Shown: one piece after another, positions 1 through 64,000 of the stretch
Position numbering within the stretch: position 1 is the stretch's first letter
How the letters are laid out: the number at the start of each line of letters is the position of its first letter
Assembly (NCBI RefSeq): GCF_001689125.2
Contig: NZ_CP015405.2
Location: forward strand, 1,889,001 to 1,953,000
Direction of reading: 5' to 3'
Length of the DNA stretch: 64,000 nt
DNA from: Blautia pseudococcoides
Lineage (GTDB): Bacteria > Bacillota > Clostridia > Lachnospirales > Lachnospiraceae
The notes under the pieces: model-generated
Told to the model about the DNA's origin: nothing
What the model saw: the letters and a program-made list of their open reading frames with translations, nothing else
Database searches by the model: none
Made by a program: the position numbers and the translations under genes

Positions 1-26
1 ACGATATTCAGTCCGAATGTATTCAT
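1..26 (-). CDS. atpC: ATP synthase epsilon subunit, 5' end only
   Basis: Only the first eight codons lie in the window. The reading frame starts at the ATG at 26 and gives MNTFGLNI, a typical N-terminus for a Clostridia epsilon subunit. An AGGAG ribosome-binding site sits at 36-40, about nine bases upstream. A second ATG at 32 is only three bases from that site and is a less likely start. The gene follows atpD directly, as expected for the 3' end of the atp operon. The epsilon subunit links the rotor to regulation of the F1 head. Identification rests on position and these few residues. Confidence 0.75.
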
Positions 27-53
27 ATACATGCACTCCTTTTCATCCCGGCA

Positions 54-1454
<1,401 letters not shown>

Positions 1455-1486
1455 TCACAGTCGTGAGGAAACCTCCTTCCTGCTTG

Positions 1487-2386
1487 CTAGTTTTTATTCT
1501 TCTGTGCCTTGGCACCGCTGATCACCTCAGTGATCTCCTGGGTGATCGCAGCCTGACGCACACGGTTATACTTAATTGATAAATCTTTCAGCATGTCTTT
1601 CGCACTGCTGGTAGCCGCATCCATTGCCATCATTCGGGAATTATGCTCACTGGCATATGATTCCACCAGACAGCCGTAAATGATACCGTGCAGGTAATTG
1701 GGAACAATGCTGTTCAGGACTTCTTCGGCGGAGGGGACCATCTCGATCTCCTCCTGATGAATATCCACCATCACCTGTGCCGGTGTATGGAAACTCGCCT
1801 TTTTAAGGGGAAGGAGCTGCTGCATCTCTGCCACCATATTGGCAGCATTCGCCATTCTGGTGTAGATAATATACACCTCATCCAATTCCCCTGTCACATA
1901 GCTGGCGATCATTTTTTCCGAGATCACCCTGGCTCTGTGCATGGTCGGCTTCTGGACTGTGAACCGGAAATTTGTATCCACGTCCACGTTCTTTTTATAG
2001 AAATACTGCCTTCCCACTTCCCCTAACACAAAAAGCTGGGGATGGGCATCCTTTTCCATACATTCCTCTGCTATCTTAAACACATTGTGGTTGTAAGCAC
2101 CGGCAAGGCCCTTGTCTGCGGAAACTACAATATAGCCTGTTCTTCTCTCCTCTTTCGGCACGGAGGACCGCTCATCAAAGTAGCGGTTCCCTTCCGTATC
2201 GGGAGGCATATGGCGGAGAACACGGCCGATCGCAGACTGCAGGGCGTAAAAATACGGCTCCGTATCTGCCAGCACTTTCCTGGCTCTCTTTAACTTGGAG
2301 GAGGAAATCATGTACATGGCGTTGGTGATCTTCATCGTATCCTGGATACTGTTTATACGGCTTTGTATCTCTTTTGCACTTGCCAT
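1487..2386 (-). CDS. atpG: ATP synthase F1 gamma subunit
   Basis: Central stalk subunit that rotates inside the alpha3beta3 head. The protein is 299 residues, close to family length. The N-terminal helix starts MASAKEIQSRINSIQDTMKIT and the conserved C-terminal helix contains the YNRVRQAAITQEITEVISGA region that reaches into the F1 crown. It starts four bases after the stop of atpA. The middle domain, around residues 100-220, is less conserved as usual for gamma. It is part of the minus-strand atp operon. Confidence 0.97.
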   Translation of the reverse strand: MASAKEIQSRINSIQDTMKITNAMYMISSSKLKRARKVLADTEPYFYALQSAIGRVLRHMPPDTEGNRYFDERSSVPKEERRTGYIVVSADKGLAGAYNHNVFKIAEECMEKDAHPQLFVLGEVGRQYFYKKNVDVDTNFRFTVQKPTMHRARVISEKMIASYVTGELDEVYIIYTRMANAANMVAEMQQLLPLKKASFHTPAQVMVDIHQEEIEMVPSAEEVLNSIVPNYLHGIIYGCLVESYASEHNSRMMAMDAATSSAKDMLKDLSIKYNRVRQAAITQEITEVISGAKAQKNKN

Positions 2387-2390
2387 CTCA

Positions 2391-3908
2391 TCACCTGCTC
2401 TTATTCTTAAATTCCTCTGCCGCTTTTAAAATCTTCTCACCCAGCTCATCAGAGAGGACCTTTTTCTCCTCTATCTCCTGACCGATCTCAGGATGATCCT
2501 TCTCAAAATAAGCCAGCATATCCGCCTGGAATGCTTTTACATTCCTGATATCCACATCGGAAAACACCTTATGTGTGGCAGTCCAGAGGGTAATAACCTG
2601 CTCATGGTTGGACAGCGGATGGCACAGCGGCTGTTTTAAAAGCTCCATCAGCGTCTTTCCATAGGAAAGCTGCTCTTTTGTAGCATCATCCAAATCAGAT
2701 GCAAACTGTGTAAATACTTCCATTTCCCTGTACTGCGCCAGGTCAATACGCATACTTCCCGATGCCTTTTTCATGGCCTTTGTCTGTGCCGCACCGCCTA
2801 CACGGGATACGGAAAGACCTACATTGACAGCCGGGCGGTTACCGGCAAAGAACAAGTCACTTTCCAGGAAAATCTGTCCGTCTGTGATGGAAATCACATT
2901 GGTCGGGATATAGGCGGAAACATCACCTGCCTGTGTCTCGATAATGGGAAGCGCTGTGATAGAGCCGCCGCCTGCCTCGTCGTTCAAACGGCTGGAACGC
3001 TCCAGCAGTCTGGAATGCAGATAGAATACGTCACCCGGATAAGCCTCACGCCCCGGAGAACGTTCCAGAAGCAGAGAGAGGGCACGGTAAGCCACCGCAT
3101 GTTTCGACAGGTCATCATAGACGATCAGCACATCCTTGCCCTGGTACATAAAATACTCTGCCAGAGCAGTTCCTGAATAAGGAACAATATACTGAAGGGG
3201 CGCGCAGTCACTGGCTGTTGCCGCAAAGACCGTGGTGTAATCCATGGCGCCGTATTTTTCCAGGGTTCCGGTGAGTTTTGCAACCGTGGAGGCCTTCTGG
3301 CCGATGGCCACATAGATGCACATAACATCCTTGCCCTTCTGGTTTAAGATAGCGTCAATAGCAATGGATGTCTTACCTGTCTGACGGTCACCGATGATCA
3401 GCTCACGCTGTCCGCGGCCAATGGGGAACATGGAATCAATGGCCAGAATACCGGTTTCCATGGGAACAGAAACAGATTTACGGTCAATGATGCCAGGGGC
3501 TTCCTGTTCGATGGGACGATAGTCCTTGGCATCAATCTCCCCTTTTCCGTCAATGGGTGCGCCCAGGGCATCCACGATCCTTCCGATATAGCCTTCGCCA
3601 ACCGGAATACCTGCCCTTTTCTTCGTGCGGACAACCTTTGTGCCCTCTTTGATCCCCATGTCCTTGCCGAATATGATGACACCGATCTCATTTCTCTTGA
3701 TATCCTGCACCATACCCTTGACACCGTTCTCAAAGGTCACGATCTCTCCGTACATCGCATGGTCTATTCCATAAACAGTGGCAATACCGTCACCGACCCA
3801 GATCACGTTTCCCACTTCACGGACACCCGTTGTCATATCGAAATTTTCTATTTCTTCTTTCAGAATGGAGATAATCTCCTCTGAATTGATTGAACTCAAA
3901 GCGTTCAC
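2391..3908 (-). CDS. atpA: ATP synthase F1 alpha subunit
   Basis: Non-catalytic nucleotide-binding subunit of the F1 head, 505 residues, full length. The P-loop GDRQTGKTS lies around residue 170, and the N-terminal beta-barrel region contains [12 protein letters not shown]. The arginine-finger region [10 protein letters not shown] is present near residue 370. Its start overlaps the stop of atpH by four bases, so translation is probably coupled. No sign of disruption. Confidence 0.98.
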
Positions 3909-4408
3909 CTCCAGGTCAATTTTTGTTGTAGTGCATTGATTTTGCCTTTCAGGCTGTAATCAATCTCCTGGTCACCTACGCGGAGGGTAAATCCGCCCAC
4001 CAGGTCTTTTTCTTTCTGTAACTGAAATGCTACATCCTTTACATGGTATTGCCTGCAGAGAAATCTTTTGATTCCTTCAAGCTGCTCCTCTGTAGGAAGT
4101 ACCACATAAGACAGAGTTGCATTTAAAATATTGTTTTGCTCGTTGTAATACTCCTGATATGCCTTAAAAATCTCCTGTGCCTGGCCTGCTTTGTGGTATC
4201 TGCACAGTATTTTCATAAAATTATGTATCTCTTTCGGAAAAATCCGGTCTACAACCCTCTGTTTCGCCGCCAGGGATACAACAGGGCTTGAAAGCACTTC
4301 TGACACCTGTGGAACTTTCTCTAAAAGTTCTCTTGCGCCGGCTGCAGATTCCGGTGAAATATTCAGCTCATACAGCACTTTCCCGTAATTATTAAGACTC
4401 TCTGTCAT
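3905..4408 (-). CDS. atpH: ATP synthase delta subunit
   Basis: Peripheral stalk subunit (OSCP homologue) that joins subunit b to the top of F1. The chosen start is the ATG at 4408, giving [15 protein letters not shown], with an AGGTG ribosome-binding site six bases upstream; a GTG at 4417 and an ATG at 4414 in the same frame are too close to that site. The C-terminus shows the conserved [26 protein letters not shown] segment of the family. Length, about 167 residues, is normal. It overlaps the end of atpF and the start of atpA, a usual arrangement in Firmicutes. Confidence 0.93.
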
Positions 4409-4886
4409 CTGCATCACCTGCTTCTGCTAAAAATGTGTCGTAGAGCATTCTGCTTCCCGCTTCGCTTCCGCCTGCAAGCATTTTCTTTGCTGCTTCCACT
4501 GCAAGACCTGCGATTTCGGTTTTTGCTCCTGCCAGGGCATTTTCCTTTTCCTGTTCTGCCGTTTTTCTGGCATTTTCCAGGATTCTGGCAGCCTGCTCAT
4601 TGGCTTCCCGAACGGTACGCTCTGTCAGGGTCCTCGCATCCGCTTTTGCTTCCTCGATGATCTGTGCGGACTGGGATTTTGCGCCGCTTATTGCCATTTC
4701 ATACTGGCCCTTCAGCTCATTCGCCTTTCCTTCTGTAGTTCTGGCATTTTCAAGCTGCTGTGCGATGAGTGTCTTTCTTTTTTCCATGATTCCAAGTATC
4801 GGTCCGATCAGGAATTTTTTCAGTAAGAGATAAAGAACTATCAGGTTAATTATGGTCCAGATAAGGCCCCAGCCTAAACTCAGCAC
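4392..4886 (-). CDS. atpF: ATP synthase F0 subunit b
   Basis: Membrane-anchored peripheral stalk subunit. An N-terminal membrane helix (about residues 6-28, WGLIWTIINLIVLYLLLKKF) is followed by a long charged, alanine-rich coiled coil (residues 35-150), the typical b-subunit architecture. The 164-residue length is normal. It lies between atpE and atpH on the same strand, and its 3' end overlaps the start of atpH. Confidence 0.95.
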   Translation of the reverse strand: MLSLGWGLIWTIINLIVLYLLLKKFLIGPILGIMEKRKTLIAQQLENARTTEGKANELKGQYEMAISGAKSQSAQIIEEAKADARTLTERTVREANEQAARILENARKTAEQEKENALAGAKTEIAGLAVEAAKKMLAGGSEAGSRMLYDTFLAEAGDADDRES

Positions 4887-4905
4887 CTGTCTTCACCTGC
4901 CTTCC

Positions 4906-5121
4906 TTATTTTACGAATAAGAGTAATAAAGCGATAACGAAACCGTAAATAGCAGTTGCCTCCGCAAGTGCACATCCAAGTAACAGTGCTTTACTGATCT
5001 TACCTTCTGCCTCCGGCTGCCTTGCGATTGCTTCTGTTGCCTTTGATGTTGCAAGACCGATACCTAAACCTGCTCCTAAACCTGTTAGAACTGCCATACC
5101 TGCACCAATTGCTGTTAACAT
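4906..5121 (-). CDS. atpE: ATP synthase F0 subunit c
   Basis: Rotor-ring proteolipid of 71 residues with two membrane helices joined by the polar loop ARQPEAEGK. The ion-binding carboxylate is Glu54 in the second helix ([10 protein letters not shown]). Sodium-type rings usually carry a glutamine in helix 1 and a Ser/Thr directly after the glutamate. Here helix 1 reads GIGLATSK and alanine follows the glutamate, so I infer a proton-coupled enzyme. It sits between atpB and atpF. Confidence 0.96.
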
Positions 5122-5161
5122 ATCTCTGTTCTCCTTTTCTAAATATATTTTGAATGATGAC

Positions 5162-5858
5162 TTACTCTTCTATCTGTTCCTTGATAAAGAGCGAAGTTAA
5201 AAAAACAAACACGTAAGCCTGGATCAGGCCATCGAAAATGTCAAAATAAAAGCTGAATGGAATGGGTAAAACGACCGGTAAGATCATTTTGATCAGTTCC
5301 ATTACAACAAATGATCCAATCACATTGCCGAACAACCGCATACAAAGCGATACCGGACGGATAAATATCTCCATAATGTTGATCGGTGTAACAATGGCCA
5401 TGGGTTCTGCAAAACTGTGCATGAACCGCTTGAACCCTTTCTGCTTCCATCCTGAATATTCAATCAGGAAGATGCTTATGACCGCCAGCCCTGCTGTCAC
5501 GTTTAAGTCCTTTGTGGGCGGTTTAAAGCCCAGAAGACCAATTAAGTTAGCCACGCCAATGTAGATGGCAGCGGTAATCAAGTAAGGAATATACTGTTTT
5601 CCTCTCTCGCCCAGAATATCCGCGAAAAAGTCATTCAGAAATCCAATAGCTGATTCCAGAGCCAACTGTTTCTTACCGGGATTTTCCACCTTCAGATTTC
5701 TGACAAGAACGATCGACAATATTGTCAATGCTGCCATAATGATCCAGGTCACCACCACGGACTCCGTGACTGGTATCCCGCCAAAAATTGGGATGGTAAA
5801 TACGGTCTCGCAGTTCAGCTCTTCCGTAATCCTATCCGCTATAGTTCCCGTAGGACAT
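5162..5858 (-). CDS. atpB: ATP synthase F0 subunit a, start region frameshifted
   Basis: Membrane subunit that forms the ion half-channels against the c-ring. The essential arginine is seen in [10 protein letters not shown], and several membrane helices follow. The uninterrupted frame with a standard start begins only at a GTG at 5758 (198 residues), which is short for the family. Conserved-looking sequence continues in frame upstream ([17 protein letters not shown]) but has no ATG, GTG or TTG. An ATG at 5858 directly follows a GGGAGG and gives MSYG, then runs into a stop eight codons on. Removing one G from the GGG at 5847-5849 joins the two frames. I infer a one-base insertion or assembly error, with the true start at 5858. 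Confidence 0.85.
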
Positions 5859-6168
5859 CCTCCCTTTCTATTTTATGATTTTTTAACTTCTCCTTTCTTA
5901 TTTATTTATGATTCCAGAAAACATTACAGCTAATTTTTTCATTTGTCAATCTTTCTTTATATTTTTTTAGATGTGGCTTTCTTATGATTTTCCGGACAAT
6001 TTTTCAGACATTTTTTCATTTTCTTTTGTGATTTTCCGCCGGTTTTTGGAAGGTTTTCGTGTACCAATCGGTATACAGAAAAATACAACTGCTTTTTTTC
6101 ATAAATACAAGTCATTTTACAGCCTGATTTTTGTAAAATTTGCTTATACCCTTATAAAACCAACAAGT
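5859..6168. other. AT-rich upstream region of the atp operon
   Basis: About 300 bases between atpB and the terminator of the next gene. The segment is very T-rich on the plus strand. It holds the GGGAGG ribosome-binding site (5859-5864) of atpB and presumably the atp promoter. I could not assign a -35/-10 pair with confidence, and no credible coding frame is present. Confidence 0.5.
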
Positions 6169-6206
6169 AAAAAACGCCCCATTCACGAAAAATGAGGCGT
6201 TTTTTT
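6169..6206 (-). terminator. Intrinsic terminator after the Sir2-like gene
   Basis: An inverted repeat pairs AAAACGCC (6171-6178) with GGCGTTTT (6196-6203), with the loop containing ATTCACG. Because the stem begins with A and ends with T runs, a U-tract follows the hairpin on both strands. It lies 14 bases past the stop of the minus-strand Sir2-like gene and so ends that transcript before the atp operon. Confidence 0.8.
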
Positions 6207-6220
6207 GTTAGGTTTTCACA

Positions 6221-6958
6221 TTAATAGCCTAGCTTAGTAAAAACATTTCTCGGCTCATCCCAGATCACAAGGTCTGCCCTGCTGTCTGAGTGGTGGTGTT
6301 CTTTATGAATGATGACCAGATTTTTGCCCTCAAAATATTTGATATACTTGGAGAACACTTCTGAATCCATGGTAGTTCCCAAAAGTATCAGGGTATCTGC
6401 ATTCTCAATTTCCCAGGTTGCCCTTGTCATGAGCTGGCTGTCCATCATCTCACCGAAAAGTGCCACCCGGGGACGGATAACACGGCTGCAGTCTTCACAG
6501 AGGGGGACTTTCCTCGATGCTCTTATATATTCCAGCGGATACTTTCTTCCGCAGTGGGGACAAATATTCTCATGAATGTTTCCGTGAAGGTCTATTACAT
6601 TTTTGCAGCCGGCTTTCTGGGGGTATCCGTATATATTGCCGGTTATAATACATCTGAGCTTACCGTTTTTTTCCATCCTTGCCGCTACGCGGAAGGTATC
6701 GCTGGTATCCATATCTCCCTGAAGAACCTCATTCCGGTAAAATTTAAAAAATTCTGCCGGTCTGTTGTTATAATACACGCTGGTAAAAATATCCTCCGGG
6801 GATACACCATACGTATTCTCGATCTCATAGGCTTTCTCCGGTGTCTTCATTCCCATATAACCACACTCTGCCATCATGCCGGAACCGCTCAAAATGACTG
6901 TATAGGAGCTTTCGTCAATAATCTTTTTCAACCGCTCGATCTTTTTTTCCTCATCCAT
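6221..6958 (-). CDS. Divergent Sir2-family (sirtuin-like) protein
   Basis: About 245 residues from the ATG at 6958, which has a GGGAGGAGG site just upstream; a longer in-frame start at 7003 lacks one. The fold is recognisable as sirtuin. There is a glycine-rich N-terminal loop (ILSGSGMMAECG), a GNIYGYPQKAG segment, the histidine motif DLHGN, and two zinc CxxC pairs (CPHC, CEDC). Classical sirtuins have GAGxS and QNID at the NAD-binding positions; here these read SGSGMM and GNIY. The Asn and Asp that contact NAD-ribose and nicotinamide are therefore not in their usual context. It may be a deacylase with altered specificity or a NAD-binding protein without deacetylase activity. It is monocistronic and followed by its own terminator. 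Confidence 0.8.
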   Translation of the reverse strand: MDEEKKIERLKKIIDESSYTVILSGSGMMAECGYMGMKTPEKAYEIENTYGVSPEDIFTSVYYNNRPAEFFKFYRNEVLQGDMDTSDTFRVAARMEKNGKLRCIITGNIYGYPQKAGCKNVIDLHGNIHENICPHCGRKYPLEYIRASRKVPLCEDCSRVIRPRVALFGEMMDSQLMTRATWEIENADTLILLGTTMDSEVFSKYIKYFEGKNLVIIHKEHHHSDSRADLVIWDEPRNVFTKLGY

Positions 6959-7154
6959 AACTTTTTCCTCCTCCCGGCGTATCTTATGTTTATATTTTAC
7001 CATTTTTCTCTGTTTTTATAAAGGCTTTTTTCAGTAACCATGCCCCGTTGAAACGGTTCCTTCTTCTTATGTAACCAGGTCACCAACAAAATCTGTGTCT
7101 TTTGGTAAAATTTGTGATAAGATAATAACAGATAGAAAGGAAGTGCCAGAATAT

Positions 7155-8030
7155 ATGGAAAAACTTATCATCGCGGGTGCCGGACCTGCCGGAATCTCTG
7201 CCGCACTGTATGCGGTCCGCTCCGGTATTACACCGCTTATCATACACAAGGGTATCGGCGCCCTGGAAAAAGCCGTTAAAATCGAAAATTATTACGGACT
7301 TCCCGAACCCGTCTCCGGACAGGAGCTGTATGAAAACGGCCTGAAGCAAATAGAATCCCTGGGTGTCCCGGTTGTGGAGGACGAGATGCTGTCCGTGGAA
7401 TACGACGGTGATTACACAGTCCACACAATCTCCTCAACTTACCAGACAAAGGCTTTAATCCTGGCAACCGGTACCAAACGAAACACCCTTGCCCTGAAGG
7501 AAGCCCGCAGATATGAAGGCAGCGGCATCAGCTATTGTGCCATCTGCGACGGTTTTTTCTACCGCCAGAAGGATGTGGCAGTCATCGGCAACGGGGAATA
7601 TGCCCTCCATGAAGCAAAAGTGCTGGAACCCATGGCCGCCAAAGTCACCATTCTCACCAACGGCATGGAGCCTACTTTTGAAAAAGATGCCCTCGGAACC
7701 ATACAGGTTGAGACAAAGAAGATCATTTCCGCCGGAGGAGATCCCACTTTAAAATGGCTGGAGCTGGAAGATCATGAAAAATTCCTGCTGGACGGACTTT
7801 TTGTGGCGCTGGGAACCGCAGGGAGCACAGATATTGCCAGAAAACTGGGATTAATGATAGAAAACAATCATATCATGGTAGAGACCGACACCAGCACTGC
7901 GCTGCCCGGCCTTTTTGCCGCAGGGGACTGTACCGGCGGCCTGCTCCAGGTTTCCAAGGCTGTCTATGAGGGCGCCCTTGCAGGAACGAGAGCTGTCAAC
8001 TACTTAAAAAAGACGCCAAATGCAGTGTAA
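7155..8030 (+). CDS. Thioredoxin reductase-like flavoprotein without usual NADPH motifs
   Basis: A 291-residue FAD protein. The start is ATG 7155 with a GAAAGGAAG site 11 bases upstream. The FAD motif GAGPAG is at residues 7-12, the redox-active pair is Cys128-Cys131 (CAICDG), and the C-terminal FAD motif reads FAAGDC. The second nucleotide fold has IGNGEYALHEA instead of the canonical GGGDSAxEE, and the HRRxxxRA segment that binds the NADPH phosphate is absent. Ferredoxin-linked flavin thioredoxin reductases of clostridia are known to lack these NADPH motifs, so a ferredoxin-dependent enzyme is a reasonable inference. The thioredoxin gene follows after 94 bases. Confidence 0.85.
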   Translation: MEKLIIAGAGPAGISAALYAVRSGITPLIIHKGIGALEKAVKIENYYGLPEPVSGQELYENGLKQIESLGVPVVEDEMLSVEYDGDYTVHTISSTYQTKALILATGTKRNTLALKEARRYEGSGISYCAICDGFFYRQKDVAVIGNGEYALHEAKVLEPMAAKVTILTNGMEPTFEKDALGTIQVETKKIISAGGDPTLKWLELEDHEKFLLDGLFVALGTAGSTDIARKLGLMIENNHIMVETDTSTALPGLFAAGDCTGGLLQVSKAVYEGALAGTRAVNYLKKTPNAV

Positions 8031-8124
8031 CACGGTCACAGAAAAGCGGGCCTGCATCTGATAAAATAGGCTCGTAAAGATGAGAAACCAATAATTTATG
8101 ATAAAAATTAAGGAGTGTATAATT

Positions 8125-8433
8125 ATGGCAATGGTATTTGATGAGAAAAACTTTAAAAGTGAAGTACTGGAATCTGATGTTCCTGTAATGGTGGATTTCT
8201 GGGCAACCTGGTGTATGCCCTGCCGCATGCTGGGACCGGTCATTGAGGAGATTGCGGAGGAATCCAAAGGTGCATATAAAGTGGGAAAAGTAAATGTGGA
8301 TGAGAATCCGGGGCTGGCTTCCACTTACGGGGTTATGAATATTCCTACTATACTGGTGTTTAAGAATGGAAAGGTTGCGGAGAAATCTGTGGGAGTTGTT
8401 CCGAAAGGACAGCTTGTGAATCTGCTGAAATAA
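8125..8433 (+). CDS. trxA: Thioredoxin
   Basis: A 102-residue thioredoxin. The start ATG at 8125 has an AAGGAG ribosome-binding site at 8109-8114. The active site is [11 protein letters not shown] with Cys30 and Cys33; the usual CGPC is CMPC here. The conserved VNVDENP, the cis-proline segment [11 protein letters not shown], and the C-terminal helix are all present. The reductase-like flavoprotein immediately upstream is its likely electron donor. The Met in the active-site dipeptide should shift the redox potential somewhat, although that is inference. Confidence 0.93.
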
Positions 8434-8631
8434 AAGCAGTGCCGCCAGATATTTTGATCAGTGACCGCCGGGAATAATAAAAGGGAGTGGCTTTTTTGCC
8501 GTATAACCGGAGTACAGGCAGCTGATCCGGTATAGGACAGATGCCACACCCTTTTATATCTGTCAGTAAATGGGCAGAGTCACTTTGCAGCCAGTATGGT
8601 ATTGTATCTGAGAAGCGCTTTCTGACAGGCA

Positions 8632-9303
8632 TTAAGGCAGCACTTCATACAGGCTGCTCTTATTTTCTATCTTAATCCCCCCGCGGAACAGAGAGATATC
8701 GCCTTTTTTTACCATTTGCTTCAGGGTTCTGCTGACCGCCTCCCTGGCACTGCCGATGGCTTTCGCGATCTCTTCGTGGGTCATGTGGATGCTGTCATTC
8801 TTCCTCTGGGCAGATTCATCAATAAGAAATGCTGCAATCCTCTGGGTCAGGCTCATGAACATAATTTGCTGAAGTGCCTCCACAACACTGGAAAAACGCT
8901 CTGTAGCGATTTTGTAGGCATAGTTCTCCACATAGATATTGTCCGCCGCAAGGACAGAAAATACGGGAGCCGGTATCAACAGGACTTTGCAGTCCGTCTC
9001 CGCCTCGATCTCCACATCAAAAGTGATGGCAGAGAGAGCACAGGAGGCTGTCAGGACACAGGTATCCCCTTCCCGAATCCGGTATATGGTCACTTCTTTG
9101 CCCTCATCTGACAGAAGGTAAGCGCGGATAACCCCCTTTAAAATAAACACAGTGCCCAGGCATTCCCTGGTGGGGGAATAGATCAGGCTTCCTGCAGGAT
9201 AGTGCACTTCCCTGGAATCCCGACATACTCTCTCCTGCTGCTCTTTCGTCAAATGCTCCCAGAAGGGTGTCTGTTCCAGAACTTCTTTTATTCTATCTTC
9301 CAT
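8632..9303 (-). CDS. Crp/Fnr-family transcriptional regulator
   Basis: About 223 residues from ATG 9303, which has an AAGGGAAGG site upstream; an in-frame start at 9345 also exists. The N-terminal half is a cyclic-nucleotide-binding-type beta roll (LIYSPTRECLGTVFILKGVIR ... GEEVTIYRIREGDTCVL-like segments). The C-terminal half has a helix-turn-helix of the Crp type (MTHEEIAKAIGSAREAVSRTLKQM). Three cysteines occur in and near the roll, at CVLTASC and ECLG, but the four-cysteine N-terminal cluster of classical FNR is absent. The ligand is unknown. It is transcribed away from an adjacent decayed gene. Confidence 0.88.
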   Translation of the reverse strand: MEDRIKEVLEQTPFWEHLTKEQQERVCRDSREVHYPAGSLIYSPTRECLGTVFILKGVIRAYLLSDEGKEVTIYRIREGDTCVLTASCALSAITFDVEIEAETDCKVLLIPAPVFSVLAADNIYVENYAYKIATERFSSVVEALQQIMFMSLTQRIAAFLIDESAQRKNDSIHMTHEEIAKAIGSAREAVSRTLKQMVKKGDISLFRGGIKIENKSSLYEVLP

Positions 9304-9388
9304 TTTTATATCCTTCCCTTGCAATTCCATTTTTTGCCCTTTCAATAAGATATGCGTGTGAAATATGAAAAAAGGAGAAAATTCCTTT

Positions 9389-9835
9389 ATGAGACATAAG
9401 AAACTGTCTTTTTACCTGCTTGGTTTTACGGTTCTATTGGTATTGATACTCTCTGTCCTCTGGCTGGACCATTCCTCCCGGCTGCGGATTGCATGTGTGG
9501 GGGTATCCGAAAAGCCTGGACTTTAAACCTGACGTTGTGCTGATCCTATCAGGAACTGCCCTTCCGGCCAAAGGTCATTCTCATGTCACCTGCAGCCGTA
9601 TTTCCGGAGAATTTCAGTCCCGCAAAGCCCTATAAAATTCAGACCCACGTGGCCTGCGAAGCGGCAAAAGCAGTCCGTGAGCTCGGGGAGGAGCCGGGAC
9701 TGCCTTTTATTGATATATGAGGTGACAGCCAAACACCCGGAATTCTTCCTTCAGGACGGGATCCATCCCAATAAATTAGGTGCCGGGACCATTGCCAGAA
9801 CCGCTTATGAGAAACTGAAGGATTTGGGGTATTAG
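9389..9835 (+). pseudogene. Decayed SGNH/GDSL-type hydrolase
   Basis: A start with AAAAGGAG upstream gives MRHKKLSFYLLGFTVLLVLI, a signal-anchor, and runs to RIACVG, where the SGNH block I Ser should follow. The frame then breaks at a stop. Further on, other frames give FKPDVVLILSGT, KVILMSPAAVFPENFSP and finally DGIHPNKLGAGT ending at 9835. DGIHPN holds the catalytic Asp-His pair of this superfamily. At least two internal deletions or frameshifts separate these pieces, and the block containing the catalytic serine is missing. It was probably a membrane-anchored esterase. Confidence 0.8.
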
Positions 9836-9896
9836 GCGCTTCCCCTTTTTTTCAATATACCATATATGGGGAAGTTATTCCAGTACGGAAAACATT

Positions 9897-11294
9897 TTAT
9901 CTGTTCTGCCTGCATTTTATCATTTCTTCACGGATTTTTGGCATCTCTTTATCCAGGCGGTAAAAAAGCATGAGCACAAAACAAAGAGCCACGCAGATAA
10001 CCGGAATCCAGTTATAGCAAAAACTGATGGCGCTCTGAGCACCTGCTGACTGCACGGCTTTGGCTGCGTCAAACCCGCCGGCTGCAAGAATCCATCCCAT
10101 AACCGCCTGTCCAAGACCGAGTCCCAGCTTCTGGGCTGTGCTGACGCCTGCATTGCCCATTCCCACAGCAACGACTCCTGTTTTCCACTGACCATATTCG
10201 ATGGTATCCGATACCATCCCAAAAGCCATCCCCCCTGCCGCGCCCAGGCCTACACCTTTCACTGCATTAAAGAATATGAGCAGTGGAAGGTTGGTACCGC
10301 ACAGGCCTGTGCCTGCAAAGCCTGTGATCATGGCAATAAGCCCAACCTGATATGTTCTGTGTTTTCCAAACTTCTTCATGAATGCCGGTGTAAAGAACAT
10401 AATGACAAATTGTGCAATGGATAACGCATTGTTGATAGGTGTATAGTACCCTATATCTCCAAGCACATACTGGGCATAGTAGGCGGCAGCCACTGCGTAC
10501 ATGACAATAACGAAGAAGATCAGAAACATACAGACGGTCATCAAGACCCAGTATTTGTTTTTAAACAGGGATTTTACAGCTGTCATTACAGACACCGATT
10601 TATCTCCTTCTGCCTGTTTTTCCATATTTTTTACACGCTCTTTTGTCCCAAAGAAGCATAAGATACTTGCAGCGGTCACGATCAGCCCCACTATGATAAA
10701 TGCCTTTGTCCATGCTCCCTGTTTGTACATGTCACCTCGGCCGAATTTGTTCAGCCAGGTAAGGAAGAAGGTATTCATCGTGATGTTGGCCAATGTTTGA
10801 AAAATCATATTCATATTTCCCAGAAGGCCGCGGTCGAAATCATTCTGTGTCATAAGGTAATTCATGGACGTATAGGGCACATACATAGCGGTATAAAATA
10901 CTGCATTTACCAGATTATACATAATAAAAATGTAGACATATTTTACAAATCCGGTCATAGATGCCGGAATACAGAACAGCAAAAGTGTGGAAACAGCCAG
11001 CGGGATACACATACGCACCAGCCAGATCCTGGCCTTGCCGTACCTGGATTTTGTGCGGTCTACAATCCCTCCCATGATCAGGTCACTGATACCGTCAAAT
11101 ACCTTTGACAGGGCTATGATAGTGCCTGCCACGCCTGCATCCACAAAGGATACATTCGTCAGATAAATCATAAAGAAGGCTGACAAGATGCCGTTTACCC
11201 ATGCCATACCGTAATTGCCTATGCCGTAGCCGATGCGTTCGCTCCAGCTTAATTTTGCCTTTGGGTCATTATGTTTTGATGCATAACTAAACAT
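9897..11294 (-). CDS. GPH-family sugar/glycoside cation symporter
   Basis: A 465-residue integral membrane protein with about twelve hydrophobic segments. The N-terminal WSERIGYGIGNYGM and the cytoplasmic DRTKSRYGKARIW loop are hallmarks of the glycoside-pentoside-hexuronide:cation symporter family (MelB, XynB-type). It is the last gene of a three-gene minus-strand run (glycoside hydrolase, carboxylesterase, transporter), suggesting import of an acetylated or esterified glycoside for intracellular breakdown. The specific substrate cannot be read from sequence. Confidence 0.92.
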   Translation of the reverse strand: MFSYASKHNDPKAKLSWSERIGYGIGNYGMAWVNGILSAFFMIYLTNVSFVDAGVAGTIIALSKVFDGISDLIMGGIVDRTKSRYGKARIWLVRMCIPLAVSTLLLFCIPASMTGFVKYVYIFIMYNLVNAVFYTAMYVPYTSMNYLMTQNDFDRGLLGNMNMIFQTLANITMNTFFLTWLNKFGRGDMYKQGAWTKAFIIVGLIVTAASILCFFGTKERVKNMEKQAEGDKSVSVMTAVKSLFKNKYWVLMTVCMFLIFFVIVMYAVAAAYYAQYVLGDIGYYTPINNALSIAQFVIMFFTPAFMKKFGKHRTYQVGLIAMITGFAGTGLCGTNLPLLIFFNAVKGVGLGAAGGMAFGMVSDTIEYGQWKTGVVAVGMGNAGVSTAQKLGLGLGQAVMGWILAAGGFDAAKAVQSAGAQSAISFCYNWIPVICVALCFVLMLFYRLDKEMPKIREEMIKCRQNR

Positions 11295-11334
11295 TTTTCT
11301 CTCCTTTTCAAGGTGGTGCCAGGTCCGCCTTCTC

Positions 11335-12864
11335 TCAGTTTTCGTAAAATCTCATGTCCTTCCATACTTTCATAAGTGTACTGCAGTCGCGTGTTTCGGT
11401 TCTGGTCACTCTGTCAAAAATGCGGATTTTGGAATCATATCCCGTATATTTTGGCCAGTTCTTCTTATCTGGTTCCCCTGTTTTTATAAACTGCACCCAG
11501 GAAGTGTGCATGGCCTCTATGAGTGCGTCTATTGTTTCCTCAGATTCCTGGTCAAAGATAAATCTGCTGAACGCAAAATCTTTGTTGGCAAACATACAGG
11601 GAAGTTCATAAGCGTGAGAAGCTTTCATTCCGGTGGCCTTTCCTGATTTTGACACAAACTCATAATGGTACACCCATACATCCCCGTAGATTTTTTGAGC
11701 CTGTGCCACCTTCAGGGACGGCACACGGAATGCATAGTCTGTGGCAAAATTTATAAATGGTTCTAATTCTTTTGCCGGAATCTCTTCCGCACTGTTTAAG
11801 ACGGCTTTTAACTCCTGACCTTTCAAAGACGGCTGATAATGGTGCATGATTTCCGATACTGCCGGGGTATGTCCGTTTTTTTCAAACATATCGGCGATCA
11901 TGGACCAATTGTTTGGAAAACCTGTATTTTCCGGATGCACGAACAAGGTTCCCTCATGTTTATTGGTGCCGATGATCAGCTTTATACCCTCTGCGCTTCC
12001 ATTTCTCACAGCATCTATGGGCCGCACAGGAATCAAATCGTCCTGAATGGGCCCGGGCAGAAAAATCCCGGGGTTTTTGTATTGATGTTTTTCCGCCACA
12101 TAGGTGTTGCCCTTTTGCATTTCATAAGGGTCTGCTGTGCGAAGTTTCTTTAAATCCTCAACACTCCATCCCATGCCTTCTAAAAATATATCAATGTTCT
12201 CTCTGGCTGTCTTATGTGTTGCTATGCAGTTTGGCAGTGGGCTCTGGGCGATTGCCTGCGTGAACATCCCTTTTACGGCCGGGATCGCCAGCATGTTTAT
12301 CACAGAAGCGCCGCCTGCGGATTCTCCTGCGATCGTAACGCGGTCAGGGTCTCCTCCGAATGCTCTTATGTTTGCGTGGATCCAGGTCATGGCAAGGATC
12401 TGGTCAGAGATGCCACAGTTGCTCTCAAAATCTTCACAGCCGGGATACGTTGTAAAATCATAAAATCCCAGTACATTTAAACGGTACTGAAAAGAAACAA
12501 AAAGGATGCCTTTTTCCGCAAAAGAATCGCCATTGTAAAGAGGTACTGATGCCGAGCCGGTATTATATCCGCCGCCGTGTATCCACACAAAAACCGGCAG
12601 ATTTTGGCCCTCCATGGGGCGCCGGATGTTCAGAGTGAGGCAGTCTTCGCTGCCTTTTAATCTTCCATCCTCTAACTGGACTGCTTCTTTTCCATACTTT
12701 CCGGCATCATAAACCCCTTCCCAGGGAGCTGCCGGCTGTGCTCTTTTAAAGCGCAGATCTCCAACCGGAGGTTTTGCAAAAGGGATGCCAAGATATTCTA
12801 CCAGATTGTTTCTCAGATGGCCTTTTATCTTTCCGTTTGTTGTGTTTACCACGTATTCTTCCAT
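11335..12864 (-). CDS. Type-B carboxylesterase (alpha/beta hydrolase)
   Basis: A 509-residue carboxylesterase of the p-nitrobenzyl esterase type. The nucleophile elbow GESAGGAS and the oxyanion loop WIHGGGYNTGSA are clear, and the N-terminal GIPFAKPPVGDLRF is diagnostic for the family. A glutamate in TNKHEGTLF and a histidine in KASHAYELP are the likely remaining triad residues. No signal peptide is seen, so it acts in the cytoplasm. It is located between the glycoside hydrolase (10 bases upstream) and the GPH transporter, and probably removes ester groups from an imported sugar or plant glycoside. Confidence 0.92.
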   Translation of the reverse strand: MEEYVVNTTNGKIKGHLRNNLVEYLGIPFAKPPVGDLRFKRAQPAAPWEGVYDAGKYGKEAVQLEDGRLKGSEDCLTLNIRRPMEGQNLPVFVWIHGGGYNTGSASVPLYNGDSFAEKGILFVSFQYRLNVLGFYDFTTYPGCEDFESNCGISDQILAMTWIHANIRAFGGDPDRVTIAGESAGGASVINMLAIPAVKGMFTQAIAQSPLPNCIATHKTARENIDIFLEGMGWSVEDLKKLRTADPYEMQKGNTYVAEKHQYKNPGIFLPGPIQDDLIPVRPIDAVRNGSAEGIKLIIGTNKHEGTLFVHPENTGFPNNWSMIADMFEKNGHTPAVSEIMHHYQPSLKGQELKAVLNSAEEIPAKELEPFINFATDYAFRVPSLKVAQAQKIYGDVWVYHYEFVSKSGKATGMKASHAYELPCMFANKDFAFSRFIFDQESEETIDALIEAMHTSWVQFIKTGEPDKKNWPKYTGYDSKIRIFDRVTRTETRDCSTLMKVWKDMRFYEN

Positions 12865-12874
12865 TATACCTTCC

Positions 12875-14089
12875 TCATAGTTTCCGCTTAGAAAGTGCCA
12901 CTTTTTTCCCTGCTGCAGTCAAGTCTTCCAGACCGCCTGCCACCTCCTGCAAAACATGTGCCTTCAATCTTGGCCTGCAGTTTTCATCCGGTTCCTTAAA
13001 AAATCCAAAAGATACTTCTGCCCGACCGCCAATCTGATTTTTTTCAATCCCCTGTTTTTTCAGCATTCCTGTCTCCGTCAGCAGCCGAAAATTATAGACA
13101 GTCCGCACATAGGGAAGTTCCGCTGCAAGCCGCAGCAATTTTCTTGTGTATTCTGCCTGTTTAATTTCTAATTCCGGGTCCCCGCAGTCTGTAAAACCTG
13201 TCTCTGTCAGAATGACCTGTTTCTTGGCATCGCCGTATTTACACATGACCCGGTATGCAGCATCGTTGTAATCCTTCCACAGACAGTCCGGCTCCTCAAT
13301 ATGTAAAAAAAGATCTGCATCCCTCTCCATCTGGCTGGTGCTCATCTGATACGGATGCCATGCCACAAGGTCAAAATAATCATCCGGGTCTTCAGACCAG
13401 AATTCCCCCGATTTAATACGGCTGTATATCTTATCAAGGGTCCATGCGATTCCATACATAGGGGGAAGGTAATCCGGCAAATCCCCGCCAAGCCAAGGTG
13501 TGCTCAGAGCCGGCGAAAAGGAAACCACCCTGGCATCCGGGTTTGCTCTTCTAATACCTTTTGCGGCAAAGTACATCAGATCAACAGCTATGTCCAGTTT
13601 TTCATCCGGGCTGTAGGGCCGTGACATATGGCTGTCAAGGAATCCGTCAGGCTGTAAAAACGCATTGATGTTCCATTCATTTCCCACCTCCCACTGAGAT
13701 ACCTGCGGAAACAGGGAGACCATGGTAAACCAGGACTGCTCCAGCATATCCAGAGTCTGGCGGTAAAGACTTCCTTCTGTCAAATCTCTGTTAGGTACAG
13801 CATGTCCGGTGCGCTGTCTGCATCCCTTTGGCAGAAACCATTCGTGGCTCATTCCTGTAACTTCCAGATGTAATTCCTCTGCACGGTTTAAAAGTTTCGT
13901 ATGTGCCAAAACAGCTCCCTCATTTGGCGTTACCGGGTCCATAAGGATATCTGTCAGGTGCATCCAGGAGCGGTATGCTGTACAGCCTAAGGCTTTGACT
14001 AGATCCAGATATTCTGCGGCAGATACATAGGTATCCTGCTCACGCTGAATCAGCGGTTCTCCGATTCCGTAAAAACATTCTGATCTCAT
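12875..14089 (-). CDS. Clan GH-A glycoside hydrolase (GH39/GH5-like)
   Basis: About 404 residues from ATG 14089, with an AGGAGGAA site directly upstream; an in-frame extension to 14260 lacks one. The acid/base Glu is in WEVGNEWN (residues 133-140, Asn-Glu pair at 137-138) and the nucleophile is Glu296 in ILTETGFTD. This spacing fits a clan GH-A TIM barrel. The sequence resembles GH39- and GH5-like beta-glycosidases, but I cannot fix the family. There is no signal peptide. It is the first gene of the esterase-transporter operon and follows an AraC regulator on the same strand. Confidence 0.8.
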   Translation of the reverse strand: MRSECFYGIGEPLIQREQDTYVSAAEYLDLVKALGCTAYRSWMHLTDILMDPVTPNEGAVLAHTKLLNRAEELHLEVTGMSHEWFLPKGCRQRTGHAVPNRDLTEGSLYRQTLDMLEQSWFTMVSLFPQVSQWEVGNEWNINAFLQPDGFLDSHMSRPYSPDEKLDIAVDLMYFAAKGIRRANPDARVVSFSPALSTPWLGGDLPDYLPPMYGIAWTLDKIYSRIKSGEFWSEDPDDYFDLVAWHPYQMSTSQMERDADLFLHIEEPDCLWKDYNDAAYRVMCKYGDAKKQVILTETGFTDCGDPELEIKQAEYTRKLLRLAAELPYVRTVYNFRLLTETGMLKKQGIEKNQIGGRAEVSFGFFKEPDENCRPRLKAHVLQEVAGGLEDLTAAGKKVALSKRKL

Positions 14090-14235
14090 GCGCTTCCTCC
14101 TAATCATGATGTGTCGGTGTTGTGCTTTGATGTACTTATGATAGCAGGAGGCGCGGAATTCATATACTGTTATTTTGTGGTTTTTGTAATTAATTTGCAC
14201 TGATATGAAATGGTAGAAATGTAACAGCGAGCAGA

Positions 14236-14297
14236 AAGCCCCCTTTTGGATCCAGACCACAGAGTTCTCATTGTGGTCCGATCACAAAAGGGGGCTT
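14236..14297 (-). terminator. Large hairpin, terminator of the AraC gene
   Basis: AAGCCCCCTTTT (14236-14247) pairs with AAAAGGGGGCTT (14286-14297). Inside, GACCACA and TGTGGTC form a second stem. The element is between the stop of the AraC-type gene and the start of the glycoside hydrolase. The trailing T-tract is short (TTTCTG on the minus strand), so termination may be partial. Confidence 0.65.
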
Positions 14298-14355
14298 GAG
14301 ATTTTGCCGGTGATATTATTCCACTTCTCTCCCCAATCAATAAATGAGCAAAATT

Positions 14356-15567
14356 CTATTTTTCCTCCAGAAATTCTGTGGGCTTATAGGATTCTCGATA
14401 CTGTCTTGGTGTCATATTCTTTTTGGCTTTGAATATTTTCCCAAAATAGCTCTGCGATGGGAAGTTGACATACTCAGCGATTCTGGGTATGGATTCTTCG
14501 GAATAGATCAAGAGATTGGCAGCACGTTCAATTCTCACATCATTCACATAGTCTTGAATACATATTCCTGCCTCTTTTTTAAAGAGACGTGACAAATAAC
14601 TGCTGCTGATTCCCAGCTTGCCAGCAATATCATCCAGATAGATTTTCTCCCTGAAATGCTTTTTGACGTAATCTTTGCACTGTTCTGTATAACTGGAAGT
14701 ATGACGCCTGGTTTTCAGTTCTTGGACACGTTTTGTAAGTTCTTCTATGGCATGATTACGGTAGGCAAGAATCTGCATAATATCTTTGCACTCTGAACCT
14801 TTGTTTATGTAGTATCCGCTGAGACGATAGGCGGCATATGGCATCAGTCCACCCTCAATAGCCGCGCGGGCGCACAGGGTTACCCCGATAACCAGCATAT
14901 TCCGCCAGTGGGTCAACTCACTGGCTCCCAACTTTCCAACTTCCGGATCCATTTCCTTGGATAGGCGGACTGCCTCCGCAACATTTCCCTCTCGCACCAT
15001 ATCCAGAAGTCTCCTCTCTTCCTGATAGGAGTGGCGGTAAAAATCTTCTTCATCAGATTTTAAAGTGAAGAGAATCTGCTCTTCGGCTTCCTGCTCTCTT
15101 GTGACTGGAATCAGATGATTGGCATTTAATAACTGCCGGTCAGTATATTCTGTGTCAGTTACTATTTTTGCAAGGATACAGACCAGATGGAGTATTTCTG
15201 TGACTGTAAACAGATGGAGGTTCTTTTCAGCCGTTTCTGGTATTCCATATGTGCGGTAGAATTTATGTCTTTGGGTTTTATTGAAGAAAGTTGTGCACAT
15301 AGGGCCTGCCAGATAGTATTTCTGCGATGTACGGATGCAGGCAAAATAGGCCTGGTGATCATCTTTACAGATGTACGGGATTGACTGTTTTTTTGCACTT
15401 TCTATTAAATATGTTTGCAGTTCTGCACAGTGGTGTAAGGGGTTATGGGCAGAATTCTTTTGATATGAAATAATTTCAGTATCTTTTATAGCAAATATTC
15501 CTATGTTTTGGAGTTCTGACAAGTGTGTAAATAAGTAGGTGGAGTATTCCGTTTGGCTTTTCTGCAT
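14356..15567 (-). CDS. AraC-family transcriptional regulator
   Basis: A 403-residue protein. The C-terminal 100 residues form a double helix-turn-helix of AraC type: DDIAGKLGISSSYLSRLFKKE is the first, and IAEYVNFPSQSYFGKIFK the second, ending in the conserved MTPRQYRE. The N-terminal 290 residues are a sensor region without a motif I can name; it has HCAELQTYL and a helical centre. It precedes the glycoside hydrolase, esterase and transporter genes on the same strand, which makes it their likely local regulator. Confidence 0.88.
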   Translation of the reverse strand: MQKSQTEYSTYLFTHLSELQNIGIFAIKDTEIISYQKNSAHNPLHHCAELQTYLIESAKKQSIPYICKDDHQAYFACIRTSQKYYLAGPMCTTFFNKTQRHKFYRTYGIPETAEKNLHLFTVTEILHLVCILAKIVTDTEYTDRQLLNANHLIPVTREQEAEEQILFTLKSDEEDFYRHSYQEERRLLDMVREGNVAEAVRLSKEMDPEVGKLGASELTHWRNMLVIGVTLCARAAIEGGLMPYAAYRLSGYYINKGSECKDIMQILAYRNHAIEELTKRVQELKTRRHTSSYTEQCKDYVKKHFREKIYLDDIAGKLGISSSYLSRLFKKEAGICIQDYVNDVRIERAANLLIYSEESIPRIAEYVNFPSQSYFGKIFKAKKNMTPRQYRESYKPTEFLEEK

Positions 15568-15621
15568 AGACTCAGGCCTTCCTGGATGTTTTTATAAATT
15601 ATTTTGATTGCGTTTGGTATT

Positions 15622-16089
15622 TCATCTGATTTTTTTCTGCCGCTGTAATGTCTCCAGGAATGCGTGGCAGCCTTCTACAATATCAGAATAAGTTGTCTCG
15701 AAATTTCCTGTGTACCATGGATCTGCAATGTCCCTTGCATTTGTAGAAAAGTCCAGAAGACGGCAGATTTTGTGTTCCGGATCTCCGCCTGCAATGCGAT
15801 TCATATTGCGGATATTCCATTCATCCATACCTATGAGATAATCATATTTTGCGTAATCTGACTTTTTCATCTGCACCGCGTATTTGCCCGCTGTGGAAAT
15901 ACCTACTTCCCGCAGTTTGTTACGGGTTCCTTGGTGTACCGGGTTGCCGATCTCTTCTGTACTGGTGGCAGCGGATGCGATGTGGAAATTGTCTTTTTGG
16001 TTTTCTTTTTGGACGATGTCTTTTAGGACGAATTCGGCCATGGGGGAGCGGCAGATGTTGCCGTGGCAGACGAATAGTATTTTTATCAT
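15622..16089 (-). CDS. Low-molecular-weight protein tyrosine phosphatase
   Basis: A 155-residue phosphatase. The CX5R P-loop CHGNICRS starts at residue 8 and the acid loop contains DPWYTG near residue 120, both diagnostic for the family. The start ATG at 16089 has a GGAG site upstream. The 5' end is the integration site of the neighbouring elements: codons 1-11 match sequences found again at 27167 and 33896. The present start codon, ribosome-binding site and upstream region therefore come from element 1, yet the reading frame remains intact. Confidence 0.93.
   Translation of the reverse strand: MIKILFVCHGNICRSPMAEFVLKDIVQKENQKDNFHIASAATSTEEIGNPVHQGTRNKLREVGISTAGKYAVQMKKSDYAKYDYLIGMDEWNIRNMNRIAGGDPEHKICRLLDFSTNARDIADPWYTGNFETTYSDIVEGCHAFLETLQRQKKIR
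16059..16076. repeat. Attachment site copy 1 (attL, in phosphatase gene)
   Basis: The 18-bp sequence TGCCGTGGCAGACGAATA encodes part of the start and P-loop (LFVCHG) of the tyrosine phosphatase. The identical 18 bases recur at 27167-27184 and 33896-33913. This copy lies next to integrase 1 and marks the left end of element 1. Confidence 0.85.
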
Positions 16090-16200
16090 GTTCGCTTAAC
16101 TCCTTATATCTTTGATTTTCCTTGAATTCATGGGCTTTTTACAACCTTGTATATTTTTCTGTTTTCGCAAAAACTAGTATAAGTCAGCATGTTTTTCCAC

Positions 16201-16260
16201 TCAAAAGTTGTAAAATAAGTTGTAAAACCACTCCTTGTTTACAACTTTACAACTCATTCA
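16201..16260. repeat. Arm-type repeats at left end of element 1
   Basis: Two copies of GTTGTAAAA stand in tandem (AAAAGTTGTAAAATAAGTTG and onward, 16204-16227), followed by the inverted copy ACAACTTTACAACT at 16241-16254. The same tandem pair appears at 27081-27105 near the right end of element 1. They lie just outside integrase 1 and resemble the arm-binding sites of Tn916-type integrases. Confidence 0.65.
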
Positions 16261-16271
16261 GAATAGATTCT

Positions 16272-17490
16272 TTAAGCCTTTTCACGCATATCTGACTGAC
16301 TGCACACCGTTTTCATTTCTTGTTGGATATCATCAAAGTCTAAATGCGTATAAGTATTCAGTGTTACCCCAATATCCGAATGTCCCATAATCTTTTGCAA
16401 TGTTTTTGGATTCATACCCGACTTTGCCATATTGGAACAAAAGGTATGCCTGCATACATGAGGTGTTACTTTTGGCATTTCTACTTTATAAATCTTATTA
16501 TATTTTTCACAGATATGCTGGAAATATTTCTCCCAATGCAATGCAACCATTGGCATGCCGTTTTTATCAAGATACAGAAAGCCCGCTTTTCCGTCAATCA
16601 TAGGTTCTACTTTGGGATTTTTACGGTTCTCAATGATTTTTCTGAAACATTCCTTGACCTCATCCGTCATTGGAATCATTCTCGTCCCGCTGTCTGTTTT
16701 GGTGTCCTCTATGATATACTCCATGTTCCGTTTACGCTGTAACTGGTGATTTACATTGATAATTTCCTTTTTCAAATCAATGTCTGCCTTTGTCAGCCCT
16801 ACAAATTCAGAAATCCGAAGTCCCGTCTTGAACAAAATGTAAATACCCTCATAATATTTTGAGAAGTGTTTATCATTCTTTACAAATTCTAAAAAGGCTC
16901 GTTCTTGTTTTCTGGTAATGGCTTCTCTTGTCACACTATCATTGACAACAACCGTTGCAAGCTGAAATTCAAAAGGATTCTTACGAATCAAATCATCATC
17001 CACTGCCATCTGAAACGCTGGTCTTACAACACCTCTGACTGTATGTATGGTGCTGTATCCCCTGCCATCACTTTGTAACTTAATAAGCCATCCTTTAGCA
17101 TCTGAGAGTTTTACTTTATCAATCCGTTTCTTCCCAAATGCTTCTTTCTTGATGATATTGATTACAAAGTTATAATTAGCTTCCGTATTATGCCTGACAC
17201 CTGTTTTCTGTGACACATACTTTTTTACCAGCTCTAAGACCGTCATATCACCACCAGAAGAAATAATATCATCTTCTAAATCCTTATGAATCTGTTTCTC
17301 CTTGTCCCTTAGTGGTATATCGTCTTTTGCCCCCTGTGGCACGTTATTCTGTCTTGACCAGCCTCCAACTGTATACATATTTGGTATTCCCTGCATTATC
17401 TACATATTTATACATATAACGCCCGTCTTTACGTTGGCTCTCTCCATTGCGTAAAACACGGTTTTTACTATCCCGTCTTTTTTCGCTCAT
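16272..17490 (-). pseudogene. int: Tn916-type tyrosine integrase 1, one-base frameshift
   Basis: The gene starts at 17490 (MSEKRRDSKNRVLRNGESQR), closely resembling the N-terminal arm-binding domain of Tn916 Int. That frame stops at 17344. The rest of the protein follows in another frame down to 16272, with the catalytic HVCRHTFCSN, GHSDIGVT and final TYTH tyrosine. Deleting one A in the GAATAAC just before the stop restores one frame (VKTDNVPQGAKDD). As read, the integrase is split after about 48 residues, which would separate arm-binding from catalysis. The catalytic part is otherwise intact, so a sequencing error is also possible. Confidence 0.85.
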
Positions 17491-17598
17491 AAACGCTCCT
17501 TTCCACTTCTGAAAGAGCCCCGATATGACATAAAGAGTATACCATAACCGGGGCGGATTCGCCATATCCTAAGAGTGAGTCTGTAGCAAAAATTGCAA

Positions 17599-17802
17599 CT
17601 ATATTACCTCTAACTCATCAATCACTTTCTCAAACAATTTTCTTTTTATTTGAATGCGGTTTCCATTCATAATCAACCAGCCTGCTCCTTGATGATCTTC
17701 CGCCAGTTTTCTTAATTTCTTTTCACCTATACGAAAATACTTTGACGCTTCCTCAATGGAAAGTGTATAACGTTCCCATACCGGAATATCTGTGTTACTC
17801 AT
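17599..17802 (-). CDS. xis: Excisionase of element 1 (Tn916 Xis-like)
   Basis: A 67-residue basic protein with the Tn916 Xis pattern: [22 protein letters not shown] at the winged-helix N-terminus and the C-terminal [18 protein letters not shown]. An AAAGGGGGTG site precedes the ATG. It acts with integrase to bend the element ends during excision. It is just upstream of integrase 1, as in Tn916. Confidence 0.92.
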
Positions 17803-18253
17803 AAAACACCCCCTTTCTTGGTTAAGTTTTCAAGCAGTCAGGTGGCTTGCGTCAAAAGCCCACAGCATTTCAGCCCTGTATGGTTCTCATACAGCCGTAC
17901 CCATTGTGTGCGACGCTTCTAACGCTCGGACTGTGGCTGTACGGGAGTATCATTATCTGACAAGGCAGGTCATGGCGGGGAAATAGACAAATTTCCCTGT
18001 GGACGTGATAGGGGGGACCGCTCACTTACCGGGATAAGGTCATGGCGTATCACTCCAACGGCTCTCTGCCTGTCAAAGGTATCTGACTGCTGTATTTAAT
18101 TATCAAAGAACAAGGAAAAGGAACTTACCCTTTTCATACCGTAACTTCCCATGGAACGTTATTTTGTTGCATTTTTGAAGTAAATTTTCTTCTTTCCTTT
18201 TCCGCTATTAATACGATTTATAGGTACACATTTGGCAATCCTATAGGAAGAAA
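17803..18253. other. Non-coding gap between mobT and xis
   Basis: About 450 bases with no credible coding frame. The stretch 17830-18075 is richer in G and C than the rest of the element and contains imperfect inverted pieces (CAGCCGTAC at 17909 and GGCTGTACGG at 17934). It may carry excision-control or regulatory sites, but nothing specific can be named. Confidence 0.4.
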
Positions 18254-19459
18254 TTAGAAAATACCGTCATTCTCTTTTTGTAGAACAGCGGTATCAATCA
18301 TATCTTCTACGGCAGTTGTCATCTGCCTTATTCGTATTCTGTGGGCTTCCTTTAGTTTCGCCTGTTTTAATATATATTCCAGCAGGTGGGTGCCGTTTTG
18401 TTCTTCTATCCTGTGGATGGTCACAAGGCTGGGTGCCGCCTGACGTTTCAGCCATTCCACAGTTCGCTCCATTGTATAGGATTCTGCCCGCATTTCCAGC
18501 TCTATGGGCTTCCTGTCCTTTCCGGCGAACCATTCCCATATAGGGTCTATGGAATCGGTTTTACAGGCAATAAAACGTATCTGCCTGTTAATGATCGTGA
18601 ACACCACCTGTTCGGGACTGTGTGTTTCCAGCAGGTCACGGACTGCCTTTTCCGCTTTCTTATCGGTCAGGCGAATCTCAAAGCGGTTCTTGATGTCTGT
18701 CTGAATGTGCTTGTTTTTCTGCTCTTTGTCCTTTTGATACAGGCAGAAATACTGGGAACTGCTCCGAGAACCGATATACAGGGTGCTTCCTTTGTCCCTG
18801 TCTCTTTTTACCTTACTGCTGAGTGCGCCAGCGTGCATGGCTTCCCATTTGCGAGAATGTGTGAGTAGCTCCCCGTTACTGCATTTCTCAATCAGCAGGG
18901 GGATATCCAATAACCCCGCCACATCATTGACCGCTAAGTCCAACCGTTTGATGATACCGCCAGCACTGATACAGGCTTGCAGGAAGTCATACCAATCCCT
19001 GTTTTGAGCCTGTAGGAATGGTTCCAATTGTCGGCATCCCTTTCCCTTTAATTCCAGCAGAAGCCCTTTTGTATCGTCCTGTGAAGCCATTAGAGTAATA
19101 TCTCCGTAAGAATACTGTTCCTTGTAACCGTAAAAGGCATAGTCCTCATGAAGCAGATAGTCCGGCTTGATTTGTAGGATATTTCTTATGGTTTCCTCTG
19201 CGTCAATGGTGGGGAAGCGGATACGGAGATAGTCAATCAGCAGGAACAAAAGGGGATCATAGGCAAACAGATTCAGTGTCGCAAGCAGTTTTTCCTTTAG
19301 GCTGTCGCTGGGATGGGATTTACCTATTTCAATTTCATTGAGGTACTGTTTTGTAATGCCGGACAGATAAGCTAGCCGACCTTGTGAAATTCCGTAGGAC
19401 AGACGTTCTTTTCTAAGTTGTTCTTTAAATTCAATATCGTTTATTCTGTATTCCTCCAA
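18254..19459 (-). CDS. MobT/Orf20-type relaxase (Rep_trans family)
   Basis: A 401-residue protein resembling Tn916 Orf20 over its length. An N-terminal helix-turn-helix (LSYGISQGRLAYLSGITKQY) is followed by a replication-initiator-type domain with HEDYAFYGY, ELKGKGCRQLE, IKRLDLAVND and NRFEIRLTDKKAEKAVRDLL. In Tn916 this protein nicks the origin of transfer. Translation appears to begin at a TTG at 19459, or the true start is non-standard, since no ATG precedes the conserved region. No other Tn916 transfer genes accompany it, so the element is at most mobilisable. Confidence 0.88.
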   Translation of the reverse strand: MEEYRINDIEFKEQLRKERLSYGISQGRLAYLSGITKQYLNEIEIGKSHPSDSLKEKLLATLNLFAYDPLLFLLIDYLRIRFPTIDAEETIRNILQIKPDYLLHEDYAFYGYKEQYSYGDITLMASQDDTKGLLLELKGKGCRQLEPFLQAQNRDWYDFLQACISAGGIIKRLDLAVNDVAGLLDIPLLIEKCSNGELLTHSRKWEAMHAGALSSKVKRDRDKGSTLYIGSRSSSQYFCLYQKDKEQKNKHIQTDIKNRFEIRLTDKKAEKAVRDLLETHSPEQVVFTIINRQIRFIACKTDSIDPIWEWFAGKDRKPIELEMRAESYTMERTVEWLKRQAAPSLVTIHRIEEQNGTHLLEYILKQAKLKEAHRIRIRQMTTAVEDMIDTAVLQKENDGIF

Positions 19460-19541
19460 TTAAAAAAGCATATGCCGTTTTGACATATGCCTGTAAATTA
19501 TATATTTTACTATTATCATCACATGGAGATTTGTGGTATTC

Positions 19542-19739
19542 TTAAACAAGTTCCAATTCTCTTTTATACAATGGGTCTACTTCACACCTACAACCTCCAC
19601 ATTCTTTATCAGCCTGGTTAATTGCTGATACTTAAGCATTGTTGTTTGATTTTTTGTCTAACCATTGTTGTGCTGGAACAGCTATTAGATTCCAACTTGA
19701 TTCTACAAACTTTTTCATGATCGGATATAATTCTTCCAT
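19542..19739 (-). other. Small reading frame with in-frame stop and Cys-rich tail
   Basis: The ATG at 19739 has a GAGGT site eight bases upstream and gives a 35-residue peptide beginning MEELYPIMKKFVESSWNLIA and ending DKKSNNNA at a TAA (19632-19634). The same frame continues for 29 codons: INQADKECGGCRCEVDP and then LYKRELELV. The two halves together would make about 65 residues. Either a nonsense mutation split a small Cys-rich protein, or only the short amphipathic peptide is made. I do not recognise the family. Confidence 0.4.
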
Positions 19740-19796
19740 AATATTTACCTCATGCAAATTTACAACTACTATATAGTTGTAACTAATCACACATAT

Positions 19797-20590
19797 TTAT
19801 TCACTTACTTTTGAGTCTATTCTTTTTAATAAAGCATCAAATGTTGTAATATTATTTATAAACTGCCCAAACTCACTGTTTACAGCTAGGAAATGATATA
19901 CTTCATTTAATATATTAATTAAACTGATTTCAATATTACCTTCTAAGATATCTTCTTTAAAGTTTTCATTATGTGATGAGCATAATTCTATAAATGCATA
20001 GTATCTACCAGCTGCTTGCATAAAGTCATATAAACGCCCCTTATTACTGCAAATTGAAAAGTTCATCTTAATTCCTTCAAGAAACTCATATCTGCATTTT
20101 TTAAATTGTTTCCATCCTTTTCTGAATTTATATTCTATAAATCTTTTATATCCGATTCGCCGAGCATGAAATTCTGTCCAGTAAAAAAAGCGTTATAATA
20201 TTGCGAATTAAAAAGAGCATTATGATCACTGATTTGTAAAAAGTCTGCATAATCATAAAAGTCATGTGCATGAGTCAGCTCATGTAATACAGTTCCATGT
20301 ACATCGTTCAAATCTTTTTTAGGTAACACCTGCTTAGATAAAACTACTAACGTTGTTTTATCTCTTGTCGGAGCAAAAATTACTGTTCCGTTAGAATTAT
20401 TGAGTGCAGCGCCAATCTTCATTACTGCATCTTTTTGTGCAACGCACATATCATATTCAAGTACTTTTGCATATACATCATCAACTATAGCTGTATCAAT
20501 ATTCCGTTTTTCATCATAGTCGCGTATATGATTATAAAAGTATAACAATTCTTCTTGTAATATATTACTTAAAGTTGTATTTGTATCCAT
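19797..20590 (-). pseudogene. Zinc metallopeptidase-like protein, one-base frameshift
   Basis: The N-terminal part starts at ATG 20590 (GAGGAG site upstream) and contains the zinc motif HELTHAHD near residue 100. Its frame ends at 20135. Restoring one base near position 20183 lets the frame pass into FHARRIGYKRFIEYKFRKGW and on through a helical region to the stop at 19797, for about 264 residues in all. The two halves otherwise appear as separate frames of about 150 and 89 residues. The function is unknown. HExxH proteins of this kind occur as cargo in Firmicute integrative elements. No signal peptide is seen. Confidence 0.65.
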
Positions 20591-21070
20591 ATTTGTATCT
20601 CCTCTTATTATCATTTCTTATTCAAAACAAACTCAAAATTTTTCATCGTTCTATTTCTTCTAAATAAAGTAACAGTAATGCCCGTATGGCTGTCTAATAG
20701 GCACTACCAAATTTCTAATTTATTTATTAATCATATTTTATCATAAACATACCTTAAAGTCATTTCTTTTCTGCTTGCAGGAGCGTACTCGTCAGCTCAT
20801 AGTTTATCAAGGGTTCCGGCGCATTGCAAAGCAACAAGCCCTTGACAAACCATGCCCTGACAAGTCTTTGGTAATCAAGCAGATAAAGGAAATGTATGCT
20901 GTAGTTTAGCAGCAAAACTTTAATTTATCATCAACGTGTAAGTTTGAATAAAAAACAGGTGTCAACTCAACAGTATCAGTTCACACCCATTTTCATCATC
21001 TAAAATAGCATTTTGCCCCGTAAATTCAAGGGATTTTGTACTTACTGTTTCTTGCTTCCAGTTTCCTAGT
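20591..21070. other. Non-coding gap with a short gene remnant
   Basis: No complete gene is present. On the plus strand at 20778-20909 a stretch of 43 codons ends in a stop and reads QERTRQLIVYQGFRRIAKQQ and onward to IKQIKEMYAVV. It has no start codon with a ribosome-binding site and looks like the C-terminal remnant of a lost gene, perhaps a transposase or conjugation gene. The rest is AT-rich. Confidence 0.4.
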
Positions 21071-21157
21071 GCCCCCCTGTTAGATACCGGGGGCTGTCGT
21101 GCGAGGCAAGCCCGCACGAAAAGGCGGAACTTGCGGTTTGTGACCGCAAAACCCGCC
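21071..21157. other. Triple GC-rich hairpin array, oriT-like
   Basis: Three strong stems stand side by side in AT-rich DNA. Stem 1 pairs GCCCCC with GGGGGC (21071-21094, loop containing GTTAGATA). Stem 2 pairs TCGTGCG with CGCACGA (21097-21119). Stem 3 pairs GGCGG/TTGCGGT with ACCGCAA/CCGCC (21123-21157). No T-tract follows, so this is not a terminator. Such arrays are typical of origins of transfer or single-strand origins of mobile elements. The assignment is inference. Confidence 0.55.
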
Positions 21158-21190
21158 AGTCGTGTCTTTCCCTGATATGCCAGGCAATCT

Positions 21191-21628
21191 TTATGTACTC
21201 TCTGAATAACTGGCATTAAATCGATAACCAATACCACGGACAGTCAAAATATATCGGGGATGTTTCGTGTCCTTTTCTATCATTGTCCTCACTCCGCTTA
21301 CCAAAGAAGTAATATTACTGTTGGTTTCCTGTATGTAATGGTCACCCCATAAAATTTCATACAGATAGTCATATTTGAATACCATACCTTTATGGCTGGC
21401 TAGGAGATAGAGCAGACTAAATTCTCTGTAATTGAAATCTAAAAGCCTGCCGTCCTTTTTTACAGATAACTCCTGTGGATCAACCACAAAGTTATCAAAA
21501 GTAAGAACAGGCTGATATTTAATTTCTTTCATATCTTGAAATTCATACTGTTCCAGCAGATTAACAACTTCATGGAATACCTTTTCATCGTTGTCGTCCT
21601 TAAATGAAATTACGAGCATTTTTCCCAT
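21191..21628 (-). CDS. Stand-alone OmpR-type winged-helix regulator
   Basis: 145 residues. Residues 40-140 form a transcriptional regulatory C-terminal domain of OmpR/PhoB type (DFNYREFSLLYLLASHKGMVF, then SNITSLVSGVRTMIEKD and YILTVRGIGYRF). The first 40 residues (MLVISFKDDNDEKVFHEVV) are too short for a receiver domain and contain no phosphorylatable Asp pocket. A GGGGGTGA site precedes the ATG. It stands in tandem with a second such gene and precedes the hairpin array. Its targets are unknown, perhaps the element's own genes. Confidence 0.8.
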   Translation of the reverse strand: MGKMLVISFKDDNDEKVFHEVVNLLEQYEFQDMKEIKYQPVLTFDNFVVDPQELSVKKDGRLLDFNYREFSLLYLLASHKGMVFKYDYLYEILWGDHYIQETNSNITSLVSGVRTMIEKDTKHPRYILTVRGIGYRFNASYSEST

Positions 21629-21680
21629 TTATATCACCCCCTTTTCATTATGATTCTATCTTGTTTTCATTTTGGCAGAG

Positions 21681-22093
21681 TTAAGACCTATCTTCATTGA
21701 ATTTATAACCAACACCCCAAACAGTTAGTATGTAAATTGGTCTGTCAGGATTAGGCTCAATTTTTTTTCGTAACTTTCTGATGAATGAGGTTAGATTCCT
21801 TGTATCTGTAATATAATCATTCCCCCACACATTGTCATAGAGCTGTTCCTTGGTAAATACTTGCCCTTTATGGGAATATAGGAAATATAACAGGTCAAAC
21901 TCTTTAGCGGTTAAGTACAATGGTGTCCCCGAACAATCTTTGAAAGTTCTTGTGTATGGATTGACTTGAATTTCATTTGCATCTGTTGTTATCATTCTAG
22001 GTTTAATTACAGTTTCTGTAGTTAGCCATTCAAGTGTTTTTTGAAAAATCTGTTCTTCTTTATCTGTAAATTCTACAATTATTATTTTCTCAT
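21681..22093 (-). CDS. Second stand-alone winged-helix regulator, start disrupted
   Basis: The open frame from ATG 21995 gives 104 residues with an OmpR-type winged helix (LTAKEFDLLYFLYSHKGQVF, TSFIRKLRKKIE, YILTVWGVGYKF). In-frame sequence upstream (IIIVEFTDKEEQIFQKTLEW) matches the N-terminal arm of its neighbour but lacks a standard start. The ATG at 22093 is out of frame by one base in the AAAA run (22085-22088). The gene is probably about 137 residues with a one-base deletion. Homology to the adjacent gene suggests tandem duplication. Confidence 0.7.
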
Positions 22094-22134
22094 TATGATT
22101 TATTTTGCGAAAAATTCATTATATTCTCTCTCTT

Positions 22135-22782
22135 TTATACCCTATTTCCCAAACATTTTATCTGAAAAACAAAAAGCACTAATAGACTTATCGTTATACT
22201 GAACAGTGTTATCAATTTGGAAATTCCAACAGTACCATCGATAATAGGGAATATATAGAGGACGCTGCTCTCACTAATAATTTCAAGTTGACAAAACGTC
22301 CAATAACCCAAAACAGACAAATACCCAATAACGTCACTATTTCCTGCCTGTGAAAAAACAAGCGCCAGAAGCCCCATAAAAACAGCATACATCACTGTTA
22401 CTGAAATGTATTTCCAAAATGGAAATACACAGTGATATGTTTTCATTACAAAAGCAACTACAAGAATCATAAAAGCGGTCAATAGAATACTGCATATCAG
22501 ACGAATGCTTACACTTTTCATATATGACCATGACTTTGTATAAATAATTTCTTTGATACCTGTTTCTAATTCTCGTTTTGTTACTGGTATCAAAATAATC
22601 GCTCCAACCAGAGCAAGAGACTGCCCCAACACTTCCGCCGACTGTATGTTATTTAAGTTTGAAATACCCCTTATGATCGGAATGATGAATAAATAGGCTA
22701 TACCCAGCAATAAACTATTTTTGAAAGTGAGAAAAAAATCTATTCTTAAAAAATCTAAAATGTTTTTGCAGAAAATATTCAT
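22135..22782 (-). CDS. ABC-2 type permease protein
   Basis: A 215-residue membrane protein with about six hydrophobic segments and no enzymatic motif. The start ATG at 22782 has a GGTGGAG site, and the first 68 bases overlap the end of the preceding permease gene in another frame. Together with that permease and the ATPase it forms an ABC exporter, probably for a peptide or lipid-targeting antibiotic, as it is paired with a two-component system. The family is assigned from topology and context. Confidence 0.7.
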   Translation of the reverse strand: MNIFCKNILDFLRIDFFLTFKNSLLLGIAYLFIIPIIRGISNLNNIQSAEVLGQSLALVGAIILIPVTKRELETGIKEIIYTKSWSYMKSVSIRLICSILLTAFMILVVAFVMKTYHCVFPFWKYISVTVMYAVFMGLLALVFSQAGNSDVIGYLSVLGYWTFCQLEIISESSVLYIFPIIDGTVGISKLITLFSITISLLVLFVFQIKCLGNRV

Positions 22783-24109
22783 AATTTAATTCTCCACCTC
22801 TTTTCTTGTTATATATTAGAATGGACAATCCTACCAATAGCAGAGAAACGATAGCATATAGACCTCTATTCAAACAAATAAGAGTAAAATCCCGACTTAT
22901 TATTTCAGAGCCGCCTAATACATTATGGCGTATCATCAATGTGAAGATACTGGTATCTCCGGATAGCCCTGTAACAGTTCCGTCAACGAACCACCATACA
23001 AATTGTATTAAAATTGCGACGGATGTTGATGTTAAAATCGTGAAAAACATTCCCAGTGATGTGACAATCATTGCTGTAGGTAACAGCCACCATATCATAT
23101 ATTTTAAAAAGGCAAACAGATCAATTGCAATACCCGTATCCGCTGAATACCCCATTAATGGAATTAAGGACTCAAAGCTCAAAAGAACTACTGGTAACAT
23201 AACAGCCGTAAGCAAAGCTAAAAACCGAATAGAAATAAATCTTGCTGTTCCTGTTGGTTTACAGTCTATCAATTCATTCATGCGATTTCTTCTATCTTTT
23301 AACCAGAAAATAACAGTTACAAAAACAGGGAACAGCCCTAATGCTCTTGTTATGTAATCACAAAATAATCTGGCAAAAGCATTACTTACTTTATCATCAT
23401 AAATTGTTTTGTTGTATTCATCCATTGCTTCCCCATAGGTCATTTCAGACAAACCATAATATTGTGTCAGATTTTTCATGGAGTAGTTAGAACCTCTCCC
23501 AATAATATTTTCTGCTTTCTCCATTAGCTTCTGAAATCTTTCATAAGACACTTGGGGTACGAACTGTTTTGTGTAATCCTGTTCAGTATCTATGCCGTCA
23601 CTGTCCCCCATTTTAAAAGTAAAACTTCCATTCCCATCCGGTTTCACACTTTCTCCAAAATGTATAATATTCCCATTTACAGCTGGGAAGTAATCTTCTG
23701 GAAGATGATTGATCTGCTGTTCATTCAATCCTGTTATCTCAGTAATAATATCTAAAATTTCCTTTTGTTCTTTGTCGCTCAAAACAACCTCTTTGTAGTA
23801 AGTAAACGGGTAGGTGGAATAAGAATTTTTTAGATACTCTACTATTAAAATATCTGTACCGCCACACATAATTTTTTCTGGTACTTCTTTCTTTTTCATC
23901 CCATAACTTTCTGCCCCTTTTTCTGGTTTTTTCAAGAAAGAACCACCTGCTATTTCAGAATAAATAGAAGTATCGCTTTCTTTAGACGAAGATATTTCTT
24001 TATTTGTTACCCCATAGAAATTGTCATGCCAGCTAAACAGCAGAAGCCCAATAAACAAGAGATACACAACGCTGAAACAAATTCTTTTCAATTCCTTTAA
24101 GAAATACAT
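22715..24109 (-). CDS. ABC transporter permease with large extracellular domain
   Basis: 464 residues. One membrane helix at residues 10-28 is followed by about 220 polar residues, then about six membrane helices from residue 235 on. This layout is common in ABC-2 permeases of antimicrobial-peptide sensing and resistance systems. The start immediately follows the ATPase stop, and the end overlaps the next permease by 68 bases. The ligand is unknown. Confidence 0.75.
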   Translation of the reverse strand: MYFLKELKRICFSVVYLLFIGLLLFSWHDNFYGVTNKEISSSKESDTSIYSEIAGGSFLKKPEKGAESYGMKKKEVPEKIMCGGTDILIVEYLKNSYSTYPFTYYKEVVLSDKEQKEILDIITEITGLNEQQINHLPEDYFPAVNGNIIHFGESVKPDGNGSFTFKMGDSDGIDTEQDYTKQFVPQVSYERFQKLMEKAENIIGRGSNYSMKNLTQYYGLSEMTYGEAMDEYNKTIYDDKVSNAFARLFCDYITRALGLFPVFVTVIFWLKDRRNRMNELIDCKPTGTARFISIRFLALLTAVMLPVVLLSFESLIPLMGYSADTGIAIDLFAFLKYMIWWLLPTAMIVTSLGMFFTILTSTSVAILIQFVWWFVDGTVTGLSGDTSIFTLMIRHNVLGGSEIISRDFTLICLNRGLYAIVSLLLVGLSILIYNKKRGGELNYEYFLQKHFRFFKNRFFSHFQK

Positions 24110-24985
24110 TTATTTCACCCCCTGTTTATAATTCGATATCAAATAAATATAACTGTCCTCAAGCGTAGGCTCACAAGCAGCCCCATCTTTCTGCGGAGTG
24201 CCACCACATAAAAATCTACAGGATATATCCGTTCCATTTTGATGAACATTGATAATATGGTACATCTGCTTAAACTTTTCTAATTCATTTTGCATAAGCG
24301 TAGTGGTATATACTTTTCTTTCTCCCAATTTTATCAAGTTACCAATCTGCCCCTCAAAGATCACTTCTCCAGAACATAAAACCGCTACATTAGAACAGGT
24401 CGCTTCTATATCGCCCGCTATATGCGTTGATATTAAAATGATTCTGTCCATAGCAAGTTCAGAAAGAAGATTATAAAAACGTAACCTTTCTTCGGGGTCT
24501 AGTCCAGCAGTTGGTTCATCGATAATTAAAATCTGGGGATTATTCAACAAAGCCTGTGCAATTCCAAAACGCCTTTTCATACCGCCAGATAAATTCTTGA
24601 ATCGTTTATTTTTTTCCTGTTCTAAATGCACTTGTTTTAATAACTCATTGATACGCCGCCTGCGGATATTTTGGGGGAGTTCTGATAAGACAGCAAGATA
24701 CTCCAATGCAGAATACACGCTCATATTTGGATATACCGAAAATTCTTGTGGGAGATATCCTATCATTTTACGAACTTCTTTCTTGTCTTTAATATCAATC
24801 CCATTCATTTGGATTGTTCCTGATGATGGATTCAACATAGTTGCCAGTATACGCATCAGTGTTGTTTTTCCAGCTCCATTTTCTCCTAACAATCCATACA
24901 TACCAACTGGAATATGTAATGAAATATCCTTTAACACACTTTGTTTTCCATATTTTTTATTCAAGTGTTTGATTTTGATTTCCAT
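24110..24985 (-). CDS. ABC transporter ATP-binding protein
   Basis: A 291-residue ATPase. Walker A is GENGAGKTT (residues 35-43), the Q-loop is in YLPQEFSVYP, the signature is LSGGMKRRFGIAQALL, and Walker B with catalytic Glu is ILIIDEPTAGLD. The H-loop reads ISTHIAGD. It begins 18 bases after an AAGGAGG site and is followed at once by two permease genes. The operon has its own promoter at about 25007-25037, which resembles the promoter of the adjacent two-component genes. Confidence 0.93.
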   Translation of the reverse strand: MEIKIKHLNKKYGKQSVLKDISLHIPVGMYGLLGENGAGKTTLMRILATMLNPSSGTIQMNGIDIKDKKEVRKMIGYLPQEFSVYPNMSVYSALEYLAVLSELPQNIRRRRINELLKQVHLEQEKNKRFKNLSGGMKRRFGIAQALLNNPQILIIDEPTAGLDPEERLRFYNLLSELAMDRIILISTHIAGDIEATCSNVAVLCSGEVIFEGQIGNLIKLGERKVYTTTLMQNELEKFKQMYHIINVHQNGTDISCRFLCGGTPQKDGAACEPTLEDSYIYLISNYKQGVK

Positions 24986-25006
24986 AAAAAAACCTCCTTA
25001 TATGTT

Positions 25007-25037
25007 CTATAAGGAGATTATTTCATATGAAAGTCAA
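25007..25037 (-). promoter_or_regulatory. Probable promoter of the ABC exporter operon
   Basis: On the minus strand TTGACT (25032-25037) is followed after 19 bases by TTATAG (25007-25012). The surrounding sequence, including CTAAAAATTGACTTTCATAT, is shared with the promoter at 26938-26967 upstream of the response regulator. Shared sequence and a long spacer fit a promoter that needs an activator, probably the neighbouring response regulator. Confidence 0.55.
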
Positions 25038-25055
25038 TTTTTAGAAAAGTTCCAA

Positions 25056-26240
25056 CTATTTTTTTATTTTTATTGTAACGCTTGCACCGTGATTGGGGGT
25101 ATTTTCCAAATATAAAACGCCTCCCAGTTTTTCACAAAGTATTTTACAGATAGAAAGCCCAATACCAAAATTTCCGCCATTCGCAGGAGAACTGTAAAAG
25201 AAAGAAGTCGCAAAATTTAGTTCTTCCGTTGTAAATCCAATCCCATCGTCTTGTACCTGAAAAGAAAAACAATCTTTTGTTTCCTCTATTGTCAATATGA
25301 TTTTATCAACAGAAAAGCGGAGTGCATTATCAAAAATGTTTTCCATAACTTTTAATAACATATCCTTATCCGTTTCAATGAGCAATGTTTTAGATAAATC
25401 ATGTATTTCAAACCGTTTGTTATGTTCCGTCGCAAGTATAGAAAATTCTCTTGTGATATCTGTAATCAGTTCTTTGAAATCATAAGATTCTTTTCTAATT
25501 TCAATATCTTCCATTTTCTGTATATCTCTGACACAATCCACATATCTTTCTAATCTTTTCACTGCTCCTGTCATGTTTTTGACTGTTGTTTGTAAAACTT
25601 CGCTTGTAAGACTCTCTCTCTCGATTGATTTCTTTAAATAATCCAGATAGCCGTTGATTACAGTAATCGGCGTTCTTAAATCATGAGAGATAGAAGCCGT
25701 CAGAGTCTTTCTTTCCTGTAGCATATCCCACGTTATACGATTACTTTTATAAATCTCATTTTTCATATATTCAAACGTGTCACATAATTCACCCAGTTCA
25801 TCATCAGACGTGTATTGTAGCTGAAAATCCAAGTCTTGTTCTGAAATATGAGATATCCCATTTTTTAGATTTTCAAGAGGTGCTTGTAACTTTAACTTGT
25901 AATACAATTTTGCAACCAATACAGAAGCGGTTATGATATAGAGAACAGGTAATACTGCCATAAGGATTGTCACGATCCAATAATAGATCTTGTTTTCTTT
26001 TGAGAGTTCACCATGTGTATATTCTCGTGGAATGACGGTAATCTCATTATTTGTTTGATATTCACTTGTGTAATCAGTGACTACAATCGGTCTGGCATCT
26101 AATATTTTCTGCCGGATATTTGAAAATGTTAATATAGTAATAATTGAAAATACACTAACAACACCAAGACAAAACAGAGCTAACAACACCAGTGATTTTT
26201 TTAGTGACATTTTTTGAAATACTTTTTTTATTTTATCCAT
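25056..26240 (-). CDS. Sensor histidine kinase
   Basis: 394 residues. Two membrane helices (about 15-35 and 85-108) enclose a short extracellular loop of roughly 50 residues. Then comes a HAMP-type linker (LENLKNGISHISEQDLDF), a dimerisation domain with the phospho-acceptor His in SISHDLRTPITVI, and an ATPase domain (N box NIFDNALRFS, G1 QVQDDGIGF, G2 NFGIGLSICK). It overlaps the stop of the response regulator gene by 13 bases. It likely senses a peptide or envelope stress and controls the adjacent ABC exporter. Confidence 0.92.
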   Translation of the reverse strand: MDKIKKVFQKMSLKKSLVLLALFCLGVVSVFSIITILTFSNIRQKILDARPIVVTDYTSEYQTNNEITVIPREYTHGELSKENKIYYWIVTILMAVLPVLYIITASVLVAKLYYKLKLQAPLENLKNGISHISEQDLDFQLQYTSDDELGELCDTFEYMKNEIYKSNRITWDMLQERKTLTASISHDLRTPITVINGYLDYLKKSIERESLTSEVLQTTVKNMTGAVKRLERYVDCVRDIQKMEDIEIRKESYDFKELITDITREFSILATEHNKRFEIHDLSKTLLIETDKDMLLKVMENIFDNALRFSVDKIILTIEETKDCFSFQVQDDGIGFTTEELNFATSFFYSSPANGGNFGIGLSICKILCEKLGGVLYLENTPNHGASVTIKIKK

Positions 26241-26908
26241 TTATACCCGACTCCCCATACTGTAGAAATATAGGATTTATCTGTAAATTCAGCAAACTTC
26301 AATCTTATTTTTCGTATATGCTCTTTGATAACCGTACTGTCACCGTTGCCATCAATGCCCCAGATGATTTCATACATCTTTTCTCTGTCAAAGACCTGAC
26401 CTGCATTTGTTGACAATAACTTTATAATTTCAAATTCTTTGTTTGATAATTCAACCCGATTGCCTTTAATAAAGAGGCTTCTATCTGAGTAATCAATCAT
26501 CAACTCTTCTGAAAATTTACCTTTCGTCTTATTATGATTTCTTTTTTCACGCCGTAAATGCGCTGAAATTCTTGCTAATAATTCATTTATAGAAAAAGGC
26601 TTTGTAATATAATCATCTCCACCAACCATAAGCCCGTTTATCTTGTCCTGTTCGGATACCCTTGCAGTGAGAAAGAGTATAGGGCATGATACAAAATTCC
26701 GAATAGATGAGCATAAATCAAATCCGTTCATGCCCGCCATGTTAATGTCTAATAAAATAATATCTGGGCTATGAGATATTTTATCCAGTGCCTCTTTTGC
26801 ATTGATAGCGGAATAGACAATGTAACCTTCCAGCTCTAATTGTAACTTTAACATATCCAGTATAGATTGTTCATCATCCACGACTAGTATTTTATATCTT
26901 TCACCCAC
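26228..26908 (-). CDS. OmpR-family response regulator
   Basis: About 226 residues. The receiver domain contains the acidic pair VVDDE, the phospho-acceptor Asp in ILLDINMAGMNG, and Lys in DYITKPF. The C-terminal winged helix ends in STVWGVGYKW. I prefer the GTG at 26908 (VGERYKILVVDD), which lies eight bases from AAGGAG; the GTG at 26917 overlaps that site. It forms a two-gene operon with the histidine kinase. Confidence 0.92.
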   Translation of the reverse strand: MGERYKILVVDDEQSILDMLKLQLELEGYIVYSAINAKEALDKISHSPDIILLDINMAGMNGFDLCSSIRNFVSCPILFLTARVSEQDKINGLMVGGDDYITKPFSINELLARISAHLRREKRNHNKTKGKFSEELMIDYSDRSLFIKGNRVELSNKEFEIIKLLSTNAGQVFDREKMYEIIWGIDGNGDSTVIKEHIRKIRLKFAEFTDKSYISTVWGVGYKWIK

Positions 26909-26937
26909 TACATTCACTCCTTATTTGACAATTCGAC

Positions 26938-26967
26938 TATATAGGACTTATAACATATAAAAGTCAA
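26938..26967 (-). promoter_or_regulatory. Promoter of the two-component genes
   Basis: On the minus strand TTGACT (26962-26967) and TATATA (26938-26943) are separated by 18 bases. The -35 region sits in a segment (CTAAAAATTGACTTTTATAT) repeated upstream of the ABC operon, which suggests shared control and autoregulation. Confidence 0.6.
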
Positions 26968-27079
26968 TTTTTAGTCAAATGTGGAACATATTATTTCTAA
27001 CCGCTCCTTAATCAAGCTACTGTTCAATCACTCTTTTCGGGCTTTCATTTATATTCTTCTTGCCATATCAGGGATTCAT

Positions 27080-27107
27080 TCAAAAGTTGTAAAACTGTTG
27101 TAAAATT
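27080..27107. repeat. Arm-type repeats at right end of element 1
   Basis: AAAAGTTGTAAAACTGTTG followed by TAAAA repeats the tandem GTTGTAAAA pair seen at 16204-16227. The same signature near both ends of the 11-kb segment supports the assigned limits of element 1. Confidence 0.65.
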
Positions 27108-27166
27108 TGATACTATCTTTAATAAACCCATATAAGTTAAGGAGCTTTATCGAGAAATACAACTCC

Positions 27167-27184
27167 TGCCGTGGCAGACGAATA
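27167..27184. repeat. Attachment site copy 2 (junction of elements 1 and 2)
   Basis: The 18-bp core TGCCGTGGCAGACGAATA is identical to the copy in the tyrosine phosphatase gene. Read on the minus strand it is preceded by ATGATTAAAATAT, a phosphatase-like 5' end. It separates the end of element 1 from integrase 2 and so is a junction between tandem insertions. Confidence 0.8.
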
Positions 27185-27320
27185 ATATTTTAATCATATC
27201 TTTTATATCCCTTCATAAGCCCTCAAACCTTGATATTACTGGCTTTCTGGCGCTTTTCTCATTTTTTGTTTTTTACTCCAAACTCACGCAAATCTATATA
27301 AATCTACGCAAATTTACGGG

Positions 27321-27346
27321 CAAATGGTGTAGTAAGTGGTATAGTA
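27321..27346. repeat. Arm-type repeats at left end of element 2
   Basis: The sequence ATGGTGTAGTAAGTGGTATA and following GTA consists of two related units, GGTGTAGTA and GGTATAGTA. An almost identical pair lies at 33812-33832 near the other end of element 2. It is 14 bases beyond the stop of integrase 2. Confidence 0.65.
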
Positions 27347-27359
27347 GACCGGTGTATTT

Positions 27360-28559
27360 TTAACCTGATTTTCTCTGCTTTTCCCGCACATCAGTTACCT
27401 TAAAGCCGATAACTTTTGCCATCTGTTCCGCCGCCCGGTCATAGCTTGCATGAGTGTAGACATTCAGCGTCACTCCCACATCAGAGTGTCCCATTACATA
27501 TTGCAAGGTCTTTATATCCATACCGGAGTTTGCCATGTTGGTGCAAAAGGTATGGCGGAACACATGGGGAGTGATATGGGGCAACGGATTCTCTGGATGC
27601 AGCTTCTTATATTTCTTCATCGCCCAACGCATTTCATTTTCGATATGCAGAGCAACTTTCGGGTGTTCATCTTTGTCAATCAGAAGAAAACCTCTATAAC
27701 CGTCTACAATCATCTCCGTCTTTATTTTCCGGCGATTGGCAAGAATATTTTTCAGACTTTCATAAACTTCTTCTGTCATAGGAATAAAACGGCATCCACA
27801 TTCCGTCTTAGTTTTCTCAACGTAATATTTTCCGCCCCGTTCCCGGACAAGCTGGTGATCTACCCGGATTCTTCGGTTTTCAAAATCCAAATCCCCCTTT
27901 GTCAAGCCACAAAATTCGCTGACACGCATACCAGTTCCCAACAGTACAACAAATTCATCATAGTATTTTGTATAGGTCTTATCTTCCCGGATAAAATCCA
28001 TCCAAATCTTCTGCTGCTCCTCTGTCATGGCAATCCGTTTCTGCGAATCGTTCGGAACGACATCTACTAACTTGAAATCAAAGGGATTCCTGCGGATAAT
28101 GTCCCCATTGTATGCCATCTGAAAAGCGGGTTTGACAACACCCCTGACACTTGTAATCGTGCTGTACCCTTTTCCATCATTATGAAGCTTCATAATCCAC
28201 CGTTGGGCATCTGATACCTTGATGTCCCCTATCTGACGATAGCCGAAATCTTCTTTCTTAATCAGATTTAGGACAAAATTATAGCCGACTTTGGTATTGT
28301 AGCGTACACCCTGTTTTAAGCTGATATAGCGTTCCAAAAGGGCAATCACAGTAATCTTGCCTGCCGCATAGTTAATTCCATCATCAAGCTGCTTTTGGAT
28401 TTCTTTTTCTTTCTCCCGCAGTTCTTTCAGATCAGAAGAATAAATGGTCTGTCGTTTTCCATGAATGTCTGTGTATCGGTACTGATAAATCAGGTCTTTT
28501 CTCTGGCTCTCTCCTGTCCGCAGGATTCTTCCTTTATTGTCTTTTCGTTTCTCGGACAT
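27360..28559 (-). CDS. int: Tn916-type tyrosine integrase 2, intact
   Basis: 399 residues from ATG 28559, with a GGAAAGGAG site upstream. The N-terminal arm-binding domain begins MSEKRKDNKGRILRTGESQR. The catalytic residues are Arg in GTGMRVSEFCGL, His-x-x-Arg in HVFRHTFCTN, His in GHSDVGVT, and the Tyr in NVYTH. It is related to integrase 1 but clearly a different sequence, and it targets the same site, since both elements share the 18-bp core. This enzyme could also act on the core sites flanking element 1. Confidence 0.95.
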   Translation of the reverse strand: MSEKRKDNKGRILRTGESQRKDLIYQYRYTDIHGKRQTIYSSDLKELREKEKEIQKQLDDGINYAAGKITVIALLERYISLKQGVRYNTKVGYNFVLNLIKKEDFGYRQIGDIKVSDAQRWIMKLHNDGKGYSTITSVRGVVKPAFQMAYNGDIIRRNPFDFKLVDVVPNDSQKRIAMTEEQQKIWMDFIREDKTYTKYYDEFVVLLGTGMRVSEFCGLTKGDLDFENRRIRVDHQLVRERGGKYYVEKTKTECGCRFIPMTEEVYESLKNILANRRKIKTEMIVDGYRGFLLIDKDEHPKVALHIENEMRWAMKKYKKLHPENPLPHITPHVFRHTFCTNMANSGMDIKTLQYVMGHSDVGVTLNVYTHASYDRAAEQMAKVIGFKVTDVREKQRKSG

Positions 28560-28659
28560 TGTCAAACTCCTTTCCGTGATGGAAAGAGCCTTGATATGAC
28601 ACATTTATTGTATCACATCAAAGCCGCCTTTTACATCACTTATTTGCATTAGATAGCAT

Positions 28660-28852
28660 TAAATTGAATACGCCTGCTCGATGTACTGGTCGAACAGGTG
28701 CCGCTTAATCAATCTCTTATTTCCAACCCACAAGACAAACTTGCAGTTATCATCATTGGTTATATCTCTAGCTTATTGATTCCCACACCGGAATAAGCCG
28801 CGGCTTCTTCCAGCGTTAAATTACTTTTCTCCCAAATGGGAATTTCCTTCAT
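28660..28852 (-). pseudogene. xis: Excisionase of element 2, one-base frameshift
   Basis: The ATG at 28852 with AGGAGG upstream gives MKEIPIWEKSNLTLEEAAAY, then reaches a stop after NKLEI. A shift of one base opens a frame reading DITNDDNCKFVLWVGNKRLI and ending at 28660. The joined product would be about 64 residues, typical for Tn916-type Xis. A base appears to be missing after AATAAGCT. With no intact excisionase, element 2 would not excise efficiently unless Xis 1 can substitute. Confidence 0.8.
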
Positions 28853-28993
28853 AGGCAGTTACCTCCTAAAATAGTTTATCCGGCGGGAGCAACCCTGCCG
28901 GAATGAAAAATTCGTTGTGTATTCGGTTCAAGTGGCGAAGTGGCAAGACTGGCAATCTATAAAAATCCTGCCACTTGGATGTTCTTTGCCACT

Positions 28994-29294
28994 TCATTCT
29001 GTTTTCAGCGACAGCAGCCATTGTGTACCGCTCCGCTCGGAAATCAGTTTGTTTCCCAAACTTTGCTTTGCGGTTCGGACTGTCCGGGCAGAAATGCCAC
29101 GCTGGGCTGCCGCTTTGTCTATGTCTGCGCTTAACATCTGCTTTCCGTCTGCCAGCAGGTCAAGTATCAGCTTTTCCGCCTGTTCCGCTTTGGTTTCCGT
29201 ATGCTCCACACCGGCAAGTAGCTCATCGGCGGTCTGCCACATCCAAAACCAGCGGCAAATCGTCATTGCTGCTCAGTCTCTTTTTATCGTTCAT
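28994..29294 (-). pseudogene. Remnant of a RepA-like AAA ATPase
   Basis: A good start (AGGAGG, ATG 29294) gives MNDKKRLSSNDDLPLVLDVA and then a stop. A second frame carries KAEQAEKLILDLLADGKQML and onward to ISARTVRTAKQSLGNKL, which resembles the C-terminal winged helix of AAA-type helicase/RepA proteins of mobile elements. The ATPase core is absent, so an internal deletion has removed most of the gene. Confidence 0.6.
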
Positions 29295-29365
29295 TCTGTT
29301 CCTCCTATAAATCAAATAAGTTAAAATGAGGAATTACCAACTGCAATCATCATAGCGAACTATCC

Positions 29366-29394
29366 TTGACAAAACAATACTTATACGATACTAT
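29366..29394 (+). promoter_or_regulatory. Sigma-A type promoter
   Basis: TTGACA (29366-29371) and TACTAT (29389-29394) are separated by 17 bases. It is positioned 59 bases before the start of the zinc-finger protein gene at 29453 and is probably its promoter. Confidence 0.7.
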
Positions 29395-29452
29395 GAGTGT
29401 AACTGATATTACTAAATTATATAATTACCATAATCAAAGGCAGGGGATAGGA

Positions 29453-30493
29453 ATGGAAAACCAGTTTGTGCGGCATGAACCGTGTTTTGAGAGGATTTTG
29501 TTTGTCCTAACGCTGGACAGAAAGAAAATGAAAGAACGAATTTTGATTGGAGAAGAACAGCATATTCGCTTCCGGCTGGACGGGAGCGAATATGTAGAGG
29601 TGCTTTGTGATGTGACACGTCCGCTGGGAACTTTTCTGATAAACTTTGAGCAGGACACGGACAGGGAATGGAACTTATATGGGCTTTCTCCGCTGCGGCA
29701 AGCCCTCCATTCCGACCGCTGGAAACAGCCGGAGCTGGAACAGGCAGCAAGTGAATTTCTTTGGGGCAAATATCTTAGCAATGACCCTCTGAAAATGTAT
29801 GTGGCGTTCCGCATCTGGAACAGCTATCTGCTTGCCAGAGAACCCCGTGACCGTAACGCTGTCTGTGACCGCTTCATGGATAAAATGAGCAGCCTGACCG
29901 GGGCATTCCATGACGGAGCCATGAGCTTTGATAAAGAGACAGGAAAACCGAAACGCTTTCAGGCTGGCAGCCTTTATTTCAAAGGCGCACCGTCCGAAGA
30001 TACTCGGCTTGACCTCTGGTTCCCGGACAACCGGCGTACAGAGGAATGTGTGTCTGCCTATGCGTCCCTCTATCCGCTAATAACCTATTATCTGAACCGG
30101 CTGAATGATTGGGGGCTGTGCTTCCGGCAGTGCAAGGTTTGTGGAAAATATTTTCTGGCAAAGAGCCAGCGGTATGAGCTGTGCAGCGACAAGTGCCGCA
30201 AGGCTCAGGCACTTCAAAACAAGCGGGAGTTTGACGAAAGAGCCAGAGAAAACAATTATGATTTGCTCTATAAAAATGAGTGCCAGAACTGGCGCAACAA
30301 AATCAACCGGGTAAAGAATACCACCGGCTTTCCTGCTGACCGACTGGAAAAAATACAGGCTGCTTTTGCTGACTTCAAGAAAGAAGCATTGCAGAGAAAA
30401 AAGGCTGTAAAAGCAGGAACAGCCAGCCCGAAAGAATTTATGGACTGGCTGTATCAGCAGAGTAATGTAATTGTGGAACTGACGGACTATTAA
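29453..30493 (+). CDS. Zinc-finger protein of unknown function (DUF6076-like)
   Basis: 346 residues from ATG 29453, preceded by AGGGGATAGGA; a longer frame from 29366 would start within the promoter. A likely zinc site lies at residues 227-248 (CKVCGKYF then LCSDKCRK), followed by a basic helical tail. The rest has no motif I can name; the pattern resembles proteins annotated as DUF6076 in Firmicute mobile elements. It is the only cargo-like gene between the RepA remnant and the regulator remnants of element 2. It converges with the winged-helix fragment. Possible role in DNA binding, by inference only. Confidence 0.65.
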   Translation: MENQFVRHEPCFERILFVLTLDRKKMKERILIGEEQHIRFRLDGSEYVEVLCDVTRPLGTFLINFEQDTDREWNLYGLSPLRQALHSDRWKQPELEQAASEFLWGKYLSNDPLKMYVAFRIWNSYLLAREPRDRNAVCDRFMDKMSSLTGAFHDGAMSFDKETGKPKRFQAGSLYFKGAPSEDTRLDLWFPDNRRTEECVSAYASLYPLITYYLNRLNDWGLCFRQCKVCGKYFLAKSQRYELCSDKCRKAQALQNKREFDERARENNYDLLYKNECQNWRNKINRVKNTTGFPADRLEKIQAAFADFKKEALQRKKAVKAGTASPKEFMDWLYQQSNVIVELTDY

Positions 30494-30508
30494 AAATGTT
30501 CGTCAGCT

Positions 30509-30781
30509 TTATGGCAGTGCAAATTTATATCCGATACCGGTAACGCTTTTGATATAATCAGGGTCACCCGGTTCTGTCTTTAGCTTTTTTCGCAGATTGC
30601 TTACATGGTTATTGATGGCTTTCCGAGAATAGTAGGTGTAATCTTCGTTCCAAACCAAATCCATGATAACCTCATAGGTAAATACCCGTCCGGGATTCAT
30701 AATGAGCAGGACCAGGATGTCGAACTCTTTTACAGTCAGGGCGATTTCCTGCTCATGAACAATCACACGCCTATATTCCAT
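30509..30781 (-). pseudogene. Winged-helix DNA-binding domain fragment of a response regulator
   Basis: About 90 residues with a complete OmpR-type winged helix: EIALTVKEFDILVLLIMNPG, KAINNHVSNLRKKLK and SVTGIGYKF. No receiver domain precedes it. Its first codons overlap the 3' end of a truncated ABC ATPase gene, and the junction looks like a deletion that joined two genes. It may still be translated as a short DNA-binding protein. Confidence 0.6.
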
Positions 30782-31136
30782 AATAGTCAATCCTTTTTCT
30801 GCACACCCTTTTATCTATTCCAGATAAATTTCCCATGTATTCTAGACACTCTCTGACGGTAAGTGTCGGATATAGGTCGATTTCCTGCGGTAGATAACCA
30901 ATTTTTCTTTGAATTTTCTCATAATTTCCTTCACTGTACAGAATTCCATCCAACGAGACAACGCCTCCCGTCGGTTTTAGAATCGTAGCTAATACCCTCA
31001 TTAGAGTCGTCTTTCCTGCTCCGTTTTCACCCAACAGTCCAAAAATTCCAGTGGGAATTTCTAAATCTGCATGGTTAATTGCTGTAACACCGTTCTTAAA
31101 AGTTACTGTCAAATCTTCAATCTGAATACTCATCAT
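30771..31136 (-). pseudogene. 5' fragment of an ABC ATPase
   Basis: 121 residues containing Walker A (GENGAGKTT) and the Q-loop (YLPQEIDLYPTLTV) and ending abruptly before the signature and Walker B. It resembles the N-terminal 120 residues of the intact ATPase at 24110-24985. The last five residues are encoded by sequence of the adjacent winged-helix fragment. It cannot be a working ATPase. Confidence 0.8.
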
Positions 31137-31395
31137 CTTACCCTCTTTTCTGAATTATTTTCGGTAATGCCGCCATCAAAATTGCTCCGATACAAATACA
31201 TAGCATTTTTCCATAAATACAAGAAACATCTCCATGATTTTCCAAATCTCTGAACGTGTAGGAAAACAAGTTCCATCCTCTTAGGAATTAATCTCCCCAT
31301 CATCTATCAACTGCCTTCCTTTTTGTCGGTTGTTACTCATAATCCGTTGCCCCATATGCGCATTCCTTCTAAAATTAATTGCGGAGGTATTTGCA

Positions 31396-31614
31396 ATGAT
31401 TAAGAAAAAATTTGGATTAGCTGTGAAAAAGTATCGCGAGCAACTAGGCTTAAGTCAAGAAAAATTTGCCCTAAGCATTTCGATGGATCGAACTTATTAT
31501 GCATCTGTAGAATCTGGCAAACGCAATATTTCTTTGCAGAATATTGAAAAAATTGCAAATGGTTTGAATATTTCTCTTTCACAGCTATTTGAAACAATAG
31601 ACACAATTTTATAG
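31396..31614 (+). CDS. XRE-type controller protein of the restriction-modification system
   Basis: A 72-residue helix-turn-helix protein (LGLSQEKFALSISMDRTYYASVESGKRN). The ATG at 31396 has a GGAGG site eight bases upstream; an in-frame start further upstream is not supported. Size, fold and location 19 bases before an endonuclease gene fit a C (controller) protein, which delays endonuclease expression until the methylase has acted. No clear C-box palindrome could be identified by eye. Confidence 0.8.
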   Translation: MIKKKFGLAVKKYREQLGLSQEKFALSISMDRTYYASVESGKRNISLQNIEKIANGLNISLSQLFETIDTIL

Positions 31615-31633
31615 TATACTAAGGAGGTTTATT

Positions 31634-32311
31634 ATGCATAGCTATATAATTAATCACAATATTCACTTTAATTGTGGCTTTCCCCTCACAACTAACAATG
31701 TTATGACCGCGATCCACAATACAAATGATGTATTAGAAAAATTACCCGCTTCACTTTTTCGTAGCATCGATTATAAAACAACTAGTGCAATGATTGGTTG
31801 CATTCTATGCGAAAATATTGCACTCACAACTGATGGTGCCGCAATCGTGAACCCTATTGAAAAAGGACATCCCGATATTGTTCCTCATAAGGCTGTTGGC
31901 TCAACCGAAGAGCAACTTCGCAACTATCCTATAGGTCTTGAAGTCAAATGTACAATTGGCGGTGTACCCAAAGATGTTAATATAAATAAAGCAGCACCCC
32001 GAATTGATTATATATCAAACGTCACTTGGCAAGCACACCACCAAGAAGTTAATGAACTTTTTGGCATTACTTTTGACTACATACGCACACCTTCCGGCTA
32101 TAAGCCAGTTATTTCTGCTACATTCTATAGTGATGAACTTTGTGTTTCAGACTGGGGCGATATTAGTGGAACTGAAGGGCGTAATACAAAAGTCTGTGGT
32201 ATGAAAGCCTCTGGGAAAACTAAAATGGGAGCCGGTTGGTTTGCGATTCTATCTGACACCCCAATTTATTGGCAAAAATATTCTTATCTTTTCAAAATTG
32301 TTGCAAAATAA
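31634..32311 (+). CDS. Type II restriction endonuclease
   Basis: 225 residues with a PD-(D/E)xK nuclease signature: Pro80-Asp81 (GHPDIV) and Glu103-x-Lys105 (GLEVKCT). An AAGGAGG site precedes the ATG. It follows the controller gene in one transcript and converges with the m5C methylase gene, a classical C-R-M arrangement. The recognition sequence cannot be derived from sequence alone. No homing or mismatch motif is seen. Confidence 0.75.
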   Translation: MHSYIINHNIHFNCGFPLTTNNVMTAIHNTNDVLEKLPASLFRSIDYKTTSAMIGCILCENIALTTDGAAIVNPIEKGHPDIVPHKAVGSTEEQLRNYPIGLEVKCTIGGVPKDVNINKAAPRIDYISNVTWQAHHQEVNELFGITFDYIRTPSGYKPVISATFYSDELCVSDWGDISGTEGRNTKVCGMKASGKTKMGAGWFAILSDTPIYWQKYSYLFKIVAK

Positions 32312-32333
32312 GATAGCAATCAGGAGGAAATGT

Positions 32334-33566
32334 CTATTTTGGCATTTCCTCTATTCGCTTTAAATTCTCTCCCAAAAGTTTAGTATATACTGGCGTTACA
32401 GGTTCTCCTAATATATCTCTTAGCAACATAGCACTTGCATATATTTCTTTTCCATTTTTTCTTACCGTCCACTTATATTCATTTGGATTTATTCCAAAAA
32501 GCAATGCCACCTCATATAATGACAATACTCTGTTTTGTGTAGGATGAATATTTTTGTCAGAACAGGCATATGCAGAACGTGTTGTTATTGTTGGTGCAGG
32601 CTCATCTGCACTCATTCTTTTATATGTAGACACAAAACCTTTAATTAATCTATATTCTCCATCTTTTTCTACCGTTGGTTTTGGTAATAATTTTCCGCAT
32701 TGCTTACAAAACACATCCTCTTTTTCTGATATATAATGGCATTCTGGACATTCATTATTATCAAATGCACTACAATTAGGTTTTGTATTCGAAATCCAAT
32801 AATATAATTCAGGTCTTGAAACTGGGACAAAATGTAATGGATGAAAATCAGATTTAGCCATTTTTTTATCAACACTATCCAATGCAGGCAACTGTCCAAT
32901 GGTTTCTCCTACTGTTTTAAAATTAACTTTATCTAATATAGCTTGAGGAAACAACTTATTGACATCAAATGCTTCACCCATTAATTCCTTATCAACAAAT
33001 ACTCCTATAGTTCTTCTTCTATTCTGTGGAATTCCATATTCGGCCATATTATGAACTTCAAACTTGCCAATATATCCCCTTTTTTCTAACTGAATTTTAA
33101 ATTCATCTACAAACAAAACCTCTTTTCCATCTTCATTCAGCAACAATGTATTGAACATTCTATCCACATTCTCCCATACGAAAAATTTAGGTCTAAAACG
33201 TTGCAATAACACCAACGCATATCTATACAAATAATTTCTTTCATCTATCTTTTTTCTTTTGCCCTCCCTTATAGCCTTTTTTATAGATCCAATACCATTC
33301 TTTGACATTCCTTGACAAGGTGGTGTAGCTACCAACATAAATAGTCTTTCACCGTTAAGTTTTTTCAGTGCCTTTTCATATATTTCTTCCAAATGTGTTG
33401 CTATATCTCCTACTATTACATCTGAATCAGGATAATTATTTTTAATAATTTCAGCTCTATTTTCTTCTAACTCATTCATTACAATTGGAATATAGTCCGC
33501 ATTTCTAAATCCAATATCTCCAATTCCACCTCCTGAGAATAAACTTATATATTTGTATTCCTTCAT
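32334..33566 (-). CDS. DNA cytosine-5 methyltransferase with zinc-ribbon insertion
   Basis: About 410 residues from ATG 33566 (GGTGAGGATG upstream). Motif I is ISLFSGGGIGDIGF, motif IV TPPCQGMS with catalytic Cys84, motif VI WENVDR, motif VIII QNRRRTIGVF, and motifs IX/X are PAPTITTRS and HPTQNRVLSLYE. Between VIII and IX, in the target-recognition region, two CxxC pairs (Cys273/276 and Cys287/290) form a zinc ribbon, which is uncommon. It is the protective methylase for the endonuclease at 31634. Confidence 0.93.
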   Translation of the reverse strand: MKEYKYISLFSGGGIGDIGFRNADYIPIVMNELEENRAEIIKNNYPDSDVIVGDIATHLEEIYEKALKKLNGERLFMLVATPPCQGMSKNGIGSIKKAIREGKRKKIDERNYLYRYALVLLQRFRPKFFVWENVDRMFNTLLLNEDGKEVLFVDEFKIQLEKRGYIGKFEVHNMAEYGIPQNRRRTIGVFVDKELMGEAFDVNKLFPQAILDKVNFKTVGETIGQLPALDSVDKKMAKSDFHPLHFVPVSRPELYYWISNTKPNCSAFDNNECPECHYISEKEDVFCKQCGKLLPKPTVEKDGEYRLIKGFVSTYKRMSADEPAPTITTRSAYACSDKNIHPTQNRVLSLYEVALLFGINPNEYKWTVRKNGKEIYASAMLLRDILGEPVTPVYTKLLGENLKRIEEMPK

Positions 33567-33807
33567 ATTTACATCCTCACCTTTAATTGTAAATTTCATG
33601 TATATATTGTCATAAATGCAGAATCTAATCAATCGTCCCAAAATGATTCTTTCCATTCAATATTTGGGCTTTCTGCCATAAATACACCTTCATTCAAATT
33701 GGGCAGACAACGCCTGCCCAATTCACATCATACCAAAACTTTATGAATAATACTATATTTTCAAAAATTTATGTTGAATTTTCTATTTGTCATTTCAAGG
33801 CTCTTTC

Positions 33808-33832
33808 AAAAATGGTGTAGTAGTGGTATAGT
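33808..33832. repeat. Arm-type repeats at right end of element 2
   Basis: ATGGTGTAGTAGTGGTATAG and following TA nearly duplicates the repeat at 27321-27346. Together they bracket integrase 2, the decayed genes and the restriction-modification cassette. Confidence 0.65.
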
Positions 33833-33895
33833 ACGCGCCTTATCCTGCCATGAAATCATTGATTTTACAGGCTCTTAGGGAATATTTCAAGATAC

Positions 33896-33913
33896 TGCCG
33901 TGGCAGACGAATA
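33896..33913. repeat. Attachment site copy 3 (attR)
   Basis: The third copy of the identical 18-bp core. To its right lie ATCAT, CTTAACTCC, TTATATCTTTGATTTT, which read on the minus strand as a start codon, a GGAG site and an upstream region. The same sequence stands upstream of the intact phosphatase gene at 16086-16120. This should be the original 5' end of the phosphatase gene, displaced by the insertions. Confidence 0.8.
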
Positions 33914-34168
33914 GGTTTTTTATCATTGTTTCTTAACTCCTTATATCTTTGATTTTATGGACTTTTTATAGTTTTGTATATTTTTCTATATTTGATAGCG
34001 CACCGTTAACTTATGTAGAAGAACTTTATACTAATTATAGACATTTTCTCACATTATGTATAATTAGTAAAAACTTTGTTAATACTTATATATTTTTAAT
34101 CACGCCATACTTTGTTTCTAAAGCTTTTCTAGGGGGAATAAAGAGAAGTTGTTTTATGAATTGTCTTT

Positions 34169-34499
34169 CTAGAACACATCTTCTTTAAGGACAATAAATG
34201 ATCTAATTTCAATTACTTTTGAAAGAAACTCTGCGTCCAACTTAAACTCAATTTCTGGCTCAAGTGAAAAAAAAACCTCTCTATAACAAGTAGAAGGACA
34301 TTCAACATGTACGAGAAACTCAGCTTTTTCTTCTGATATTAACTTCTGTATTTCATCATTATTCAATTCAAAAGATAATTTACCATATTTCCCTAAACTG
34401 TGTTTTCACCTCATATTCTACCCTAAACGATGAATCAATATAATCATCTCCAAGGTCATTCAGAATTGGATATGGAGTTAATCTATTTTTTATTCGCAT
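34169..34499 (-). pseudogene. Accessory gene of the defence operon, frameshifted and probably truncated
   Basis: The ATG at 34499 overlaps the stop of the GHKL ATPase by 17 bases and gives MRIKNRLTPYPILNDLGDDY and onward, stopping after about 39 codons. Removing one A from TTTAGGG joins it to the next frame (KTQFGKYGKLSFELNNDEIQ), which ends at 34169 after EDVF. From memory, similar proteins next to such ATPases are much longer (about 290 residues), so this gene has probably lost its 3' part, 250 bases from attachment site 3. No motif of known function is visible. Confidence 0.55.
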
Positions 34500-36276
34500 A
34501 ATAATCCACCTCCATCATACAATATCTATCAAAAGAAACTTCTACCTCAATCTTTAATTTTTCATTTTTTATCATTTTACGAAGATAAATAATATTATAT
34601 ATAATAGAATCCACCTCCGCACTACACTCTTTTTCTACTATCATTGCTTTTATTATAGGTAACTCAAAATCACTTTGTTCTCCAGATAATGAAAACTCTA
34701 ATTTTCCTTGTGGTGCAGTTGACGGTACATTAAAGTTCAATATATATTTTCCATTTTTAACATCAGAACATATCAATCTTTTCTTTATATCTATTTTTAT
34801 ATATCCTGTTTTCTTTTCATTTCTATCAAGTCTAGGTTTGGTAACTTGCCCCGGATATGGATTCGGATTTGGGGTTGGAGTATAATCATTTCTTGGTTCG
34901 TGTCCACCTCCAATATCTGTTTTTTCATCGCTTTCCTTAACTTCTACCATTTTAGATTTATTTTTTACTGGTGCCACAGATTTACCTATTAAATTTTTAA
35001 TCAACGTGCTAAGTTCATTCTTACTAACTTTCTCATTATTCTCAGATTCCTTTGTATCAGGCAAAAAATCACTTGAGCCTATTGCATCCATTGAATTAGA
35101 ACTTACTTTTCCATAACATTTTTTAACAGTTTCACGAATATACTTTCTGAAATCATTTAAAATATTATTATATTTTTTCTCTTCTCCACGACATCTTCCA
35201 GGTTCCCAGGCATCATGTGATGGAACTTCCATATTTTTAAATGCTTCATTCATATTATTTCCTTCTTCCTGCAAATATAGAGTGCACTCACCATCTCTAA
35301 ATCCATATTTTTTTCCATAAACCTCAGCATCTAAAGAAATTTTCTTTATCTTTGGATCCGCTGATGTTAATAAATGATAATACTGAAGTAAATCCTTTAC
35401 ATCTTCTCCATCATATGGATTTAGCTGTGCCATATATTTATGTACACTCTTTTTATCTATAATCTCCCCTTGTATATTTACAACCAATTTTCCTTTAACT
35501 AATGAAACAAGGAAATCCATCAGTACAGCACGAATAAAAATCTTTTTAAATTCTTCAGTCTGATGCATTCCAAATATATATATATCTGTTCCCGAATCAG
35601 TTCTTTTATATGTCTTATCAAAATCGGCTAACTCGGGGATTGCCATAAAACTATCATCTTCTGAATAATATCCTACACCCGTTGTCCATCCTCCAATAGT
35701 CTTATCCTCAAATGAAATCAATTTTGCAACTCCAAAATTTGAAACTCTATCATTTATATCTAACGATGAATAAAAAACTGTTCGCAAATCAGAACACGCA
35801 AATGCTGCTGCTTTTCCAATACCAAAACTACCACCTGAACTTTTCCCCTTATTTGATGAACCACTTTCTTTTACCAACCGACTCCAGTTTGTACCTTTTC
35901 CGCAAGTATCGCTTCCTGTTAAACCTATTGTATTATGATCACTTATGCGCAGAACTTTTATCGTTGGTTGACATATAACATTTTCTGCACATTGAAAAAA
36001 TTTCAAAGCATCTGGTTCCTCTTTATTGCTTTCTTTACACTTTTTAATAAATTTCTCAAAATCATCCACATCTGGTATGCAATCTCTTGGCATATCAAAA
36101 CTAACAAATTCTACTAAAACAGGTTTATTTGTATTTGGAACTACAACGTCCAATGAATTCTGAATGCTTTCTCTTTCTAATGATCTATAGATATTTGCAG
36201 TAAAAGTTTCAATACCTGCATCATTTATTCCAACAATAGTGGAATTTTGATTAGAAATAAATCTCCATTTTTTCAT
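34483..36276 (-). CDS. MORC/MutL-like GHKL ATPase of the defence operon
   Basis: 597 residues. The N-terminal GHKL ATP-binding motifs are visible: N box RESIQNSLD (Glu36, Asn40), G1 box SDHNTIGL (Asp113, Gly118), and G2 box GGSFGIGKAAAF (148-159). Residues 400-480 are low-complexity and proline-rich (YTPTPNPNPYPGQV), followed by a beta-rich C-terminal domain. MutL-related MORC-type ATPases are known from bacterial restriction-modification loci; they are thought to clamp DNA on ATP binding. It lies 12 bases after a Sau3AI-type endonuclease gene and is translationally linked to the truncated accessory gene. Confidence 0.85.
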   Translation of the reverse strand: MKKWRFISNQNSTIVGINDAGIETFTANIYRSLERESIQNSLDVVVPNTNKPVLVEFVSFDMPRDCIPDVDDFEKFIKKCKESNKEEPDALKFFQCAENVICQPTIKVLRISDHNTIGLTGSDTCGKGTNWSRLVKESGSSNKGKSSGGSFGIGKAAAFACSDLRTVFYSSLDINDRVSNFGVAKLISFEDKTIGGWTTGVGYYSEDDSFMAIPELADFDKTYKRTDSGTDIYIFGMHQTEEFKKIFIRAVLMDFLVSLVKGKLVVNIQGEIIDKKSVHKYMAQLNPYDGEDVKDLLQYYHLLTSADPKIKKISLDAEVYGKKYGFRDGECTLYLQEEGNNMNEAFKNMEVPSHDAWEPGRCRGEEKKYNNILNDFRKYIRETVKKCYGKVSSNSMDAIGSSDFLPDTKESENNEKVSKNELSTLIKNLIGKSVAPVKNKSKMVEVKESDEKTDIGGGHEPRNDYTPTPNPNPYPGQVTKPRLDRNEKKTGYIKIDIKKRLICSDVKNGKYILNFNVPSTAPQGKLEFSLSGEQSDFELPIIKAMIVEKECSAEVDSIIYNIIYLRKMIKNEKLKIEVEVSFDRYCMMEVDYYANKK

Positions 36277-36288
36277 TTGTTCTTTTTC

Positions 36289-37824
36289 TTATTCTCCTAT
36301 AAACCCTAATTTATTCAATTGCTCTACCACATAAGTTCCTTTTACCCAGTAATTTTGTCTGAGTATTTTTAAACCATTCACGGTCACTTTATCTGTTGCA
36401 TCGCTGCCTGTACCGCGAAAAAAAATCACATTATCCAATGCTTTGGGAAGATTTGTTTCCATCATCTCAATACCTGTTTTCGGTGTATACCGAATAGAAC
36501 CATCTTTCTTCCTCATAACTGTTACTGTTGATTCACCTGTCTGTACTAAACGTTTTGCTTCTTCCCAAGATTTTCTAACCGATGACATAATTTCATCTGA
36601 ACCCAGTTCCAAAATTTTAAATCCCTCAAAAGTATTATCACCATAAACCACATCAGTGTTCATTATTTTCCTATTAGGACTTACTGATATTCTTGGATGT
36701 TCCTGGAAAACTGGACACAGCAATCTGTAATCATTAAAGAAGTTATAAACATCTGTGTCTTCAAATACTTTTTCTTCTCCGTCAATAATTTGGAAATCAG
36801 AAAAATCCAAAGGACATGCAGACAACTTCATATCTTCTGTTCTTCCTCCGTTCTTATTCAAAACAACAATCTGTCCATGTAACCCCAACTTCGCAAGTTG
36901 TTCAATCTGAGAAATCTTTCTAGTTCCCCCAAACATCTTTGCAATGATTTTTTCCCCTGCTTGTTTACAGCTTAGATTATTATCCACACCAAATTCACGG
37001 CATAACTCATTTAATGTCTTTCCTCTATATCGTCTAGTGTATTCCCTACATTCCTTTTCGACATCATTTATTCCCAGATAATGACGGTTAGATTGTTCAT
37101 ATGTATTGTTTATGGAACTCTGTACGATAACCGTTACAAACCTTGCTCTAAAACGAAACCTGGGAGAATTCGGATATTTCGGAGAAGTATCCAAATACTC
37201 CAATTGCTTATTCGCAACTGTAGAAAGATTCGGATACTCTTCTTTCCTAATTTCTTCCTCTGAGTATCTCTCATGAATATCAGTAATAAAATCATGTACT
37301 TTTTGCCAATCACTTGCAATGATCGCTTTATCATCCGCAGAACAATTGTAGAAATAAAAATTCTTTAATGGAAAATCTTTATACTCTGCTGCTTTTATAG
37401 TCATCTTTGAAAGATAATGATAATAAACAAATAAGATTCTCTGTGATTTATGCCAAAATTTAGATGTTTCAAAAGTCTCTAATTCTATCGTAGATATAGA
37501 TACTGCTGTAATACTGCAAGGCTCTTTCGCTTTCCATACACCTCTCGATTTTTCCTGAATACCGATAGTCTTCAATTCTACATCTTCATCATCCACATTC
37601 AAATCAGGTATTTGCTTATTATTTGCCTTATAGCCGAACACAGACTGCTCAATTACATCTCCGGCAATACCCGTTACCTTGGAATTCGTAACTGTCTTAT
37701 CAAAAACATGATTTACATCCACCTCTGCAAGAGTTTTGCCTATGGTAGGAATCAGAATATCATATATCTGCTCTGTCGTATAATGTGGAATCTCTTCCAA
37801 CAGATTTATTTCATGGATACTCAT
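36289..37824 (-). CDS. Sau3AI/MutH-family restriction endonuclease B
   Basis: 511 residues. The N-terminal catalytic MutH-like domain shows GIAGDVIEQSVFGYKANN with the active-site residues Asp74 (IPDL) and Glu83-x-Lys85 (DVELKT). The C-terminal half repeats the fold in degenerate form (SCKQAGEKIIAKMFGG, then KLGLHGQIVVLNKNG), where the Glu-x-Lys pair is lost. This two-lobe build is that of Sau3AI. It is diverged from the second copy encoded upstream and lacks that copy's basic SSSRDRRKQP segment. It is placed between the methylase and the ATPase genes. Confidence 0.85.
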   Translation of the reverse strand: MSIHEINLLEEIPHYTTEQIYDILIPTIGKTLAEVDVNHVFDKTVTNSKVTGIAGDVIEQSVFGYKANNKQIPDLNVDDEDVELKTIGIQEKSRGVWKAKEPCSITAVSISTIELETFETSKFWHKSQRILFVYYHYLSKMTIKAAEYKDFPLKNFYFYNCSADDKAIIASDWQKVHDFITDIHERYSEEEIRKEEYPNLSTVANKQLEYLDTSPKYPNSPRFRFRARFVTVIVQSSINNTYEQSNRHYLGINDVEKECREYTRRYRGKTLNELCREFGVDNNLSCKQAGEKIIAKMFGGTRKISQIEQLAKLGLHGQIVVLNKNGGRTEDMKLSACPLDFSDFQIIDGEEKVFEDTDVYNFFNDYRLLCPVFQEHPRISVSPNRKIMNTDVVYGDNTFEGFKILELGSDEIMSSVRKSWEEAKRLVQTGESTVTVMRKKDGSIRYTPKTGIEMMETNLPKALDNVIFFRGTGSDATDKVTVNGLKILRQNYWVKGTYVVEQLNKLGFIGE

Positions 37825-37969
37825 ATTCCATTTCCTTTCTTATAAGATTTTAATCTTCTATACCGTTTGTCATTTACAGATGCAATTTGTTAGGTTAAGC
37901 TCTCTATGTTCCTATTTAGCTGGCTTTTGCATGGACAGGATTCCCCATAAGTGCTTTTTCCAAACGCAA

Positions 37970-39355
37970 TTATTCCTGGTCGAAAATAGCATCAAGGGTT
38001 CTTTCCATATCCTCAATCAAATTAACTACCAATGCATTTCCCATCATAAAACGTCGCTTTTTAAGTGGCATTTCTACGATTTCTCCATTGAGCAAACAAA
38101 ATTTTGTATGATCTGTTGGAAATCCTTGGATACGTTCCGTCTCCGTAGCTGTTAACAATCGGATTTTTCCTGTCTTTTTATCTTTTACAATATGTGTTGT
38201 CCTACTAAAACTACCCTCTGAAGTCAGCATGGTACGGGCAGGTTTATCATAACTATCCAGCATCGCAATGGCTCCCTCAGAAAAGATATATTCATGACCA
38301 TTCGCCGCCATCCTAGAAAGCTTTTTCCCTCCCTTTATATACTGCCATGTTTGACGATCTTCTTTAGGTAGTTTTCCCTTTGTTTCATCACATCTCGTAA
38401 CAAAGGGATCCGTATAATAAAGCTTCTCTTCTGAGATAAAATAAGATTCATCCACATCTCCTGATTCCATAATGTCTCCTAATGTTATCTGTGTGCCATC
38501 ATACTTGGGTGTCGTCTTAATACTATATACAACTCCATCTTTCATGATCCCTGTATTTTCAAATCCGAAACTAAAACTCTCAGATAACTCACCTATCCCC
38601 TCTGGAAGTTTCGTTATTAAAATTTTCTTATTATCAACATCATTAACAGGAAATGTTTCAGCAAAGAATCCGTCCTTCAACAAAACTTTACCCATACTTA
38701 TTCTCTGTGTTTCTAAATTGTCACTATACTTATATCCAACTTTTTCTTGAATCGTAGCGCAGTATTTCATATCATCCCTATAAGCAAAAATAAATGTACG
38801 TCTTCTGCGCTGTTGATATCCATAATCTGCCGCATTGATCACACGCCATTCGACCGTATATCCCTGATCCCTAAAGCAAGTCAAAATAATTCCAAAGTCT
38901 CTTCCTCTCTGTTTTGCTGGAGACTTTAATAGTCTATCAACATTTTCAAGCAATATAAATGGAGGCTGTTTAGCTTCTATAGTGTCTCGTATAGACCACC
39001 ATAAGACACCCTTTTTTCCTTCTAGTCCCTTTGATGTAGCTAATGATGAAGCCACCGAATAATCTTGGCAAGGAAATCCACCTACCAGAAGATTAAAATC
39101 AGGAATAGATGACTTATCTACCTCTTCTATATCGACGTTTGTGGTATCGTTCCCATTCACATCATATCTAGTGCCGAATCGATACACATAACAATCATGT
39201 GCATACTGCGTTTTCTTCTCTGCTGGTTCCCACTGATTGAACCAGACAGTATCCCATTTTTCTTTTTTATTTACATCCTCTAACGTCTTTATATGGTTCA
39301 ATCCACAACGGAATCCACCTACTCCTGCAAATAACTCACAAACAGTCTTCTTCAT
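37970..39355 (-). CDS. DNA cytosine-5 methyltransferase of the defence operon
   Basis: 461 residues. Motif I CELFAGVGGFRCGL, motif IV GGFPCQDYSVA with catalytic Cys96, motif VI LENVDRLLKSP, motif VIII YGYQQRRRRTFIF, and a long target-recognition region up to PARTMLTSEGSFSR and the C-terminal RIQGFP/MMGNALVV motifs. Starts ten bases after GGAG. It separates two Sau3AI-type endonuclease genes, so it should modify the target of one or both. The M.Sau3AI family methylates C within GATC, but specificity here is unproven. Confidence 0.93.
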   Translation of the reverse strand: MKKTVCELFAGVGGFRCGLNHIKTLEDVNKKEKWDTVWFNQWEPAEKKTQYAHDCYVYRFGTRYDVNGNDTTNVDIEEVDKSSIPDFNLLVGGFPCQDYSVASSLATSKGLEGKKGVLWWSIRDTIEAKQPPFILLENVDRLLKSPAKQRGRDFGIILTCFRDQGYTVEWRVINAADYGYQQRRRRTFIFAYRDDMKYCATIQEKVGYKYSDNLETQRISMGKVLLKDGFFAETFPVNDVDNKKILITKLPEGIGELSESFSFGFENTGIMKDGVVYSIKTTPKYDGTQITLGDIMESGDVDESYFISEEKLYYTDPFVTRCDETKGKLPKEDRQTWQYIKGGKKLSRMAANGHEYIFSEGAIAMLDSYDKPARTMLTSEGSFSRTTHIVKDKKTGKIRLLTATETERIQGFPTDHTKFCLLNGEIVEMPLKKRRFMMGNALVVNLIEDMERTLDAIFDQE

Positions 39356-39438
39356 TTAAAACTCCTCAATCTATTATTTTATATACAACCATTCCGATTA
39401 ATTTTATGATAAATACAGAACTTTGTAAAGATCTTTTT

Positions 39439-40866
39439 CTATTTTTCTAAAAATCTTTTTTCTAATTGGCTTAATATGTAAGAATTATTCAACCAAAAAC
39501 ATTGTTTTGGAAATTTCCTGCCGTCTGGCAAGTCATATGTATCTTTTGCATTTCTTGCGTGTGGTCTGACGTGACATACTGGATTATCAGATGCTTTAGG
39601 AAAATTATTATAATTTTTCCCGTTTCGGACTTCTATTTTCAATCCATCCAGCATCACTTGCTTTGTCGCTTCCCATACAGATTTAACATCACCTTCCAAA
39701 TCTTTGTAAGGAATATTCCAAAATTGACATCCTTTCAACCTTAATTCACTTTCTCTATCATATTTATAGACAACAAACAAAAATCGGGTCTCACGGAGAT
39801 AATTTCCAAAAATAGAGTCATCCCACTCCTCTTGCACCAATTCTTTAAATTTAAATGTAGGAAATGACATATTTTCTCTGATTTTATTATTTTTTTCAAT
39901 CCTGATAGTCTTCACCGCAATATTTGCTTTTTCAAATTCCTCCGCATGATTTCCCTTAATGCCCAATATCCTATACGCTAACATTGCTTCTAGATTTTTT
40001 GTTTTTTTCTGAATATCAATCTGAAATTCCTCACACAATTTTTTGACAGTATACCCACAATATGTATTTATCTTCTCTACAACATAATTTTCAAAAGAGA
40101 CTTCTGCCTTTCCTTTAATAATTGGTTCATATGTGATTTTACCTGGAATAATGTAATTATTCAGAACATAGGTCATATATGAATTTTTAAATGCAAATGC
40201 CCTCGGTTTTGCCAATTCACTACTAAACGGTTGTTTTCGTCTATCTCTTGAACTGGAGGCCTTTGGTGCTGCGCCCAGATATAGAGTATCACTTTCAGAC
40301 AGTTCATGTGCCTTACCAGCCCTTATTTTTTCTGATATAACATAAAAATCTTGTTCGATAATTTTGATATCCTGTTCCGGTGGAGAAAAAAGTTTCACAT
40401 AACCAATTTTATAATCCAATCTATTCTCAATTTCTTTTTGATACAAATAATAAATCAGTAAAATCAATCTTGCTTTTTGCCACATATGGCTTTCTACAAA
40501 GGTTTCATTAACCACTGAATAGTAATCGATCATAGTTAGGATAAGCCTCTCCTTTGCAGAAATAGTTCCATTTTTATTTATCTTATATGGTGTGACTTTT
40601 AGTTCTACTCCAGCTTTTTCAAAATCTGGTTTAGCATCATTATTTGCCTCATAATGAAAATATCTTTCTTCAATTAATTCACCAAGTCCACCTTTTCTTT
40701 TTTTATTTTCGTGTTTCGCTTCGTAGTTGTTTATTTCTCGAACAACCATGGCTTTTGTTATATCATCTTCTACACATACCTCAGCAAAAGTTTTTCCTAC
40801 CAGTTTTTTTCCGTATTCTTCAATCGATATGGGATCAGCTTCATCATATTCTAATTTGTATTGCAT
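39439..40866 (-). CDS. Sau3AI/MutH-family restriction endonuclease A
   Basis: About 475 residues from ATG 40866, with GAGGAG inside the end of vsr. The catalytic domain has GGLGELIEERYFHYEANN, Asp81 (KPDF) and Glu88-x-Lys90 (GVELKV). The basic segment KASSSRDRRKQPFSSEL is also typical of Sau3AI. The C-terminal half repeats the pattern (FEKANIAVKTIRIEKNNKIR against FEKAGVELKVTPYKINKNG in the N-terminal half), with alanine in place of the catalytic Glu position. It is closer to classical Sau3AI than copy B. One base separates it from the vsr stop, so translation is coupled. Confidence 0.88.
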   Translation of the reverse strand: MQYKLEYDEADPISIEEYGKKLVGKTFAEVCVEDDITKAMVVREINNYEAKHENKKRKGGLGELIEERYFHYEANNDAKPDFEKAGVELKVTPYKINKNGTISAKERLILTMIDYYSVVNETFVESHMWQKARLILLIYYLYQKEIENRLDYKIGYVKLFSPPEQDIKIIEQDFYVISEKIRAGKAHELSESDTLYLGAAPKASSSRDRRKQPFSSELAKPRAFAFKNSYMTYVLNNYIIPGKITYEPIIKGKAEVSFENYVVEKINTYCGYTVKKLCEEFQIDIQKKTKNLEAMLAYRILGIKGNHAEEFEKANIAVKTIRIEKNNKIRENMSFPTFKFKELVQEEWDDSIFGNYLRETRFLFVVYKYDRESELRLKGCQFWNIPYKDLEGDVKSVWEATKQVMLDGLKIEVRNGKNYNNFPKASDNPVCHVRPHARNAKDTYDLPDGRKFPKQCFWLNNSYILSQLEKRFLEK

Positions 40867-40867
40867 A

Positions 40868-41350
40868 TTAAATCTCCTCATCATAATCTATCTTCTCAAT
40901 TTTTTGATCAAAAATCACTTCCTCTATTACCCGAATACATTCTTCTGGTTTTTCCAATATGTCTTTCCCCCAAAAATGAATAACTGACCATCCCAGATAT
41001 TGTAGTGCCTGATCTTTTTCAATATCCCGCTGCATATTACGCTGGATTTTTTTCACCCAATAATCCGGATTTCTTCCTTTTTCCAAGCGAGGCCGCAAAA
41101 TTTCCCAATCTTTCCCATGGAAAAACTCACTATCACAAAAAATAGCAATATGATATTTTATTAAGACTATGTCTGGCCTTCCCGGTAAATCTTTATAATT
41201 CTTTCTATAGCGATATCCCTTTTTCCACAATTCCTTTCGTAGTTTTGTTTCAATCACAGTGTCTTTTCCACGAATACGACTCATAGTTTTATGACTTTTT
41301 TCTGTTACTTCTCCATGAAATCTTGGTTCAGTAGGTTTTTCTATTCCCAC
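40868..41350 (-). CDS. vsr: Vsr-type very short patch repair endonuclease
   Basis: 160 residues. The Vsr pattern is clear: KTMSRIRGKDTVIETKLRKELW at the start, catalytic Asp60 in GRPDIVLIKY, the CDSEFFHGKDW loop, and the C-terminal NMQRDIEKDQALQYLGWSVI with HFWGKDI. The start is a GTG at 41350 with AGGAG ten bases upstream. Vsr nicks at T:G mismatches produced when 5-methylcytosine deaminates, and so accompanies m5C methylases. It is the first gene of the minus-strand defence operon. Confidence 0.92.
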   Translation of the reverse strand: MGIEKPTEPRFHGEVTEKSHKTMSRIRGKDTVIETKLRKELWKKGYRYRKNYKDLPGRPDIVLIKYHIAIFCDSEFFHGKDWEILRPRLEKGRNPDYWVKKIQRNMQRDIEKDQALQYLGWSVIHFWGKDILEKPEECIRVIEEVIFDQKIEKIDYDEEI

Positions 41351-42613
41351 TAAATATCAACTCCTATTAACTAAAGTATACAATTAATTTTTAAAGGCTG
41401 ACCACCTTACTTCTTGCACTAATAGAAGATTCTAATCGTCTCTTGATTTACGGTCAACCTCTATACCGTCCGATGATTTTTCGTAAACCACTATGCAAAT
41501 TTGCGTTTTTCTAAGGTTAAATTATACGGTTTTTCGTCTTTTCCACCACTATATTTAATAATTCTCTATATAGTTAAACAATGTCCGCGATGTCGTCTGA
41601 TTTGCAATCCTGAATCTCACATACCCTACCCAACACTCCCACGCGGACATTTTCATTTTCCCAAGTTTCACTAGCGCATTGGTATGAATTTTTGCAGATA
41701 TAATCAAATCCATTATCATCATTTTACATTCTTCATATATTTCCATAATTTACAGGCATTGATTCGCCCCTATTTGTTGTATAACCAGCAAGTCATTATT
41801 TGTATTTTAACATCTTGTTCACTTGTACACAATCGAATAATCCTAAATTGCAATCTTCATTGGCACCCCTTTACCTATATCATTGTGCCCCCGAAAATCT
41901 TGCTTTGCATATCTCATGCCCGTATATAATATATCGTACCCTTATGCTCAACTTCACAATAATTTCAGAATCTACCCAAAACTTATCTGTACCATTCTAG
42001 GCGTAATTGCCTAAGCCCTTTCGGAATCAAAAAAGCTTCCCGAAATTTACTGCTGCTGTTTTACTTCCGGCAAAGATTTTACCTCTTTAGGTTCCTCCCA
42101 GGCATAATGCACTGCGGAATTATCATATACCAATGACAAAATTTTACCACAAGTGACAAATGATTGCTATACAGAACATCTACAATAATTTTTCCATCCC
42201 CAACCACTCCTACGCAAACATAAAAGCGATCATAATATCAGGCTCACCCCCAATACCATGACCGCTAACTGCTCCAAACCTATATTACCCCACAATATTA
42301 TGAGGCACATACTTTTCTACCGGATAACTATTTCCTGCTGCATAAGTTTTATACCGAAGCATCTTTTCTCTTTGCCAGTTCAGATATACGCCTGACAATC
42401 TCCATATCACTTTCCTGTGTTTTATCATGTTTTCCCTTTACAGTCACATCTGTCCTGCTTCTCAAAGTATCTGCATAACAGTTAGACTGCTGCAGCCTTC
42501 CGGCTGCCAGGGGTATGCTATCCTTACCAAATTTTGTTCTGCCGCCTACTGCATCTCCATAAACGGATTACCATACATTAATTTTGTTTTTAAAACACCC
42601 ATTTACATACTTC
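41351..42613. other. 1.26-kb AT-rich gap with a possible gene remnant
   Basis: No full-length gene is seen. On the minus strand a run of 42 codons from about 42172 to the stop at 42047 reads SLVYDNSAVHYAWEEP and then VKSLPEVKQQQ. It has no start codon and looks like the C-terminal remnant of an unidentified protein. Several short frames lack ribosome-binding sites. This stretch probably marks the right edge of the acquired DNA, but no att repeat or tRNA was found here. Confidence 0.4.
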
Positions 42614-43792
42614 TTAATACAAATGCAGTAACCTAACCGCACTTTTTGCCGCTTTATACGTGAAATTTTCCAGCTCTCTTGCTGCATTTTTTAATTCTTT
42701 TCTTATCTCTATCTGCTGCGGACAGTGTTTTTCGCATTTTCCACACGCAACACACTGGGAAGCGCCGGAAAAATTCTTACGAAACGCCGTACATCTCAAA
42801 TAATCCATCCTGGCAGCGCTTTTCCCCTCTGTGTAAACAGCATTATAACAAAGAAATGTTCCGGGGATATCCACGCCTTTTGGACAGGGCATACAATACC
42901 CACAGCCTGTGCAGCCCACCTTTACGCTTTTTTTAATCTCTTCTTTTACCTGGTCTATCAATTCCTCTTCTTCTGACGTCAAACTGCCTGCAGGACTTTC
43001 TGATGCTGTCCGAACATTTTCTTTCACCATCCCCATGGAATTCATTCCTGATAGAACGCAGGTCACTTCCGGCTGATCATACAGCCACTTGAAGGCCAGA
43101 GCGGCCGGGGTGATTCCCTTCCCCTGCTGCCTGATAAGCTGCTTTGCAGAATCCGGCAAAAGATTTACCAGACGTCCTCCCCGCAGGGGTTCCATAATGA
43201 TAACAGGCATTCCCTTGGCATGGGCATACTGTAACCCCTCTCTGCCCGCCTGAGAATTTTCATCCAGATAATTATACTGGATCTGACAGAAATCCCAATC
43301 GTAGACATCAATCAACTCTTTAAACATCTCTGTATTTCCGTGATAAGAAAAGCCAATATTCCGAATAGCATCGGCGGCTGTTTTTTCTTTTATCCAGTCC
43401 GGGATTCCCATCTTGACCAGCTTATCCCAGGTAGAAGTATCTGTCAGCATATGCATTAGATAATAATCCACATAATCTGTTTTAAGCCTCCTTAACTCCT
43501 CCTGAAACGTCTTCTCCACACCGTTCATGGATTTTATCATATAATGAGGCAGTTTTGTGGCAATATTTACTTTGGAACGGCAGTGATTCCGGTGCAGTAT
43601 TTCCCCCAATGCTGCTTCACTTCCAGGGTAGATATAGGCCGTGTCCAGATAGTTCACTCCTGAGGCAATTGCCTCCATCACTTCCTTTTCTGCCTTATCC
43701 AGATCAATACTGCTGCCCTTTCTGGTAAATCGCATACATCCAAAACCCAGGGCAGAGATTTTGTTTCCTTTTTTGTCTTCTCTATATTCCAT
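42614..43792 (-). CDS. Aldo/keto reductase with C-terminal ferredoxin domain
   Basis: About 392 residues from ATG 43792 (GGGAGGAA upstream). The N-terminal AKR barrel has LGFGCMRF, NYLDTAYIYPGSE (catalytic Asp and Tyr), IATKLPH (Lys), and DYYLMHML (His). The C-terminus carries two cysteine clusters, CTGCGYCMPCPKGVDIP and CVACGKCEKHCPQQ, for 4Fe-4S centres. Such fusions are common in anaerobes and probably link carbonyl reduction to ferredoxin or another low-potential donor. The substrate is unknown. Codon use is that of the host chromosome. Confidence 0.92.
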   Translation of the reverse strand: MEYREDKKGNKISALGFGCMRFTRKGSSIDLDKAEKEVMEAIASGVNYLDTAYIYPGSEAALGEILHRNHCRSKVNIATKLPHYMIKSMNGVEKTFQEELRRLKTDYVDYYLMHMLTDTSTWDKLVKMGIPDWIKEKTAADAIRNIGFSYHGNTEMFKELIDVYDWDFCQIQYNYLDENSQAGREGLQYAHAKGMPVIIMEPLRGGRLVNLLPDSAKQLIRQQGKGITPAALAFKWLYDQPEVTCVLSGMNSMGMVKENVRTASESPAGSLTSEEEELIDQVKEEIKKSVKVGCTGCGYCMPCPKGVDIPGTFLCYNAVYTEGKSAARMDYLRCTAFRKNFSGASQCVACGKCEKHCPQQIEIRKELKNAARELENFTYKAAKSAVRLLHLY

Positions 43793-43909
43793 TATTCCTC
43801 CCTCACTGCCAACCAAAAATCTATCGCTTGACTACAAAACAACTCCGCTGCTTTCTAAAACCCACCCCTCTCTCAGCCATACTTTCCAAGACATGCATCT
43901 CCCAATAGA

Positions 43910-45550
43910 TCAAACTACTCTTGTCAGCATTTCATGATATTGCTCGGCTATGTTCAATGCATGGTCACCAATACGTTCAAAGTCTGTCAGCAATTCAGAA
44001 AAGAAAATACTGGCATCTGCCACACATTCGTTTTTACCAATTCGCTCCATCTGCTGCCTCAGATTTTCATTTCGGATATCATCTATTTTCTGCTCGTCAC
44101 GTGAGGTTTTCTCCAGCATGGTTTTTATATCTGAGATCTGATCCCCTGCAACATCTTCCAGAATCTGAAGGCTCATACCCTTCATGATCGCAATTTCCTG
44201 TTTTGCTTTATCTGAAAAAACAACCCCCATTTTTTTCATGCTGGCTGCATATCCCAGAATATTCATAGCATGGTCACCGATCCGTTCCAGGTTTCCCAGC
44301 ATCTTATAGTATCCACTGATTTTAACAGAATCTTCCGCTGCCATCTCATGGTGCATCACAGACACGATATAGCGGGATACTTCTGCATTCAGATAATCAA
44401 TATACTCCTCTTTCTGTTCCAGCCCCTCTTTACTTTGTACTGTATCGTGAAATACCGCATCAAAACTGCCCGCAACCGTTTCACAGACAATTTTCCGCAT
44501 CCGCTCTATTTCCAGATTGATCTGTGTCAGGACCACAGCCCCCTGCCCCATGGGGTAATGCCTTTCAAACGGCTGTATATATTCCAGGTGGAATATTTCT
44601 TCCTGCTCACTTTGTTTATCCGGAAGAATCTGTTCTGCAAGACGCGCCATATAGGTACCAAACGGCAGCAAAAGCAGCGTTGTGACAATATTAAATACGG
44701 TATGGACATTGGCGATCTGAGCTACCGGATTTCCCGGTGTAAGATGTTCCATAAAAACAGTAAACGGTGTTAAGAGACAGATTACTGTAAATATGATTGT
44801 ACCGATTATATTGAACATTAGATGGATCACGGTTGTTCGCTTTGCATTCACTTTTGTACCAATAGACGCTAAAACAGCCGTAATACAGGTTCCGATATTT
44901 TGTCCAAACAAAATGTATACCGCACTGGAAAGAGGAATCATACCTGTGCCTGCCAGGGCCTGTAAAATACCCACAGATGCTGATGAAGACTGTATGACAG
45001 CGGTAAACGCAGCACCTATCAAGATGCCTACCAGCGGGTTACTGAATGTAGTCATAAAGTGGATAAAAGTTTCTGAATTCTGAAGCGGTACCATGGCAGC
45101 CCCCATCATATCCATACCAATAAAGAGCACACCCAGACCCGCAAAAATCTCACTGATATGCTTTACTTTTTCATTTTTGACGAAAAGAATAGCCGCAACC
45201 CCCAGAAAGGCGATCAACGGAGCAATAGCGCCGATATCCAGTGCGATGAGCTGCCCGGTAATTGTTGTACCGATATTGGCGCCCATAATGACCCATACTG
45301 CCTGGTTCAGGGTCATGAGGCCGGAATTTACAAAACCAACCACCATAACAGTGGTAGCGGAAGACGATTGAATCACTGCCGTTATCGCAGCTCCGGCAAA
45401 GACTCCTTTGATCCGGTTGGAAGTCAGCCTTTCAAGAATCTGCTTCATTTTGTTTCCTGCAGCCGTCTCTAACCCATTGCTCATCATCTGCATGCCGTAC
45501 AAAAACAACGCAAGACCACCAAGTAATTTTAAAATATCAGATATTTCCAT
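43910..45550 (-). CDS. Na/Pi cotransporter family protein with PhoU domain
   Basis: 546 residues. Two inverted NptA-type repeats carry the QSSSA motifs (TAVIQSSSATTVMVVGF near residue 60 and TAVIQSSSASVGILQALAG near 185). About eight membrane helices run to residue 310. The C-terminal 230 residues are a PhoU-like helical domain (two segments with GDHAMNI and GDHALNI). It probably imports phosphate with sodium, and the PhoU domain may regulate uptake. It is monocistronic or co-transcribed with the small membrane protein upstream. Confidence 0.92.
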   Translation of the reverse strand: MEISDILKLLGGLALFLYGMQMMSNGLETAAGNKMKQILERLTSNRIKGVFAGAAITAVIQSSSATTVMVVGFVNSGLMTLNQAVWVIMGANIGTTITGQLIALDIGAIAPLIAFLGVAAILFVKNEKVKHISEIFAGLGVLFIGMDMMGAAMVPLQNSETFIHFMTTFSNPLVGILIGAAFTAVIQSSSASVGILQALAGTGMIPLSSAVYILFGQNIGTCITAVLASIGTKVNAKRTTVIHLMFNIIGTIIFTVICLLTPFTVFMEHLTPGNPVAQIANVHTVFNIVTTLLLLPFGTYMARLAEQILPDKQSEQEEIFHLEYIQPFERHYPMGQGAVVLTQINLEIERMRKIVCETVAGSFDAVFHDTVQSKEGLEQKEEYIDYLNAEVSRYIVSVMHHEMAAEDSVKISGYYKMLGNLERIGDHAMNILGYAASMKKMGVVFSDKAKQEIAIMKGMSLQILEDVAGDQISDIKTMLEKTSRDEQKIDDIRNENLRQQMERIGKNECVADASIFFSELLTDFERIGDHALNIAEQYHEMLTRVV

Positions 45551-45617
45551 TTTTATTCTCCCATTTCTGTCATTTTACTTATTCTGTAACTTGTGCGTAT
45601 CGGAAAGATACGTGAGT

Positions 45618-46034
45618 CTACAGAGGACGTTTTTTTCCGTCCGACTTATGGGTGATATTCAGTTTGACACAAAACTGATTGGGCAGCGAAGCGTAAAACA
45701 GGAACAACAAAAAAATGCCTCCGCCGAGCACAATGGAAAAAATGTACAGAGACATATTAAGATTGGAAAGCCAATGAAAGGGAGTCTGTCTTCCCCTGAA
45801 TTGTTTTAAAACCTGTTGAAAAAGCACTCTGAAAGACGGTACAAAATTATGTACTGTCTGCTCATCTATGTCAGATTCATCTGACTGGATCATTTGTTTA
45901 TTTTCATAATCAGCCACGTGGGAATCATAACGGTTTCCTTCCACCCAGGCATTAGAAAAAACAGCCAGTCCTGTACCTGCCAGCATAAATAGGGCTGCTG
46001 CTAAAATAATAACTTGATATGTAAATTTATTCAT
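45618..46034 (-). CDS. Small membrane protein of unknown function
   Basis: About 138 residues from ATG 46034. A membrane helix at residues 6-26 (IILAAALFMLAGTGLAVF) and a second one near residue 100 (LYIFSIVLGGGIFLLFLFYA) flank a polar region of about 70 residues. I do not recognise the family. The start is uncertain: the nearest AGGAG is 16 bases upstream of the ATG, while a TTG at 46061 is in frame but has no better site. It is 67 bases upstream of the phosphate transporter gene on the same strand. Confidence 0.6.
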   Translation of the reverse strand: MNKFTYQVIILAAALFMLAGTGLAVFSNAWVEGNRYDSHVADYENKQMIQSDESDIDEQTVHNFVPSFRVLFQQVLKQFRGRQTPFHWLSNLNMSLYIFSIVLGGGIFLLFLFYASLPNQFCVKLNITHKSDGKKRPL

Positions 46035-46061
46035 GATAATAAAATGTTTTCTCCTCGGCAA

Positions 46062-46552
46062 AACAGAAAAATCTACCCTCTGCTTTACAAAACTTGCTAT
46101 TATGCCAAATTTCCTTAAATAATGATAACCAGCAGACTTGTTAAACGCGCTCTGAAAGCCATTAGCTTTTTCTCAGTTGTCATGGAATATAGAAAGCAGC
46201 AGCCGGTAAGATCACCTGAGAATGCCATACGGTATAGTGAATGCGCCGTGTTCCATCCGACATACTTATCCTACCAGGTTTGTTATGAAATCCTCTCATA
46301 AACAATATCCGGTTTTCATCTTCTGAGATTAACCATATTATAGACGGTCAGCTTGGCAAAGTCAATTTTTACAAGTATTTTCCCTCCAACTTTTCGACAC
46401 GAGCTCCTTTATTATAGTAATAAATACCGGTCGGCCCCAAAAAAGTCAACGGATTCCCAACCCCTTAACCCTCACCTCCCTATCCTTGATTTTAAATCTC
46501 CAATATGTTATCCTTGTATAAACTTTAAGTTAATGCAAGAAGGAGGTTCGAT
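46062..46552. other. Intergenic region before the LysR gene
   Basis: About 490 bases between divergent genes. No coding frame with a ribosome-binding site was found apart from the AAGGAGG site (46540-46546) of the LysR gene. Promoters for both directions should lie here, but no convincing -35/-10 pair was picked out by eye. Confidence 0.45.
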
Positions 46553-47440
46553 ATGTATAACCACATGCTGGATACCTTTCTAGCGGTTGCTGACTGCGGC
46601 AGTTTTACCAAGGCGGCTGCCCACTTGTATATCTCTCCCACCGCTGTTATGAAGCAGATGAATGCCCTGGAAAATCATCTGGATGTAAAACTGGTAGAGC
46701 GCACCCCATCCGGCGTCCGTCTGACGGCTGCGGGAAATGTTATTTACCGGGACGCCAAATTCCTGATCAACTATTCCCAAAAGTCCCTTGCGAGCGCCAA
46801 AGCTGCCCTCCATGCAAATGATACTACTTTCTGCATCGGCACCTCTCTTTTAAACCCGGCAAAGCCATTTATGGATCTATGGTATCGCGTGAACAAGGAG
46901 TTTCCTGCGTATAAGCTGCATCTGGTTCCTTTTGAAGATGATCATGAGGGGATTTTGACTGAAATAGAACAGTTGGGAAAAAAATTCGATTTTCTGATCG
47001 GTGTGTGTGATTCCAAGGAGTGGCTTTCCCGCTGCAACTTCCTCCCTCTCGGGCGATACCGAAAAATGATCGCCGTATCCAGGGAACATCCATTGGCAGG
47101 TAAAGAACAGATCCATATAGAAGATTTATATGGTGAAACATTGATGATGGTTGCGCGCGGAGATTCCGGCGTCAATGACTTTCTGCGCAGCGATTTAGAA
47201 AAACACCATCCTCAGATCAGAATAGAGGACACCCCTCCGTTTTATGATTTATCGGTGTTTAACCGCTGCGCAGAAACCGGAAATATTCTCCTCACCATTG
47301 AATGCTGGCAGGAAGTCCATCCGGGACTTGTGTCTATTCCGGTAAATTGGGATTATAGTATCCCTTATGGTCTGCTGTATAGTTTTGATGCGCCTGATGA
47401 CGTCTGCAGGTTTGCAGAAACGGTAAAAAATCTCATATAG
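46553..47440 (+). CDS. LysR-family transcriptional regulator
   Basis: 295 residues. The N-terminal winged helix is classical: FLAVADCGSFTKAAAHLYIS, then TAVMKQMNALENHLDVKLVER and LTAAGNVIY. The C-terminal 200 residues form the substrate-binding domain. An AAGGAGG site lies six bases before the ATG. Neighbours give no clear regulatory target, although the ATPase gene is immediately downstream on the opposite strand and the phosphate transporter cluster lies behind it. Confidence 0.92.
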   Translation: MYNHMLDTFLAVADCGSFTKAAAHLYISPTAVMKQMNALENHLDVKLVERTPSGVRLTAAGNVIYRDAKFLINYSQKSLASAKAALHANDTTFCIGTSLLNPAKPFMDLWYRVNKEFPAYKLHLVPFEDDHEGILTEIEQLGKKFDFLIGVCDSKEWLSRCNFLPLGRYRKMIAVSREHPLAGKEQIHIEDLYGETLMMVARGDSGVNDFLRSDLEKHHPQIRIEDTPPFYDLSVFNRCAETGNILLTIECWQEVHPGLVSIPVNWDYSIPYGLLYSFDAPDDVCRFAETVKNLI

Positions 47441-47457
47441 AGCAGAGCTCTTCTGCT

Positions 47458-48945
47458 TTATTCCAGCAGACTCCGCACCATCTCCGCATCAAAAACTACT
47501 TTTGACAAATGATTCACTTCAATCTGATACAACGCATTGGCTGCCATATGCTCTGCTGCCTGCTCCAGATCACGGATACCGGTAGTGTCCGCATATTTTT
47601 CCACAACTGCGTCATAAGCTTCTTCCGTTACAACGCATTCCTTTTCCTGCAGGCCCATGCGCCCCAGGACTTTTGGCAGGGCATACCGGGAGAAAATAAT
47701 TTTCTTCTCTTCCGCCGTATAATCCGGAATATCAATGACAGCAAAACGCGACATGAGCGGTGCACTGATCTGCTCCTTATCATTGGCTGTGGCTATGGGA
47801 TATACGCCAACAGTGGGAACCATACATTCAATATAATTGTCTGTAAAGCCCAGGTTATCAAGAAGTGTCAGAAGGACATCTGCCGGATTTCCATTGCCTT
47901 TTCCCGAAGAGGCCTTATCCAGTTCGTTGATAATAAAGACAAGGTTGGATTCACCTGCCATGGAGAAAGCCTCCATAATAATTCCCGGCTTTGCATTTGC
48001 ATAGATACGGGAACTTCCGGTCAACTGTTCCGGGTCGTTGATAGAACTCATATCCAGCGTTGTCCACGGCAGTTTTAATATACGTGCAACCGCATAAGCA
48101 ATCTGGGATTTTCCCGTTCCGGCAGGTCCCACCAGTAAAATGCCGTATGCCGGAAGGGTATGGGTACGGTTGATCTGTATGATCGTCTCCATGATCCGCT
48201 GTTTCACCCGCTCCATACCGTAAAGCTCTTCATCCAGAATTCTGCGCGCTTTTTCAGGATCAATAGCCTCAAAATAATTGTTCTTCCACTGGATATTCAT
48301 CATGATGGAAAGTGCACGCTGGGCATGGCGCCTCTCCTCAGGGGATACCTCATGAGAGCGGGCAACAGCCAGATTTCTCCTTGCCCAAAGGCGGATATTG
48401 TCCGGCATAGTCTTACCTGCACAGGTCATGAAGTCTGTGATGCTCTGCAGACTGGTGAGTTTCATACTGTCGCCGGTCTCCTCCTGGTCTTCGTCCTCAT
48501 TCTCCTCCACAGGCGCACTGCCTGCCAATAATCTTTCTATCATAAACTGCAGAAAACCATCCTCAGCGGAAAGCTTGGTTCCCCCACCAAAAGCGATCTC
48601 CCGAATCTTGTAAACCGCATAGCCGTCTTCCCTGTTCTCGCCGGACAGGCGCACATTGATGTGGTTATCACCCAGCCAGTGGATCAGGCTGACAAAGCGG
48701 GCATCTATCTGCAGAATATCTGCACTGACCGTTTTATCCTCCTCCTTAAATTCAAAGGCCGTCTGCTGATTCTGATTGGCAAAAACACCGCAGGAATGGT
48801 GCTTCCATTTCCGCTCATGGTTGTCCAGAAGCAGAATGGGCCTGTCCGGGGAGGCTGTATTCTCATTGGAACGAAACACGGTGTATGTACACTGAAACTC
48901 ACTCTTCTTTTTATTGTCCGAATTGCTGAAATCAAATACTGGCAT
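47458..48945 (-). CDS. Lon-like AAA+ ATPase without protease domain
   Basis: 495 residues. The AAA+ module resembles that of Lon: LYGMERVKQRIMETI, Walker A GPAGTGKS (273-280), Walker B region VFIINELDKAS, sensor region PIATANDKEQI, and arginine-finger type SRFAVIDIPDYT, followed by IRDLEQAAEHMA. It ends there, so the Ser-Lys protease domain of Lon is absent. The N-terminal 230 residues include an acidic linker (EENEDEDQEE at 147-156) and match no domain I know. It may be an unfoldase that works with a separate partner. It stands alone. Confidence 0.85.
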   Translation of the reverse strand: MPVFDFSNSDNKKKSEFQCTYTVFRSNENTASPDRPILLLDNHERKWKHHSCGVFANQNQQTAFEFKEEDKTVSADILQIDARFVSLIHWLGDNHINVRLSGENREDGYAVYKIREIAFGGGTKLSAEDGFLQFMIERLLAGSAPVEENEDEDQEETGDSMKLTSLQSITDFMTCAGKTMPDNIRLWARRNLAVARSHEVSPEERRHAQRALSIMMNIQWKNNYFEAIDPEKARRILDEELYGMERVKQRIMETIIQINRTHTLPAYGILLVGPAGTGKSQIAYAVARILKLPWTTLDMSSINDPEQLTGSSRIYANAKPGIIMEAFSMAGESNLVFIINELDKASSGKGNGNPADVLLTLLDNLGFTDNYIECMVPTVGVYPIATANDKEQISAPLMSRFAVIDIPDYTAEEKKIIFSRYALPKVLGRMGLQEKECVVTEEAYDAVVEKYADTTGIRDLEQAAEHMAANALYQIEVNHLSKVVFDAEMVRSLLE

Positions 48946-49128
48946 AATTGCGTACTCCTTTTGTTATATTAGATCATCACACATACTATGTGATAATTGC
49001 TGATACACGAGCTGCCTTACAGTATCACTTCAAACTGCAAGGTCCCTGCAAGTATGTAGTATACCTATTTTTTTATTCTTTTACAAGCTCATTGTGCTTT
49101 GCCGGCACAAAATTTTTTTATTTTTTTC

Positions 49129-49157
49129 TTGACATAGCTCCTTTTCTATGGTAATCT
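49129..49157 (+). promoter_or_regulatory. Promoter of the cold-shock gene
   Basis: TTGACA (49129-49134), 17-base spacer, TAATCT (49152-49157). Transcription would start near 49165, leaving a leader of about 118 bases before the cold-shock gene, as is usual for this family. Confidence 0.75.
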
Positions 49158-49187
49158 ATAGAAAGTGTTTTGATAAAGCCTTGATTT

Positions 49188-49249
49188 CGCATACAGCAGT
49201 AAGTCATTCTTTTATTAATGATTTACTGCTATATGCGTTTTTTGTTTTG
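49188..49249 (+). promoter_or_regulatory. Terminator-like hairpin in the cold-shock leader
   Basis: CGCATA-GCAGTAA-TCATT (49188-49208) pairs with AATGA-TTACTGC-TATGCG (49218-49237) with only a few mismatches, and T6GT4 follows at 49238-49248. This is the form of an intrinsic terminator lying between promoter and ribosome-binding site, so it may act as an attenuator or as a temperature-dependent structure. Confidence 0.65.
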
Positions 49250-49282
49250 TAAAATGCATATAAAAAATAGGAGGTATCTTTC

Positions 49283-49483
49283 ATGAATAAAGGTACAGTA
49301 AAATGGTTTAACTCAGAAAAAGGGTTCGGATTTATTACAGGGGAAGACGGATCTGATGTATTCGTACATTTCTCAGGGATCAATTGCGATGGTTACAAAT
49401 CTCTTGACGACGGCCAGGCCGTAACTTATGATTTAACTCAGGGAAACCGCGGTATGCAGGCTGTTAATGTTTGTGCCGCTTAA
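49283..49483 (+). CDS. csp: Cold-shock protein (CspA family)
   Basis: A 66-residue single cold-shock domain. RNP1 (KGFGFIT) and RNP2 (VFVHFS) are intact, and the N-terminus [17 protein letters not shown] is typical. GGAGG at 49270-49274 precedes the ATG. It binds single-stranded RNA and acts as a chaperone at low temperature or during growth transitions. It is monocistronic with a structured leader. Confidence 0.96.
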
Positions 49484-49508
49484 GCCGGAATATTATTTCA
49501 CTATCCTA

Positions 49509-49545
49509 TCAATGCCTGCACGCAATCAGCAGTGACAGGCATTGA
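49509..49545. repeat. Inverted repeat after the cold-shock gene
   Basis: CAATGCCTG (49510-49518) and CAGGCATTG (49536-49544) are perfect complements with a 17-base spacer. No T-tract follows, so a transcript-end stem-loop or a processing site is more likely than a strong terminator. Confidence 0.5.
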
Positions 49546-49767
49546 TACTCTGTATCTTAACTAGTCAGAGCTATGGTTGATCCATACAGCTAAGTCGGCG
49601 GGGTTTATACATTATTCCTTGCTGGCTCAACCTAAAATCTCATTCAATTTATATATATTTCTATAAAAAATCCCAACCTCAATATTTCCCAATTTCATAT
49701 ATCTTACTGACATTTTTTCAAAACCTGCATATAATAAAGCAACAAATAATGCTCAGGTACACATATT

Positions 49768-50358
49768 ATGAACAATGATCCCCGAGGCACGATCATCCAG
49801 CAAGGTAATGTTATGCGCATAGATAACGCTCTTGTTGAGGATGTATTTTGTTACGATAACAAGATAGGACATATCCTTGTATCTTACGCGGTCCCCGAAG
49901 CAAACCAGACGGTCTCGATACAAAATCTGCGTTTAAACGTGGGAAGAAACACAGTCATCCTGGATGCCTTTGGCAGGCGCATTGACTCATGCCAGATTCA
50001 AAAAGGCATGTGGGTAAATGTTGTGTTCTCTTCACGTATGACCAGAAGTATTCCCCCACAGGCAAATGCTTTTCTGATCCTTGTCAAGAGACAGCCCCGC
50101 CCACAGACCAGTACCACAACGGGAAGGATCGCTTCCATTGATCTGAGAAACAGATTCCTCTATACAGGCGATCCAAACGATATAAACAGTCAGACCAGAT
50201 TTGTCATAACTGATGACACGGTCATTTTAAACCGTTCCGGTATTCCGGTGAGTCTCCGCTTTCTCCGTCCCGGACAGACGGTCAGGATCACCCACGCAAA
50301 CTTCCAGACAGCCAGTATTCCACCACAGACCACTGCCTTCCGGGTACAGGTAATATAA
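49768..50358 (+). CDS. Beta-rich protein with two internal repeats
   Basis: 196 residues without signal peptide or membrane helix. Residues 20-105 and 112-196 look like two copies of one domain: both have a TVIL(D/N)xxGxxI-type strand and end in SIPPQANAFLILV or SIPPQTTAFRVQV. The pattern suggests a small beta barrel (OB-like), which is inference. I do not recognise the family. No strong ribosome-binding site precedes the ATG, so the start is uncertain. A terminator follows three bases after the stop. Confidence 0.65.
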   Translation: MNNDPRGTIIQQGNVMRIDNALVEDVFCYDNKIGHILVSYAVPEANQTVSIQNLRLNVGRNTVILDAFGRRIDSCQIQKGMWVNVVFSSRMTRSIPPQANAFLILVKRQPRPQTSTTTGRIASIDLRNRFLYTGDPNDINSQTRFVITDDTVILNRSGIPVSLRFLRPGQTVRITHANFQTASIPPQTTAFRVQVI

Positions 50359-50360
50359 GA

Positions 50361-50400
50361 AAAAAAGCTGGCATCTCATACACAAGTGCCAGCTTTTTTT
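50361..50400 (+). terminator. Intrinsic terminator
   Basis: AAAAAAAGCTGGCA pairs with TGCCAGCTTTTTTT across a loop of about 14 bases. The U-tract follows the stem, and because it is symmetrical the hairpin would also end the minus-strand transcript coming from the permease gene at 50434. Confidence 0.9.
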
Positions 50401-50433
50401 AACATTACACCTAACAAAGATAAAGCTATGGTA

Positions 50434-51330
50434 TCACAGTACAATTCCCAGCATCTCTATCAGAATTCCCCAGAACACGCCTGTTCCGTATAAAATCCCT
50501 ATGAGTCCCAGGTTTTCTTTCACTCCCTTATTGGTTCTGCAGAGCACCAGAATACCTACGCCCGCGCCTACCAGAAGTCCCGCCATCATCTGTCCGGCTC
50601 CCAGAATACCGGTCAGGTAGAGTTGGGTGATCACCACAGAGGAGGCACAGTTAGGGATCAGTCCTACCAGTGCGGCCAAAAACACACCAACAACCGGTTT
50701 TGTGCTGATAAAGTATCCGATCTTGTCACTTCCCACCAATTCCACGCAGAATCCGATCACCAGGGATATGAGAAAGATGAAGACCGTAATCTGAAGCGTG
50801 TGTAAAAAAGCCGATTTGATAATGCTGCCGTTCTCACAATGGCAGTGTTCGGATTCGCACAGATCATGGATATCTTTCTCATGATGTTCCCTGTGTATAT
50901 GATTATGTTCTTCCCGCTCTCTCCTCTTCTTGCCGCCAAAACGCCATAATACATCAATGGCAGACCCGGATACAGCTCCAAGAACAACTTTCAGACCCAG
51001 GATCCGCAGGATTGTACCTGCTGCCACAGATTCGGAGATAAAGATAGGAAGCATTTCATCTGAAGTGGAAAGAAAAATAGCCAGCAGAGTTCCCGCTGAT
51101 ATGACGCCTCCGGAGTAAAGGCTGGCTGCAGCGGCTGAGAACCCACACTGGGGAAACGCACCTGCCACACCGCCAATGAGAGGCCCAAAATGCCCTGACT
51201 TTTGCATGATCTGCTTAGACTTATTCTTTGTTTTATGTTCCAGATATTCCATGACCAGATAAGTCAGGAACAGGAAAGGAATCAGCTTGGCTGTATCCAG
51301 CAAAGCATCTAAAATCACGTCGAGTATCAT
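50434..51330 (-). CDS. ArsP-2/putative manganese transporter family permease
   Basis: About 298 residues from ATG 51330 (GGAAGGGAG upstream). Roughly ten hydrophobic segments in two halves are divided by a cytoplasmic or external loop at about residues 130-165 that is rich in His, Cys and Glu (EEHNHIHREHHEKDIHDLCE). GAFPQCGFSAAAASLYSGG and LIPNCASSVVITQLYLTG are repeated inverted motifs of the ArsP-2-type family, described as arsenic efflux or putative manganese transporters. The metal-binding loop fits transport of a soft or transition metal. Substrate unproven. Confidence 0.82.
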   Translation of the reverse strand: MILDVILDALLDTAKLIPFLFLTYLVMEYLEHKTKNKSKQIMQKSGHFGPLIGGVAGAFPQCGFSAAAASLYSGGVISAGTLLAIFLSTSDEMLPIFISESVAAGTILRILGLKVVLGAVSGSAIDVLWRFGGKKRREREEHNHIHREHHEKDIHDLCESEHCHCENGSIIKSAFLHTLQITVFIFLISLVIGFCVELVGSDKIGYFISTKPVVGVFLAALVGLIPNCASSVVITQLYLTGILGAGQMMAGLLVGAGVGILVLCRTNKGVKENLGLIGILYGTGVFWGILIEMLGIVL

Positions 51331-51493
51331 ATCACAGCTCCCTTCCGCAGCAGAATATTTATTCGCATTCCAGTTTCTAATGATAGCATAAATGCAGGAC
51401 AAACTCAACGCCGGATTATTATTTTTAGCAGATACTTCCAAAATGCAGAGCGGCAGCGGAAATCTATCATATCAATTTCCGCTGCCGCTCTTC

Positions 51494-52261
51494 CTATGCG
51501 TTCAGATAACCTGTATATTCACTTGTATGAAGCAGCCGGTTGGCATTCTCCACCCGCTCTTTCGTGGGAGGGTCAATCCCCTGCAGGGGATAAGGGATGC
51601 GCATATCCTGCCATTTAAAAACCCCCAGCGTATGGTATGGCAGCACTTCAAAGCGCTGAACATTGCCCAGGCCTTTTACAAATGCGTCCAGCCGTATCAG
51701 GTCTTCGTCATAATCGTTCCGTTCCGGCACGAGAACGTGGCGAATCCATACAGGCTTGTTGATTTCGGCCAGATATCCAGCCATATCAAGGATGTTTTCG
51801 TTGCTGCATCCTGTCAGGATTTTATGCTTTGCGCTGTCAATCTGTTTGATGTCAAGGAGAAGTAAATCCGTGGCTTCCATAAGGCGGCTGAATTTATGGA
51901 AAAACGGGTCGTGCCTGGAAAACGGATTTCCGGAAGTATCCAGGACCGTATGCACCCCTTCTTCCTTAGCCTTTGTAAAAAGCTCCAGCAAAAAGTCCAT
52001 CTGGAGCAGCGGTTCCCCGCCGCTGACGGTTATTCCGCCTTTGTCTCCCCAGTAGGCTTTATAGCGCAGAGCCTGCCCTAACACCTCATCTGCTGACATC
52101 ATATCCATGGAGCTGGTGCTCCAGGTATCCGGATTGTGGCAGAACTGGCAGCGCATCCTGCAGCCCTGCAGAAAAATCACAAACCGGACCCCTGGCCCGT
52201 CCACGGAACCAAAGCTTTCGATCGAATGGATGGAGCCTTTTCTCGAACTAAATGCGCTCAT
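51494..52261 (-). CDS. pflA: Pyruvate formate-lyase activating enzyme
   Basis: A 255-residue radical-SAM enzyme. The 4Fe-4S cluster motif is CRMRCQFC (CX3CX2C), followed by HNPDTW, and GGEPLLQ is the SAM-binding segment. It generates the glycyl radical on PflB using S-adenosylmethionine. Its start overlaps the stop of pflB by 14 bases, so the pair is translationally coupled. Confidence 0.96.
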
Positions 52262-54500
52262 GTGCGGAGCGGGCGATCACGTCAAGCTGCTGCTCGCGTG
52301 TCAGATCAATGAATTTAACCGCATAACCGGATACACGGATCGTAAAGTTTGCATACTCCTCTTTTTCCGGATGTTCCATGGCATCCACCAGCTTCTCAAT
52401 GCCAAACACATTCACATTTAAGTGATGTGCACCCTGGTCAAAGTATCCGTCCAGAATGTGCATCAGATTGTTGATCCTCTCCTCCTCAGAATGTCCGATG
52501 GCACCTGGGTTGATGGTCTGTGTGTTGGAGATTCCGTCCAGTGCCCACTCATATGGAAGCTTTGCAACAGAGTTCAGGGAAGCCAGAAGGCCGTTTTTCT
52601 CTGCACCGTAGCTTGGGTTCGCACCGGGTGAAAGCGGTTCTCCCGCTTTTCTGCCATCCGGCAGCGCTCCTGTTGCCTTTCCGTAAACCACATTGGAAGT
52701 GATGGTCAGGATGGATGTGGTCGGCTCGGAATTCCGGTAGGTCGGATATTTTTTCAACTTTTCCAGGAATGTGTGCAGCAGCCATACCGCAATATCATCT
52801 GCTCTGTCATCGTCATTACCGTAGCGGGGGAAATCACCCTCTGTCTCGAAGTCCACTGCCATTCCTTCCTCATCACGCACAACTTTTACCTTGGCGTATT
52901 TCACAGCGGACAGGGAATCCACCACATGGGAAAAGCCTGCAATTCCTGTTGCAAAAGTTCTGCGCACATCTGTATCGATCAGTGCCATCTCTGCTGCTTC
53001 ATAATAATATTTGTCGTGCATATACTGGATCAGGTTCAGGGTATTTACATACAGCCCTGCCAGCCAGTCCATCATAATTTCATATTTGCGGACAAGCTCA
53101 TCATATTCCAGGTAATCGGAAGTGATCGGTTTATATTCAGGTCCCACCTGAACCCTTGACTTCTCATCCATACCGCCGTTGATGGCATATAAGAGGCATT
53201 TTGCCAGGTTTGCACGGGCTCCGAAGAACTGCATTTCTTTTCCTGTCTGGGTAGCTGATACACAGCAGCAGATGGAATAGTCATCTCCCCATACCGGCCG
53301 CATCACATCGTCATTTTCATACTGGATAGAGCTGGTCTCCACAGAGATAAATGCAGCGTATTTCTTAAAGTTTTCAGGCAGTCTTGATGAGTAGAGAACC
53401 GTCAGGTTCGGTTCCGGCGCAGGACCCATATTCTCCAGTGTGCGGAGGATTCTGTAATCTGTCTTTGTGACCATGGAACGGCCGTCCTGACCCATGCCTG
53501 CCACCTCCACGGTAGCCCATACCGGGTCTCCGGAGAAGAGCTGGTTGTAAGAAGGAACACGGGCAAACTTAACCATTCTCAGCTTCATGATAAAATGGTC
53601 TACCAGCTCCTGTGCTTCTTTTTCCGTCAGTGTACCATTTTCCAGATCTCTCTGCATGTAAATATCCAGGAAAGTTCCCACACGGCCCACACTCATGGCT
53701 GCACCATTCTGTGTCTTGATGGCAGCCAGGTATCCGAAATACAGCCACTGAACTGCTTCCTTAGCGTTCTGTGCCGGTTTTGAGATATCATATCCATAGC
53801 TCATAGCCATTTTTTTCATATCAGCAAGGGCACGGTACTGCATGGAAATCTCTTCTCTCTGACGTATGATCTCATCTGTCATGATACCACAGCCGCAGTT
53901 ATCGTAATCTTCTTTTTTCTTTTCCATCAGGAAATCAACACCGTAAAGCGCCACTCTTCTGTAGTCGCCCACAATACGGCCACGGCCATAAGTGTCCGGA
54001 AGTCCTGTGATGATTTTGTTATGACGGGCTTTTTTCATCTCCGGTGTATACGCATCGAAGACACCCTGATTATGAGTTTTATGATATTCTGTAAAGATTT
54101 TATGAAGCTCCGGAGCCGGTGTATAGCCATTGGATGTACAAGAATCCTCTGCCATTTTAATACCGCCATAAGGCATAAATGCCCGTTTCAGTGGTTTGTC
54201 GGTCTGAAGCCCTACTACCTTTTCCAGGTCTTTTAATTCTTCACTGATATAGCCCGGCCCATGGGAAGTCAGTGAGGATACAATCTCCGTATCCATATCC
54301 AGAACGCCGCCTTTTGCACGTTCCTCTTTCTGCAGTTTTGACAGTGCAGACCAGAGTTTTTCCGTTGCTTCGGTGGGGCCTTCCAGGAACTCCTGATTTC
54401 CTTCATACGGTTCGTAGTTGTGCTGGATAAAGTCACGAGTATTGACTTCTTCCTTCCAGATTCTACCTTTAAATCCATCCCATTGTTTGAAGTTATTCAT
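52248..54500 (-). CDS. pflB: Pyruvate formate-lyase
   Basis: 750 residues, full length. The glycyl-radical loop RVSGYAVKF lies at the C-terminus and the catalytic cysteine pair is in [10 protein letters not shown], where most enzymes have IACCVSPM. The N-terminus begins [20 protein letters not shown] with AAGGAGG upstream. It converts pyruvate and CoA to acetyl-CoA and formate in anaerobic sugar breakdown. A paralogue lies at the right end of the window. Confidence 0.97.
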
Positions 54501-54761
54501 CTTTGCAAGTCCTCCTTCTAAGACAATAATTGTGTAGAAGCTGCCTTTAGACCGGACCGGATATATTAAAAAAAGCCGGTCCTATCCAGACAACTTCTGC
54601 CCAGACGGTCGGCTAAATCAACGTTATACTCCCTGTGGTTCATTCCACTTCCGCCAGTTATATAACATCTGTAGTATAATGCATTTTTTTAAGAATTGTC
54701 AATAAAAGGAACGAATCTTTTATGTTCTTTTTCGTATACATATTACAAAAATTATTACGGA
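54501..54761. other. Upstream region of pflB
   Basis: About 260 bases between thiD and pflB on the same strand. It contains the pflB ribosome-binding site and an imperfect inverted repeat (AGCCGGTC at 54573 and GACGGTCGGCT at 54604). No gene was found. The repeat could be a regulator site or a weak terminator after thiD. Confidence 0.4.
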
Positions 54762-55571
54762 TCACCGAAATGGATAGCCAATTGCAAAAGGAGGTAATCT
54801 GTACATATGGTTCAAAGGTCCGCTGCCCTTTCCCAGATCAAGCCCGTCCTGCAGCGCACCGGTCAGGTAATTTTTGGCATTCTTTACGCTTCTTTCCAGA
54901 GGATATCCTGCAGCAAGACTACAGGCAATGGCGGAAGACAAGGTGCATCCTGTTCCGTGTGTATTGGGATTTTCTATCCTCTTTGTGGAAAACCAGGTAC
55001 ATCTGCCCTTCTCATATAAAAGATCATCCGCTCCATTTTTCAAATGGCCGCCTTTTAGCAGAACCGCACCGGAGCCATACTTTGCTATTTTTTCTGCGGC
55101 TCGTTTCATATCCTTGGGGCTGCCCACAGAAAAACCACAGAGTGCTTCCGCTTCCGAAAGATTTGGTGTCACCACTGCTGCCAGAGGGAAAAGCTCCTCT
55201 CTCAGCGCTTCAGAGGCATCCTCCGATAGGAGTCTGCTGCCGCTTGTGGATATCATGACCGGGTCTAATACCACATCCTGCGCCTGGTATTTTTTCAGCC
55301 TTCCGGCAATTTCCCGTATGATCTTTTCGTTGGAGACCATACCGATTTTTACTGCATCCGGGCGGATATCTGTGAAAATGCAGTCCATCTGTTTTCCTAC
55401 AAATTCCGCGTCACACTCCTGTATCCCATATACACCTGTTGTATTCTGCGCCGTGAGTGCTGTGATCACACTCATGGCGTACATCTTATGGACTGTTATG
55501 GTTTTAATATCCGCCTGGATTCCGGCTCCTCCGCTGCAGTCTGATCCGGCAATAGTCAATACTTTTTTCAC
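54762..55571 (-). CDS. thiD: Hydroxymethylpyrimidine/phosphomethylpyrimidine kinase
   Basis: A 269-residue ribokinase-fold enzyme. GSDCSGGAGIQADIKT at the N-terminus binds the pyrimidine, and NTHGTGCTLSSAIACSLAAG holds the anion hole and catalytic Cys region. It phosphorylates HMP and HMP-P in thiamine synthesis or salvage. Its start overlaps the HAD gene by four bases. It is the last gene of the riboswitch-controlled operon. Confidence 0.95.
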   Translation of the reverse strand: MKKVLTIAGSDCSGGAGIQADIKTITVHKMYAMSVITALTAQNTTGVYGIQECDAEFVGKQMDCIFTDIRPDAVKIGMVSNEKIIREIAGRLKKYQAQDVVLDPVMISTSGSRLLSEDASEALREELFPLAAVVTPNLSEAEALCGFSVGSPKDMKRAAEKIAKYGSGAVLLKGGHLKNGADDLLYEKGRCTWFSTKRIENPNTHGTGCTLSSAIACSLAAGYPLERSVKNAKNYLTGALQDGLDLGKGSGPLNHMYRLPPFAIGYPFR

Positions 55572-56218
55572 ATTTTATGCCCCCAATCTTCCCATTTTTC
55601 AAGATAAACATCAGCCAGTTTAAGCAATTTTCCTCTGTCTTTTTCCGAATAAAGATCACGAATAACTGCCAGTAAAAATCCGGCATTTTTCGCTGTTTCC
55701 GCCGCAAAATATGCATCTTCCAGCACTAATGTCTCTACTTTTTTTGTACCGATGATTCCCATCGCCATCTCATATATTCGTGGATTTCTTTTACCGGCTC
55801 CCGCCTCCGTACAAGTGAGGATACCAGTAAAATATGAATCAATTCCGTTATTTTTAAGCGCAGCTTCTATAAGAAGCCTGTTTGTGGATGTGGCGATACA
55901 CATTCTGATACCCCGGCTCTTTAAATCCTCCAGCACGGAAAGCAGTCCCGGTTTGATCCGGATTTCCTCTTTATAATAGTCATATATCATGGTATTAAAT
56001 TCGTCAATGATTTGGTCCTTGTGGAGCAAAATCCCATAGCTGGTGCGGAAATATTCTGCAGACTCTTCCATTGTCATGGTCTCCAGTTTTTGGCGGATAT
56101 CCTTCCGGGGCCTGATTCCCTTTCGTTTCAGATAGAGCTCTCCTGCCTGGTCCCACAGCCCCATAGAATCAAAGAGTGTGCCATCCGCGTCGAATATGGC
56201 ACCCTTTATCCCTCTCAT
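55568..56218 (-). CDS. HAD-family hydrolase in the thiamine operon
   Basis: 216 residues. HAD motif I is FDADGTLFDS, motif II IATSTN, motif III region KRNPRIYEMA, and motif IV VLEDAYFAAETA. The cap is alpha-helical (subfamily I). Overlaps with thiE and thiD show that it belongs to the operon. It may be the phosphatase that turns thiamine phosphate into thiamine, or one that cleans up a side product. This role is inferred from position only. Confidence 0.85.
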   Translation of the reverse strand: MRGIKGAIFDADGTLFDSMGLWDQAGELYLKRKGIRPRKDIRQKLETMTMEESAEYFRTSYGILLHKDQIIDEFNTMIYDYYKEEIRIKPGLLSVLEDLKSRGIRMCIATSTNRLLIEAALKNNGIDSYFTGILTCTEAGAGKRNPRIYEMAMGIIGTKKVETLVLEDAYFAAETAKNAGFLLAVIRDLYSEKDRGKLLKLADVYLEKWEDWGHKM

Positions 56219-56874
56219 TTTTTTATCATCTCCTTAGCCAGTGCCAGCAGTTCCTCACAGGCGGTTCTGATATCCGGCTGTCCAAAAATGCCGGATATGA
56301 CGGAAATGCCTGCCGCACCGCTTCCGGCAAGCTGCATCACGTTATTTTTCTTAATTCCGCCGATCGCCACAACAGGGATGGATACCGCCTGACAGACCTC
56401 TTTCAGGGTATTCCATGCGATTACATCCGCGTCTTCTTTGGTGGAGGTGGAAAACACTGCCCCCACGCCCAGATAATCCGCCCCCGCTTTTTCTGCCCGC
56501 AAAGCCTCTAAAACAGTCCGGGCGGAGACGCCGATGATCTTATCCTGGCCCAGTTTTTCCCTGACGCTTCCCGCCTCCATATCGCTCTGCCCCACATGTA
56601 CGCCGTCCGCATCCACAGCCAGGGCAAGGTCCACATTGTCATTGATCATCATGGGGACACGGTAACTGGCGGCAAGAGCCTTTATATCCTTTGCCTCACG
56701 CAGAAAATCCTCATACGGCATCTCTTTTTCCCTGAGCTGCAAAAGCGTAATACCTCCGTCCAGAGATGCTTTTACCTGCTCATAAATTGTCTTTTCCCCC
56801 ACCCAGGATCGGTCCGTAACGGCATACAGAAGCAGGGCACGTCTCACCATTTCTCTTTTCTCAGCGCAGTTCAT
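56215..56874 (-). CDS. thiE: Thiamine-phosphate synthase
   Basis: 219 residues. The TIM-barrel family features are visible: LQLREKEMPYEDFL (phosphate and pyrimidine region), MINDNVDLALAVDADGVHVG, and DYLGVGAVFSTSTKEDA. It joins HMP-PP and HET-P to thiamine phosphate. It overlaps the end of thiM by 14 bases and the start of the HAD gene by four. Confidence 0.95.
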   Translation of the reverse strand: MNCAEKREMVRRALLLYAVTDRSWVGEKTIYEQVKASLDGGITLLQLREKEMPYEDFLREAKDIKALAASYRVPMMINDNVDLALAVDADGVHVGQSDMEAGSVREKLGQDKIIGVSARTVLEALRAEKAGADYLGVGAVFSTSTKEDADVIAWNTLKEVCQAVSIPVVAIGGIKKNNVMQLAGSGAAGISVISGIFGQPDIRTACEELLALAKEMIKK

Positions 56875-57638
56875 ATTTTGCTCCTCTCTCCAGCTCGCTG
56901 CCGGTCAAATGATATACCTCATCAATCAGATAGTTTCTGCAGGATGCGTTGCCCCTGCGCTCACTTTCCATCTTCTCAAATGCCTTTTCCCCACACAGGC
57001 CCATGGAGATCACAGCAGCAGCCACAGCTTCCAGCCTTCTGTCAGGATTGGCTGCCAGATATGCTGCAGTGAGGGAGCTGAGCATACAGCCGCAGCCTGT
57101 GATCTTTGCCATGACAGGGTTCCCAACCGCTGATGGCGATCACTGCCCCTGTCTTTTTTGAAAAATCCTTTGCGAATGTTATGGTCTTTTCCAGATTTTC
57201 GTCTGTCACAGTATCCGCCCCATCAGCATCCACTCCCTTGGAACTGTTTCCTCCTCCGGCAATGGTCTTAATTTCAGAAATATTTCCCCGGATGGCAGTA
57301 AAAGAAATTTCCCTGAGCAATTGTTCCGCTGTCTTCCTGCGGTATGTGGATGCCCCCGCCCCCACAGGGTCAAGTACAATGGGATGTCCGCAGCTTCCCG
57401 CACTTTTCCCCGCCAAAAGCATGGCTTTCACGGAACGGGGATGCAAGGTCCCCATATTGATGTTCAGACCGTCGCAGAGGCGTCCCATCTCCTCTGCTTC
57501 CTCCTCCCCGTCCGACATGGTTGGGGAAGCGCCGCAGGCCAACGTAATATTGGCACAGTCATTTGCAGTAACATAATTGGTGATGTTCTGGATCATAGGC
57601 GATTTACTCCTGACGTTTTCCAGTATTTCTCCCAGCAT
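56861..57638 (-). pseudogene. thiM: Hydroxyethylthiazole kinase with internal deletion
   Basis: The gene starts at ATG 57638 (AAAGGAG) as MLGEILENVRSKSPMIQNIT and runs intact to GAVIAISG. There the frame passes into an unrelated tail ending at 57042. The next domain, NPVMAKITGCGCMLSSLTA (catalytic Cys region), continues in another frame to 56861. Other ThiM proteins have about 18 residues between AISG and this point, while only a few remain here. A deletion of about 50 bases that is not a multiple of three would explain this. The product cannot be a normal ThiM. Confidence 0.85.
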
Positions 57639-57665
57639 TTTTTCTCCTTTCTGCATCCTGAAACA

Positions 57666-57693
57666 TAAAAAGGGAGACGCCAACACGTCTCCC
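57666..57693 (-). terminator. Terminator of the TPP riboswitch
   Basis: On the minus strand GGGAGACG, a short loop and CGTCTCCC (57672-57693) are followed by CTTTTTATG. It is 28 bases before the thiM start and directly after the riboswitch aptamer, the usual arrangement for transcription attenuation by thiamine pyrophosphate. Confidence 0.88.
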
Positions 57694-57698
57694 GGAAT

Positions 57699-57790
57699 CT
57701 TGCTCTCTCCCTACGCTGGCATTACCCATATCAGGTTAACGGGTCGAAGTTGGTGACTTCCTCTCAGCCTGCCGCTACAAGCTCCCCCAA
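57699..57790 (-). promoter_or_regulatory. TPP riboswitch (THI element)
   Basis: On the minus strand the aptamer begins with GGGGGAGCTTG, then contains the conserved GCAGGCTGAGAGG, CGACCCGTTAACCTGA, TATGGGTAATGCCAGCGTAG and GGA. These are the P2, P3 and P4/P5 consensus parts of the thiamine pyrophosphate aptamer. It controls the thiM-thiE-HAD-thiD operon. Confidence 0.95.
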
Positions 57791-57919
57791 TGAAACTTAT
57801 TCATATTTTTACTTTAACTGGTTATCAGGATACCACACTTACCTGTTCCTGTCAAATTCTGTCAGCTTTCTTCTCCGTGGCGGCGCCTGAAAGATATCAC
57901 TGTACCGCAAAGTTCTTAT

Positions 57920-59456
57920 CTATCCTTTTCTCTTTTCCAGACCATTTTCTGTCAGTTCATAGATGGTGTCACATACCTCATCCATATACTTTCTGTCATG
58001 GGAGACACTGATGACTGCCCCTTTGAAATCTGCCAGAAGTCTTCGGATAACAGGCCCGGACAGGGGCGAAAAATTTCTGGTAGGTTCATCCAAAAGAAGC
58101 ACATTGCTGCCGTCCAGGCTCATTTTCAGGAAAAACAGTTTTGCTTTCTGACCGCCGGAAAGCTGAGAGATACTGTGGTCCATCTCATCTGCCGTGTATT
58201 TCATACTGCCCAGATACGTGCGGATCCTGCTGATTTCCTCTTTGTCTCCCTTTTTTTGCAGAAATTCTGCCGGGGTTTTACTGCCATCCATTTTTTCTTC
58301 GTAATTCTGAGGCATATAAGCCACATGCAGGTCTGTTCTCTCCTGCATGGATTCCGCTATCTTCCGCAGAAGTGTGGTTTTTCCAATGCCGTTTGCTCCT
58401 GTGATACAAACTTTTTTTGGTCCCTTAACAGACAAGACGATCTGCTGAGAGAGCATCCGTTCCCCGATACAGAGCTTTTCAAGAAAATATGCAAGCACTG
58501 TCTTACCGTTTGGAATGGAAGTATCTTTTGGAAACCGGATAAATATGGCATCCTCTGTCTCCGGTATCTCTGTCCTGTCCTCCGCTTCTCTTAGATAGCG
58601 GCGTTCCATGGCTTTTACGGCGTGCATCTTCTTTTTCAGCAACTGCCCGCCGTGGGGGTTCTGCCGGGTTGATATTGTTCTGGTCACGCTCCACTTTCTG
58701 CTGGATCCTGCGGAACCGCTCTTCCTGTTTTCTGGCCTCCTCCCGTTCTTTTCTCGCAATGCGCTCCTGATTGGTAAGTCCTCTTGCCCTGTTTTCCATA
58801 TAGGTTTTGTAATCCATCTTCGCAACAGAGTATCTGGGTTTTGTCTTTCTGTTAATCTGCTCCAGATGGATAATGACATTGGCTGTCCGCTCAATCAGGG
58901 TCTCATCATGGGAAATATAGAGAATGGGTATTTGGCATTGGTTCATAAAATTCTCCATCCACTCCAATGTCCTGATATCAATGTCATTGGACGGTTCGTC
59001 CAACAGAAGAATATCCGGATTTTCCATTAGGATCCCGGCCATCTGCAGCTTGATCTTCTCCCCGCCGGAAAGCGCGCCCATCTTTTGCTGGGAATAATAA
59101 ATATCCGCCGGTATTCCCAGTTCCCGGCTCATATTTGACAGTTCTTTTGGTGACATATTGTAAAAACCTGTGTTCCCGGTAAAATATTCCCAGACGCTTT
59201 TCTCCAGATTCTGCTCCTCCAATTCCTGGGGCAGATACCCCGTCTTTCGCTGGTTTTTAATGATTTCTCCTGTGAACTCCGCATAGGATTCCACAAGGGC
59301 CGGGTCACAGATCAGCTTCAAAAGTGTGGATTTGCCGTTTCCCTCTTCCCCGATCATGACAGCTCTGTCACCGGGATTCAGCACAAAGGAAAAATTCTCC
59401 ACCAGGGTTCTCATATCTTTTTTATGTGTAATCGTCAGATTTTTGATCTGCATCAT
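57920..59456 (-). pseudogene. ABC-F protein (antibiotic-resistance type), one-base frameshift
   Basis: Two ABC ATPase domains are present. The first has GEEGNGKST, signature LSGGEKIKLQMAG and Walker B ILLLDEPSNDID. The second has GANGIGKTT, LSGGQKAKLFFLK and VLLLDEPTRNFSP. The interdomain linker is helical and charged. The start is ATG 59456 (GAAGGG site). The two domains are in different frames; removing one base from the five-base G/C run at 58654-58658 restores one protein of about 511 residues (NPAEPHGGQLLKKKM). ABC-F proteins of this type protect ribosomes from antibiotics of the macrolide, lincosamide and pleuromutilin type. The gene has an attenuator-like leader. Confidence 0.85.
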
Positions 59457-59480
59457 ATTGCATCCCTTCTTTCCTGATAT

Positions 59481-59517
59481 AAAAAGAGCCTGTTTCTCCA
59501 CCGGAAAAACAGACTCT
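59481..59517 (-). terminator. Attenuator-like terminator before the ABC-F gene
   Basis: On the minus strand GAGTCTGTTTT pairs with AAACAGGCTC (59486-59517), and TTTTT follows at 59481-59485. It lies 12 bases upstream of the ABC-F ribosome-binding site and about 200 bases after the promoter, so it can end transcription within the leader. Confidence 0.75.
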
Positions 59518-59719
59518 CAAATATGCGCACCTATATCAGGACCCGCAAAGATATCATCAAAAGGATATGATACCACTCTTCAGTCAGTCTACTCTCCGGC
59601 AACGAAAACAGACCTGACGCGCAGGTTACTCTCTGTCTTCTATGCTCCGAATCATAAACTACTGAATCATCCTATCCCTCTTTTCTTTACATTCTCTTGC
59701 AGAACACTCTGCAGATATC

Positions 59720-59748
59720 ATTCTAAACGACACAAAACTTTCTGTCAA
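59720..59748 (-). promoter_or_regulatory. Promoter of the ABC-F gene
   Basis: TTGACA (59743-59748) and TAGAAT (59720-59725) are separated by 17 bases on the minus strand. It overlaps the stop codon of the GGDEF gene. The transcript would have a leader of about 255 bases, with a possible eight-codon peptide (MISLRVLI, ATG near 59553) and a terminator. Confidence 0.7.
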
Positions 59749-61556
59749 GCATCATTTTCACTATATACCCTGAAGGAACGTTTTCCTGCACGCTTTGCCT
59801 GATACAGGGCCTCATCTGCACGCCGGTACATCTCCTCATAGGAAAGCTTATTTCCTGTCTGATAAGATACCCCTGCGGAGAGTGTCACGTTATACTGTTC
59901 CACACTCTCATCCTGCAGTGTATAGGTAACGAGCTGCTGCAGCCTTTTCAGACAAACGCCTTTGTCCCTCACACCCTCCAAAAACACCATAAATTCATCT
60001 CCGCCGATACGGGCACAGATATCATTTTTCCGGAAGGTAGACTGGAGGGCACATGCCACTTGAAGAAGAATGTTGTCCCCAAACGGATGCCCGTAGGTGT
60101 CATTGAGCATTTTAAATCCATCCACATCCAGCATGATCATCATGCAGGAGGATGTATGCTCCATATTTTTCAGGCGCCGTTTGATAAGACGCTCTCCTGA
60201 CCTGCGGTTGTAGATACCGGTGAGGCAGTCCTTTTCCGCTCCCTGGCGGTAATAGATTTCCCTCATGGTCTGTTCATGGGTGTCCAGCATCCTGCCTATT
60301 TTTCTGTCAAAACCGTCATCCTGCCCTTTGAAATGGGCGATCTGGCATCTGGTCCACAGATTATTGCCCTCCCCGTCCACCACGACCACATCCTGTTCTT
60401 CCTTATCAAAACGCGGTTCCTCCATGGGATGATTGTGGACCATCAGTTTGAGTTCTCCCTTTTTCTCACAATTCTCACACAGGAAAGGTACGAAGTCTTT
60501 CTTCCGGGGCGGTCTTCCGAATCGCTGTTCAAAACAGCCGTAGACATGAACGGTACAGTTTTTGCAGCGGATGTCAAAATCCACGTCATTCGCCAGTATG
60601 GTGAGAATTCTCTGCAGGTGATCCCTGCGGTTCACCTGCTTTCTCAGCCTGATCTTTTCCGTGGCATCCACAAGAAAAACATAAAAATAATGTCTGCCGC
60701 TCTCATCCTCCACCAGACGCCCGTAATCCTCTACCCACAAAACAGTACCATCCTGACAGCAGATCCTGTATTCCACGTAGTCGTATGTACCGGATTCGAT
60801 CTGCCTTTTGATTTCGCTTTCCACGCGCTCCAGGTCCTTGGGATGCACCATGCCTCTAAAAGAACCGTTGGTGAGCTTTACAAAAGCCTCCATATCTTCG
60901 CATCGGTAAAGCTTTAATATGTTGTCATTGACATAAGTGATCTTCTCACCGTCCTCAGCCTCATAGATAAAAAAACCGCCCGGCATACGGGCAAGATACT
61001 TTTGCGGCTGCTTTGGAACGGGCGGGAACGGGGAAACGGACGCGGACCCCGAAACAGGCAGCGGCTCCGAAACAGACGAGGGTTCCGGCTGCCATCCCCG
61101 GCATACATCTATAAATCCCTGGCTTTTTGCGTATTGCTCCATCTCCTCCAGTGACAGTTCTATGGCACTGTTGGCGCTTCCGCAGGCCGGAAATACCGTC
61201 TTAAATCTTTTCATGGAGAGATCCAGGAACACCCGGACATCCTCCGGGATTCCGAAGGGACATACCCCGCCCACTGCATGTCCTGTACTGGCTTCCACTT
61301 CATCGGGAGAAAGCATTTTAGCCTTCGTGTGAAAATACTCTTTGAATTTTTTATTGTCCACCCTGGCGTCTCCTGCCATCACCACAAGCACAGTCCTGCC
61401 GTCCACCAGAAAGGACAGGGTTTTTGCAATGCGGGCCGGTTCACATCCTGCGGCCTGGGCTGCCAGCTCTACGGTGGCTGAAGACTGAGAAAATTCCAGT
61501 ATACGTCCCTCTATGCCGAAACCGCTAAAATACTCCTTTACATTTTCAATTGCCAT
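59745..61556 (-). CDS. YbaK-PAS-zinc-GGDEF fusion protein (diguanylate cyclase)
   Basis: 603 residues with an unusual domain order. Residues 1-155 form a YbaK/ProX-type tRNA-editing domain (ARIAKTLSFLVDG with Lys45, GGVCPFGIP, SANSAIELSLEE). Residues 156-187 are a Pro/Ser-rich linker. A PAS domain (190-305) ends in FYVFLVDATE. Residues 328-365 contain two CxxC pairs (CKNC, CENC). The C-terminal GGDEF domain (440-600) has an intact catalytic motif RIGGDEF (516-522) and an RKND inhibitory site (509-512). It probably makes cyclic di-GMP, with the editing domain as a sensor or second activity. An ArsC-type gene lies 15 bases upstream. Confidence 0.88.
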   Translation of the reverse strand: MAIENVKEYFSGFGIEGRILEFSQSSATVELAAQAAGCEPARIAKTLSFLVDGRTVLVVMAGDARVDNKKFKEYFHTKAKMLSPDEVEASTGHAVGGVCPFGIPEDVRVFLDLSMKRFKTVFPACGSANSAIELSLEEMEQYAKSQGFIDVCRGWQPEPSSVSEPLPVSGSASVSPFPPVPKQPQKYLARMPGGFFIYEAEDGEKITYVNDNILKLYRCEDMEAFVKLTNGSFRGMVHPKDLERVESEIKRQIESGTYDYVEYRICCQDGTVLWVEDYGRLVEDESGRHYFYVFLVDATEKIRLRKQVNRRDHLQRILTILANDVDFDIRCKNCTVHVYGCFEQRFGRPPRKKDFVPFLCENCEKKGELKLMVHNHPMEEPRFDKEEQDVVVVDGEGNNLWTRCQIAHFKGQDDGFDRKIGRMLDTHEQTMREIYYRQGAEKDCLTGIYNRRSGERLIKRRLKNMEHTSSCMMIMLDVDGFKMLNDTYGHPFGDNILLQVACALQSTFRKNDICARIGGDEFMVFLEGVRDKGVCLKRLQQLVTYTLQDESVEQYNVTLSAGVSYQTGNKLSYEEMYRRADEALYQAKRAGKRSFRVYSENDA

Positions 61557-61571
61557 CTCTGCACCTCATTT

Positions 61572-61925
61572 TTACAGACCGAGTTTCTCCATCCACTCCT
61601 TTTCCTTAAATCCTGTGACAACAAAGGATTCTCCCACCAGTACCGGACGCTTTACCAGCATACCGTCCGTGGCAAGCAGCGCAAGCTGCTCCTCCTCACT
61701 CATGTCCGGCAGCTTCTCTTTCAGGTTCAGCTCTTTATACTTCATGCCGCTGGTGTTAAAAAAACGTTTCAGCGGCAGACCGCTTGCACGGTACCATGTC
61801 TCCAGTTCCTCCTTCGTAGGTTTTTCCTCTATGATATGGCGGTCTTCAAACTCTATTCCCTTCTCTGTAAGCCATTTCTTTGCTTTCTGGCAGGTACTGC
61901 ATTTTGGATACTCTATAAATAACAT
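61572..61925 (-). CDS. ArsC/Spx-family protein
   Basis: 117 residues of the thioredoxin-fold arsenate reductase/Spx family. The redox motif is CSTC (residues 9-12, YPKCSTCQKAKKWL), and the C-terminus contains the conserved LVKRPVLVGE. It could be an Spx-like transcription factor, an MgsR-like regulator, or an arsenate reductase-like enzyme; sequence alone does not decide. It is 15 bases upstream of the YbaK-GGDEF gene and probably co-transcribed. Confidence 0.88.
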   Translation of the reverse strand: MLFIEYPKCSTCQKAKKWLTEKGIEFEDRHIIEEKPTKEELETWYRASGLPLKRFFNTSGMKYKELNLKEKLPDMSEEEQLALLATDGMLVKRPVLVGESFVVTGFKEKEWMEKLGL

Positions 61926-62252
61926 ATGTGTAATGCCTCCTTTTTTGTAACCATCTGCCTTGTAACTGTGAAGGTACGGAACGGTTACCCTTTTTCATGG
62001 TTCTAGTTTATCATTATACTTTGCCGCTTTCAACTACAAAAAGCCTTCTTTGCCTCCTCCTTTTGTATTTTATTCAATACTTTTTTAATCCAGATTGACA
62101 AGAGGCTTCCGACTGTGATATTTATATAGCACAGGTTACATTTTGTATACAATATACAATTTGGAAATATTTGGTAACTTGTTTTTCTTTGAGGCTGCTG
62201 CACATAATTTTGCCAGCTTTGATTCATGATTACAGCAGGAGGTAAATACTTT
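61926..62252. other. Intergenic region before the second pfl gene
   Basis: About 330 AT-rich bases between divergent genes. It contains an AGGAGG site at 62237-62242 for the pfl gene. No gene or convincing terminator was found; promoters for both directions are expected here. Confidence 0.45.
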
Positions 62253-64000
62253 ATGAGAACAGAATGGAGAACCTTTACAGGCGGTGCCTGGGAAAAAGAA
62301 ATTAATGTACGGGATTTTATCCAGCAGAATTATACACCATACGAGGGGGACGGAACCTTTCTCAAATCAGCCACTGAGGACACAAAAGATTTGTGGCAGC
62401 AGGTTCTTGCCCTTACAAAAGAAGAACGGGAAAAGGGCGGAGTTTTGGATATGGACACTAAGATCGTATCCACGATCACATCCCACGGCCCCGGTTATCT
62501 GAATAAAGACAAGGAAAAGATCGTGGGACTGCAGACAGACAAACCGCTGAAGCGCTCCATGCAGCCATACGGCGGTATCCGAATGGCGGTCAAAGCCTGC
62601 GAGGACAATGGCTATCATGTGGATCCTGAAGTAGTGGAGTATTTCACCGCACACAGAAAGACCCACAACGCCGGTGTATTTGATGCCTACACCCCTGAAA
62701 TGCGGGCCTGCCGTTCCAACCACATTATAACCGGACTTCCGGATGCCTATGGCAGAGGGCGCATTATCGGCGATTACAGAAGGGCTGCCCTCTACGGGGT
62801 AGACCGCCTGATCGAGGAGAAAGAGGAAGAAAAAGCCACCACCCGCAGCATCATGTATTCTGATGTGATCCGTGAACGGGAGGAATTGTCAGAGCAGATC
62901 CGTGCGCTGAAAATGCTGAAGGAACTGGCCCGCATTTACGGCTGTGACATCTCCAGGCCTGCCGAGAACATACTTGAGGCCACACAGGCACTGTATTTTG
63001 CTTACCTGGCAGCCGTGAAGGAGCAGAACGGAGCCGCCATGAGCCTTGGCCGTACTTCCACCTTCCTGGATATCTATGCAGAGAGGGATTTAAAGGATGG
63101 AACCTATACAGAGTCCCAGATACAGGAGATCATTGATCAGTTTATTATGAAACTCCGCCTTGTCTGCTTTGCCCGCACACCTGACTACAACCAGATTTTC
63201 GCGGGAGACCCTACCTGGGTTACGGAATCCATCGGCGGCATGGGGCTGGACGGCCGTCCCCTGGTGACAAAAATGTCTTTTCGATACCTTCACACCCTGG
63301 ACAATCTGGGCGCTGCTCCGGAACCGAACCTGACTGTTTTATGGTCCTCCAGACTTCCTGAGAGCTTTAAGGAATACTGTGCCGAGATTTCCATCCGCCA
63401 CTCTGCTATCCAGTATGAAAACGATGATGTGATGCGCCCGGTACACGGAGACGACTACGGTATTGCCTGCTGTGTATCCTCCATGCGCATTGGCAAAGAG
63501 ATGCAGTTCTTCGGCGCTCGTGCCAACCTGGCCAAATGTCTGCTCTATGCCATCAACGGCGGCGTGGATGAGATTTCCGGCCAGCAGGTGGGACCCAAAT
63601 TCCGTCCCATTACGTCCGAATATCTTAACTATGATGAAGTGATGGAAAAATACAGGGATATGATGAAATGGCTGGCAGGCGTCTATGTAAATGCCCTGAA
63701 CATCATCCATTACATGCACGACAAATACAGCTATGAACGCCTGCAGATGGCCCTTCATGACAAAGAGGTCCGCCGCTGGTTCGCCACCGGGATCGCCGGA
63801 TTTTCCGTTGTGGCAGACTCACTCTCAGCCATCCGTTACGCCAAAGTAAAACCCGTGCGCAATGAACAGGGGATTGCCGTTGATTTTGAGATTGAAGGGG
63901 ATTTTCCGAAATACGGAAACGACGATGACCGCGCAGACCTGATTGCCCAGGATGTGCTCCACACCTTTATGCAGTACATCAAAGGAAACCACACTTACCG
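62253..64000 (+). CDS. Second pyruvate formate-lyase (glycyl-radical enzyme), 5' part
   Basis: At least 582 residues; the gene runs past the window end. The ATG at 62253 has AGGAGG ten bases upstream. The protein starts [20 protein letters not shown] and shows the catalytic Cys pair in [23 protein letters not shown], closer to the classical PFL motif than the pflB copy at 52248. The glycyl-radical loop would be outside the window. It is a paralogue of pflB and may serve another growth condition or a related substrate such as 2-ketobutyrate. Confidence 0.95.

What the first reader, a model, noticed from the sequence alone, without database searches (positions are those of the whole stretch)
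34169..41350. Six-gene defence operon: Vsr, two Sau3AI-type nucleases, m5C methylase and a MORC-like ATPase
The sequence shows one minus-strand operon in the order vsr, Sau3AI-type A, m5C methylase, Sau3AI-type B, GHKL ATPase, truncated accessory gene, with short gaps or overlaps. MORC/MutL-like ATPases in restriction loci are established (Iyer, Abhiman and Aravind, 2008). A combination with two distinct MutH-fold endonucleases around one methylase is, as far as I can judge, unusual. I infer a restriction system in which ATPase-driven DNA clamping licenses cleavage by a nuclease pair.
Basis: partly seen in the sequence, partly recalled or inferred. Interest (0 to 1): 0.75.

Follow-up and report, generated by a model that had tools for sequence, protein, structure and literature searches.

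The report
Two-nuclease restriction operon, decayed ATPase module
This is a bacterial restriction-modification operon in which one DNA methylase probably protects the cell from two different Sau3AI-type DNA-cutting enzymes, followed by the broken remains of a known candidate antiviral ATPase module, so the ATPase-driven mechanism proposed for it probably does not work in this copy.

Summary
The operon is real: vsr, Sau3AI-type nuclease A, m5C methylase, Sau3AI-type nuclease B, GHKL ATPase and a truncated gene, all minus strand. Both nucleases keep the E/D/ExK residues. Each type occurs alone elsewhere with a methylase of the same clade and a similar recognition region (76% identical to a B partner's, 74% to an A partner's), so one methylase probably protects against both. 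Of 13 other Sau-type regions fetched, only L093 has two such nucleases.

The ATPase is PADLOC candidate PDC-M33A, a MORC/Hsp90/MutL-fold protein with the ExxxH signature of paraMORC2. In 37 of 41 other loci M33B is directly followed by M33C (DUF6339). Here M33A lacks 36 residues (three S5 strands) kept by 48 of 49 aligned rows, M33B is frameshifted and ends at position 109 of 289, and M33C was not found in the genome. The proposed ATP-clamp mechanism is therefore unlikely in this copy. M33A genes linked to Sau3AI-type systems do fall in one clade (6 of its 8 members), so a MutL-MutH-like partnership remains possible for intact relatives.

The parts
40868..41350 (-). vsr: very-short-patch-repair-type endonuclease, 160 aa
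   Evidence: TIGR00632 115.6 bits over cut-off 97.85, PF03852 82.6 bits; relatives 70-80% identical in L010, L093, L094, L096, L100, L103
39439..40884 (-). Sau3AI-type nuclease A, 481 aa, catalytic motif intact
   Evidence: NF040973 559.9 bits; PDB Sau3AI 4pxg E 1.8e-75; E, D, ExK residues; 80% identical in L093
37970..39355 (-). m5C DNA methylase, probably protecting against both A and B, 461 aa
   Evidence: PF00145 188.4 bits; PADLOC PDLC03329 512.9 bits; its clade accompanies both A- and B-type nucleases; recognition region compared
36289..37824 (-). Sau3AI-type nuclease B, 511 aa, a separate clade, catalytic motif intact
   Evidence: PF02976 73 bits; PDLC03570 306.6 bits; B clade in tree of 26 nucleases; motif
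34483..36276 (-). PDC-M33A GHKL+S5 ATPase (paraMORC2-like), 597 aa, carrying an in-frame 36-residue deletion (junction near 35265/35266)
   Evidence: PDC-M33A 562.5 bits; fold of intact relative P0002; deletion
34380..34499 (-). PDC-M33B remnant, profile positions 1-40, in a different frame from the rest
   Evidence: genome 1923380-1923499 = window 34380-34499; the answer notes a stop inside
34169..34381 (-). PDC-M33B remnant, profile positions 41-109 of 289; no more of the gene was found
   Evidence: M33C not found in own genome, same search positive in 4 of 4 control genomes
31330..31614 (+). control (C) protein of a separate adjacent restriction system (not part of the operon)
   Evidence: PADLOC Control_protein 84.8 bits for 31393-31611
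31634..32311 (+). type II restriction enzyme of the separate adjacent system (not part of the operon)
   Evidence: PADLOC REase_II PDLC03564 199.4 bits
32334..33656 (-). m5C methylase of the separate adjacent system (not part of the operon), with a possible zinc-ribbon insert
   Evidence: PF00145 103.9 bits; Zn_ribbon_3 at residues 301-324 below its cut-off, 16.1 against 27 bits

Best explanation
A type II restriction-modification operon of the Sau3AI kind. The m5C methylase marks the host's sites. Nucleases A and B, from two separate MutH-fold clades, probably cut the same unmethylated site (GATC would be the guess from Sau3AI, whose site I recall), and Vsr probably repairs the T:G mismatches that arise where m5C deaminates. 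The locus looks like the union of two recurring arrangements, vsr-A-M and M-B-(other genes)-M33A-M33B-M33C, around one methylase. The M33 ATPase module at its end has decayed and probably no longer works, so restriction here most likely runs without it. Shown: gene content, motifs, clades, exchange of nuclease partners, decay. Inferred: same site, enzyme activity, the benefit of two nucleases (for example different sensitivity to phage DNA modifications or inhibitors) and origin by union.
For: Families and motifs. Nuclease tree: A (18 rows) and B (8 rows) each one side of a branch at 100/100; methylase tree: A and B partners scattered, 4 changes forced by well-supported branches, about what shuffled labels give (mean 4.6). 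Closest methylase (L103, 83%, recognition region 76%) has a B nuclease only; the next (L100, 79%, recognition region 74%) has an A nuclease nearby; 62-69% in A-partner systems L010, L093, L094, L098, L101; 56% in B-partner L104. Orders: vsr-A-M (L094; L010 with an extra gene), vsr-A-A2-M (L093), vsr-B-M (L103), M-B-vsr-M33ABC (L008), M-B-two genes-M33ABC (L011), M33ABC-vsr-A-M (L007, and L010 with the extra gene). Decay of M33: the 36-residue block is kept by 48 of 49 rows; M33B broken; M33C not found in the genome (positive control).
Against: Recognition sites were not measured; B falls below the NCBIfam Sau3AI cut-off (176.6 against 300 bits) and could cut another site or be inactive. No other locus examined has A and B beside one methylase. 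The M-B-M33 relatives L008 and L011 have methylases only 49-50% and B nucleases only 35-37% identical to the window's, and the nearest methylase locus, L103, showed no M33, so the union is inferred from gene order, not from close kinship. M33A keeps an open frame across the deletion (cluster P0001: 6 member sequences, 82 contigs), which might mean a retained role. The A/B labels were first assigned by best BLAST match to the window's two enzymes, so their separation in the tree is partly built in.
Confidence: 0.7

Rival explanations
1. One reading: the GHKL ATPase clamps DNA and licenses cleavage by the pair A+B, as one integrated six-gene system.
For: Closely spaced genes on one strand; GHKL+S5 fold like Hsp90, MORC, topoisomerase VI and MutL in an intact relative; Sau-linked M33A genes fall in one clade, 6 of its 8 members, 1 of 500 shuffles as clustered.
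Against: Three S5 strands lost from the ATPase, M33B broken, M33C not found. A- and B-type nucleases each occur alone with such methylases. 37 of 41 M33A loci show no Sau3AI-type neighbour within about 7 kb (some contigs end sooner).
Confidence: 0.07
2. A and B form an obligate heterodimer (type IIT-like; that class is recalled), each cutting one strand of an asymmetric site.
For: Two nucleases with intact motifs lie beside one methylase; L093 (A and A2) has a comparable pair.
Against: Each type occurs alone with the same methylase clade, and the recognition region of the window's methylase is about equally like that of a B-only and of an A system, which points to one site for both.
Confidence: 0.07
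3. Nuclease B is a passenger left over with the M33 remnant, intact in sequence but without selected function; the working system is vsr-A-M.
For: B sits directly next to decayed M33 genes, and in L008 and L011 a B-type nuclease lies one or two genes before M33A.
Against: B is full length against its relatives (511 aa; 515 and 477 aa in the two at 85-87% identity) and keeps the catalytic residues; in L103 and L104 a B-type nuclease stands with a methylase of the same clade and no A.
Confidence: 0.16

Closest known systems
Sau3AI-family type II restriction-modification systems
   Same: MutH-fold nuclease with C-terminal Sau3AI-like domain (A; PDB 4pxg, 2reu, 7xm0), neighbouring m5C methylase, vsr in part of the related loci
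   Different: Two nucleases from two separate clades beside one methylase; remnant of an ATPase module at the end
PDC-M33 (PADLOC phage defence candidate: M33A GHKL, M33B, M33C DUF6339)
   Same: M33A (562.5 bits) and part of M33B (70.9 bits); same A-B order as in relatives
   Different: M33A internally deleted, M33B broken, M33C not found: a decayed copy
paraMORC2 family (Iyer, Abhiman and Aravind 2008, PMC2292703; sections 4 and 5 read, other passages found by term)
   Same: GHKL+S5 architecture, invariant ExxxH, Gram-positive hosts, methylase and Vsr neighbours
   Different: The main text does not contain the word Sau3AI (0 occurrences); its figures and supplementary lists were not seen, so no direct comparison with its members; the window's S5 domain is incomplete
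MutL-MutH-Vsr mismatch repair
   Same: A MutL-type ATPase fold, MutH-fold nucleases and a Vsr nuclease brought together
   Different: None of the six operon genes matched a MutS family; restriction context with a methylase; ATPase decayed here

Membership tests
Sau3AI-family type II RM | MutH (PF02976) nuclease domain over the curated cut-off | tested here: met
   A 137.4 bits, B 73 bits, cut-off 23
Sau3AI-family type II RM | NCBIfam NF040973 Sau3AI equivalog cut-off (300 bits), nuclease A | tested here: met
   559.9 bits
Sau3AI-family type II RM | NCBIfam NF040973 Sau3AI equivalog cut-off (300 bits), nuclease B | tested here: not met
   176.6 bits: B is a Sau3AI-like nuclease of another clade, not filed as a Sau3AI equivalog
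Sau3AI-family type II RM | Catalytic E / D / ExK residues | tested here: met
   Both A and B; which residues are catalytic in MutH is recalled
Sau3AI-family type II RM | Adjacent m5C methylase | tested here: met
   37970-39355
Sau3AI-family type II RM | Recognition of GATC | not testable with these tools
   Needs biochemistry or methylome data; the site itself is recalled
Vsr | TIGR00632 cut-off | tested here: met
   115.6 against 97.85 bits
PDC-M33 system | M33A present | tested here: met
   562.5 bits, but with a 36-residue deletion
PDC-M33 system | Intact M33B | tested here: not met
   Positions 1-109 of 289 in two frames
PDC-M33 system | M33C (DUF6339) | tested here: not met
   0 matches in own genome; same search finds it in 4 of 4 control genomes
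[quoted passage not shown]
   E393 and H397 (P0002 numbering) invariant in 49 rows, window included; definition from PMC2292703. A short motif: suggestive, not proof
paraMORC2 | GHKL plus S5 fold | tested here: inconclusive
paraMORC2 | Sequence match to the original paraMORC2 members | not tested
MORC proper | GhXhhpXXRhl motif in S5 | not tested
   No motif search was made
Type IIT heterodimeric restriction enzyme | Both subunits needed for double-strand cleavage | not testable with these tools
   A- and B-type nucleases each occur alone elsewhere, which argues against it; activity cannot be measured here

The most novel reading that the evidence does not exclude
One lineage of M33 ATPases has specialised on Sau3AI-type (MutH-fold) restriction systems and acts as a MutL-like, ATP-driven activator or matchmaker for them, with the nuclease (A or B type) exchangeable while methylase and ATPase module persist; the window is a descendant that kept both nucleases and lost the ATPase partner. 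This would be a restriction counterpart of the MutL-MutH-Vsr pathway.
Probability: 0.15. Interest if true: 0.65.

Novelty: new variant of a known kind. Interest (0 to 1): 0.38.

Why it matters
It suggests that one methylase lineage serves two separate clades of nuclease, so restriction enzymes can be swapped or stacked without changing the host's methylation, a simple possible route to broader phage resistance. It also points to a lineage of M33A genes tied to MutH-fold nucleases, where a MutL-like role for a bacterial MORC relative could be tested on intact copies such as those of Butyrivibrio sp. FCS014 (L010) or Longibaculum muris (L011). For this window it corrects the reading: the ATPase is probably a decaying remnant, not the engine.

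Tried and rejected
Rejected: a working ATPase-licensed system in this copy (deletion, broken M33B, M33C not found). Rejected as further cases of paired Sau3AI-type nucleases: L148, where the second protein that matched A by BLAST (28%) is an AIPR protein by Pfam, and L184, whose second match (28%, only residues 332-477 of A) is of the same sort but was not scanned by a family library. Doubtful: Priestia megaterium pBP01R2b (L119), where the second protein has a weak MutH hit (26.8 bits, cut-off 23) but no ExK motif could be aligned, and a second methylase lies nearby.

Led nowhere: megablast of 31300-41600 against plasmids, no match; tblastn of B against phages, 3 records, at most 31% identity; viral-contig scans with A3, A1, B and A, no relatives (these scans use short exact patterns and can miss relatives); viral-contig scan with the methylase, 42 loci, of which 7 hold an A-type match and none a B or M33 match by BLAST; Foldseek of an M33B model gave only weak matches (TM to the query about 0.2; mainly cytokine-receptor and fibronectin-like chains), not used; PDB sequence search with the M33A profile, none; genus search for the right-hand flanking gene gave only 36-44% matches outside the window's own copy, so I did not look for an empty site. 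Class and phylum samples searched with the B-family alignment gave 3 of 390 and 3 of 297 other genomes; on reading them only G313 is B-type (a piece, with no methylase or M33 match on its 12-kb contig) and the other five are A-type with a methylase nearby. Paper searches. The seven papers listed have no occurrence of PDC-M33 or DUF6339; bioRxiv is not held. That PADLOC's PDC names come from a preprint by Payne and colleagues is recalled, not seen.

Rows dropped: G084, a weak M33A match (E 2.1e-5), was left out of the 41 loci; read later (L187) it has a 709-aa protein with 25% identity to an M33A over part of its length, no M33B or M33C match. In one search rows L116 and L120 were dropped as the same record as, and a near-copy of, L118, and M33A pieces of 500 aa or less were left out (38 rows kept), so L050, L059, L071, L072 and L073 are not in that tree. 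In one search locus L096 is in the nuclease tree only (no methylase match in the stretch), L102 and L122 likewise, and L105 and L110 in neither.
Full report
What is there. The minus strand between 34169 and 41350 carries vsr, nuclease A, an m5C methylase, nuclease B, a GHKL ATPase and a short fragment; the five full genes overlap or are separated by at most 145 nt. The block lies in an AT-rich stretch (2-kb windows at GC 0.30-0.36 from 31001 to 42000, against 0.42-0.51 to the right of 43000 and 0.40-0.46 just to the left). Pfam, NCBIfam and PADLOC support the names. A passes the Sau3AI equivalog cut-off (559.9 bits against 300; PDB Sau3AI 4pxg, E 1.8e-75). B is a MutH-fold nuclease of another clade (176.6 bits on the same model; 4pxg, E 1.9e-5). 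Both keep the E, D and ExK residues. A scan found no terminator-like site inside the block, but its total was at chance level.

The module elsewhere. M33B relatives cluster in 37 of 41, and in the same 37 a third gene of median 251 aa lies within 100 nt after M33B on the same strand; L060, L067, L072 and L073 lack both. Three of these third genes were scanned: DUF6339 and PADLOC M33C. Within about 7 kb, where the contig allows, an m5C-methylase-like gene lies in 25 of 41, vsr in 8 and a Sau3AI-type nuclease in 4. In whole-genome samples M33A (E at most 1e-20) occurs in 15 of 397 genomes of the family and 10 of 391 of the class, the window's included. Split or fragmentary M33A genes are not rare: L022, L050, L059, L071, L072 and L073.

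Decay in the window. M33A lacks 36 residues (P0002 345-380) that 48 of 49 aligned rows keep. They span three predicted strands (351-355, 361-365, 374-380) and the near-invariant positions R356, G359, M360, F374 and G376. M33B is present as positions 1-40 and 41-109 in two frames. DUF6339 is not found in the genome, whereas the same search finds it in 4 of 4 genomes chosen because they carry it. I infer that the module no longer works here. Against that, the GHKL motifs remain in the N-terminal part and the frame stays open, in a cluster of 6 sequences on 82 contigs.

Two nucleases, one methylase. In a tree of 26 nucleases, A-type (18 rows) and B-type (8 rows) separate at 100/100; the labels came from best BLAST matches to the window's two enzymes, so this is partly built in, and the program warns of a long branch (L118). 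In a tree of 20 methylases the partners are intermingled: four label changes are forced by well-supported branches, about what shuffled labels give (mean 4.6; about 170 of 500 shuffles as low). The window's methylase is closest to that of L103 (vsr-B-M; recognition region 76% identical), then L100 (A nearby, opposite strand; 74%), with L093, L098, L101, L094 and L010 (A-type; 62-69%) and L104 (B-type; 56%) in the same nine-member clade. One methylase type thus accompanies either nuclease type, which makes a shared site likely. GATC is an analogy with Sau3AI, recalled, not a result. The eleven more distant methylases (recognition region 29-37%) also accompany both types, so the argument is strongest inside the clade of nine.

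How unusual it is. Matches to the Sau3AI model occur in 13 of 397 sampled genomes of the family, the window's included. Of 13 regions fetched from the other 12 genomes, one, L093, holds two nucleases with intact motifs (A and a divergent A2) and one methylase. Of six further regions none does convincingly. No other locus examined has A and B together. In plasmids, L119 is a doubtful case.

Conserved pieces. Vsr-A-M (L094; L010 with an extra gene; L093 with A2), vsr-B-M (L103), M-B-vsr-M33ABC (L008), M-B-two genes-M33ABC (L011) and M33ABC-vsr-A-M (L007, and L010 with the extra gene) occur. The window reads as vsr-A-M joined to M-B-M33 around one methylase. This is inferred from order: L008 and L011 are distant (methylase 49-50%, B 35-37% identical), and L103, the closest methylase, showed no M33. 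Six M33A genes linked to Sau3AI-type systems (the window, L007, L008, L010, L011 and a Priestia plasmid, L118) fall in one clade of eight (100/100); 1 of 500 label shuffles was as clustered, though relatedness helps such clustering. One of the two unlinked members, L009, has only about 2 kb of contig after M33C. The clade includes both A- and B-type partners, which suggests that any link is with the system rather than with one nuclease. Against a fixed link: of the 15 M33A-bearing and 13 Sau-bearing genomes of the family sample only two carry both, the window's and G777, and in G777 the two lie more than 1 Mb apart.

Mechanism. Most likely: methylation of host sites, cleavage of unmethylated incoming DNA by A and by B independently, repair of deamination mismatches by Vsr (its role is given in PMC8011034, passages seen), and no working ATPase. 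Whether two nucleases broaden protection is conjecture. For intact relatives, the coming together of a MutL-fold ATPase, a MutH-fold nuclease and Vsr invites a MutL-MutH-like model; Iyer and colleagues had already drawn the parallel between MORC-type ATPases of restriction loci and MutL with MutH and Vsr. Against it, 37 of 41 M33A loci show no such nuclease nearby.

Verdict. It is a variant of a known kind: a Sau3AI-type restriction operon with a stacked second nuclease and a decayed PDC-M33 module. A search of the held library for PDC-M33, DUF6339 and paraMORC listed 7 papers, none with the first two terms; three further searches, of which I saw only the listings, showed no title describing this arrangement. 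Preprints are not held.

Noticed in passing
window 31330-33656: A second, separate restriction system lies directly next to the operon: control protein, type II nuclease (plus strand) and a convergent m5C methylase with a possible zinc-ribbon insert near residues 301-324 (below the Pfam cut-off).
   Followed up: partly
window 16272-28604: Genes of an integrative element: phage-type integrase (16272-17396), rolling-circle replication initiator (18254-19459) and Tn916-type integrase (27360-28604), with a two-component system and ABC-transporter genes between (22715-26917).
   Followed up: no
window 30509-31136: Truncated ABC-transporter ATPase (121 aa; ABC_tran 57.7 bits) next to a 93-aa frame that by eye resembles the DNA-binding end of a response regulator: apparent remnants at the left edge of the AT-rich stretch.
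   Followed up: no
L016, L017, L018, L019, L020, L022: In six Paenibacillus loci M33ABC is flanked by methylase-like genes and followed by a gene of one cluster whose L016 member scores as the GHKL protein MzaB (258 bits; other members not scanned), suggesting a combined M33-Mza island.
   Followed up: partly
L010 14077-14778: A 233-aa gene of unknown family sits between vsr and nuclease A in Butyrivibrio sp. FCS014; no convincing Pfam hit and no PADLOC hit.
   Followed up: partly
L113 (Aerococcus urinaeequi plasmid pT4302): A short DUF6339 gene stands beside a B-type nuclease and a methylase, with no M33A or M33B match in the 6.7 kb read: possibly another decayed M33 copy at a Sau3AI-type locus.
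   Followed up: partly
L148 12405-14546 and L184 5891-8080: Long proteins (713 and about 730 aa) near A-type nuclease and methylase match the C-terminal part of nuclease A at about 28%; the L148 one is an AIPR protein by Pfam (43.5 bits), so AIPR proteins may share a domain with Sau3AI's effector half.
   Followed up: no
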